DNA of 64,000 nt from Sparassis latifolia (lineage: Eukaryota > Basidiomycota > Agaricomycetes > Polyporales > Sparassidaceae), in NCBI GenBank assembly GCA_018466975.1, contig CM031562.1, positions 186,001 to 250,000 on the forward strand. Reading direction: 5' to 3'. Of the stretch, positions 1-64,000 are shown piece by piece. Numbering within the stretch: the stretch's first letter is position 1; every line of letters begins with the position of its first letter. The translations under genes were made by a program, and so were the position numbers. The notes beneath the pieces were generated by a model. The model was not told where the DNA came from and ran no database searches. It worked only from the letters and a program-made list of their open reading frames with translations.

Positions 1-416
1 GACAGGGGGAAAACAATATTGGGACAATGTAGATGGCCCCAGTGGAGAGAAATTGCTGGAGCATGTGGTGCGTAACTCGAATCTGCTTCAAACATGTCGG
101 CGCTGACCAAACTCTTGCAGAGGGCCCATGTCGATCGTGTCTGTAGTTGCAGGTTTGCGCTCACTGGCATGCGCATCCGGGTCGATGCCTGGGATTGTGA
201 GCGAGTCACTGCGGATGTGCTCCTGCGCATGGCACTGCATGCTGCCAGGATTCTGATATCGCTCAACTACATCGGCGTAGGCGGCATATCAACAAACTGG
301 GCGACGTGGTACCGCGTTTGGTCTCACGATGGTGAACAACCCGTCCTAGAGGCACTTCCTGCTCGCGATGCAGTCAAAGTCGAGCGGGAGCTCCTCGACA
401 CGCAACGTTCGTGAAT
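1..416 (+). other. possible 3' end of an unidentified gene
   Basis: Two overlapping open stretches lie here. One runs in from the left edge and stops near position 106. The other begins with an ATG at 94 and runs 106 codons to about 414. Neither resembles a family I recognise. The composition (Trp, Arg and Cys scattered, little low complexity) could be coding, but no splice sites tie the two stretches together. Only the end of any gene would be inside the window. Confidence 0.2.
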
Positions 417-904
417 TCCTGGTTTTGTGATCTAGATCTCGTCGATGTCTTCTTATTCTGCGGCCGGGACTTCATTCTTCGCGTTATGCCTCTCTTTCTT
501 GCGCGTTCCTCTCCTGGCGACTGGACGGTGCTCCTCGTTGTCTCTTCATACCTAGTTACTCGCGATCTCATGAGTCGGCCCCGCTAATTGCAATTATATT
601 TATTTGGCCGATCTTATGTTTGATAATGTGAGGAAAGAGTATGTATGCTGTGCTTCCGCCTCGTTCTGTTCTTTCTGATGTTTGACGGCGCAAGGTGTAG
701 ACAGTATTCTCGTCGTCTCAAGACCTCGTTGCTACTCGGAGGGATGAAACTATTGGATAATAGACGTGTCGTTTTGTCCTGCTTTGAAGCATCCATGCGA
801 TTTGTGTAATGTAAGCGTCGAGTCGCACTTCGTGCACGCCATCCTAAGGCTCAAGTTCGCACAATATATCGGATCTGCGACATATTGCACTACGCTACGT
901 ATAC
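417..904. other. no recognisable gene
   Basis: Short open stretches occur on both strands, but none shows a domain, a consistent exon structure or a repeat. I see nothing that can be supported here. Confidence 0.5.
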
Positions 905-1759
905 CACAGGACACATAGCCCCTTTTTTCCACTGGAAATAATCGGGAAAAACCTGTGGAAATCAAAAAAGTGTTTCCATGGAAAATGCAATGGGAAATGT
1001 TGGGGAAAAGAACAAAACATTTACCACTTTGTTCCCGTGGAAAAATGATGAGGTAAAAAGGGGTGTGAAAATACTTAGTGCATTTTTCTCATTTTTGTCA
1101 TGAGAAAAAAGTGGGAAAATCTTTGTGTATTTCTCCCTTTTGTTTCTGGGAAATAAGTGAAGAAAAGTTTTTAAATCTTCCAATGGAAATAACTGAGACA
1201 TGTTTTATGTTTCTCTCAGGGAAAAAACATGTAGGAAATTCTTTAAGGATTTCCCTGAAAAAAACAGTTGTCCTGTCATGTCCTGTCATATCCTGTTGTC
1301 ACATCACGTCCTGTCCTCCTGTCCTGTCATGTCCTGTCCTTTCGTCCTGTCATGTCCTGTCCCTTTGTCCTGCCTGCACAGGACATGACAGGACAACTGT
1401 TTTTTCCAGGAAAATCCTTAAATAATTTTCTACATGTTTTTTCCCTGAGAGAAACATAAAACATGTCTCAGTTATTTCCATTGGAAGATTTAAAAACTTT
1501 TCTTCACTTATTTCCCAGAAACAAAAGGGAGAAATACACAAAGATTTTCCCACTTTTTTCTCATGACAAAAATGAGAAAAATGCACTAAGTATTTTCACA
1601 CCCCTTTTTACCTCATCATTTTTCCACGGGAACAAGGTGGTAAATGTTTTGTTCTTTTCCCCAACATTTCCCATCACATTTCTCATGGAAACACTTTTTT
1701 GATTTCCACAAGTTTTTCCCGATTATTTCCAGTGGAAAAAAGGGGCTATGCGTCCTGTG
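905..1759. mobile_element. fold-back / MITE-like palindromic element
   Basis: Two arms of about 350 bp (roughly 905-1265 and 1400-1759) are near-perfect inverted copies. The same 79-residue open frame appears on the minus strand at 962-1201 and on the plus strand at 1463-1702. The termini are CACAGGAC and its complement. The three bases TAC occur on both sides (902-904 and 1760-1762), a likely 3-bp target-site duplication. The centre, about 1268-1390, is a simple repeat of TCCTGTC-type units. It encodes no transposase, so it would be non-autonomous. The superfamily is undetermined; a 3-bp duplication with a CACxx end would suit the CACTA group. Confidence 0.75.
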
Positions 1760-1762
1760 TAC

Positions 1763-2292
1763 CCTTCATGTGATTTTGCAGATTTTTGAGTGTTAGTATT
1801 CTGTCACCAGACAGCTGATCGAGCTAGTGATACCCAAATTCAATTATTCATTACCTAGCTACGGACTGCGATAGTTACAGTGCTGTTCCAAGAGTCCCTT
1901 ACGATCCTAAGATTAAGTATTACACCGCATTTCATACCGAAGATCTGCCATATATTGGAGATGGAGTGCGGATCATCGTCTCCGATAAGCATAGCCTTGC
2001 GCACACTGCTATGCATTTGCCAGAGACCAGAGATATCGAGAACTCGTATGCGGCTGGCGGGAGAGACGAAGCGCAATATTTCATCTAAGGAAACTTCCGA
2101 CCTGTTCCCTTATGTACTGCGCCATCAGTATCAGCCGCAATTGTCAGCGAGCCTCTTCGCCAGTTCTCCAACTGAGCCTTGATTCTGGGCAGACCTATCA
2201 ATTCACAAATTAACTGTGAGACTCGGAGCTCCGATGCCATAAACCCCAAAATAGGCCCGTCTCAATCAACCAGCTACCCTTTGCCGTTGACA
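1763..2292. other. no recognisable gene; leader of the Crinkler-like gene at its right end
   Basis: Open stretches of 73-100 codons exist on both strands around 1855-2182 but show no domain. The last 100 bp lead into the ATG of the Crinkler-like gene at 2293. No TATA box or other element can be supported. Confidence 0.4.
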
Positions 2293-3493
2293 ATGGCATC
2301 GGACATGGCAAACGACAAGGACAAATTCACTCTAAACTGCCTTTTGGAACGCCAAGAGTCGCCCATCAGAGTCAAGGCTACGGAGAACTTACAGGTTATT
2401 GACTTGCAGAAGCTCGTTTGGCAGAAGTTGGCGAATGCGCTTGCAGGTGTTAATTCTAACAAACTGGCGCTCTGGAAGGTTTGTCCTCTTGCTGATTGTC
2501 TCAGCCGTGTCTTGATCCCACATCTAGCTTGAGTGACCAATTCCTAAAAATGAATTCAAAGCATTCGCGAATGACCTGCCGATAAAGGACATCAAGACAA
2601 TTGCGATGAAGCTCGGGCCTTTCAACCGTATTTCAACATTATTCGCGGTGCTGCCTGATGATACCTGCCTACACATCGTGGTGGTTCCCGCTGACAGTAA
2701 GCTTCACCATACCGAGCTCATTCGTAATGCTGGTTCTGAACACAGGGAATGTCTCATAGAGAAGCGACCTAGAGAGGAGGATACAGATACATCTGTTATT
2801 GCGAAACATTCAAAAGTTGTTGAAGGTGTGTCTTTGCCAAGAGTACTCAGCCGGAGAATGCCGAGACCATGGGTTAGAGAGGGAGGGGTGGTCCTGGGGT
2901 CCTAAATTGTGTTTTGATGGTGACAACTCAGAATACTCAGAAAAGGCTTTTCGTGCTCTATCACCACTTCAAATGCTTCAGAATTGTCCACAGTGTTCAT
3001 AGCAAGGCTTAGTGACTGTGGATCCCTCAAGTGGGCTGCAGGGTTTACTTATGGTTGAGGATATACAGGCTGCCATGTGAGCATTGAACTAGTGAGTATC
3101 TCTGCATGCACTGGGGCAATTTATTGCAGCACCATTTCAGCTGAATCAATATGCACATGGCACTACTGATTCTGACTGGTTCTGTGATGAGACTTACATT
3201 GAAGGAAAATGCTGGGTGATTTATGAGTGCAGATACAAAATTATATTAAATTTATATCTATTTTCCATGAGAACAATATTCCATATAAGGGTGTAAACCT
3301 GCCAAATATGGCAGGAAAAGGGAGGGAGGGGTCCCCCCGGGACCCTTATCTGACTTCTTCGACCTGTGGTAAGGAATTGACTTTATGCCACCCTCTTGGT
3401 CTTTGCATGCGCAGAAGTTCATTCACTGCCACATGTCGTCTCCCCCAGATAACGAGCGGGCCATCATGGCCATAAAGACAAAACTCCCCCTGC
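2293..3493 (+). pseudogene. Crinkler (CRN)-like gene, 5' part, interrupted by G1
   Basis: The first exon begins with ATG at 2293 (reading MASDMANDKDKFTLNCLLE) and reaches an LWK motif at 2476. A second coding stretch (2546-2825) carries the pattern typical of the ubiquitin-like N-terminal Crinkler domain: FKAF, then DLPIKDIKTI, then a hydrophobic strand ending LHIVVVP. An intron seems to separate them, but no GT-AG pair keeps the frame, so the gene may already be damaged. 2826-3384 would be a second intron or inserted DNA. Coding resumes near 3385 (DNERAIMAIK) and is cut at 3493 by the Gypsy LTR. The frame resumes after the element at 16222. Fungal Crinkler-type proteins are usually large with variable C-terminal modules; the role here is unknown. 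Identification is by motif recognition. Confidence 0.6.
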
Positions 3494-4687
3494 TGTCGAC
3501 TTGGGGTACGCACGGGCCTTGGCCGGAGGAGCTTTTGACTCCCGGTCAAGTGAGTAGTACTTCGCTGTGGTTCACCGGGCGTGGCAAACGGGAAAGTACG
3601 CTGAGCTATCACAGTTGTTCGGTGATATCAAATTTATGATAATGGGTTAGGGACGCCTGAGCTATACGTGTGATTTGTTGTCTGAAGTCGGGATGGTAGT
3701 CTGTACAATACAGACGGGGGAATGTAGAGGGGGATGCCTAGCAACTGTGTGCAAGGGCTTGCATTCTGTCTTCTTATACGATGCTGAGTCTTCTGTGTTC
3801 TCTAATCCGTGTGCCTACAACCATGTGCAGGGCTTACCGAGTCATCGTTGTCTTCTTAACAGTGTGCCTACAACCGTGTGCAGGGCTTACCAATTCTTCA
3901 TTGTCTTCTTAACAGTGTGCCTACAACTGTGTGCAGGGCTTTACTGAGTGCGTGTGTCCTAATCACGATGTGCCTGGCGATAATTTTCCTATGTGTTGTC
4001 TGAGAACTTTCTGAGAATGGGTTGAGTATCTAGCAACCGTGTGCTAGACTACCCAACAGAAGCGATACGAGAGTGCAGTAGTTGTGTTTGTAACAACTCA
4101 CTGCCTGCGCTGAACTGACTTCGTCGGGATTCTTTTGATTACGAGTAACAATGTTACTGGGAGGAGTGGAACAAACTCCTATTCTTTTAGTTTATCACTT
4201 TGTAGGGTAAGCTACAAGCAGAGGGAGAACTCTTCACTTATAGGGGTGCTACAAGTGGGGAGAGAAGACTGTGAGTCGGGGCACCTCGGGGGTCCTTTTA
4301 TACCCCTCGGGTGTCACCCATTGTGACCATTACATAGTAGTGTTACATGGCAGATTGGCCAATAGCAAAATAAGAGCATCACATGATCAAAGGGGAAAGT
4401 AGGAAGGAAAAATATCTTAGGACCTTCATGTCCAATAGCATAAAGTGAGCAGGGAGAAACAGGGAAGACAAAACTCTTGGGACCTCCATGTCCAATAGCA
4501 TAAAGCGAGCAGGGAGAAGTAGGGAGAAAGCACTTTCCGAGTTTTTCCCGTCCAATAGCATAATGTGAGCATCAGGTGGCACGCTCGGCCAAATGTTCTC
4601 GGGTTCCATCTTAGTCACGTGACTTCTTCATCGAGCACTTCACCGGTGGTTATGTGTTCACAAGCCAAACACTTTTGGTGCGTGACA
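3494..4687 (-). repeat. G1 LTR, left copy (3' LTR in element orientation)
   Basis: This 1,194-bp sequence matches 15027-16221 almost throughout. Within it lie two sets of short tandem repeats. One is about 57 bp, copied two and a half times around 3805-3945, with the core GTGTGCAGGGCTTAC. The other has three copies of about 65 bp around 4420-4575, with the core CCAATAGCATAA. No obvious long polypurine tract adjoins its inner edge. Confidence 0.92.
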
Positions 4688-4739
4688 TCTGGGCGGCACG
4701 AAAAAATGCAACTGACCCCAGTTGCCCTCCTCGGACCAT

Positions 4740-6293
4740 TCAGGTTCTTGATAAAGCATCAGAATCTTCTACACTGATGCTTGAATGGTCAGAGTGGTCA
4801 TCTGAACTGCTGCTTCCATCATTTTCATAATTTTCTATTTCTTCGGCTAATTCGATAAGGCGTGGGTCGTCACGATGCATGTATGGCAGCAGGCGAAATG
4901 CAGCAATGCTTTGTTTCCAAGGCGTTCCATCGAGATCTTTTAGAACATATGCTTCATTCGTCGTCTGGCGTACCACCTCATAGGGGCCCAAATATCGGTC
5001 TTTGTGTTTGCGATCCATCTCCTTTTCGACTGTGTTGTTGCATACGAGAACCAACTCTCCCTTTGTGTATATGTCCTTGGTAAGGCGGCGCTTGAAATGT
5101 GTCTCAAATGCTTCTTTGGATTGGATGCGATAATGATGTAGTGTGTCCGCGGCATGGGCTAAGTCTTCGGGTCTCTTCTGTAGTTGGCGAATGCGCATTG
5201 CAAGCAGGTCGCTGGTTGTCATTCCTGAATGATATCCTTTCATCATGAATGTTGCTTTGGTAAGGTCGAAAGGAAGCATGGGGTGGACTCCATACAGCAA
5301 ATAATACGGGGAGAAACCAGTTGAGCGGCTGACAGTGATGCAGTCGGTGAAGAATGCATGATGTACGAGGTTGGGCCAGCGGTTGACTTGTCCATTACAT
5401 GCCTTGATAATTGATTCGTGTATAGTGAAGTGTCCACGTTCGACTACTCCATTTGCCTTTGAATTGTAGGCTGATATCCGCACTTGAGGAATTCCATAGC
5501 GGCACATTAATTCCGAGAATGCTCCTTTGACTTCGTTCCCATTGTCGGTTGTTACTTGTCCAACTGCTCTGTATCGACAAAATACTTCTTCCCAGATGAA
5601 TCGTGCCACAGCTTTAGCATTGGCTTTGCATAGCGCTCGTCCTTCGGCTGCTCGAGAAAGATTGTCTCGTGCTGCAATGATATAGTGATGCCCTTTGGCA
5701 GTTGGCATGAGCATAATGTCCACATAAACCTTGGTGAATATTGTCGATGGGGCTGATATCAGGATGGGCACTTCCACTTTGCGTACACTTCAGATTTGAC
5801 ATTGGTGACATGATTGGACATGCTGCTGTGCGTCGTTCCACATTCCTGGCCAGTAGAAACACTCCTTCAGGGTTTGCATGACAGCATATTCTCCTTGGTG
5901 TCCAAGTCCTTTGTGTGTCTGAAACAAAATAGATTGTCGGGATTTCGTGGAGAGGATGACTCGTAATGGGGGCTTTCATCCATTCCTCCGATATAGTTTT
6001 CCATTGCGTATAAGGAACTGTGAAGCCTTCTGGATAAATTGTTGTTTCTCTTGAGTGTTAGGGAAAGTTGGTGTTTCAAGGGTCTGCAGAAAATGCTTGT
6101 AATCACTGAGGGCCTCGTCTTGATCACTTTGAGTAACAGTGTATGCCTTGACTGCATTTCCGTGGGTTCCTTTCGTGTATCCAAACAGCGCTGATCCATA
6201 GCTTTGACCTCGGGCTCTGATTTCCATGTATAAGGCGATATCGTCCAACCAGGAATCATCATGTTCACTTGCTTCTTCATCAGATGCCAATTC
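4740..6293 (-). pseudogene. G1 integrase (zinc-binding and catalytic core)
   Basis: Minus-strand coding for Ty3-type integrase. The N-terminal HHCC module is visible around 5790-5900 (HQGEYAV, then CHQCQI) but is cut by a TGA just after the CxxC. The catalytic core lies in a 345-codon frame at 4740-5777: first Asp in KVYVDIMLM, second in TTDNGNEVKGAF, and Glu in NGVVERGH. The C-terminal part carries the usual GPYEVV and YVLKDLDG strands and ends in a Ser/Asp-rich tail with no chromodomain. A 5976-6290 frame upstream fits the RNase H-integrase linker. Frame changes near 5975 and 5780 mean no intact product. Confidence 0.85.
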
Positions 6294-7974
6294 TCATCGT
6301 GATAGAGCATCGGGTCCTTTGTGTTTATCAGTGGGCACATGGATGAGCGTAAAGTGAAACAATAGGACTCCTTGTATCCATCGATTGATAGTTGCATTGG
6401 GTTGCAAGTCCGGCTCGTTCAGCATTCCCTTGATGTATTTTGTGTCCACTTCCACTTGCAAGTTCTGTACTCCAATCAAATATAACCGATAGGCACGCAG
6501 TGCTCGGTACAGTCCGTAGAGCTCCAATTTCGGTTGTGAATATCTTGACTCCCGTTCATTTATGGGGATCGATCCATAGCGCACTGGACATTTTCGACCT
6601 TCATCATCATATTGTCCCAATATAAATCCAACAGCATACTTGCTTGAGTCCACAGATAGTACCACAGGATTGTCCACTTGGTAGTTAACTGGGTGAAGTG
6701 CCAGTGCGTGGAAGTGATAGCGGTTTTTAGCTCGTCGAATGCATCTTGTCGCCGGTCGGTCCATTCAAAGTTGACAGTTTGACAAGTCAACTCCATGAGT
6801 GGTCGGGCGATTAACAAGTACTGATGAATCCAAATGTGTACGGTTCCACATAGTCCTAGAAATACGCACACATCGTGTACTGTCTTCAAAACTGGCCATT
6901 TAAGGATTTTCTCTATTTTCTGGTCATCGGGCAGGTGTTTTTCCAGGGTGCATGTTTGTCCAACAATAAGGACTCATTGGCAGGCCAATTAGAACTTCTT
7001 TCCTAAGAACGTAGCTCCAGCATGTCCTATTCGATGCAAAATCCAGTGCACATCCAATGCATGTTCCCATATGAAATGTCTGATTCGAGATTCTCCAATA
7101 ATACTTCTGGTTCCCCATCTGCATCAGGGTACTCGGTGTCGGTTCCTTTGATCGGCAGGTCATCAATAAAGATATCTGCTTTGGTCGGGATTTCATCTTG
7201 CAATATGAAGGTCATGCAATTTTGAAATTCGGCAGGCGAGTTCGTGAAGCCGGTGAGAAGTGATGTGATTTGTAGCAGTCCCAAAGGAGTATGGAATGAT
7301 GTCAGGTCTTGGCTGCTCGTGTCCACTTTGCATGCGTCAAATCCCCAATGAAGGTCTCTAACAGTGTAAACTTTTCTTCCTGCGAATGGTTCCACGAAGT
7401 CATCCAGTGAGGGTGAGAGTCCTGCATCTCGAATGGTGACTTTGTTTAGCGACTGTAGGTCATGGACGATCCATAGTTTTTCATTTTTCTTCATCACGCA
7501 AAACCATCGTGAGTGATACGAGGACTGGCTGGCTTCATATACTCCAGCAGCCATTTTTTCCTTAAGAAGCTGGATAACTTTCTCTTTGATTCCAGGGGGG
7601 ATAGGAATATTCGAAAATTCCCAAGGTTCATGCGGCACTATTGGAATGATGTAGGGAGAGAAATAATCCTCCTAAACATTCCTCGATCTGTGTCTTCAAA
7701 AGCCAAAGCTGCTTCATTGAGTCGCAGGATATGCTTGAATAACTTTTCTTCTTCCGGGCGTAGAAATCCATCTGGGTTTATGTTCATCTCCTCCATTCAT
7801 TCCTGTGTGAGTTGCGTTCCAGGTATAAAGTCTGGCGGGTGCAGTGTAAGCGGCAGGAGGGATGCAAGCGAGTCTTCGGAAAGGCACGATGCACACGAGC
7901 ATCTTCTGGAAATACTCCGGGGACTGGCTTGACTTTTCAGTCCACACGTTTGTAAGCTCCATATACTTCATTCC
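6294..7974 (-). pseudogene. G1 reverse transcriptase and RNase H
   Basis: RT begins with the conserved approach PHEPWEFSNIPIPPG (about 7638). Palm motifs follow, including LLTGFTNSPAEFQN and FIDD in place of the usual YVDD. RNase H lies at 6294-6764 (VVLSVDSSKYAVG, then LELYGLYRALRAYRLYL) and ends HKGPDALSR. Upstream, 7700-7970 reads as the linker typical of basidiomycete Gypsy polyproteins (KVKPVPGVFPEDARVHR; NPDGFLRPEEEK), but in changing frames and with TGA codons where Arg or Trp is expected. The reverse transcriptase and RNase H parts are themselves in different frames, so no active product is expected. Confidence 0.85.
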
Positions 7975-10900
7975 CTATTCCACGAACAAGTAATCTTCAT
8001 CATCTTCAGGCTCCATGGAATAGTACAGTGGCTCTGGTACTGGGTTTTCTTCTTCTGCTTCTTCTTCTGTGATATGTAGATAGTACACTGGTGAGAGCAC
8101 AGTGTCTTCTATATTTTTCTGTATTCTTTTCTGCATGTTTTTCTCTTTGTCCTTTTCTGCTATTTTTATCTGTTCATTTCGATTTTTTTCCTCGTCACAC
8201 CCATAAGATTCCGTGAAAAGCATAACTTGATTCCACGATCTCCAGGTGTCAGCATACAGAGATAATGTCCAAGCGCAAAAACACGGTACAAGTCCATGCA
8301 CAGCGTCCACATACGTAAGTCCAAGTAACAACACATAGTCGAAAACATCGGAAATAGTCCATGCCATACATGTTGTGACACACGAGTGAGCGGCGACTCA
8401 TTTGTGCTCTCCAAAACAAAGTCCTCATCAGGTAACATACAGAGGACATCATTCGCAGCAAAGTCTTTGAACAATGTACCAGTCACAAATACACGAACAT
8501 TCAGTTGGTCGAGTCCAAGCTCGAGAATACTACAGGTGCAGCGGCAAGACAGAGAAGAGAAAAAGCAGCAGTCCATTCTTGAATCCCTGCACTCTGCGGC
8601 ATCGAGGGAAAGTTTCTGCATGGGACATAGCAAGTAAGTGTCGTATGTCTCGATCCATGCGTCGAAAACGTACCACGCACATTCACGTTCAAGCGCAACT
8701 TCCAGCAGCCAGGGATGGCACTGGAGGAGGCAGCTCACCAGGCTTTTCAAAGAATCCTTGGCGACGACAGTGGTGAATATTGTGCGTGTATCTGCATTCG
8801 ATATCATATCCGAGCATGAAGTCGATGATGTCGAGAATAACATGCATATCATTGAGGTCCTGGCATTGAGCACCTGTTGTAGGGTATAGCTTGAAGAGTG
8901 CTCGAGCTTGGCAAGTGCAAGACATTCCTCAGGCCAAAGAAACAGATTTCCAATGTGAGAGTACCAGAGCACAGAGTAGTGGTGACGCTGGTGAACCATG
9001 GCGGCAATGCGCATAGCAAAGGGGTCCTTCGTCTCTTTACTATCTTCAAGACCGTCGATATTTGCGTGGGACATAACAGCGTGAAAGGCGACCATGAACG
9101 TGTGGCGAAAGTTGTTGGTTTGATCAAATGAAAACGGCGGAGTGTACAGCTTAGCGCATACATACAGTTCATTCTTGAGTTGAATCATGTCGCAGCGCAC
9201 ACCAAGGTAGGGAGCGAGGATGTACGACTTATTCTCCGGCGTGACAGCAGTGATCCATTCAGCTTTCGAAATCATCTCCGAGGTGTCTGAGTCAGTCATT
9301 TCGCGTCCTTCATCATTTCCTGGTGTTCGATCGTAGTGGCAGGAGATGCAATATCGGAGGAAGGGGAAGGGGGATAAAGGAGATCTTTCACTGGTAAAAT
9401 GGGCAGCAGCGGAACAGGTGCAGTCATATCGGGTGATCGAGAAAGTCGGTGGGCGGGTTGGTTAAGCACATGATCGGGCATCACCAGCAATTCTTTAATG
9501 GCAAGGTCGAGCGCAGCACGTCCAGTTGGGAATACGGCAGTGAACTAACAGTGGATGGGGGCGATGTAGAAACATTCTTCTTAACATTGCATGGTAATGG
9601 TAGTGCGGTGTGTCGGTCGGCGACCGCGGCCAGTTGCGTCGAGTTCAGTGCAGCAATGGTTGGGCTCGCAGCAGGAGTAATGGCAGGAACAATTGGTGCA
9701 GCAGCGAGTGTGGGACTACATGCAGGAACAGTGGGAACAGTAGTCAGGCTATGCAAATCCTTGGAAGATGATGCGTTTGAGCTTTCAGGTGTAACGGATA
9801 CAGGTGTCAGCGGTGGGGTGATTAACATGAAACATGTATCGGCGGGTGGTTCGAGCTCAGTGCCAACCGAAATGTCATTCAATGTATTCCCTTCTGACTC
9901 AGCATTTTGGGGCCTGAGTCTGCGAAGATGCAATACGATCAGAATCGAAGTCGCGCACATGTGTCGAGTACTCAACTGGTCATGTCGCGACAAGACATAT
10001 CTCCATGGGTAAGGCATCCCTTACAGAAACTGCGGCATTATTTCCTTGAACATCGATCCGTGGAACGGGTGCAAGCACAGTCATCGGCACAGGTCGAGTT
10101 ACGATATCCATCAGTCGGCGCCTCTTGGCGGCACACGATCACGTCTCTGGTCCTTCGCATACCATTCCTACAGCTCCGGCTAAGTCATCTGAGAAACGCA
10201 GGCCTGCGCTCGGGCTGGGAAACAACTCTCCTACAATCGGGGCGGGGAAGAAACTACCAGGCGGGTGTGCATCACTTCCGAAGAAAAATGAGACCACGAG
10301 CCCATAACATATGCTCACGTGGTCCATTCCATCCGGACGGGACTCAGCCTGCATGGCCATCATTTGTACACAAGGGCGTGTGGGTCCATAACGAGTCTGC
10401 ATCGGGGCATAGATGATAGTGGCGGGAGAACTGAGGCAGACAGATGAGAACATGTTGTACTGCCTGTATTGAGTGTACTGGGAAACTGCGTCACTCAACA
10501 GGTCATAGATAGACTTTCCACGAGTGTCACGAGTGAGATTGCCTAATATGGGATGCTCGGGCAGCGGTGGAATATCGAGGTGAGACTTGGTGTAGCTAGA
10601 CATGCACATAGCATATTCGCGCTCTTGCAGCAGAACGTGGGCTGGGGAATCATCACAGCAGGTCATAGCAGTGGGGGAGAGGTTGGAGAAAGGAAGGGAG
10701 GGTGATCCGAGCAGTTGAGCGTCCTCCGCGTAAGTTATAGGTAAATCCGGAGCAGGCTCCATGTATCACAAGTCGTCTGAATTAGGCATGTTCAATCCGG
10801 GAGTCTGGGGGGTTGCGTCTGAGAGCACAGTGAGTCCAGTAATGAGAGCTTCGAAGTGGGACTGGGAGAGACACGGGGGGAGCGTAGAATCTGCCAGGCC

Positions 10901-11680
10901 TCCGAGACCGAGGAGCTCAATAATATCATCTTGATTGAGCACATGATGTCCTATCTTAATCTCGATTTTGGGACCTAGATCTTGAAGTTCCGGCTCAGCT
11001 TCATTTTGCGGAGCACCCGTTGTAGCGCCCACATCGTTGATTCCAATAAAGTAAGTTTCCATTTTCTTATGTTTTTCTGTTTTCTCGGCGGCTAACGCAT
11101 TGGCCTCGTGTCAGATGCGCGTTTTCCATGTGGCCCACATTGCTCTTGCTCCTTGCGTGATTGCACTTTCTTGTTTTCGGCCTCCTTTCTGTCGTGTCCT
11201 GTCTGGCTTATCTCTGTCTTGGTCCTCTCTATTTCCCTCTGCACCCTGTCTGTCGTGGATAACTTCAGTAGGGCTTGACATGCAGGCATGTGACCTGGTG
11301 TTGAGTTTGCGCACAAGTCCTTCTTCGGCAGTTCGCAGTGTCCTCTGCAGTGCAGCCTCTGTCCATTCTTCCCACTTCTTCACTAGGCTTCTTGTCTCTT
11401 GCTCTCTGTCTTCCTGGGCCAGCTGGGGGGTCTTCAATGGTCCTGGGTTCTGGTGGGTGCTTATCCCCACAAAGTAAGTCTCCTTTTTCTTCTCCTCTTT
11501 TTGCTTATCTCTGATATCTCTTTTCAGATCGTGGCTGGCGACGTTCATCGAAGGCGCGTCTCGGGCGGGAGTTGCTCGGGCCTCGCAGCAGAGTGTGAGC
11601 GCAGTCGATCCCGATACGTTCCCTCTCATTCGTCGTCCATTGGGTGAGCCACAATATGTTCCTTCATTGCATTTCGTCAT
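7975..11680 (-). other. non-standard ORF region between G1 protease and RT
   Basis: This stretch has minus-strand frames of 377 codons (8166-9299), 178 codons (9481-10017), 207 codons (10139-10762), 98 codons (10766-11062) and 189 codons (11111-11680). None resembles a Ty3 pol domain. The 377-codon frame is non-repetitive and rich in Cys, Trp and His with globular character. The 11111-11680 product is highly charged. Two short segments share the pattern ETYF(V/I)GI (near 11057 and 11475), suggesting an internal duplication. It could be a captured host gene, a decayed nested element or a lineage-specific part of this Gypsy family. I do not recognise the product. Confidence 0.45.
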
Positions 11681-12108
11681 GCTAACATTCGAATTTCAGG
11701 GTTCATCGACAGCGATGCTGCAACACTTTCTGTCTGTCGCAGCTTGGCCGGTCTTTTCCCTCTCCATCAAGCACGGCGTGATCCTCAGTTCTCTTCATCT
11801 GTTGGCAGTTCCTGGAATTGCACACACGAACGCGGGTGGTGCAGGATCGTTCATTCCATTGGTACGTGCGTGATGTCTTCTAGTTTCTCCATTTGCTGAT
11901 TTTGACTCCTGCAGTCAACTGCGACATGTGATTCACGTTGTCCACAGGTGTCCACCATTCTTCCTCCATCATCCTTTGTGTTCATTCATCGGCCTCTTTG
12001 TCCTCCTATGTCCATCGTTCTTCCTTCATTTCTTGCATTCGTTGGTCGGCCTCTTTGTCCTCCTGTGTTCATCATCCTATCGCGTTCTCAGCCAATTAGA
12101 TTCCTTTC

Positions 12109-12948
12109 TTACGCATTCCCCATCGGGATGCAGGTACGTCGAAGCATATCCAATATTTTATCATCCGAGCTAATTGGTTCCTCTTTAATGTCGGTGTGTT
12201 CCGTGTACAGCATACAGTCAGGCGGCATCGCAGCCAATGCGTGAGCTTTGCTTAGCAGGCTCTTGATGTCTTTGGTATGTATTTCTTGCTGTTTCTTCCA
12301 TTCATCCATGCTCAAGGGTCCACTGTCCAACATCATAGCCACACGATGTTCGGTCTCCTTGCAGTCAGTTACCCATTGGTCTTCATATCCAGGTGGCGCA
12401 TTAGTGTCAGGGGCAGCGTAGATACTTGTAGTTCCATCTTGCTCTGATGATTGTCGTACTTGCTTTCTGGCATTCAATGCAACCATTTTTTTGCTCCCAA
12501 AGAAATACACCTGTGGAGTTCGAAGCTCATGTGGAATAGTCCATACCACTGGGTCGAAGGTCCAGTTAGGGTTCATGCCATCGGGCGTGACCAATAACTC
12601 ATGACGGACTTCGAGTTCGCAGTCCTTGAATAACAGGTACGTTCCGTTGGCATGTTCATCGATTGATATGTAGTTCCCTCATTGCCATGGTCGTCCGAGC
12701 AGCAAATCGAAAGGCACTTGGTCTCCCACGTAAAGGTTGGCAAATGTCATAATGCCTCCGCATGACAGTGGCACGTTCTGAACTAATCCAAGTAGTAGAC
12801 CAGCTCCTCTATTAGCATCGTTCATGCTAATTGACCGAGCAATGTCCATTGGCTGATTGATCACTGCTTTCCAGATCTTCTTGCTTGTGATGTTCAGTTG
12901 GCTTCCTGTATCGATTATTGCGGTAACCGCAGTTCCGTCACATTCCAT
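12109..12948 (-). pseudogene. G1 aspartic protease and linker
   Basis: The frame at 12679-12948 carries the retropepsin signature AIIDTGSQLNI near its start and LLLGRPW near its end, about 90 residues in all. The active site looks intact. After a stop, 12109-12594 continues as the expected acidic linker (NWTFDPVVW; GYEDQWVTDCKETEHRVAMMLD), common downstream of protease in agaricomycete Gypsy elements. The upstream junction with gag at 12955 is also broken by a stop. Confidence 0.8.
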
Positions 12949-12954
12949 TCGTAG

Positions 12955-15032
12955 TCATATCAATGTTCCTCGGGTCTTGGTCAAGAAGGATGATGCCACC
13001 AAATTTAATTTGAGCGGGTGTAACGGCTGAGATGCTTTAGGCTTGAGAACGTCTTGTAGATGATGGGCCATTTCCTTCGAGATTCCAAAAACTTCTCCGA
13101 TGGCCAATGTGATGGGAGTGCTTAAGACTTTGTCCAGGATTTTAACTTGATCTACCTGAGTCTGAATGTCACTTTGTCGAGTAATTCGCTTTCCTTTGGC
13201 AGAGGTTTTTAGTTTCTTGTCCAATTTTGAGGGTCGAGGCTTCATGGTACATGGTCCTGGAGCATGGGCAATGTCATCGTCCAATATCTCATCACTATCA
13301 TCTGCATTTCCCAAGGGCAGGTGTACTTCAATTGGCTGTTGTTGTTCCCAAGGGTGATAAGGTGGTAGCGAACGGGAATTCTCCTTCTCCACTATGGTCA
13401 GGCAGCATGGCATGTCGGGTACGGGTACAGGTTTCGTGATCTTGGCTTTAACTTTCAATGGTGGCATTAGAACTCCATCAAATGCTTCACGTCGGGCTGT
13501 CCTCATTTTGCGTTCTGGCCTACTCGTGGGCATCACATAGACATCTTCGAAATCGCTCTTGTCAGTCTCATCATCAGCGTCACTTCCATCGCCCATATCT
13601 TCAATATGTGCGCACATACTCGAGCGGTTGACCGTGACAAGATGGGATTGAGGGGAGATCATTCAGTTGATTGCCGACATGAATGGCTTGTTGTATCCTC
13701 TGTATATCCGGGATCCATCTTTCATTTGCAAACATCCTTGCATGTTCCGCGTGATCACTCCTTTGGCAATGAGTTCATTGATGGGAGCACAATCTCCAAT
13801 ACGATGTCCGATGATGGTCTTGCCATTCCAGGTGGAGGAGGCATGTTCGGGACACCAGGCGGTGAGTACTGTGGCATGTGCGGCAGCATCTGTCATCCAA
13901 ATTGTCCTTGCATCGGAGCATCCACTACTGGTTTCCGGACAATGGCGGTGACAAGCAGGTCGAGTTTGCAAGCGCGGAAGTATAGGAGTCCATAGTCAGG
14001 ATCACTTAGGGACATGTGATTCAATTGCTTGACCAAGTCTTCCACTTCTTCTTTCTCACGTACTGCTGGTCGTTTCCGTGATAACTTCATTTTTGGCTTC
14101 TTAACTTCTGGTTCATCATCTGATGAATTATCCACTCGCTTTGATGATCATTTCTTTGTGCTTCGCTTCTTCTTCTTATCCTTGCGCTTCCTTCGATGTG
14201 TTTCTTCGGCACTTGATGAATCCTCTGAGTCACTTGAATCATCATCCGAGTCTGAGTCATCTGAGTCATCACTGGAGTCTTCATCTTCTGAGGGCAGTCG
14301 GTCCTGGTCGAATTGATTGCGCTGCAGAATGGTTTCTGCTTTCATGCATACGCTGCTCATGCTGAATGGGATAGACATGTCGTGGTTGGGGTCTGCGGCA
14401 AGCAAGTGTGGTTCCAGGTCCTGACGGAAAGCGTGGGGAATTCCTTTCCAAAAATAAAGGGACTGTTCGACTTCCGAAATGCGACCACGATTCACTAGCC
14501 ATCCAGCGACTGTGAGAAAGTTCCTCAAGTATTCCCACCATGCACCTAGGTTCTTGATAGTAGGTTTCCGACATGATTCCTTGAACAAGGCTTCGAGGTC
14601 TTTGACTTTATATCGCCTTTTGTCTCGGTCCGCATCGTAAAATGTGAGAACATCTCTCTTGAAAGCATTCCAGTCTGGTGTGATGTAGGCTGGAAGTGAT
14701 TCCATAAACTGACGCACACTTCATGCACAATACTGCGTGATGTTTTTCACTTGGTCCTCTGCAGTCACGATGTTAAGCTGAGCGCACAGCCGTTCATAGT
14801 GCTGCAGGAACCTCGCAACTTCTGCATAACTTTCTTTAAACTTCTTCGGAGAACCCTTCATTCCCAGAACCGGTAATCCAGCGACGCTGGTCACCATATT
14901 GGGCTTCAAAGTGTTGATTGGGTAGAGCTGTAGTGTGGGATAGACTGCTGTGTTAACAGGCTTCAGAGGTATGATTGATATAGCTTCGAGAAACAAGGGT
15001 CCTAACCCCTCACGGTGGGCTCCAGATGTCAA
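12955..15032 (-). pseudogene. G1 gag
   Basis: The N-terminal part (14721-15032) and the central retrotransposon-gag domain (14148-14717; FMESLPAYITPDWNAFK, DLEALFKE, YFWKGIP) are separated by one TGA. The middle is a Ser/Asp then Lys/Arg tract. Next comes a damaged CCHC knuckle region near 13790 (GHRIGDC recognisable in one frame) and then a 235-codon tail (12955-13662) leading to protease. At least three further stops fall in the expected frame, several being TGA where CGA is likely. Confidence 0.75.
15007..15024 (-). promoter_or_regulatory. G1 candidate primer-binding site
   Basis: Two bases inside the 5' LTR on the minus strand the sequence begins TGGAGCCCACCGTGAGGG. It starts with TGG, as required to pair with a tRNA 3' CCA end. 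The tRNA species was not identified. Confidence 0.4.
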
Positions 15033-16221
15033 CTCGGGGTATGCACGGGCCTTGGCCGGAGGAGCTTTTGACTCCCGGTCAAGTGAGTGGTACTTCGCTG
15101 TGGTTCACCGGGCGTGGCAAATGGGAAAGTACGCTGAGCTATCACAGTTGTTCGGTGATATCAAATTTATGATAATGGGTTAGGGACGCCTGAGCTATAC
15201 GTGTGATTTGTTGTCTGAAGTCGGGATGGTAGTCTGTACAATACAGACGGGGGAATGTAGAGGGGGATGCCTAGCAACTGTGTGCAAGGGCTTGCATTCT
15301 GTCTTCTTATACGATGCTGAGTCTTCTGTGTTCTCTAATCCGTGTGCCTACAACCATGTGCAGGGCTTACCGAGTCATCGTTGTCTTCTTAACAGTGTGC
15401 CTACAACCGTGTGCAGGGCTTACCAATTCTTCATTGTCTTCTTAACAGTGTGCCTACAACTGTGTGCAGGGCTTTACTGAGTGCGTGTGTCCTAATACGA
15501 TGTGCCTGGCCGATAATTTTCCTATGTGTTGTCTGAGAACTTTCTGAGAATGGGTTGAGTATCTAGCAACCGTGTGCTAGACTACCCAACAGAAACGATA
15601 CGAGAGTGCAGTAGTTGTGTTTGTAACAACTCACTGCCTGCGCTGAACTGACTTCGTCGGGATTCTTTTGATTACGAGTAACAATGTTACTGGGAGGAGT
15701 GGAACAAACTCCTATTCTTTTAGTTTATCACTTTGTAGGGTAAGCTACAAGCAGAGGGAGAACTCTTCACTTATAGGGGTGCTACAAGTGGGGAGAGAAG
15801 ACTGTGAGTCGGGGCACCTCGGGGGTCCTTTTATACCCCTCGGGTGTCACCCATTGTGACCATTACATAGTAGTGTTACATGGCAGATTGGCCAATAGCA
15901 AAATAAGAGCATCACATGATCAAAGGGGAAAGTAGGAAGGAAAAATATCTTAGGACCTTCATGTCCAATAGCATAAAGTGAGCAGGGAGAAACAGGGAAG
16001 ACAAAACTCTTGGGACCTCCATGTCCAATAGCATAAAGCGAGCAGGGAGAAGTAGGGAGAAAGCACTTTCCGAGTTTTTCCCGTCCAATAGCATAATGTG
16101 AGCATCAGGTGGCACGCTCGGCCAAATGTTCTCGGGTTCCATCTTAGTCACGTGACTTCTTCATCGAGCACTTCACCGGTGGTTATGTGTTCACAAGCCA
16201 AACACTTTTGGTGCATGACAC
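15027..16221 (-). repeat. G1 LTR, right copy (5' LTR in element orientation)
   Basis: This 1,195-bp sequence matches 3494-4687. The few differences (for example TCAACTC against TCGACTT at the start, and GCATGACA against GCGTGACA at the end) are mostly transitions, plus a one-base shuffle near 15495. It is followed directly by CTGC, matching the four bases left of the other LTR. Confidence 0.92.
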
Positions 16222-16529
16222 TGCTGTCCATGGGTGTCAAGGCATCAGAGTTTCGTAAACTGCAGGCTGATTCTGAGACTCGGATCAAAAATGGCGGCCC
16301 TTTAGACTGCACTGGCCCTCCTGTCTCCATCTATCACCCTGTTTTCGCTGAATTTCTGGATCATGCAGCAGATTCCAGTACCATTCTGTCTGCAAACGTC
16401 TTGAAAGCAACGCATGAAATCTTTCAGTATTTGTCAGAGTTCTATGCGGATGAGCTAGTGCGGCAGAACAAAATCAATGAACTCTTGACTAAACTGCTCG
16501 ACATGTTGTCCACCGAACCCCGGGGGTGA
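16222..16529 (+). pseudogene. Crinkler-like gene, part downstream of G1
   Basis: An open frame continues from the LTR edge to a stop at 16527-16529. When the element and one copy of CTGC are removed, the frame at 3490 runs straight into it. It begins LLSMGVKASEF, includes IYHPVFAEFLDH, and ends with a helical stretch (LVRQNKINELLTKLLDML). This is globular sequence of the middle domain expected downstream of a Crinkler header. The stop falls just before the LINE 3' end, so the original C-terminus may lie elsewhere or be lost. Confidence 0.6.
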
Positions 16530-17167
16530 TGGGTCCAGTAACGATGGCACTGTTTTTTTTTTTTTTGAATCCCGTTTATTGTCCTCGAGGGCGAAGCCCT
16601 ATGGTAGACAATAACTACTGTATCTAGCTTGTATCTTGAGCGGACGGGAGAGATGAATAAAACAAATGCCTGCACGAGTGCAGGACTTTTAGGTAGTGGT
16701 GTAACTGTGGGGGGTAATGTGAGTGAAAGGGGTATTGCTGTAAAGGTGTAAAGGTGTAAAGATGTAGGTAAAGAGCAGCCCCATGCACACACATTCTGTA
16801 CCTCTGGCGAATGAATGCTAGAGACTGGGATCTAAACCTGCTGCCCTTCTGGATAGTAGAAGCCTACTTCCGGGTGTGTCCTCTTGCCGTAGTCAGAGAT
16901 CTGGGCGATGGTCCCCCACCGGCCGTCAAAACTCCCCCGATCTCTGAGGTGGTGATGCGCTGCTAAGGTGTCCATGTTGTACAGTAAGAAAGCTAAGAAT
17001 CAAGACCTGGGTGCGATGAAAAAGGGGGAGGGGGGTGGTGGTACCCGTAGTGTGACCAGACTGGTCTGTGAATAGTGGGGAAGCATCAGTGAGCATCAAA
17101 GTGCAGCAGGGGGAACTTCTTTGTCAGGTGTGTGGTGCTTGTGTGTGGCTTCTCTTGTCGAAGTGGT

Positions 17168-18460
17168 CTAAACAGTGGTGAATCTGCCAGTGGTGTGGAT
17201 GTAACGGAACAGGGGACGGGTGGCGCATGGGCTCGAGAGGAGTTTGGACAGCGACGTGGCTGTGCGGCTGAACTCCTGAGTAAGGACATAGCGGTGCGGG
17301 CGGTAGGACGGGCAGCTGAGGAGGAAGTGCTGTACTGATTCTACGTGGGACTTGCAAGCTGGGCAGAGTTTCGTTGGGGAGCGCTTGATGTGGTGCAGGT
17401 GCGCATTGAGTGGCGCGTGCCCTGTGCGAAGCAGTATAAGAAGGCTGGCATGGTGGTGTGGGAGGTCAGCGATGAGTTTTTCGAACTTTGTGGAAGAGAG
17501 AGAGGGGTCTATGCATGCGAAGGCATGTCCGCGCTCGGAGTTCCTCCATTGTTTCGTTGCTTTGTCTTTCAGGTGCTTCAGGTGGCATTCTCGCAGCTTG
17601 GAGGCGCTGAGGGGGAGTCGATCACATAGGCTCTTGGGAAGCATGGCATTGGGAGTGGTCTCTCCATGTGCCACTTTCTTGGCTTCTTCATTGGCTCATT
17701 CGTTACCCTCTATATCCTTGTGTCCCGGTACCCAACAGAAGGTAATGTTCTTGGTGCCTGTCTTGTGCTTCCAGTGGAGTGCTTCAAGGTCCTCGTGGAG
17801 CTTGTCGATGATGTAGTGACCTGGGGTAGGCCGGCGCAGACAGGTGGCTTGTATGGAAGACTTATTGTCTCCTGTGCATGAGGCTGTGTGGATGACAAAC
17901 TCATTGTGTAGGAGTCTTACGCCAAGGACAAGGCCAATGCCTTCAGCCTTGTAGACTGTGTGTTTGGTGGACCGTCCAAGGTAGTGACATAAAATCTTCA
18001 CCTCAGAGCGTCCTTGCCAGTAGAGTACTGCTGCTGCTCTGATGCCTCCATCGATGTCTGAGCTGTCGGTGTAAATGAGGATGCCCTGTTGGGTTGCCCA
18101 CTTCAGCTCATCCTTGATGGCAGCATCCTTGCTGTCTGCGATGCTGATCTGGAACTGTGGGGTCCAGTCTGGGGGGAAGCGAGTGGGGGAGATGGTTTCG
18201 ATGGCCTCGGTCGAGATTGTATGCAGGGGCGAGCAGTGGTGTTTGACAAAATGAGAACTAGCTCTTCTGACATGTCTGTAAATTGGGTGTGACTCTGGTA
18301 ATGTGCAAAGGTGGACTGCAGCATGATGACAGTGTTTGTCGATGAGTAGCGAGAAGGGGAGGAGGTTGGCATGTGCATCCAGGATGTCGCTAGCAGTGGT
18401 CTTCATGGCACCCGTGATCATGAGTGTGGCTTGGCATTGGACACGGGCAAGCTTTTTCAT
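17168..18460 (-). pseudogene. LINE RNase H and C-terminal zinc finger
   Basis: RNase H is recognisable from ILIYTDSSDIDGG (first Asp), through YKAEGIGLVLGVRLL (Glu), to ITFCWVPGHKDIEGNE. The frame then meets TGA at 17696-17698 where Arg is likely and continues in the same frame as ANEEAKKVAHGE. The C-terminus (17168-17674) carries the zf-RVT type pattern CPACKSHVESVQHFLLSCP. This order, RT then RNase H then zinc finger, is characteristic of Tad/I-clade fungal LINEs. The premature stop makes it nonfunctional. Confidence 0.82.
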
Positions 18461-18613
18461 GGCTCCGATGGATCCGTAGGTGTTCTTATGACCTGGTATC
18501 TTTCTGAGTGGAGTGAGAAAGATGTCAGCTGCATATAGGAGGCGTGGGACAGCTATGCTGAGGTATAGTCATCACATCTGTGGCATGGGAATGCCGTCCT
18601 TTGCTTTCACAAG

Positions 18614-19859
18614 TCATCGGAATTGCTGAATCCATGCTGTTCCCTTGGCGAGAGCATTCGCAGTCTGTTCGTGAAAGAGTAAGTGGCGGTCAATGGTGAT
18701 CCCTAAGAACTTGTGCACTTCTTGTGGAGGGATGGTCATGGAGTGTAATTGTAATGCCGGTCCAGTGTCTGCTCCTACTGCAGACATGTTGAGGAGGCCA
18801 AACTTCTCTAGGGAGAATTCCGACTGGTGGTTGGCAGACCATTCCATTGCTCTGCTGTCACCATCCATGTATCTGCGAAGGATTCCATGAGTTTCCGTGT
18901 AGTCCTTACCTATCGCAATTATTGCTGAGTCATCAATATAACCTAGGGCCAGAGAGTCAGGAATTTCGTGAGTAATCTCGAAGAGGTCCAAGTTGTAAAA
19001 CTCATAAAGAATGACAGAGAGAGGGCAACCTTGGTCGATACCACAGAGGATCTCGAATAGTGCAGACTTGAAGTCATCAAAAAGGATTCTTGTGTGTCGT
19101 TCTTCCAGGCGTTGTTGAAGCCAGTCTGTGATCTCCTTCGGCACCCCGCGGGAATGCATGTTGTGAAAGAGGCGTTGGAGGTTGGCACTGGGAAAAGTCG
19201 CTTTAATATCGAGGAAGAGGACTGAGACTACCTTTTTCCGGCGCCACGCATCCTTGACCGTCTTAACAAGGAGGTGCAGAGAGTCTGTGGTCCTTCATCC
19301 AGGGCGGCCTCCGAAGTGGTGGTGAGCGAGCAGTCTGCATTTCTCTGAGTGATATATCAGGATGTCAGCTATGCATGCAGACAGGATCTTGCCAATGCAG
19401 TTCAGTAAGGCGATGGGCCTGTATGCTTTGGCCACCGAGTAGTCCAGGCATCCTGGTTTGCGCAAGGCAACTGTATTAGAAATCTTCCATTCTGCAGGGT
19501 AAATTCCTAAAGAGAAAGTCGCGCGGAAGAGGCGGCCAAGATGAGGGAGAAGGAGGTAGATGCAGTACTTGTAGACTTCATTAGGGATGCCATCTGGGCC
19601 TGGTGCTTTCAGCTGTCAGAGCTTCCAGATGACTGCTTCTATCTGGGCATTGGTGATGCGCGAGAATTCAAATGCTGGAGGGCAGTAGGCATGGTCTGCG
19701 GGGAGTGCAGGCGGTGGTCCTGGAGGGGGAAAGAATGTTTGGTACAGGGCAGCGCTCTTCCCCTCATTATCCATGGCTGGAGGATCATTGCCAGCCTTCA
19801 GTGGAGGGACACATGGGCAGCTTCTGTCCATTGGGCCAGCTGCGGTAAATCAGTTGATG
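18614..19859 (-). pseudogene. LINE reverse transcriptase, N-terminal piece
   Basis: The palm domain at 18614-19159 contains RILFDDF, then GIDQGCPLSVILYEFYNLDLFE and the catalytic LGYIDDSAII, with DD as expected. A histidine-rich fingers region and an insert follow upstream in shifting frames to about 19500. 19616-19831 fits the endonuclease-RT linker (FFPPPGPPPALP, then ITNAQIEAVIWKL). The fragment ends at the K1 insertion point. Stops and frame changes are spread along it. Confidence 0.8.
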
Positions 19860-19867
19860 GTCCAGAT
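19860..19867. repeat. K1 target-site duplication, left copy
   Basis: GTCCAGAT, repeated exactly at 57589-57596. It lies inside the LINE coding sequence. 8-bp duplications are what I recall for KDZ/Zisupton-type elements. Confidence 0.85.
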
Positions 19868-20415
19868 CAGCTGTACTTACTAGAAATGTTAACATTGTAT
19901 GGCTAGAGCCAGCAGAGTAGTGTGTACATATGCCAATAGCATTTTACATGCTGTTTTACAAAGGTCATGGGCTGTAAAACAGTCCATGAGCTCTGTAAAA
20001 CTCTTACAGGGTGTTAGCCAGTGCACTGTAATACAGCGAATACTCTGTAATACAGCCCGGACGGCCAGTTGACTCCAGGGCTGGGGCCAGATTTGGCTTA
20101 ATAATCACTAGCACGCTGCACCCTAATATGGAATAGAGCGGCGGGCGGGATGATGGCGGTGAGATACTCAATATGGTATGTTATTCCCACATATTCTGGG
20201 CTTCCGTACTTGAAACTGTCCCTTCTTCCCTGCGGCCCTGCGGCTGTCAGCATATATCTATCATAGGGAAATACTGTAGACATAGATGTAAACATAGAGA
20301 ACATGTTTGTGCTCGACATACCTCTGTATATAGGCAGAAAAGCAGAAAACAGCAGAAAAACATACCACTTGCCGTTACAAAACTGCACCTGCGATTGCCA
20401 AAAAACACTGCACAC
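19868..20415. repeat. K1 left terminal region, non-coding
   Basis: The sequence is nearly the same as 58291-58830 of K3, including short palindrome-like units (CTGTAATACAG, CTGTAAAACAG) that also recur near the right end at 57445-57510. No gene is present. The K1 transposase coding end is separated from it only by K2. Confidence 0.8.
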
Positions 20416-20423
20416 GGCGCCAG
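20416..20423. repeat. K2 target-site duplication, left copy
   Basis: GGCGCCAG, repeated at 40643-40650. The uninterrupted relative K3 reads CTCGCCAGAACATGC at this spot, so GCCAG followed by AACATGC is the native K1 order. GGCGCC is palindromic, but the trailing AG, on the same strand at both copies, favours a duplication. Confidence 0.75.
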
Positions 20424-20507
20424 CAGCTCATTCAGTCATGTTTGTGAACTGGACTCCCATTTACCCTGACATTGTCATGAACTGGACAGCCAGCGGACAT
20501 CGGCCCG
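20424..20507 (+). repeat. K2 left terminal inverted repeat
   Basis: Starts CAGCTCATTCAGTCATG. The inner part (about 20453-20496) is identical to the reverse complement of the right end; the outermost 15 bases diverge. Confidence 0.82.
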
Positions 20508-20554
20508 TCGGTCTATGTAAGGAGCTGTCAGCGATCAGCTCATGGCGATGAAGG

Positions 20555-22060
20555 GAATGCTGGAGCGATGGGCCCACCGCCATATGAGTATTTCTGAGCG
20601 AACAGCCCATCACCATGATGCTACTATTATACAGGCATGGGCCCACTGCCGCGGTGATAGTTCTGAGCGATGAGCCCACCGCCATAGGTGTATTTTTGAG
20701 TGATCGGCCCACTGCCATGGGGCTATTATACAGCCATCGGCCCACCGCCATAGGTATATTTTTGAGCGATTGGCCCACCGCCACGGGGCTATTATACAGC
20801 CATTGGCCACCCGCCATAGGTAGTGTTCTGAGTGATCGGCCCACCGCCACGGGGCTATTGTACAGCCATCGGCCCACTGCCATTGGAGCTGTTCTGAGCC
20901 ATCGGCCGACTGCCATAGGTAGTGTTCTGAGCGATCGGCCCATCGCCACGGTGCTATTATACAGCCATCGGCCCACCGCCACCATGGTAGTACTGAGTGA
21001 TGGGCCGACCACCATAGGTAGTGTTCTGAGTGATCGGCCCACTGCCACTAGGGCTATTATAGAGCCATCCGCCCACCACCATATGTAGTGTTCTGAGCGA
21101 TCGGCCTACCGCCATAGGTATATTTCTGAGTGATTGGCCCATCGCCACGGGGCTATTATACAGCCATCAGCCCACCGCCACCGTGGTAGTACTGAGTGAT
21201 GGGCTGACCGCCATAGGTATACTTCTGAGTGATCAGCCCCCCGCCATTGGTATATTTCTGAGTGATCGGCCCACCGCCATGATGCTATTATACAGCCATC
21301 GGCCCGCTGCCATAGGTAGTGTTCTGAGCGATGGGCCGACCTCCATAGGTAGTGTTCTGAGCGATCAGCCCATCGCCATAGGTATATTTCTGAGCGATCG
21401 GCCCACCGCCATAGGTAGTGTTCTGAGTGGTGGGCCCACCGCCATAGGCAGTGTTCTGAGCGATCGGCCTACCGCCATAGGTATATTTCTGAGCGATCGG
21501 CCCACCACCACGGGGCTATTATACAGCCATCGGCCCACCGCCATAGGTAGTGTTCTGAGCGATGGGCCGACCACCATAGGTAGTGTTCTGAGTGATGGGC
21601 CCACCGCCACTGAGGCTATTATACAGCCATCGGCCCACTGCCATAGGTAGTATTCTGAGCAATGGGCCAACCTCCATAGGTAGTGTTCTGAGCGATCGGC
21701 CCACCGCCATAGGTATATTTCTGAGTGATCGGCCCACCACCATAGGTAGTGTTCTGAGTGATCAGCCCACCACCACGGTGCTATTATACAGCCATCGGCC
21801 CACTGCCATAGGTAGTGTTCTGAGCGATGGGCCGACCTCCATAGGTAGTGTTCTGAGCGATGGGCCCACCACCATAGGTATATTTCTGAGCGATCAGCCC
21901 ACCGCCACGGTGCTATTATACAGCCATCGGCACAACCCCATAGGTAGGGTTCTGAGCGATGGGCCGACCTCCATAGATAGTGTTCTGAGCGATCAGCCCA
22001 CCACCACGGGGCTATTATACAGCCATCGGCCCACCACCATAGGTATATTTCTGAGCCCAT
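20555..22060. repeat. K2 left subterminal repeat array
   Basis: About 1.5 kb of 32-34-bp units, each with the core GGCCCACYGCCA followed by one of three spacers: TAGGTAGTGTTCTGAGC, TAGGTATATTTCTGAGC or CGGGGCTATTATACAGCC. By length there are roughly 45 units. Long open frames exist on both strands because the repeats lack stops, but they simply translate the repeat and are not taken as genes. Position and orientation suggest transposase binding sites. Confidence 0.85.
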
Positions 22061-22120
22061 AGGCATGGGTCGCCTGAAATATCTGACTAGCCTGGGCATA
22101 GCTGAGTTATTTGCCTTGCC

Positions 22121-22477
22121 CTAGGTTGTCAACTGGGCTCGTATCGTGTCCGTGTCATCTTGGTGAAGCATGGGTGGGTGAAGGAACATACCGGATGATT
22201 CGTCAGGGAGTAGCATAGGTGGATGTATGAAACATGGAGATTGGTCGGGGGGAAGCATGGGCGGATGTATGAAATGTGGAGATTGGTCAGGGGGAAGCAT
22301 GGGCGGATGCCACGCCTGATTGCCCGAGGCAAGAAGTTGACCATACGAAGTGAACGGATTGTACCCGAAGTCAACCGAAGAGCACAAAGTAGACGAGGAT
22401 GTGGATGTGTGCGAATCAGCGTACAAGCCGAAGGACATCACAGAAGAAGGGGGCGCCGATGCCGAGTTGTTGCTCAT
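22121..22477 (-). CDS. small hypothetical protein with HPPMLPPDQSP repeats
   Basis: An ATG at 22477 opens a frame of about 118 codons. The N-terminal half is Ser/Thr-rich and the C-terminal half holds four copies of a 14-residue motif, HPPML(P/L)PD(Q/E)S plus variable residues. The motif reflects a 42-bp DNA repeat at 22160-22310. No domain is recognised. It may be an exon of a larger cargo gene or simply a translated repeat. It sits directly inside the left subterminal array. Confidence 0.35.
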   Translation of the reverse strand: MSNNSASAPPSSVMSFGLYADSHTSTSSSTLCSSVDFGYNPFTSYGQLLASGNQAWHPPMLPPDQSPHFIHPPMLPPDQSPCFIHPPMLLPDESSGMFLHPPMLHQDDTDTIRAQLTT

Positions 22478-22689
22478 GTGGCACCTCTTGCTCAGACCTA
22501 TCGGCCCACCGCCATAGGTGTAGTTCTCAGCGATCAGTCCACCGCCATGAGCATATTTTTCAGTGATTGATCCACTGCCTAACAGGGCAATGATGGAGCT
22601 ACCGCTGGCCAATAATTTCCACATAATCCACCCATCATTCCCTCCAATTCTGGTTAGCTTGCTATCAGCTCTCCTTGCAGTATCACACT

Positions 22690-23035
22690 CTCTCCCACTG
22701 TGGAAAGGGTTGGCAAACTGTGGCGAATATCCTTCGCCATCTGAACATGGAGTTCAGAATGACTTCGCCAAACTCTCCCAATTGGCATCGGCATTTCGAG
22801 ACATGCATCAGATACAATTTGGGATGTGCCCTTCTGGGTAGAGTATGTGGAGACGAATGGCGGTCCTTTTCACTGTGAGTAGGGTTGGCGAACTGTGGTG
22901 GATATCACTCACCATCTGAACATGCAGTCCAGAATGACTTCGCCAAACTCTCCCATGTGGCATTGGCTTTCGAGTCATGCATGAGATACCATTGGGGATG
23001 TGCCCTCCTGAGGAGAGTATGTGGCTACTATGTTT
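22690..23035. repeat. tandem duplication of about 170 bp
   Basis: 22693-22860 and 22868-23030 are diverged direct copies. Shared landmarks are GGGTTGGC, CGCCATCTGAACATG, AGAATGACTTCGCCAAACTC and GGGATGTGCCCT. No gene is supported over them. Confidence 0.6.
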
Positions 23036-23130
23036 CGCCTTACCACACCAGGTACATTGCCCAGGTTCAAAGACATGACAACCTTATATTCGACACACTA
23101 CAGCATGAACGGACGCCTGGCATTGGGCGA

Positions 23131-23851
23131 TTACATTCCTAACTCATGCAGCTGCCACGTCACCTCCTGCAGCTCTTCCAGCACCACATCCAGGTTCTGA
23201 TCTGTCCTCTGGTGCAACCAACTAGTGAGGTTCGTGACGTGAACATGCAGCTGTTCAAGCTGCACCAGTGTAGACTCAGAGACGGTGTACACCTTCTCCT
23301 ACGTTCTCGAGGTTCAGCAAGACTGTAAGGTGCTGGAACGTACCACTCACCCAGAGATCACCAAGTTTGTACCACCAGTCCTCCATAGGGCTCCCCGCCG
23401 GCCCAACCTGATGATCCCATTTCCACCAGTAGTCGGATGAATTTTCGAGTAGGTTCTTAGGACGAGGAACGAGGGTGGTGGGGCATGGAATCGCCTTGAC
23501 GTCAATGCTGATGGGGCACAGAGCTTCGCGATTGAAAGTGCAGATGGTGAGGACACTGGCGATAACTTCGCCATGGTCAATATGGTCAGCATGACCCGCC
23601 AACGTGAGGTCGCCACAGATACCCCTGACAGCAAACTGCACAGGACTCAGCAGGGTCAGGTGATATCAGCAAGAAAGGCGTACCATCTCCCGGTGCAAGC
23701 TTTCCTCCCAACGGACCTTGGTGAAGTGATCTGGGTCAGGCTCCAGTGCCAGAACAGCTTCTTGGATCCTCCAAGTGTAGACTTCCAACTGCAACCTCCC
23801 TCTGGAGAACAGGCAGGAGCGCGCATCTGATGTTGAAGACTGGGCAGACAT
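23131..23851 (-). CDS. hypothetical KDZ-associated protein
   Basis: An ATG at 23851 (MSAQSSTSDARSCLFSRG) opens an exon that joins, via a short intron near 23660, a stretch rich in Trp and acidic residues (SSDYWWKWDHQVGPAGSPMEDWW, here truncated, then LGDLWVSGTFQHL). After a likely second intron or a shift near 23300, a helical Leu/Gln-rich tail follows to a stop at 23131-23133. I do not recognise the family. Codon usage and exon size resemble the neighbouring transposase, and it lies immediately downstream of it on the same strand. Confidence 0.45.
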
Positions 23852-24064
23852 GATGGTGAGTGGATAATCTGAGGTTGATATCTGATGGACCTTATCTGAT
23901 GTCTGATGTCATGCGATTGGAGAGCACATGCCGAGATGAAGCCCTCAGGTGAGGATGGAGGTCACTTCGCCAAATGTGATATTAGTGAGTAGGAATTACA
24001 TACATGACGATTACTACATCGATATAGCAAACATGAATATGCGTACACCCCAGTGAACCCTGAC

Positions 24065-27000
24065 TCAAAGCACATTTTCATCGCCCGCCCTTTCGTCCTC
24101 AATGTCCAGGGTGAGGATGTGGCTGAAGGCGTCAGTGGCGTGGCTGGCGAAGGTCTGCCACATACTCACTTGCCTGACGGCATAGCAAACATGACCCCGC
24201 CAGGAAGGATCTGTCATCTCGAGCCAGTGAGCCCATCGTTCCACATTCCGCTTGAAGGTGGCTATGGTCCAGGCCATTTCCGAGTGGACCAAGACATGCT
24301 CCTCCCTCCATCTCTCATATCGAGCTCTGGCACGCAGCCAATTCACTCTATAGACTGGAGGGTAAATTAGCAGGAGGCCTAGAGATCGATCGGACAATTA
24401 CGAACACTCGTCCATCCATTCTGATGAACCTCGATCTCCAGCGACATCCATGGTCCAGAACCAAGCCAGGTTGACGTTCCTGAGCCCGGAGGTGCTAGCC
24501 TCGATGACGGCAGTCTTCACGTGCAGGTCCTTCTTATCCAAAGGGCGATAGAGGGCCAAGTCTTCATCGGTGGCACCCAAGCGCATAATGGCACGTCGGT
24601 TGGTGGAATAGAGCCTGGCACAGGCCAAGATGGTCTGATCGGCAGCATGAACCTCCGCCTGTGCACGGGTCATGGTTCTGACGCTGTTGGCAGGATGAAT
24701 CCTCTTGCGGTAGAGGTAAGACTTCAGTCCAAGCGCCATGCGAAGCTCGTGGAGGATGTCATTCATCAGGCCTTTGCGCAACTCCAACTCTTAGGCCGCC
24801 AGGGTCTGGAGCCCATTGGCGACGGCGGCCACGAATCCGATCTGCGAAGGTAAATTCAAGGAAGCTCGCTCGGGAGGAATCGCATCCTCGCCATACTCAG
24901 CATCCTCCGAGTGTATTTGAAAAGGATTCTCATCCAAGGAATCCCAGAGCGCACCATCGTCACGATCTTCCATGGCGGGAACGTCCTCCAACCTTCCCAT
25001 GAACTTCTCAGAGCGACGTTGGAATGTGAGAATGCTGACTTCGAGGCGCTGACAGCGCTCGAGAGTCTTGAGGTCCTCCGCCACACTCAGATTTTGACCT
25101 GCCTTGCAGATATCATTCGCAAGCTTAAGCCTGAAGACCGTCAGAGCTGTATTTTTGTTAAGATGAGGCAAACTCACTGTGCTTCTTGAATTTTGAGGCC
25201 AGTCGACAACCATCCGGCGGTGCCCTTCTCCAAGCCCTTGGCGGACTCCTCGCCCGCCAGTCTGAGTTGGGTGAGGTCTTTACCCGGGGCTTGCATTCAC
25301 GTCAACTACATGCCACACGACGATGGAAGGATACTCACCCTTCATGAGCTGGACATCGAAGGTGTCCATGATCTTCGGATCATTTTGGCGAGCCTCCATA
25401 GCATCATCGTACTCCTTCTGCCATGCCTCAAGGACATCCTCATCTGTGGATGCAGATAAAGCTTCAAAGGACTCCTTGCTTCATGGGAAGCCCAGGAGCA
25501 CGCATTTCCACTTTGTCATTAAGGTTGGCACTATAGGCAGCATAAGCCAGGTGGCAAATAGGGAAGGAGGAACCAGGCTCACCCATGCGAGTCGTCTTCT
25601 TCCAGTTGGAGTCATTCATGTGATCGTCAAGGACTTCTTGGCGGTGAGCTCGGGTCATGCCCCTGGTACTGCCTGAGACCTCATTTGTCGGCACCCACAG
25701 GGTCTCGATGACCTTGCCATCGACCATACCAGCGCCAACTATAAAGTTGGGCGAGAACCATTGGAAGCAGCAATCTTGGTGTCCGTGCACATGAAACAAG
25801 CCGATGCCTTGGTCTACCTTGAGCTCGAAGGGCATCCTCAGATAGGCGCTGTGGCAGAAATGTTTGCGGACATGGACGCCATACTGGCACATGATGTCGT
25901 ACATGACGAGGATGAGGGTGATACCAGTGAGGGTCAGGAGCGCATTGCTGAGAGAGTAATCCATATTCATTTGTCTGCAGAGGGTGTGTCAGTGAGAATG
26001 AATCATGACAAGAGACATATGCGAACCTTTCTCCCTTCTGGAAATCGACGACAGTATGAGGGACAAAGAAACCATGTCTGGCGCAAGCAGTGGCCCCGAT
26101 TCCTGTGGTGTTGAGGTTGGCGCGATCCACATTGGCCTGATTGACAGCGCGGTGCTCGTGACAAGTGGAGCGCTGGTGGGCTTAGGAGTCAAGGGCAGAA
26201 GAAGAACATGCAGCCAGACATGCACCTGATGCGACTCCATGGCCACCGCCAGATGAGCCTTGTAATCCTCTTGGCCGGCCATGAATGCCTGGCCGTCACT
26301 GAGGGCGACATTCTCCTCGGGGTGCTTCATCTTCATGTGCTCTGCACTGAAATTGCCATCCATGACAAAGCCGCGTTTGAACTTCCACTGCACTGGATCT
26401 GCTTGCCAATCGAAAGGCAGGTTGAGCCCAGGCTGGGGACAGGCGGGACAAAAGATGGCGAGGCCACCCTTCTCCACAGGACGGAGGGCATCGTGTGAGA
26501 AGCTGTGCCACTTGCAATATTTGAATTGGCGCCATTGGCGGGACACTCGCATCAGCTCACGATAACGGTCCTGGCGAGGAACTGGCATGAACGGTTGGGC
26601 CATGGGAATGCATGTGAACACTTACGGGAACAGTGCCAGGGAAGGCATTGCTCGTGACCCATTTGAGCTTGCTGTAGTAGTTCAATGCCGCTGTCTTGCA
26701 CTCTTTGTTCTCCAGAAGGAAATCGTCGAGGATGGCGAATGTGAAGGTGGTATGGGGATCCTTGACGGTACCAGGGTAAAGTCCCATTTGAAGAAGCTGC
26801 ATGTCACGCTCCACTGCCATCTCACACTGGCACCAGTCAACGCTAATATGGTGAACGCCAGAGATGTCGACAATGACTATAATCCGATTCCCGTAACTAT
26901 CACGGCGAGGTGGCCAGGAGAGCACCGGTGGCACATCTTCCTCCCAAGTGGGATCGGGAGCATCGTCGATTTGCCTTGCTTTACCGTCAAGGGTGCCTGC

Positions 27001-27755
27001 CAGAGATGCAAAGTTGAATGGGACCTCACCATCATCTGAGACCTCGCCATCATGTGCATTTAGGTCTTCATTGGAGGCATTCCAGAAATTGGACCCCAGG
27101 GCCACCACCGGCGCAGGGTTGTTATGTGCTGTGAAGGCGCCCAGAGGGCAGGGATCTCCGCCATGCCCCAAATGGATGCAGACGCCAACCGATACAGTGA
27201 TGCCGGCTCAAAATACTGACCCTGCCAATGCTCTATCCGATGGAAAGGAGCACACTGATGGCCGTTATGACAGCAGTCGGTACAGGTGAGCGGTCTGCCC
27301 ATACAGTCCAGGCATCGCCACCGTCCCTCGCCAACCTTGCATTCCGCACAGTTTCTGGGCTCAGGCGAGGCTTCCATCTCGACAATGGCATGAAGATAGT
27401 CATCACGGTGGGGTATCTAGTCCCTCATGAAGTCATTCTGGGTCTATCGCGCATGGTCAGACCATCAGATGGTCATGGCGGGAGTGCCCACCTTTGTCTT
27501 CTGAGCCGCCGGATCCAGCTGAATCGGCACACCTATGTTGCCCAGGACATCGCCATCATCCAAGTTAAACAAGGAGCCTGAAGCTGGAGCCTTCGATGGA
27601 CTTTTGGAAGGCGATGGCACATTTGAACCCGTGGGCATGGGCAAAGGTACGTCCACATAGCGTACTCCCCTAGTGGTCTGCTTAGCTACCTTGGTCACAA
27701 ACTCAACCTCGTCATCCAGGTCTACAACGAGCCTGCTTTTGTTGCATCTGCTCAT
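24065..27755 (-). pseudogene. K2 KDZ transposase with CxC2 cysteine cluster
   Basis: Exon 1 (27755-27492) is joined by a clean 48-bp GT-AG intron to exon 2 at 27443. There the CxC2 cluster is complete: CAECKVGEGRWRCLDCMG, TCTDCC, then PFHRIEHW. Downstream come the usual KDZ landmarks: GHGGDPCPL, VDISGVHHISVDWC, CPACPQPGLNLP, GFVMDGNFSAEHMKM, TGIGATACARHGFFVPH, YDIMCQYG, GIGLFHVHGHQ, GAGMVDGKVIETLW, and a C-terminal SLLYR-type helix region ending WFWTMDV and WRGHVCYAVRQ. It is broken by TAG at 27417-27419 where Trp is expected, a shift near 27190, and TAA at 24791-24793; a further shift near 25475 is likely. The expected reaction is cut-and-paste DNA transposition. Confidence 0.85.
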
Positions 27756-28479
27756 GGTTTAGGTCAGTGGGGAGTCGTATTCCAAGCCAATCGATGAGCA
27801 TTGTGTCCCTATCGCAAAACACGTGCAAATCACACACGGCCTTGCTGCCCACCAGACTACTCATCAAGGTGGTTAAGAATGGCTACAATGCCTGGGCCTT
27901 ATCACCTCGTGGTCTCTTTAGGCACCATATCAGCGTTATGCAGATAAGGATGCCATGTTGGCGAGAGGTCCACCAATCGTATGTCGCCCTCAGTGCTAAC
28001 TTTGCCTTGACTCGGAGTAGCATAATGTTCAAAAGGGAAATGTGCACTTGCACCGCGCGCTCGCCAACACTGCCACCATCTGCCCCACTAGCACTCACAA
28101 CTTCTCGACTGAATACATTTTGCCACCACCTCCGCCAACTTCGAGGTCCGCCAACCATACACTGCCATCAGTGATAACTACACCTTGAGCTGAACACTGT
28201 CGAGATGTGAAACATGCACTCGTACTGCGCGCTCGCCAACCTTCAGCTACAATTTGGAAATTTGTGACTCCATACATTTCGCCATCACCTCCGCCAACTT
28301 TGTCCCACCAATGAAGCTGCCATCGACAGTCTCCATCCCCTGCATAGTGTTCTCATCTCCATCAGTCTTTGGCATGATGTCCCTCTAATAAGCGAGCCAG
28401 TTAGGACCTGTTCTGAGTTAGGAATGCAGACTCGGTGATGAACTGTGCACATGCCAATGTGTGAGGCGTAATATGAAGC
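27756..28479. other. spacer with a diverged duplication
   Basis: No gene is recognised between the transposase start and the TET/JBP stop. Two diverged copies of about 130 bp (28020-28165 and 28195-28320) share GCGCGCTCGCCAAC and CACCTCCGCCAACTT. This is probably 5' sequence of the transposase and the 3' region of the oxygenase gene. Confidence 0.5.
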
Positions 28480-30546
28480 TTACATCCAGTGGGGCGCCAG
28501 AATGCCTAGCCTGTTCTGGACACCCTCTCGCATGAAGTATGCATAGACGAGCCTTTCGCCATCTGCTCGAGTGACGCCATGACGAATCGCCTTTCCACAG
28601 AAGGCTATGATGGTTCCAGGACTATAATCGATGGTGACACGCATGGCGGGGAACTTCAACCATGCGCAAGTGTAGTTGCCCAACGTCGCCAACAGGTCGT
28701 AGAACATGTATCTTGTCTTGCTATCTCGGTGGAAAGGAGTTTCCCAGTTGGCAATCACCTGGAGCACATTGAATGGCGATGACCAGTTCAGCGCCATCTC
28801 TTGCAATTCTGAGTCTTGCTGAATCAAACCCAAGCACTGGCGTCCTGCGGCATATAGCGTTGGGTGAATGACGGCCAGGATGACACCCAGCAATGTGGAG
28901 GAGTCATGAATATCACGCAGCCAACTGCTTCCGCCCTCAAGCTTCAGGCTGGCGGAGGTCTCCAGCCTCCCAGACTCCATATGCTGCAAAGGCTGTCCGG
29001 ACACAAGGCAAATGGCGTGGCGAGGAGACCCACCTCTCTTACTTGTTGGAACCAACCTGGCGAGAGACACAAGGAGCCCGCTGGGAATTGGGCACACTCC
29101 TCAGGAGGCAAGAAGTACAACGGGTTGTGTCGCCAACTGGCGGTGGTGCTGGAAGGCTTACTGGCTGCTATTGCTGGGTGTAGGGCCCTGGTCGCTTGGA
29201 GCATCTTCGTCTGACAAATTTGTCAGATCACAGCACAAGGCTGGGCAAGCCACTCACCTGGCAGTCTGGTATCAACACTCTTGGAAGTATCCAAGCCAAG
29301 ATGCGTCCGTGCATGTCCACGAGGGTGGCGGGCTGGTCTATGCGTATTTTGCTCTCACCAAATGGAGGAGGCCACTTCCATTCCAGTTCTGCCTCGAGGA
29401 CTTCATTCTGCCCTGTGGGCTGAATCGAAAGGCTGTCGCAATATCTATCAATGTCCCACTGCAGCCTTACTATTACAATGGCGTGATCAGTGTGATCAGA
29501 CCTGCGGCAAGACTAATGACTACCAGGATTACGGATGGCCTTCACAAGAGCATCTGCAATGCCATTGCACTCCAATAGGAGGGCGGATGGCATGGACGGA
29601 GGCACTTCTATAGATGGCGCAGAATGGGCTGCATGAGTGGCCAGATGGAGCTTTCGGCGGAACATGAGCTCCAAGACTCCTGCTATCTGATCGGTCAGTG
29701 GCATGGGTGACAGATTGCTCATCTTGATACTGTCTGCCAATCAATGGAACAATTACAGCATGCATCGGTTAAAGGAATGCACAGGTGTATGGCGGGCTCA
29801 GGCGGTTGGCTTGCAGATGCAGGGGAGAATGTAGGAGGGGCCAGAATGGCAAAGAACAGTATGCATTCATCTGCCTGCATATTGCTTGCACCAGAGTCTT
29901 GCATCCCTTGACATCTGCCATGTCATAAGACTGCAGCTTCTCAGAGAGTATGGGCTGATGCTCCGTCAAAATTACAAATCTCACCGGCATGCTTTCTCGA
30001 TGTCGAGGATGAGATTTTTGTGTTGGGGCAGTGAAGGGGGTCGATAGTTCAAGGGCAGCACTCTGTCCATTTCCTCGTCGGCCGCCCACAACTCAACATG
30101 CACGTGCTGATGGCCCATTTGGGCTTACACCAATTACCCTCCTCGCCATGGTGTGTGGTGACTGCTGAAGCATTGTATGTGTATTTTTCGCAGTGGCGGG
30201 AGGTGGTAGTAGGTATGCACTAGCATTCATGCCTGGTGAAAGGCAATGTTGAATGCCGCTTCTATGGCAGAGCACACCACGCCAACTTCATCTCACGAAT
30301 GCTGGGCGGAGGGAATCTGGCGATCATCTGCATGCCAATCTGTGGGATAAAGGACTTCCTCGGAGTTAGGCTCGGCCAATTAGATGGCGGTGATGAAGGG
30401 CCCAGACATGGCGGACCACCCGGCCTGTGATCCGGCATGGCGGCATCAAGTCCAGCTCGGCGGCATGATGAACATGTGAGATGTGCAAGGGACGTGCTTT
30501 CAGAGCTTGCGCCAGAAGCTGAAGACACAGTTTGTCGATGCGTCAA
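28480..30546 (-). CDS. TET/JBP-family 2-oxoglutarate/Fe(II) DNA dioxygenase
   Basis: The catalytic domain lies on three exons with phase-0 GT-AG introns: up to 29258, 29210-29043 and 28992-28480 (introns of 47 and 50 bp). Landmarks in order: PATLVDMHGRILAWILP, WRHNPLYFLPPEE, LSPGWFQQ, GVILAVIHPTLYAAG, WETPFHRDSKTR (the HxD iron pair), YSPGTIIAFCG, IRHGV (distal His) and GERLVYAYFMR (Arg expected to hold 2-oxoglutarate). The stop after LAPHWM fits the family C-terminus. Upstream frames at 29513-30546 (for example ILSEKLQSYDMADVKGC) probably give the N-terminal region, but those junctions are uncertain. The family oxidises 5-methylcytosine or thymine in DNA, presumably in the nucleus. It is divergent from the next gene, whose start lies about 100 bp away. 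No internal stop was seen in the catalytic exons. Confidence 0.85.
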
Positions 30547-30610
30547 ATTATGATGACATCATTGTGGAAACTGTGAGCAGTGTTTCATGTCTGTGAGGTC
30601 TCCACTAACT

Positions 30611-33600
30611 CTCACCACAGAAAATCTGAGAGTGGCTCAATAACCACGCCCACCATGCGCAGGAGAAAGCGACGAAAAAGCATATGCATGTTTCTGGCAA
30701 GCCCAATGCCTTCAAGGTGTGGGATGCACTGGAGAGGGACAAGGTGACTGAGGCCGCGCGAGCACTCACAGCAGAAAAGGGTTGCAATGTCTCCAAGGTG
30801 TGGAGAGTCGCACGGAGTACCGAATGGGCAAAACTGTCCGAGGAGGAGCAGAAGGTGTATGAGGAAAAGGCGGAAAGTTGGCGCAATGGCACTCTGGATG
30901 ATAAGACGAAAATGAAGTGCGTACCTCCTGTCACATAGCATAAGGCAAATCCTGACCTAAGACAGGCTGAGGGAGCAGCGAATGATGCAATATCTGAAGA
31001 AGTTTGCCAAGACTATGTGGGACACCATGGGCATTTGCATGGCATTCATGCTAGCATATCCAAAGGAAGCGGGGAGTCTGAAGGTAGAGATGTGAGCGTA
31101 GACCGTCCAACTGTCACCATCTGCTAACCCCCGAGTGAAGGGTGGAGGTCAACCATGCCATCACCAATGGAACTCCATTCGGGGCCTATCCTGGGTGGCT
31201 GCGTGCTTACCAGCCTCTAGCAAAGGTGTTCTCTGAGTGGGCCAAAGGCGAATATGGTAAGAAGACCTCAGTTGCATTGTCGCTGGCACACTGACCTGAT
31301 TCCTTAGGTGTGACTGAGACTACGGTGATGGTGAAAAAGACACCTGCCAATTGCATGCGGGCCATGGACAAGATTCGTTGATGGCCAACGGTTTTCCTCT
31401 GCTCCCCTCGGTGCCCGAAGGTATGGCGGAAGCGCCTCTCAAGGTGATGAAGGTACAAGTTCGAGACTTCATGAATCATCACTACGGTATGACACTCCCA
31501 CTCGGTGTTGAGAGATGCTGACCAGTTTACAGCATTGGCGAAGGGTGTTCAGAACTGCAAGTCGCCATGGATGAAGCTGAACAGCATAGACGACATCAAT
31601 GAGGTTATTCCAGTGGAGATGCTACCTGAGAACTTCCAGTGGATCGATCCCTCAAAGATGATAAGTGTTCCCATTCGTGCCCTCCTCGACCACTGGCGGG
31701 CATGCCAAGAGGAACATGGACCTGAGCAGACCATGCGATTCACCCAGTACTTCGACAAGGATGGCGAAGCTGCTCCCGCCAAGTATGATCCTCTTCCACC
31801 ACTTGACAGATCAGCACAGGCATTAGAAGAAGGATCTGAACATGAGGTCCAAGAAGCACTCACACCGAAGAAGGCGGGGAAGGTGAAGAAGAAGGGTAAA
31901 CCTGTGCGCAAGGTCACGGGAAAGGCGGCATCAAAGGTAACAAAGGGCAAAGCGGCCCCTGGCGGAGCCAAAGGCGGTGGGCGTAAATGCAAGACGAAAG
32001 ATGCATACGACTCAGAAGACGATGCCAGAAGCAGCCAAGACTCTGATCGGAGTTTGCCAGATATATCCAGCATGGCTTCCGAAGAAGATACGGCCAGCGA
32101 TGAAGATTCAGGGGATGGCGAGAGCGTGATTGCGAATAAAGTGAAGGGCAAGGCGGTCGCCACCACCAATGGACGTAAGGCTAACAATGGCAGTGCACCT
32201 CAAGCGAGTGGTAGCGGCGGTGCCAAGATGAAGGCAAAGCGAGGTCTCCAAGACCTTCCTCTGGGCGCACTGCACAGATTTGACACAGAGGAGACCGATG
32301 AAGCATTCAGTGAACTGGAGCCCAGTACAAAGGAGCTCAGGCTTGAGCTTCAAGGCTGAGCCCCACGTCTCACTGGCGGGAGTACTGTGGGGAGTACTGT
32401 GCCCCACCTCGTCAAAAGGAGAGACGTGTTTCTCGCCACCCTTTCCGTCAAACCGCGATACCAGAATATGCTGAAGGAAGTCAAGATTGCGACTGTGGTG
32501 AGCTCCTTTCATGAGGATTCATAGCCACTATTGATCATCCGTCATATAGCCCCAGGTGTATCGTTTCACCAGGTATGATCCGATTCCCTGGAGTGAATGG
32601 TCGTATGGCCAGCGCTACCTCCTGCCGTCATTTCATGCAGTGGACAACTTTGACATCGTCGAGAACTGGTTGGGCGACAAACCATGGCTGACAAAATATC
32701 AGTTCTTACATCCACAGGGCGTACAACAATCTGCACTCGTGATTGGTATGGTGCTGAGGGACCTCACATGATCTCAGTTCATTGAGGAGGGCAAACCGAC
32801 CAACCTTCCCGACTATGTGGTGAACTCGGCGATCTCATTTGATGCAGTAGAGCAGCTGCTTTGCTGTTGCGAGACCATTACCTTGGACATGGTGGAAGGG
32901 AATGTCACCCATGCCATGGTGAAGCCAGTGAGCAAGCCTGCCATACGCGGTGCCCCACAAGGTGGCGATGGCCTTGGGGGCCAGGAGGAGCAGGAAGGTG
33001 ATGCCTCTGCAAGAACTCATGATGGCGCTGCTACTGCTGCCAAAGTTCACAAGGCTCACCAGCCTGCCCCCATGGCTGACAACCCAATCATTCCAAGTGG
33101 AGGAGATGAAGGGCTGTGCCAGGAGACCGGTGGCGGGGCCTCTGATAATGGCGAAGAGGACAATGTGCACACGTCCGTACCTAGCAGTGGTGCTGAACGA
33201 CTGCCACTGCCTCTGTTTATACCTAAGATGAGGAAGGCGGCAGCCACGGAAGACTGTCCATCAGGTCAAGCCAAAGTGCTCCAGGGAAGGTCGATCACTG
33301 ATGCCTTTCAGAGTAATATCCTCAGCAGGATTACTCGCAGTCAGCGTCAAGCGATGGATGAGTTGCCCGCCAAGAATACCCGCAGTCAGCATCCACTAGG
33401 AGCTGTTAAAGATTTGAAGAAGCTTCCTGATCCAAAGTGGAAATGTCAACCAGCACGTCCCGAGCCCGATGGCGAAGACAGCTCTGGCGAAGACAATCCG
33501 CCACCTCGGAAGCGTGGACGTGGTACTCGGGATGAGTTGGTAGTGGCCTCGCCGAGGAAGAAGAATGCGAGGGCCGAGGACTCGGATGATGGTGACAAGC

Positions 33601-33764
33601 CTCCCGCAAAGCGAAGACGAGCTCTGCCTCAGACCCTGGAGGTCAAGGACAAGGGAGAAACCAAGCTGAAGCCGGTCCGTCTGGGGAAAGCAGCCGCCAA
33701 AGTGAAAGAGAGTGGCCAAGTTGGCGCAGGTCGCAAGACCCGCAGTGGCGGCACCAGACCTTGA
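30611..33764 (+). CDS. KDZ-associated cargo protein (K2 copy)
   Basis: Multi-exon plus-strand gene. Early exons read WLNNHAHHAQEKATKKH, then an alanine/lysine helical domain (NAFKVWDALERDK, EEEQKVYEEKAESW), then LREQRMMQYLKKF and FGAYPGWLRAYQPLAKVF, and VRDFMNHHYALAKGV leading into the 284-codon frame from 31505. Introns near 30917, 31095, 31256 and 31485 have GT-AG ends. A middle exon (32556-32771; RYDPIPWSEWSYGQRYLLPSF) and a long 3' exon (from about 32790) end in Lys/Arg-rich, probably nuclear sequence. Layout and WxxNH-type opening match the K1 gene at 46376. One shift near 31378 is likely. Function unknown; a packing or DNA-binding role is only a guess. Confidence 0.65.
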
Positions 33765-33980
33765 CAATATAACTCCAGTTCAAAGTAGACTCGTAGGCTT
33801 CCACATTGTTTAATGTGACCCATAGATCTACATAGGTAAAGCCATGGAGATGGTGACAATGGCAAGGGGAGTTGGCAAGAACTTCAGCAGGCATTCAGTT
33901 GACTTAGAGTGGTGGTGGCGAATCGAGTGCATGGAGATTCCATGCTAGGTTAAAAAGCATGTATATCAATACTCTAATGA

Positions 33981-36900
33981 CTACACATTGTGTCTATCTG
34001 GGCGAAAGGCGGTGAAGACCATGGCGGAGTCGACCTTCTCTCGGAATGTGTCCAGAGACTTCGCCACCAGCGAGGTTTCCTCTCTCACCATCGCCACCTC
34101 CTTCCCCACCTTCTTCGCTTCATCCAAAGCGGACATTGCCACCGCCATCGAATCCTCTTTGGCGAGCGCCAATTCCATCTCCAGCTTGCTCGCTTGAGCG
34201 ATCGCCTCTGCCGCTGAAGACCTGAGCTCCTTCTTCATGCTGTCTGACCACGCTGCCTGGAGCTCCATCGAATGATGGAGGTCGGCCAATTCACCCTGCA
34301 GCTTCTCGACGTCCGCTTGGCTCACCGTCTGGTTCGCGCCTTGCTCCAACCTGTTGACCTTCTCTGGCAGGCAATGTCGCTTGGCGACGAGGTCTGCCAC
34401 TGCCAACTTCACGCTCTCCTGAAGCTCGATGGTGACCGGCCTGCGAAACTCCTCCATCGCCAACTTGACCTCTTCGTGAATGCTCCAGGCATTTTCTTGA
34501 AATGTGGATGGCGGGTTGATTCGCTGGAGCGCCGCTGTGATCTCTGCCTTGATGGTGTTGAGGTCCGCCATCCTCTCCTGAAATTGGACTTCCATCCCGT
34601 CCTTGTGCGCCAGGAACTCCTGTTGCAACTCGGCACAATTCGCGCAGTCATCATTGGATGACTGTGAGGTTTCTTCGCCACTGGGGGTGTCGCCTTCATT
34701 CACCAGAGCGGGACTTCCTGTAGACACTCGCTGGACATCGCGCAAGTGGGGTGCTATATCCCTGATCAGCGCTGCATGGATTTGAAGCTGTGGCGGGCGC
34801 ACTTACCCTTGCTGGTCGGAGGCACTGCTCTGAGGCGGTTCACCTTCGCATCCCTTTTCACCTCCGCCTCCTTCTTCGCTGCCTTGCGGTCCAGTGGGGC
34901 GCCCCTCTTAGCTGGCCTTCGCCCTTCATCGAGATGTCCTGCCTTCGCCAATGTGGAGGACTTCACTCCCTTTGACACCTTGGATATCTCCAGGGAGGGC
35001 GTCACCTCCTGTGCCACCTCGGCAGCTCCTGCGCTCGTCTCGTGGGGCATCAGCAGCGAACGCCGCCGATCATTGTGTGGCCGCTCCAAGGATGCACGCT
35101 GTTTCATGGTTACATCGACTCCAGCTGCGACAAGATGTCCTGCTTACCTCATCCTCCACCACCTCTGCCTGATACTCTGGCGCATCATCTGGTTCATCGG
35201 CGACTGGTGTCAGCATGCGCTTGCTGCTGCTAGCTTGCGGCGGAGCAGCTGGCCCTGTTTGGAAGGCCATAGCCCGCACCACCTCCATTGCCAGCCTGGC
35301 GGCTTCCTCCATGTCATCACCTTCTGCCAGAGGCATCTTGGCTGCTGCTTTCGGAGCACTCACCTTTGCCTTCCTGGTGATCACAGGCACCATTGGGCCC
35401 GAGTGACCTCCCATCGCCACCCTTGTCGTCTGCCCGCCCTCCTTCGCAACAGACTTGGCAGGCGGGACCTCATTCGCCTTACGTACTGAGGTCCTGGTGA
35501 CCTCGCCACCATCTTGCGCACCTGAGTTTTGGCTCCTCACCGGCTTTGGCTTGGGTCCTGACTTCTTACCTTCGCCAGGTTTGGCGACTGCACCAGACTT
35601 GGCAGGCATGCCAGACTTGGAGACCTCGCCAGAGTTGGCGACCTCGCCAGAGTTTGACAGAGCCACAGCTCCAGTGGCAGTGGTGGACTTGGTGGCGCGC
35701 TTGGACTTCAATGATTTCTCCACCAAGGCCTCGCCTTCAGGGTTGGCTTCATTGGGCGTGACGGTCACCTTCTGCTTCGTCGCCTCGACCTCTTCGCCAT
35801 CCTTGACCTTGGAGCTGGATGCCGCAGCATTGCGCATCTTGGTCTTCTTCAGCGGCTTGCACTTCGACGCTCCCATGACCATGGGTTCTGCACCGTCGGG
35901 CTCATCAGAGTCGACCTTGACGTCGTATGGAGGTGGCAACATGGGCAGTGGCTTGCCCTCTACCACCAGTGCTGCGCACATCTCTTGGAACTCACACTGT
36001 GCGGTGTGTGAGTTTCCTCACAGGGACACGCCATCTGTGTTCCTCAGCGCGATGCTGCAACTGACGCCTTGTGCTGCACATTCGAGGCAGCGACCGAAGT
36101 TGGCGGTGTTGAGCTTGCATGGCCACTCTTTCTCCTGGCAGCCAACGCAAGGGACGAGCTGCAGGAACATTAGCACAGGTCAATGTCTCACAAGATCGTT
36201 ACTCACCAAATCTGTTGCATGTGCCCACATGAAGTCAGACACGTGGGTGGATGTCTTTTTCCACATGTCCTTCTGCAACACCGTCACCTTCCCCTTCGCC
36301 TTCCCCTTCGCCGTCGCCTTCCCCTTCGCCATCGCCTTTGCCTTCCCCTTCCCCTTCACCTTCGGTGCGACATGAGGCATCGCCATCATCCTCGTTGTCT
36401 GTTTGACAGGTTTGGCAGGGGCGTTCGTCTTCGCAACACCGTCGTTAGAGTCCCCTGCAGTCTTGGCGGGTAGATTGGAAGGCGGTGCCGGAGTCTCGTC
36501 TTCGCTTTCAATGAACTCCTTGCTCTTGTATTCCTTCGTCGCACGCTTCTTCTTTGGCGGCTTGACGGTCAGTACTTCCTCTTCATTGCTTGACTCCTTT
36601 GCCTTCCTCTTCCCGCTCTTCTTCGTGCTCACCTTCGAGCCCTCCACCTCGGTCTGCACCATCCTCTTCTGTGCACGCTGCGCTCGACCAGAGGTGGTCG
36701 GGGCCTCGCCTTTCTCCTTTGCGACCTCGATCGGCTTCATCCGCTTTGCCTTCGGAGCCGCCTCCTCATTCTCACTCTCCTCACTCGACTCTGTGATGAC
36801 CGCCTTGCGCTTTCGGAGTGATGGGGCAGCTGGCGAGATCGATATTGGTCTGGCAGTTGGCGGAGGGGGCAACGCCGCATCGACCTGGATGGATTCGGGC

Positions 36901-37778
36901 TGGCCTGCACCTGGCATGTCTTCTGCCATCTCATCGTCGTCATCTTTGTCAGCATCGTCATCCTCGTCACTGTCGGCATCGTCGTCGTCCTCGCCCTCCT
37001 GCTCCTCTCCCTCTCCCTCTCCCTCTCCCCCATCCTCTTCCTCGCTCATTGCATGCACCGCCTTCCCCTGCACCTTCTCCTTGCTCTTGCCCTTTCCCTT
37101 GTCCTCCCCCACCTCCACGTGGACGATACGCTCACCCACCATGCCTGTCCCGACATCGTTGTCAGCTCTCTCCTTGCCTTTCCCCTTGGTGATGAGGTCC
37201 CCGGTAGCCAGGTCCTCCTCGCCACGTCCCTGGGTGTCGTCATCGGCTGGCACATTGCCCCAGCCCTCTGCTGGCATACTCTTCACCAGTGGCAGCTTGC
37301 AATATGGATCTGGTGCAGTCAGTGTGTTGCTTGATGCCTCACAACACTTGTGACTCACCTTCAGTCCACCACTGCCTTCCCAGGTCCTCACACTCCCCAT
37401 ACTCGCACACAGCCAGAGGTACCTCTTGTATATCCTCTCGTCATCGTTCGATATGTGGTCCAGCCGCGCCAGGGCCTTCTGCTGGTATGCCCAGGTGAAT
37501 TCCAGCAACGCGCTGATGACGATCCCAGGCATCCTCAACGACTTCAAGGGCTGCGGGAAACTCTTTTCAAGCTGACTCTGTGTGACATATTTGGTAAGTG
37601 CATGCCAGACCTTCGACCGATGACTTACCACTTCGAGGTAAATCCTCGTCTCCCAGTCCGGATAGTGAGGGTCGTCCTGGCGAGGCGCCACTGCAACAAT
37701 GGCCGTCAGTCGCGCGGCCTGCAGAACATAGTTGGGGTCAATATCCAGAGGCATGGTGAGCTTGGCAGAAGAAAGCAT
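33981..37778 (-). CDS. cargo protein with six-Cys cluster, acidic/basic tracts and coiled coil
   Basis: The N-terminus (37778; MPLDIDPNYVLQAARLTAI within it) is a globular domain of about 130 residues (PQPLKSLRMPGIVISALLEFTW). After it come long Asp/Glu and Lys-rich tracts around 36300-37250. At about 36010-36170 a cysteine cluster reads CVGCQEKEWPC, then CLECAAQGVSC. This spacing (C-2-C-5-C-9-C-2-C-6-C) is close to fungal zinc-cluster types and is usual beside KDZ genes. A Ser/Lys-rich part (35070-35981) is followed by a 270-residue coiled coil (33981-34802) rich in Glu, Lys and Leu. Introns of 50-60 bp connect the parts, for example after IYLEV near 37640. Binding of DNA or chromatin is inferred from composition only. 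Confidence 0.6.
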
Positions 37779-38096
37779 GAGGGTGTTTCAAAAGCAGAGG
37801 TTGCAGTACAGTGGAGGCGGAGCAGACGACGCTATGAGCTGGCAGATGCGATCTGCACCAAGTTCAACTTCACACGCCACGCGACCACATGCTTTGCATG
37901 TGATTGCTGGACTTGCACGATTTCTCAAGTCTCTCAAGGTCAGTGTGACCTGCCGCAAGTTCTCATGGCTCCCAACAGTAAGTTCTATTGCTCTCCTTGT
38001 GGAATCTGACTCCTTTGTGATGTTATCTGACCTTTCTATGTCATATCAATCCCCTTTCTACAACTGATCTCCCGCGATCCAGGACTGATCGAAGAC

Positions 38097-39522
38097 TTGT
38101 CTGCTCGCCACAATCTACCTGCCATGGCCAGTGACGCGGAACCTCCTGACACGCTGGACATTACGATGGGCGAGTCGGATGAGGAGGATAGTATCGCTGA
38201 GCCCCGTCGTCCACTCATTTCGGATCTCCTTGACTCTCCTGGATCTGCCCAGATCTCCTTGCCTCTCCACTCTGCTTCTCAGACACCCCTCGCGCCCTGC
38301 CGCACTACCCCGTCCCTGGCGGCTCCATTTGCGCCATCCAACTTGCCACATGAGCATCTCCACCGCCACACCTCGTCAAAGGTACAGGCATCATCTGGAT
38401 CTGTGGCGCATGTGGAGGGAAGTCGTGCACTTATTCCTGACCCTCTGGCACCAGCTTGGGATGAAAGTCATGGCAGTTTGCCAATCCATAGGCATGCACT
38501 CATCTCAGATTCCACCCCCACTGCACCTGGTGGAATGTTCGACTTTGACACTCCTGGCATCTCGCCAATCCCTCGATGCGTCCTGTTGGAAGCTACTCCC
38601 CTTCCTCCACCAGCTCACACTTTCGACTTTCGCACTCCTGACACCTCTCAACTCCCTCAACGATCACTCATCGCTGAGCCCCTTGACGCTACATCACGTA
38701 CATCCATCCACTTCAATAGTCAAGCAAGTACGCTGATGGCAAGGGGCATGCTGGTGGATGAGACACTTGACGCAGAACCAGTGCTGAAACTGCTGGACTT
38801 TGACAATAGTCCTCCCACCACACCAGGACGACAGCGAGCTCTGGTGATAGACAGCCCTGGTGCGACACCTGTGCGTAGCCAGGTCCGGTGGCTAAATAGT
38901 CCCAGCGCTTCGCCTCCAAAGAGGCAGCCTTTGTTGGACGATGTTTTAAGTCCACTGCCTCCACCATCGGCGCCCTCTCACTCGCCAGCTTGCACTTTCG
39001 ATGACAGCAATTTCCGCCATGATGCACCTGTCATTCACTATATGAAAGGCAGCATCGAGCCAGTCACTGTTACTTCCAGGATGCCAAGTCTGGCAGCACT
39101 TCCAGATGAGCTGCTGATCCATCGTCCCACCCATTGGGAACAGGTTTCAGGCTTATTCCCAGATACCACACAGCTGCTGCCAATGGCAGTCCCTGGAGAG
39201 ATGAATGCTGCTTCTGGCTCACAAGTGGCCCGCCTCAGTAGATCGTTTGCGCAGATCGCAGCAGAGGCAGACAGTTCCAGTGAGTACATCCCTGGCAACC
39301 TTCAGTCTGATGTTGACCTTATTCATAGTGGACGATGACGAAGGTGATAGCTTTGCAGTTAGTCGTCGTCACGCCATGTTGCGGGAGCGCATTGTACGTC
39401 TTCAGCGTGAGCTCAACCTCACTGAGGATATGCACGTTGCGAACCTCAATGCCAGCTCGACCGTGTTCCAAATGGGGTACATTCTGAGGGACATTCGTGG
39501 CGAGGCGTATCGCAGCAACTGA
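38097..39522 (+). CDS. cargo protein with about eight degenerate 30-residue repeats
   Basis: The main frame (ATG 38124, MASDAEPPDTLDITMGES) carries repeated units that begin R(A/P)L(I/L) plus acidic residues and contain FDFxTPxxSPxP; eight can be traced between about 38200 and 38990. A 3' intron (about 39281-39329, GT to AG) joins a final exon at 39330 (VDDDEGDSFAVSRRHAML) with a heptad-like helix (LRERIVRLQRELN) and a stop at 39520. Proline/serine-rich repeats suggest a disordered protein. No known family. It may have a further 5' exon near 38040. Confidence 0.6.
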
Positions 39523-39689
39523 ACTAGTGTCTTTGAGCATTCTGGTGTTAGCAATATATGACCACTATGTAACAGCTTGTATACCAGTACAAAATGGATA
39601 CATTCACTTCTGCATCACTAAGCTCTAAAGCCCATCGCTCCTCCAGTGTACTCTTCAGATGAGCAGACTGCGCTCGCCATTACCAAGGC

Positions 39690-40559
39690 ATGTTGTTGCC
39701 AGCAATTGGCCCATCACCAAAGGACCTGAGTGAAAGCTTCACTGCATGGGAATATCGCTCCGCCAGCAAAGGGCCCACTGCCAAGGGTCAGAGGGTTGGC
39801 CATCGCCAAGCCGTGTTTTCGCCACCAATTGGCCCTCTGCCATGAGTGCTGGTGAGTGATGGGCCCACCGGCAAAGGTCAGAGGATTGGCGATCACCAGA
39901 GCACGTCATCACCACCAATGCACCCAGAAACTACAGGGCTGTATGTGACAATGGGCCCATTGGTGGCGATGACATATCCTGGTGATTGTCAACCCACTGG
40001 CCTTTGGTGGTGGGCCGATTGCTGGCGATAACATGCTCTGGCATTGGCCAACCCTCTGACCTTTGGCAGTGGGCTGATTGCTGGCGGAAACATGTCCTGG
40101 CGATGACCTATCCCATGGGTGCTTGCAGTAAGGCCCTCACTGAGGATGCTTTGGTGATGGGCTGACTGCTGGTGATAACATGCTCTGGCAATCATCAACC
40201 CTCTAACCTTTGGCGGTGGGCCCATCCTTCAGGTTACACTCTGGGCGATCGGCCCACTGCTCGTTCGTCATACTCTGGCAGTGGGCCGATTGCTCAGACA
40301 AACATGCTCTGGCCATGGCCAACACTCTGACCTTTGGTGGTGGGCCCATTCATCATCTTACACTTGTGGCGATGGGCCCACTGCTCATTGATCATACTTT
40401 GGCAGTGGGCCCATCGATGGCGATAACATGCTCTGGTGTCGGCCCACCCTCTGACCTGTGGCGGTGGGCCCATTGCTTAATGGTTACAACACTGTAATAT
40501 GCCCTGCTAGTGGGCCGAGCACTGGGCCCACTGCTGGTAGAGGTCAACATGGTGACAAT
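39690..40559. repeat. K2 right subterminal repeat array
   Basis: About 870 bp of looser units. The commonest core in the plus strand is TGGCRGTGGGCC, the reverse complement of the left-array core. Units end in variants of CAAAGGTCAGAG or AACATGCTCTGG. No coding sequence is supported. Confidence 0.8.
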
Positions 40560-40642
40560 GGGCTGACATCCGCTGGCTGTCCAGTTCATGACAATGTCAG
40601 GGTAAATGGGAGTTCAGTTCAGGTAACATGACTAAAAGGTGT
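40560..40642 (-). repeat. K2 right terminal inverted repeat
   Basis: Reverse complement of 20424-20507, ending ACATGACTAAAAGGTGT at the outer edge. It is followed directly by GGCGCCAG. Confidence 0.82.
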
Positions 40643-40656
40643 GGCGCCAGAACATG

Positions 40657-43600
40657 CTAGTCGGAGTCAAACCCCCCATTGTCATCTTGGGCATCTCCAA
40701 CTTCGACAGGACCATCATCATCTGCCCAGTCAGACTCGCTATCATCGCAACCGTACCTGCTGGGGTCATCCGCGTCTGGCGCGCTGCCATTCTGACTCTC
40801 CACTGTGAAGACTGCATCAGCATCAGCATCCGGTGAGCTGGGCAAGACATCGGCAGCAGGTGAGACAGCGTCAGAAGGGGGTGCACTTGTGGCAGCGGGA
40901 CTGCAAACGTTCGCGGTTCTCGAAGATGCAGGGAGGTATGGATCGATCCAGCCATGGGCTATGCGTGCCCTTGTGAGGACAGGCTGCCAACGTTTCACCC
41001 ACTTCTGAATCAGCTGTAGTCGGATGGACGCTTGCTTCGCCGCATATGCGCAACACCCGGCCACAATATTAGTTCGACCCTCGCGTCGGGGACCTTGAGC
41101 CATCCACCACATGGCTTTCTTCGTGAGAGACTCCAGTGACCGATGCATCTCATCAACAAGAGTCTTCCATTCTTCCTCCCACCGGTCTGCTCGTGTGACA
41201 GTCTTTGCCCACTCAACACGCAAGTGATCGTTATTATCCTCTGGCGCAGTGCTGTCCTCCATAGATGTAGAGTCCTGAGCGACATCGGCCGGCTCTTGCG
41301 TGGACGTGAAGTCTTGCGGGGCCGACGTGGTATGGTCCCGAGATGTACGGCGAGCGATGAGCCAAATCCACGACGGCTCATGGTGGCTTTCACTTCTCTC
41401 GTTCTCCTCCCGTGCAGGTCCTCGATTATCTCCATCTTTGAATTCTTGAAACCTCGTCTTCCATTCGCCATCTGGGTCCAGCACCAGGAGCGCGCATCAA
41501 GCGTCACAATATCGGGCGATGGCGAGGGCGATCTTGAGGTTGAACGCTCGGATGTTTGTCTTCGATCGCGTATTTGCCTTCTGGCCTGTACCAGCGACGT
41601 TCCTGTACTTGGCAAGTAGCCCGGCATAGATCCGATGCAGATGGTGAATGTCTTCCAGAGCATCCTCGACCTGAGCCATATGGAAGCGGTGCTCCTTGTC
41701 GACGATGATGCCATGACAGCCCACATCGCGCTGAGCCTGCGTTAGCTCTGAGGGTAGGTATAGCCTGAGCATTTCGGTGTAAACAATTTGCACATCAGCG
41801 GTGTCAGCGAGGGAGTCGATGCCATGTATGGCAGCTACCACGGGCTGGTAGGTGGGCTATATGCTGGTCCACATGAGGATATGCCGCGTGAGCACGTTTT
41901 GCTTCTCCTGGAGTGTAGCTTTCTTGAGGGGATTGCGAAGGACACCCTCGCCCTTTATACAGAGGGCCCACCTTGCGAGACAAGAATAATTAGTAATGCA
42001 GTGACCGAAATTCATCAAGACTTACTGTCGTTCTTCCAGCTCCAACCCAAGTCGCAGGAACGCGCTCGCAGTGAGCTTCTCATAGAGCTGCGGCTCACCG
42101 CGCATTGCCTCGATGGCTTCTTCCTCAGCAAGCTCGAGCCATATCATTGCCATCATTGTGGCTACCAAGAAGTTAGCGGTTAGAACTAAGCAAATAAAAA
42201 TGTAGACCTACAGGCCGATGGCTCCGCATAGGGATCAGGCTTTGTTTTGTCCTGATCCCACTCAGCAACCATTTGATGCCATTTCTCGATAGTGGCTGGG
42301 GAGAATGTGCTCGTGAACTTCTCAGTGATCGCCTTCTGCTTCGCCATCATCAGGAGAGCTTCCGCGAGATGCTTAACGAGGTGCGACTCTAAAGTAGTAG
42401 AAGTCAGTTAATTAGTTCACCACCACAATGAAGAAATACTCACCGAGATCGACGAGCTTGCACCAGTTCCACGCTGACCAGTGGTCATCCAAGACAGAAT
42501 GACAGGCCGCGGGGCCCATCTCGCGAGTGCTGATGCTGACTTGCCCAATGTGCACCCACTCTTGCTCGACAGTTTCACCATGGGTGCGTCCAACTCCTCG
42601 AAGGAAATTAAAGGACCATGTTGTACGACACTTAGGGCCGTGACCTTCGATGTGGGCCTTGGGTATCATCGTGCATGTTGGCACGTCATCGAGGATTTGC
42701 ATGTCCTCGGGCATGTCTTCAAGTCTCTTGTAGAAATTCTTATACCAGTTGCATGCGATGTCATGCGAAAATCCGATGTTGGCCAGCGCCCTTCCGTCTT
42801 CGGTCACGCAGCCCGCCTTCAATGCTGAAAGTGCGACGTAATTGACATTACAGTACCTGTAGAATAATCAGTGTGATAAGTACAAAAAACACCATGTTTA
42901 TGCACTGTTCCCCTTTTTGCAAATCGCCGATGCCGTTGGGAAGCACGAAGCAATGGCGAGCACATTTGACACCCATGACACCAGTGATGCTGAGGCCGTC
43001 ATACGTGCCCTTGCTATAGGCCTGCTTGACAGCGTTGAGCTCTGACTCGCATGTTGAGATCTGGTGGCAGATGTTAGCCGCAGTCACTCAGCGGGCGCAA
43101 TTCTGCGCAGTGACGTGGGGGAAGGCCTCACATTCATTGTCCTTCACTCTCCGACGACAAATGAGACAAGGTGCCGGCACAAATTGTGCCAGCCGGCTCT
43201 GCCTGTCTTACAGAGCCGTGCCACCTCCAGCATCCATGCGTAGGGATTCAGATTGCTTACCTCACGCTGGTCCTTGCAAATGGCAAGATACTCCTGGTAA
43301 GGACCTTCAGCCACGAAGTACGACCATCCAGAACCCAGCTCAGAGTCCTGGAATCCGTGCTTCTTCAACTTGAGATGGAAGCATGCATCCATAGCGATTA
43401 CTTGCCAGTAGAGCCAACTGGAGAGATATTCAGCCTCAGGAGAACGATACACGATGAACGCCACTTACCGCTCGGAGTTGAGAAGACTCTCCCAGCCGAC
43501 TGGCAGGTTTACGCTGGGGTGAGGGCACACAGGACACTCTACGGCGCACACACCCGGTTTCGTCACTGCAATACCTGCCGGGTCGTGACCGCGTCCAGCT

Positions 43601-44773
43601 CTCTTGATGCTCTTCAGATGGCGCCACTGGCGCACGACCATAGACACTTCATTCCAGCGATACTAATCAAACAATAAATTCATGAGCTCCACGCGCTCGC
43701 AACGTCTGAGCACACGACCCACCACTTGTTTTTCAAGCCCCGTATTGTCCATCTTTCGCAGTATAGCTTTGTAGTAGTCATACAAATTGAGCTTCCCTTG
43801 CAGTGTTAAAAGATGAAATGTGTTCAGATAGTCGAATGTAAATGCGGTGCGGGGACGTTCCATTGTCGCAGGGTACCAGCCAACGTGCAGCAGCTGGACA
43901 CGCTCATTCCATCCACCAGGGGATTCACCACATCGGCAGAAATTGATGTTCACATGGTGAGTGCCACTCACGTCAAGGACCGTGAAATGTGCGGGGCTGC
44001 GTTGATTTTGGAAGCATTGCCCACTGTGGTGTCCAAGCTGCACGCGAAGTCCGAGATTTGCAAGGGTTATTCTCTCGAAGAACTGCCTGTTCCACCGCTA
44101 GAAAGGGTATGTTAAATGTGCAGCTCGTGAGATATACTGTTCACTCAACTCACCTGAACGTGGTGCAGTGGGAGCGAGGTGTGAGCCTTGAGAGTACAGT
44201 CTGGACATGTCAGTTTTCCGCTGAAGCAGTCAAGGCAGCGCAACGCAGTACTCTGGTGGTGCACTTCGCATTTCCCAGCGAAGTCTTGAGTCCTCAGCCC
44301 ATCGAAGCGCAAAAGCTCCTCCAAATAGGACTCTCGAAATGCAAGCCATCGGTTCAGGCCTGCCTGTAGTCAATAATTAGCGGACATTATGCAGGGGAGG
44401 TGTAAAGACTCACCGACATAGATTTCTTCTTGTTCTTCGTCTGGGCCTTCATGCCGTCCCTGCTCTCCAGTTGTATCACATCGTGCAGTTCATCCTCCCA
44501 CCCATCTGTGTCCACTTGTCCACTGTGTACGGTGGTTCCACTGTCGTCCACGAGGCCAGGTAAGGGGATGATGTCGACTACTTGCTCAATATGTGTCTGA
44601 GTTGCTCAAGCTCGCCCGTTCCTTTGACTGCGATGGATGGTGAAGCTGTGGACTGTGGATTGTGCTGGCTGAATTGTCGTGGGTGGTTCGAAGATGTCAG
44701 GAATGGCGATGGACTTGACATGGCACTTCTTCGAACGTGATGTGCCTCCTCCAGCGAACCGGCGTTTCGCCAT
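40657..44773 (-). pseudogene. K1 KDZ transposase
   Basis: ATG at 44773 (MAKRRFAGGGTSRSKKCH). Exon 1 runs to 44414, exon 2 is 44363-44154 and exon 3 starts at 44097, with GT-AG introns. The CxC2 cluster is in exon 2 (CEVHHQSTALRCLDCFSGKLTC, shortened here, then CTLKAHTSLPLHHV). Later landmarks: VLDVSGTHHVNINFCRC, CPVCPHPSVNLP, TGVMGVKCARHCFVLPNG, FSHDIACNWYKNF, HIEGHGPKC, GVGRTHGETVEQEW, and an acidic C-terminus (GGFDSD, stop 40657). Premature stops: TGA 44606-44608, TAG 43663-43665 (Gln expected) and TGA 41497-41499. The shorter relative K3 matches the last 1.2 kb. The gene is inactive as it stands. Confidence 0.85.
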
Positions 44774-45400
44774 GAGCAGTCGGAGATATTCTGGCAGAGA
44801 CAGGAAGAAGCAGCAGTGCAGGGAGAGCTAGCCAAGGTTATCAAGGAGCTACAGGGAATACCAAAGCAGAAGGAGTGCGGCCAGGGTGCGTGTAAGGTGC
44901 AAGCTCGATCAAGTCGCAAGTCGCGACTTGTCCTAACTTGCAACTCGCGCCTGCTTCATCCCGCGTGAATGTCCGCTTGTGCTGCCCGCCTCAATCGTCA
45001 TTTCTACCTCCTCGCCTCGCACATTTGTAGGGTAGTAATGTAGTATTCTAAAATATATTTCTTGGCCTCCTTTTGTGAGCTTCGTTCTCTATTGTACATA
45101 CAATACAGGCAGTACGTAGGCCATTACAACTTCATATTTCTCAATCACCCTATCTTCACGTAGCCCACACAATGCAACAAGACTCAAATAAATATATTTG
45201 ATATGGTGTACCGACATGGATTCACCCTCATTGTGATACAGCATGCGAAAAAATAAAATTATATTGCGCGCAACAAATACTACTACTACCGAGACGCAGC
45301 ACAACATGGATGACACAGGCCGATGCGCGGACAGGATGAACTACCCGACAGCACCAACACACACCCGACGCCATGCCAACGATGAGTATGCACCGTTGAT
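44774..45400. other. K1 spacer upstream of the transposase
   Basis: No gene is recognised. It holds the presumed transposase promoter and the 3' end of the next minus-strand gene; no specific element can be named. Confidence 0.4.
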
Positions 45401-46156
45401 CTAAGCATGCCATGCGACCGCAGGACCAGCAGTCCACTTCATGATGGTACCCCGGACTGCGTCGATGCGGAACTTACGGATGGCGTCATCGTAAGACTTG
45501 CCACGCTCATAAGCAGAGCCCGACATGCCGATAACCAGAGGCTGAACATACGTCCTTGGAACACGCACTGTAAGTACTAACGAAAAAAATGGCATGAGGC
45601 CGCTTACCATCCTTCGAACACGCCGACCTCTAAGCCCCGTGTGACTGCATACCAGTGACGACCGGTAATAAGCTGAGCGTCTTCGGCGGGTTCAGCGGGT
45701 TCATCCTCAGGAGGGCCTGTAGATGGAGGGCGACCTACAACCACAGCGGGAATGACAGGAGCGACATCACACGACTCCAGCGGCATAGCTAGCTCATGCA
45801 CAACAGGAACAGTGACATTGGCCCACACTTGCTCAGTGTTCTCACTGTCACTGCGACCTGCCAAACTGTGTGCAAAAGGCTCGACCTTCTCCACCTTGAC
45901 CGGCATTCCTGCACTCAGATACTCGCGCTCAGACTCAGCATCGACTTCCCTCTTCACACCCGACTCGCGCTGCTCCTCTAACTACTGGGTCAGATGGAAT
46001 CTGCACCACTACAATGACACGGACCTTTCCCTGCAAACTAGTTCCACACTGATGTAATTATCCCGACCCGCGGCTTCCTCTCAATCTGGGTATCGCGCTG
46101 CGAAGGCGTCAGAAGGGGAGCAACGAGGGAGCCAGCAGGCTTACCTCATATTCCAT
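45401..46156 (-). CDS. RNase H1 N-terminal (viroplasmin-like) domain protein
   Basis: A short first exon (ATG 46156, MEYE) precedes a coding exon at 45604-45990 with an acidic, proline-rich region (GPPEDEPAEPAEDAQ). This leads to RHWYAVTRGLEVGVFEGW. A 42-bp intron separates the rest, VQPLVIGMSGSAYERGKSYDDA. Together these form the small RNase H1 N-terminal domain known from RNase H1 and caulimovirus viroplasmin, which binds RNA/DNA hybrids or dsRNA. The phase across the last intron does not fit exactly, so either the splice site is misplaced or there is a one-base change. No RNase H catalytic domain follows. Cargo of K1, next to the transposase. Confidence 0.55.
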
Positions 46157-46375
46157 GGCTTCCTGCTATTACTTGGAGGATGGCTACAGAAACAGAAAGG
46201 TATGTTAGTAAAGTAAAGGAGGACAAAATAAAACTAAGTACTTACACCCCAAGTAAGAGCTGGAGGACGAAAGGGAGAAAGAGCAATGGAGGGGAACAAG
46301 AGCTGAGGGCGGGTTTAAGTACGCACCGAACTCCGCTAACCGAGGGACTGTACAGTTCCACAGTGTTAAGTGCAA

Positions 46376-57125
<10,750 letters not shown>

Positions 57126-57588
57126 GTACTGGAGGCGATGACTGGCAATCTATGCCTGTCATTGTCTGCCAAGCGTAAGTCGGATGCTGTTACCAATCGT
57201 GTGGTGAAGAAACCGAGGACCTGATGTTGCTTAATTGTCCCTACAGTAGTTGTAAAGCACAGCAATGATATGTTTTGGTGGTGATAACATATGCCTAAAC
57301 AGGAAATCCGCATTCCGGTGTGCCGAAATGGTATCGGAGCAGGGTCGGTCAGCCACCCGGGCACATCGCTACATTTGGTAATGGGTGGGCGGGTGAGCAC
57401 AGGACCAGAGACGGGTGGGTATGGGTTGGTACGGTTCGCACAGAGTACCCAAGTAATACAGCAAGAGACCTTGTAATACAACACTACTGACTTCCTGTAA
57501 TACAGAGTGTTAAACCACTCTGGTCTATGTACACTTCAGTCTGTTGGCTACTACCACACTATGTTATACTAGGCAGGTAAGTACCATT
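57126..57588. repeat. K1 right terminal region, non-coding
   Basis: Follows the stop of the cargo gene. Contains GTAATACAG units (57445-57510) like those in the K1 left terminal region, and ends GGCAGGTAAGTACCATT. Confidence 0.75.
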
Positions 57589-57596
57589 GTCCAGAT
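57589..57596. repeat. K1 target-site duplication, right copy
   Basis: GTCCAGAT, identical to 19860-19867. Confidence 0.85.
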
Positions 57597-58290
57597 GGAG
57601 TCTGGGTCAGCAGACTCTAGCCAGGCCTCCCAGTGGTCTCTTTTGGCTGCTTGTATCTCATCTTCATAGCAGTTGCGGGCCTTGCGGTACTGTGCATGGG
57701 AGGGGTGATCTCGAGACAGGTGATTCTTGTAGGATGTTCTTGCCAGTCGTTGTACTGCCTTCCATGTTTTCGCAAGGTCCTTGGACCACCAGCACTTGGT
57801 GAATGGTGAGGGTTTCGACAGGGGTACCTTCGCTTTGACCACCTCTGAAATCACGTCAGAAAGGCTTTTTAGAGCAGTGGTGAATTGCTCTGTTGTCGCT
57901 ATCTCCATGTTCCCCAGAAGGCGAAAGTTGAGGGTGGTCTTCAGGCATTCACGGAAATTGTCCCAGTCTATTTCATGAAAGTTGCGATGAGGGGCTTCCT
58001 AGAAGGTGCGGGTGGAGATGTCGAGCTCAAAGGAGATGGGGAAGTGGTCAGTATGAGGCGGGTGAAGATGTGGGGCTGTATCACATGAGATGAGGCATTC
58101 CGCTATATCTGGGGAGGCAAACACATTGTCTGGCCGAGTGTAGTTCTTCGACGTGGTGACTTCCAAGGTCAGGATTCCGTGGGGGAGTAGCATGGCAAGG
58201 TCAAAAGCAATGATGTTGTCGAGGAGTGGTTGCACTTTCGTGAGAGCCTCATGTGTGAAAAGGTGGTGGTTCCACTCTTCGTCCCACATC
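57597..58290 (-). pseudogene. LINE fragment upstream of the K1 insertion (endonuclease end and linker)
   Basis: Frames at 57999-58289 (SKNYTRPDNVFAS; HTDHFPISFELD) match the C-terminal part of a LINE endonuclease-exonuclease domain. 57590-57908 (CWWSKDLAKTWKAVQRLAR; RDHWEAWLE) is the linker to RT. The frame ends DSIW at the K1 edge and continues at 19859. The upstream side is cut by K3 at 58290; the rest of the endonuclease was not found. Confidence 0.82.
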
Positions 58291-60037
58291 CAGCTGTACT
58301 TACTAGAAATGTTAACATTGTATGGCTAGAGCCAGCAGAGTAGTGTGTACATATGCCAATAGCATTTTACATGCTGTTTTACAATGGCCATGGGCTGTAA
58401 AACAGTCCATAGGCTCTGTAAAACTCTTACAGGGTGTTAGCCAGTGTACTGTAATACAGCCAATGCATAATACAGCCCAGACGGCCAGTTGACTCCGGGG
58501 CCGAGGCCAGATTCAGCTTAATAATCACTAGCGTGCCGCACCCTAATATGGAATAGGGCGATGGGCGAGATGGCAGCTGCGGGATACCCAACATGGTATG
58601 TTATTCTCACATTTTCTGGACTTTCTGCACTCGAAACTGTTACCCTTTCCTTGCAGCACTGCAGCTGTGAGCATATATATCTCATAGGGGGACATACTGT
58701 AGGCATAGAGGTATACATAGAAAACATATTAGAGCATGGCAGATCTCCACATGTACGCAAAAAAGCAGAAAATAAAATAAAAACATACTGCTTGCCATTG
58801 CAAAACCTGTACCTGCAGTTGCAAAAAACACCTCGCCAGAACATGCTAGTCAGAGTCAAAACCCCCGTCGTCATCTCGAGCATCTCCCACTTCCACAGGA
58901 TTGACATCATCTCCCCAGTCGGACTCGCTGCCATCAGAATTGCACCCGCTGGGGGCATCCGCGTCCGGCACGCTGTCATTCTGGCTCTCCGACACAAAGA
59001 CTGCATCCACGCCAAGTATGCGGGGCATGACATCGGGAGCATCGGGAGCAGCTGAGACAGCGTAGGAAGTGGGCGCACTTGTCATGGCGGGACGATGAAT
59101 GTCGGCGCTCGTTGGGGATACAGGCAGGTATTGATGGATCCAGCCATGCACAATGTGCGCCTTCGCAAGGACAGGCTGCCAATGTTTCGACCACTTCTGA
59201 ACCAGACGTAGTCAGATTGATGCTTGCTTCGCTGCGTATGTGCAATGCCCGGCCACAATATCAGTTCGACCCTCACGATGGTGACCTTGAGAAAGCCACC
59301 AGGCAGCTTTCTGTGTCAGAAACTCCAGCGATCAGTGCATCTCATCGACAAGGGTCTTCCATTCTTCCTCCCACCGATCTGCTCGCACAACAGTCTTCGC
59401 CCACTCGACATGCAAGTGATCATCATTGTCCTCTGGCGCAGTGCTGTCTTGCACAGATGCGGGGTCTTCCTGGGCAACAGCGGCTTGCTCTGGCATGGAT
59501 GCGAGGTCTTGCTGGGCCAACGTGGTAGGCGCCTGAGACGTACGACAAGGTACCAGCCAAATCCACAATGGTTCATGGTGGCCTTCACTTCTCTCGTTCT
59601 CCTTCCATGCAGGACCTCGATTATCTCCGTCTTTAAATTCTTGAAACCTTATCTTCCACTCCCCGCCTGGATCCAGCACTAGGAGCGCATGGCAAGTGTC
59701 ATGATATTGAGCAATGGCGAGGGCAATCTTTAGGTTGAACACACGGATGTTCATCTTCGAGCACGTATTTGCCTTCTTGCCCATACTGGCAATATTGATC
59801 CTGTACTTGGCAAGAAGCCTGGCATAGATCCGACGCAGATGGCGAATGTCTTCCAGGGCATCCTCGACTTGAGCCATGCGGAAGTGGTGCTCCTTCTCGA
59901 TGATGCCACCACAACAGCCCACTTTGCGCTGAGCCTGCGCAAGCTCGGAGGGTAGGTATAGCTTGAGATCTTCAGCGTGAATGAGTGGGCTTGCGTCAGC
60001 GCTCTCAGGAAGGGAGTCGACGCCACTGACAATGATG
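58291..60037 (-). mobile_element. K3, KDZ transposon fragment
   Basis: Begins CAGCTGTACTTAC, as K1 does, and matches 19868-20415 and then 40651-41860. CCCACATC (58283-58290) is its presumed left duplication, but no matching right copy was seen because the element is cut near 60037 by the inverted-repeat segment. No K2-like insertion is present at the corresponding site, so it serves as the empty-site reference. Confidence 0.82.
58846..60037 (-). pseudogene. K3 KDZ transposase C-terminal fragment
   Basis: Codes for the last part of the transposase: HFRMAQVEDALEDIRHLRRI, GGEWKIRFQEFKDGDNRGP, VEWAKTVVRADRWEEEW, and the acidic end GGFDSD. It is interrupted by two TGA codons, at about 59340 and at 59212-59214. 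At the second, K1 has CGA at 41020-41022, so the change can be seen directly. Confidence 0.82.
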
Positions 60038-60844
60038 CTCACGTGGTTCATCCAGGAGACCTCAGTCACCCCCTATGTGCACTAGTATTTTTCCTTAGCA
60101 CCTGCCATTCATCCCACACGTCGTGCTCACCATGTGTCGGCTCGAGCTCATCGTTGCTGATGACAAGCTCCATTACATGCTCAAAAAATTCTCCTAAATA
60201 TTTTCATCCAGATTCACATGCTCATTCGATTGCAGGGCCAATGCTTTGCAGTGTGTGGGCCTGACCTTGCATTGAATAAATCTTCCACACTGAACACTTC
60301 TTCTTCAAAGTGTGTAAACCACAATTGCAATGTCAACGAGGATACAGTGCAGCTTATGTGAGGTTGTACACCTGTGACATCTCATCTTCTTGACTATCTC
60401 CAGGTTCTTGAATCTGCACGCTACATAGTGTTCAATCCATGGTTGAATGACATGCTCTGGGGCTAGTACATAGTACAGTGTTAATGAGGGGGGTAAATAC
60501 TACACTTAGTGAAGCATGACTTACGACATGGTACATAACCATTAAGACCCTCAGAATTTGGCATATTTTAAAGGACTTCCATGTATTCTGGCATCAAGAA
60601 TCACCAAGAGACGAGTAAGCGAGAGGACACATTGCGTTTGTGATGCGGCGCGGGGCCAGTGATATCTCCGCATCAACTTCGACATTTTTGCCTCGCGAGC
60701 CTCCTACAGCAGCAACAACAGCCGGGTGGTACAAGATTTTTGGGTTATATGCTTACTACTGGTGTATGAATTCATTCAGATTATCGCTATACCTTACAAA
60801 TTAATGCCCCGTGAGTGATGGTGCACCATTCTTGTGAGCTTAGC

Positions 60845-61057
60845 ATCAGGAAAACCCAACTTTTACTTATGGGACTTATTCCGACTTTTTGTCCTTTTTT
60901 GCCTTATTTAAGGCCCATAAGTTTCCAAAAGTCGACTTTTAAGGCTCTAAGGAAATATGACTTATAGACTTTTTGTCCTTTTCTACCTTATTTAAGGCCC
61001 ATAAGTGCATTTAAGTCACATAAGGACACCTTTAAGTAAAAGTTGGGTGTTCCTGAT
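60845..61057. mobile_element. 213-bp MITE
   Basis: Ends ATCAGGAAAACCCAACTTTT and the near-exact complement (one mismatch within the first 20). The interior holds two diverged copies of a 50-bp unit with CCTTATTTAAGGCCCATAAG. No clear target duplication. Confidence 0.6.
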
Positions 61058-62836
61058 AGTAGTACCCAGAGTGTCACAGTGGTCTTGTCTGGCAGGGCAC
61101 GTCGAATATGGAATATGCGAAGTGAATCTCATGCCTGCAAGGTAAAGATGGGTGGCACATGCTGCGAATTCTGACCTCAGTGCACGCTGTGCTGGCGACG
61201 TCACCTGGCAGGAGTGTTTTCATTTTGAACTGCATCACATATATTCGGCGCACTTTCGGAGTGGATACTTGTCATTTTCGCTCTACAGGCTTCATTCCAT
61301 TTTGTTGCCCTGAAGACTGATCATCACACGAGCTCTTGCATTGTTCTTCTGCCCTCTATGTTGGGTACGAGAGCCCCATCACTTAGAGTATCCAGATGAC
61401 TCTCGGATTGCCTCGTAGGCAGCATAACGGACAGGGTGACCAGATATCCTCAAGGTGAGTCAATGCTTAGTACAGGTCTAATTATGTTCGTTGCTATCCA
61501 GCGGTCCAGTGCATGTCGCCTATCGCACGCTCATGACTACCCGTTCTTCGCGAAAACACCTATTACTGGGAACTACCTCCAGGTTTCATGCTTCCTGCAC
61601 CCTGATGCGGACGCGGGAAGGTGCGTTCAACCTGTGCTTTTTCCCTTATTTCTCACCACCCATGGGCAACTAAGTTTTAATCATGCAGCTCACCTCTGTG
61701 ACACTGTCATCGTCAGCATAGGTGAGGTAAGTACAATGTCACTCGCGATCCCTCCTCTCCTTCCTTATGCTACACTCATGGTCCAACCAGCCGCCATTTA
61801 TCATCGTGGAACACTTCGTCGCCTGCGCTGTTCAAGACATTCTCTAACACAATCAAGATCAGTCTGTCATCCATTGAAGAGTCGCCTGCACCGAAGAAAA
61901 ATGAGATGCCAAGGTAAGTAAAATTGGTGAAATGCACTGTTTGCGATATTGATGAATGGTCGCCATCTAGCTTCTTCATGGAGATGTGAGTGCATCCATT
62001 GCCTTTTACTTGACTTGGTCATTCATGTTGTTTCTCAGGCTGAAAGCGGGCGCTTCTTCCTTTGTTGCACCTGCTCGCGCTGTGTGAGCTGTCCCTGTCG
62101 TTTGCTGGGCTTCATCGTGCGTTGTGGACCTTACAGCAGTGCTTCTAGCTTTGGTTATGTGTGCTGTACTCTCGCATCTATCAGCTTCACAGTGTCGATG
62201 ATACAAGGTACCACAAGCTGCACTTCTTGGCAGTGAGAGGTGTCGGGTCATGAGAGGAAGGACCCGCAGCGCCTCATGATGAGCGTTCCATCTTGATTTT
62301 TGTGCCTCCGAGGAAGGATCAAGACCTGATGCCTCTGCTATAGGTCTCGTCATGAATAGCGATGCGGCTGTAGCGTCGGAGACTGGAGAAACTGCAAGTT
62401 CAGCTCAGTTCGTGCACCATCCAATCCTGCATCAGGAGTTTGTACTTGTTAAAAAACACCGCTCGACTCGGAGTTCTCAACTTTATGTGGAGAGCGATCT
62501 GGATGGGGAGCAACCAGCCCGTCGGACTTGCGAAAATCCTCATCGAGTGGTCGTGAGTAAAGAATGCCCGTTCCACATCGACACTCTACGACGGGCGCGC
62601 GTTCTCTTTCCCGCTGGATGCGGACATGTATCTCGCGCGCGAGGGCGACCTGTGTGTTCATGCTCTACTTCGATGTCTCCTTCACCTCCATGGCCAAGCC
62701 GATCCCACTGGACGTGGACATGTATCTCATGCGCGAGGTGACCTGATCCTCGTGGAGGTGTGGCCACTCGGCGGAAGTCACCCACTGCGTGGTGCCTCAG
62801 CGTGGGCACACCCCTCAAGGGTAAGGGCCACCCGAA

Positions 62837-62977
62837 GGTCATGAGCTTCAGCACAGGCCTGGTGTCGGTGTCGACGCCATGGCCAGGTACTTGCAACTGT
62901 GCAACTTCTTGAACCAGGTCATCTACCGCGAGAGCATCTTACATGTTTATGATGAATACTTCTTGCTATGTACATAG
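62837..62977 (+). other. possible terminal exon of an unrecognised gene
   Basis: A stretch of 46 codons before TAG looks coding (VDAMARYLQLCNFLNQVIY, then SILHVYDEYFLL). It is preceded by weak coding-like sequence with a doubled motif around 62610-62740 (DMYLARE and DVDMYLMREV), in other frames. No family recognised. Confidence 0.2.
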
Positions 62978-63209
62978 TAATTAGTAGAATGAAAATATTT
63001 AGGAGAATTTTTTGAGCATGTAATGGAGCTTGTCATCAGCAACGATGAGCTCGAGCCGACGCATGGTGAGCACGACGTGCGGGACGAATGGCAGGTGCTA
63101 AGGAAAAATACTAGTACACGTAGGGGGTGACTGAGGTCTCCTGGATGAACCACGTGAGAGCCACGCGTCGGCATCACGGCATCTGTCCTTAAACGAACCG
63201 TAACCAAAC

Positions 63210-63694
63210 AGGACCCCCGCGAATCCACTGAGAGCTCCGATGCACCCATCCCCGAAAAATGGGCGGCCGGAGGCAAAATGTTAGATCTCCGACCCCCGGA
63301 AATGGCGAAAAAGACGCCAAAAGTTGCATGCGAAACACCCCGAAATGTGACCCTCCAACCTGAGGTTAGGTCCAGAACCCCCGAAAACTGAGGTTGGCTG
63401 GCGGATCTTTCAGGTTTCGGAGGATGGGCCTAAAGTTTAGCCATATGTGGTGGTTTGGGAGGAAAGTTTTAGTAATTTGGCTCACAAAAGCTTGGGTTTT
63501 GCGCAGGAAGCGAAATTTTTGTTCCGCAGGCTGTCGAACGTAATTCTAGGTGGCCGAATGTTCGATCCCACATACCCCCGAAAACGGCCGACCCGCCGCC
63601 AGGTTGTGTGCAAACCCCCGAAACTGGGTGATCGGCCACCCCTGAGAAATGTCGTCGCCGGGATCGGAGCTCTTAGTTGATTCGCGGGGGTCCT
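63210..63694. mobile_element. 485-bp MITE with 8-bp target-site duplication
   Basis: Terminal inverted repeats AGGACCCCCGCGAATC with a further stretch to CTCCGAT, and AACCAAAC directly repeated on both sides (63202-63209, 63695-63702). The interior is GC-rich with CCCCGAAA units and no transposase. An 8-bp duplication suits hAT or KDZ-type mobilisation. Confidence 0.75.
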
Positions 63695-63702
63695 AACCAA
63701 AC

Positions 63703-64000
63703 GACCTCCATACAAAGGACACTTTCGAGGAGCACATCTAGTGAGACCCGATCTGCATCATCGTAGTTTCATGGAAGGAGGTACAATAAACACGAGATGA
63801 ACACAGTGTACCTACCAATAGCGCGCCTCATTCCAACCATAGAGCGGTGACGTGGAATGGCCTAAGCTGTGCATTGAAATGATATCAAATTTGAACACTG
63901 TTCAAGCGAGAAGTTACCTGTTGACTCTCCATAAGTAGGGAAGATTTGACTATGAGTATTGACCAATGAAGGCGCGCGAACGAGCTCAAGCACTCAGGCT
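63703..64000. other. no recognisable gene
   Basis: Short frames only. Nothing is supported up to the window end. Confidence 0.4.

Follow-up and report, generated by a model that had tools for sequence, protein, structure and literature searches.

A TET-carrying KDZ transposon family with defined ends and TET-less partners in Sparassis latifolia

A KDZ transposase gene and a TET/JBP oxygenase gene lie, together with further large open frames, in about 20 kb of a 64,000-nucleotide stretch of the Sparassis latifolia genome (the window). Iyer and co-workers reportedly described, in PNAS in 2014, an expansion of TET genes together with KDZ transposases and an extra HMG-like protein. The locus raises two questions: do these genes travel as one transposon, and would a DNA-oxidising enzyme carried in this way serve the element itself?

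Ends, target duplication and insertion site

The element spans positions 20424-40643 on the plus strand (20,220 bp, 5'-CAG...GTG-3'), with ends compared in 27 pairs, and thus reaches one base beyond the right boundary of 40642 given in an earlier, sequence-only note. Its terminal inverted repeats (20424-20506, plus; 40560-40643, minus) are identical in 72 of 84 columns (86%) when aligned from the extreme ends, with a core of 62 nt at 94% complementarity (20445-20506 and 40560-40621). The two end patterns have 65 and 58 genomic matches and none in the reversed control; the ends recur beyond chance. Base 1 of the queries is the start of every listed match (40 left, 40 right), all 65 listed left ends genome-wide start with CAG, and all 27 right ends of the paired set finish in TG, so that the termini are 5'-CA..TG-3' in 27/27 pairs; one further right end has TA. 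The proposal of a single element with terminal inverted repeats is thereby borne out.

The window element is flanked on both sides by the literal 8-bp repeat GGCGCCAG, which had been taken as the target duplication. Comparison of the ends and flanking bases of the 27 pairs led us to reject this length for 7 bp, GCGCCAG at 20417-20423 and 40644-40650. Among 12 exact cases, the flank base expected for 8 bp fits in two, including the window, and the other register fits in three, about as expected by chance. Since a 7-bp duplication with CAG/TG ends holds across copies, the eighth base of the window repeat belongs to the element, being its terminal G. Of 33 elements tested (24, 3 and 6 from three successive comparisons), 15 have exact 7-bp duplications and three more match in 6/7 positions, two of these three belonging to duplicated copies. 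An exact duplication is missing from 18 elements. Two of them are accounted for by a reciprocal exchange, and in two others one junction is accounted for by a shared 7-mer.

The insertion lies within an older, apparently KDZ-related host element, whose left part is at 19862-20408 and whose right side is at 40645-42867, including a KDZ domain at 42412-42867 (minus). Both flanks match a second locus of the window, K3 (58284-59967): 19862-20408 matches 58284-58831 at 84%, and 40645-41769 matches 58834-59967 at 80%. The two matches are contiguous in K3, which is upheld as an empty-site relative, paralogous rather than allelic. The window copy inserted into another element long ago and is now damaged. 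Neighbours at the window, C1:821999 and C11:3836032 hint at a possible insertion preference for other KDZ elements, as far as these three sites go. Different insertion sites, common ends and a paralogous empty site, by which a DNA transposon is recognised, are all seen.

Inward of the terminal repeats lie arrays of the motif GGCCCAC[CT][GA]CCA. The left array (20562-22121, plus) consists of ~33-bp units and varies in length between copies; in the right array (39679-40480, minus) the motif is mainly inverted. In 11/11 elements both ends carry arrays and the interior holds no more than one copy of the motif. Copies of the shorter core GGCCCA are present on both strands of each array, and many of the full units contain a CpG.

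Genes within the element

The transposase region (24791-27207, minus) contains a KDZ domain at 25464-25988 (Pfam PF18758, E 9.3e-29) and a CxC2 cysteine cluster at 26557-27207 (PF18803, E 5.9e-26), and the presence of both within the element marks it as a member of the KDZ superfamily. The KDZ frame has 174 aa in the window copy, against about 385 aa where the copy is less damaged.

The TET/JBP gene (28253-29880, minus) was modelled with 6 exons and 460 codons. As had been claimed, it lies within the element ends, with a Pfam Tet_JBP match at 28480-29100 (minus, E 1.4e-18), and the element TET aligns to CcTET at E 1.7e-21. In the window copy it is interrupted by TAA at codon 399, downstream of the catalytic core. 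Thirty-three TET genes were compared, namely those with the upstream junction (32 and the window), copies lacking this junction being uncounted and one gene fragment being left out of the codon check. The metal-site residues H, D and H are retained in 32, 31 and 32 of the 33 copies, and the catalytic core is open in 19/33. The equivalent of CcTET Asp337, numbered by hand from the alignment, is retained in 31/33, and that of Gly331 is Thr in 32/33. The pattern of AG-type TET/JBP enzymes, an HxD...H metal site with Asp337 and with Gly or Ser at the 331 position, is matched at the former sites and departed from at the last; this Thr makes activity on 6mA doubtful. Only 4/33 are free of stops, frameshifts, deletions or lost exons, one of them without the usual stop codon; some of the frameshifts may be assembly errors.

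Directly upstream of the TET start, a 0.6-kb segment (29884-30506) is inverted in the window copy only, cutting the open frame that was read as gene A's opening exon. We weighed whether the segment serves as a switchable promoter for TET and rejected this: the junction is inverted at a single genomic place and has its standard form at 32, and a search for a long inverted repeat flanking the segment found none. The inversion is therefore treated as a private rearrangement.

The earlier note had counted at least three other large genes. Two of them, B and C, are backed by annotated Sparassis proteins; gene A rests on open frames. The remaining part of gene A (30507-33764, plus) encodes a weak HMG-box-like stretch followed by lysine-rich and acidic frames. 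This stretch stays below the cut-off for Pfam HMG boxes (best E 0.0066), aligns to SOX-30 at E 0.0045, and has a pLDDT of 47 in its predicted structure; these results do not establish an HMG fold. Gene A could correspond to the divergent HMG protein reported by Iyer and co-workers. Gene B (34044-37754, minus), as read from the sequence, encodes a large protein rich in charged residues, in which a cysteine cluster and a C-terminal coiled-coil-like part are seen, and gene C (38085-39519, plus) a proline-rich protein with degenerate internal repeats. Three proteins searched for genes B and C had no Pfam match at the curated cut-off, and at E <= 0.001 their relatives are Sparassis proteins alone (5 and 9, among ~8000 candidates scored).

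Copies, short partners and known relatives

Matching ends pair up at 53 places in the genome. Of these pairs, 23 bound about 20 kb (net 19.3-21.6 kb), and 22 of the 23 contain a TET match. In 21 of these elements the match lies 5.5-9.2 kb inward of the left end; in the remaining one, which has a nested 9.3-kb insert, it lies at 18 kb. Six other full copies are collinear with the window copy, except for the window inversion and array length; once the inverted segment is flipped, the seven copies are 95.6-98.5% identical in pairs after the left array. Another 22 pairs bound 3.5-9.3 kb without a TET match. Four of these short elements were read through and have only their ends in common with the 20-kb element, their interiors being unrelated; the short elements are probably non-autonomous. 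Twenty-two of the 44 genomic TET matches lie in full-size elements and 16 lie outside paired ends. In a second TET group, 5/6 matches are 12-13 kb from a KDZ match. A TET match at C7:3173839 is a candidate host gene outside transposons.

The earlier note had named two findings that would speak against a TET-carrying element, namely the same ends around only shorter unrelated DNA, or TET genes always outside such ends. These are half borne out: the same ends do also bound the 22 short elements, of which the four read have unrelated interiors, and 16 of the 44 TET matches lie outside paired ends. Even so, 22 of the 23 full-size pairs hold TET, which upholds the claim of a multi-copy mobile element with defined ends, a TET gene and a collinear set of genes.

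Sparassis belongs to the order Polyporales. TET genes within defined transposon ends, including Kyakuja elements of Agaricomycetes with 7-bp duplications and CA..TG termini, are described in Kojima 2025 (PMC12730594), which places TET-plus Kyakuja in Polyporales too. The novelty seen in a TET gene physically inside KDZ ends thus falls away: TET-carrying KDZ transposons with defined ends are already known in other fungi, and the Sparassis element belongs to this kind. In that account, Kyakuja-1_LB and Kyakuja-2_LB of Laccaria likewise hold KDZ and a CcTET-related TET inside 5'-CA..TG-3' ends with 7-bp duplications, but lack terminal inverted repeats, unlike the Sparassis element with its 84 columns at 86%; Kyakuja TETs have Gly or Ser at the Gly331 position, where the Sparassis copies have Thr. 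Zisupton (as cited in PMC12730594) and Cryptococcus KDZ1-3 (PMC12810828) also combine a KDZ transposase with inverted repeats and short duplications. In the portion of text available on KDZ1-3, these elements are shown to be mobile, measure about 9-11 kb with inverted repeats of 139-241 bp and target duplications that are 8 bp long in KDZ1 and 4-8 bp long in KDZ2 and KDZ3, and TET is not mentioned; the Sparassis element has 20 kb, 7-bp duplications and a TET gene. Literature searches for Sparassis with KDZ, and for TET JBP with KDZ and HMG, found nothing. Distinctive here are the 84-bp inverted repeats, the shared subterminal motif arrays, the same-end TET-less partners and the strong CpG decay. 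The TET-KDZ association reported by Iyer and co-workers is here followed into a single family, whose ends, target duplications, partners without TET and decay spectrum have been characterised.

Probable methylation scars and the proposed role of TET

An excess of C-to-T changes at CpG is the mark expected of methylated DNA. Among the seven full copies, such variants occur at 923/2416 CpG sites and at 263/8049 non-CpG C sites, a 12-fold difference, and 11 of 25 TET stops are CGA-to-TGA changes; these elements were therefore probably methylated in spite of carrying a TET gene. The ratio of CpG to other transitions is 12.5-15.3 in three 20-kb pairs, within the range of 2.5-24.8 seen for four further pairs of repeats in the window, and 6.9-11.4 in six short-element pairs, giving no sign, in these substitution records, of lasting protection in cis. 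A sliding dN/dS over all frames, tried for gene calling, was dropped for its strong bias from CpG transitions, and a spectrum-corrected test was used in its place. Observed/expected N/S in the seven copies is 0.81 for TET, 1.01 for B, 1.10 for C and 1.25 for the transposase, so that replacement changes occur at roughly the rate predicted in the absence of selection.

We consider it likely that these elements form a Kyakuja-like, cut-and-paste family of TET-carrying KDZ transposons, of which the window copy is an old and damaged member. The transposase would act on the terminal repeats and inverted motif arrays, and could move the short TET-less elements in trans. The TET enzyme would oxidise 5-methylcytosine on element copies, or more widely, giving copies a chance of expression or mobilisation ahead of silencing by the host; genes A-C would be putative accessory genes. 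The proposal of a mobile epigenetic-modifier unit is plausible for the family, the window copy itself being damaged, with a truncated TET and a short transposase frame. A more specific version appears improbable to us: the 20-kb element would be a helper whose predicted methylation-sensitive end arrays need clearing by TET before the transposase acts, and large satellite-like elements, non-coding but bounded by matching ends, would exploit both the transposase and the demethylation in trans.

It is hardly credible that the 20-kb unit arose by chance nesting or segmental duplication and is not one transposon. Copies C10:2829356 and C11:3024777 do have 200/200 identical flanking bases, and at least one pair must therefore be a duplication or an assembly artefact; yet the exact duplications of the 15 elements differ between copies, which already refutes this reading for the family, and the paralogous empty site and the end points common to all listed copies also speak against it. 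A more serious alternative, to which we give a minor but real chance, holds that TET has ridden along as cargo since an ancient capture and is of no present use to the element. It fits the neutral-like N/S, the CpG ratio inside the range of other repeats, and the 29/33 TET genes damaged by one or more stops, frameshifts, deletions or lost exons. However, dead copies of any transposon gene are expected to decay after insertion, as the transposase does too, and the metal-binding residues are kept in nearly all copies, over half of them with an open core; TET also recurs across many transposon lineages, according to Kojima 2025 (PMC12730594). It is rather unlikely that TET is kept for shaping host methylation at large and not for its own element: oxidised methylcytosine is described also on retrotransposons and other repeats of Coprinopsis and Laccaria (PMC12730594 and PMC8889193), but half of the TET matches sit in full-size elements and nearly all of the second group lie close to a KDZ match.

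Within the favoured reading of a TET-carrying KDZ family, the CpG-to-TpG stops suggest that the demethylase gene is itself being lost through the changes that methylation would bring. Two dozen similar TET transposons, their TET-less partners and their methylation scars together form a natural experiment on self-protection by a demethylase.

Ends and insertion site of the 20-kb element

The earlier note had described 20424–40642 as one KDZ transposon and listed inverted repeats, a duplication of 8 bp, an empty-site relative, and at least three large genes besides a TET/JBP gene. All of this was borne out save the length of the duplication. In the window copy (20424–40643), inverted repeats of 62 nt at 20445–20506 and 40560–40621 are 94% identical. 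When the two termini are aligned from their outermost bases, CAGCTCATTCAGTCATG... on the left and, on the opposite strand, CACACCTTTTAGTCATG... on the right, 72 of the first 84 columns are identical, which makes the repeats terminal. The initial 137 bases have 40 listed matches in the genome at 92–100% identity (40 scored of 126 candidates), and the last 137 bases have 40 at 93–100% (40 scored of 125), the latter over 120 of the 137 bases except in the window copy itself; every listed match, left and right, starts at base 1 of the end query. With up to three mismatches, the two end patterns occur at no fewer than 65 and 58 genomic places, and the reversed pattern, searched genome-wide as a control, at none.

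Behind these ends lie arrays of the motif GGCCCAC[CT][GA]CCA. In the window copy, the first 1700 bases have 20 copies of it, all on the plus strand, the last 1070 bases have six on the minus strand and one on the plus strand, and the intervening 17,450 bases have one; both arrays contain the shorter core GGCCCA on both strands. In the seven 20-kb copies, as in four short elements, the motif is present at both ends in inverted orientation, with none or one in the interior, and array length is highly variable from copy to copy. The arrays are likely to be bound by the transposase.

The duplication is 7 bp long, the eighth matching base in the window being the element's own terminal G. An exact 7-bp flanking duplication was found at 15 of the 33 elements tested, and three more match at 6 of 7 bases. 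Two copies in opposite orientation, C10:495586 (495586–515388) and C10:538597 (538596–560016), have flanks swapped exactly between them, a sign of inversion by recombination between two copies. The copies at C10:2829356–2856465 and C11:3024777–3051688, each with a nested short element, share a left flank identical at 200 of 200 bases; this pair reflects a segmental duplication or an assembly artefact and should be counted as one event. As for the empty site, the window element's flanks, 19862–20408 (84%) and 40645–41769 (80%), are contiguous in the relative K3 at 58284–59967, which places the element inside an older repeat; because K3 is paralogous, it shows the insertion, not its date. A KDZ domain at 42412–42867 suggests that the older repeat is itself KDZ-related. 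A reverse transcriptase fragment (RVT_1, E 2.8e-12) lies just to the left of the element at 18614–19294. Elsewhere, the window holds a retroelement of Ty3/gypsy type that has a chromodomain and, in split frames, matches to gag, protease, RT, RNase H and integrase (48948–54166), and a 460-aa open frame without a Pfam match at E 0.001 (55451–56833).

Genes carried and their condition

Besides a KDZ transposase with a CxC2 cluster and TET, the element has coding regions interpreted as three genes, A (about 30.5–33.8 kb), B (34.0–37.8 kb) and C (38.1–39.5 kb). Six further full-size copies, read throughout, are collinear with the window copy except for its inversion and the array length, and the seven are pairwise 95.6–98.5% identical beyond the left array. 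The TET gene has six exons and 460 codons and matches CcTET at E 1.7e-21; its closest relative is from Sparassis, and its seven relatives comprise three from S. crispa, one each from Panus and Coprinopsis, and two others. At E ≤ 0.001, with about 8000 candidates scored, all five relatives of gene B and all nine of gene C belong to Sparassis crispa or S. latifolia; together with the best TET relative, they put the source genome in Sparassis or close to it. Gene A, defined by open frames alone, includes a weakly HMG-box-like stretch (Pfam E 0.0066, below the cut-off; SOX-30 E 0.0045), for which a single-sequence fold model has low confidence. Iyer reportedly described, in 2014, an additional HMG-like protein in KDZ-TET elements.

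Only four of 33 TET genes are free of stops, frameshifts, deletions and lost exons, one of them without the usual stop codon, and 19 of the 33 retain an open catalytic core with its metal-binding residues. The window TET keeps the core and has a stop at codon 399, and its KDZ frame spans 174 aa versus 385 in another copy. A 0.6-kb inversion (29884–30506) between TET and gene A is found in this one place, with the standard junction at 32; it adjoins TET upstream and interrupts the frame taken as the first exon of gene A, which is 38 aa long in the window copy; of the six other copies, four have 110 aa, and in two the frame was not recovered by motif. Replacement/silent ratios across the seven copies lie close to neutrality, which fits an origin of most variants after insertion.

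Distribution in the genome

The assembly (41.4 Mb, 22 contigs), in which the window is C11:186001–250000, was searched with ends paired by orientation at up to 45 kb. This gave 53 pairs, 23 with a net length of 19.3–21.6 kb, 22 of 3.5–9.3 kb and 8 of other lengths, and left 17 ends unpaired. A Tet_JBP match lies inside 22 of the 23 full-size pairs, which upholds the reading of one element type with defined ends carrying TET, and the remaining pair (L079) has a TET gene in decay. No match falls within any of the 22 short pairs. Genome-wide, 28 of 44 Tet_JBP matches fall inside pairs (22 in full-size ones) and 16 outside; the window has none beyond the element's own. Comparison of the match lists places four of the 16 at the expected distance from a lone matching end. 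A further six outside paired ends (C8:489342, C9:283737, C10:525251, C10:4950538, C11:2344673 and C14:688115) form a second group of 204-aa frames, with the profile running from 63–66 to 162–163; five of these are 12–13 kb from a KDZ match, and the group is probably another TET-carrying family.

Four of the 22 short pairs (L067–L070) were read, and their ends and arrays are those of the 20-kb element. Their interiors are mutually 92–96% alike in the main aligned blocks and have no match to C11a, a full copy. L067 consists for the most part of tandem 169-bp units facing either way, and outside its arrays no open frame reaches 110 aa. Two of the four have flanks that agree at all 7 bases and a third at 6 of 7, and those of the fourth show no duplication. 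The short elements look like non-autonomous partners of the same transposase.

Probable record of methylation, and known TET-carrying elements

Comparison of the seven 20-kb copies shows C-to-T variation at 923 of 2416 CpG sites versus 263 of 8049 other C sites. CpG observed/expected is lowest in the window copy (0.63), which is therefore the most decayed of the seven; one other copy stands at 0.67 and the remaining five at 0.75–0.78. In L067–L070 the value is 0.19–0.39. The CpG/other transition ratio is 12.5–15.3 in three 20-kb pairs, 2.5–24.8 in four other repeat pairs of the window (few sites) and 6.9–11.4 in six short-element pairs (few sites), so that other repeats and short elements show an excess of the same kind. 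Of 25 in-frame stops in the 33 TET genes, 11 are Arg-to-TGA changes at seven codons that all read CGA in most copies, and some of the 11 probably go back to a shared ancestor, not to separate mutations. The CpG decay and the CGA-to-TGA stops make it probable that the elements have been methylated and that TET genes are lost as a result. The transition-ratio comparison, a small sample, gives no sign of protection in cis by TET, which might instead work in trans or for a short time only.

Kojima 2025 (PMC12730594) describes TET-plus Kyakuja elements in Laccaria, with 7-bp duplications and CA..TG termini, and in five orders of Agaricomycotina including Polyporales, and proposes escape from methylation-based silencing. 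The 20-kb element resembles them in transposase, duplication and termini; it differs in its clear terminal inverted repeats, which the two Laccaria families are said to lack, and in having Thr where CcTET has Gly331. KDZ elements of Cryptococcus with terminal inverted repeats and 8-bp or 4–8-bp duplications are mobile (PMC12810828). In Laccaria, oxidised methylcytosine lies on most TET genes and only 4 of 46 were expressed (PMC8889193), which agrees with the decay in the 20-kb elements. The observation holds, with one correction, and the earlier note's interpretation was right in outline but largely anticipated in print; a mobile epigenetic-modifier unit is a plausible reading for the family. 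The 20-kb family is a good test bed, not a new kind of system.
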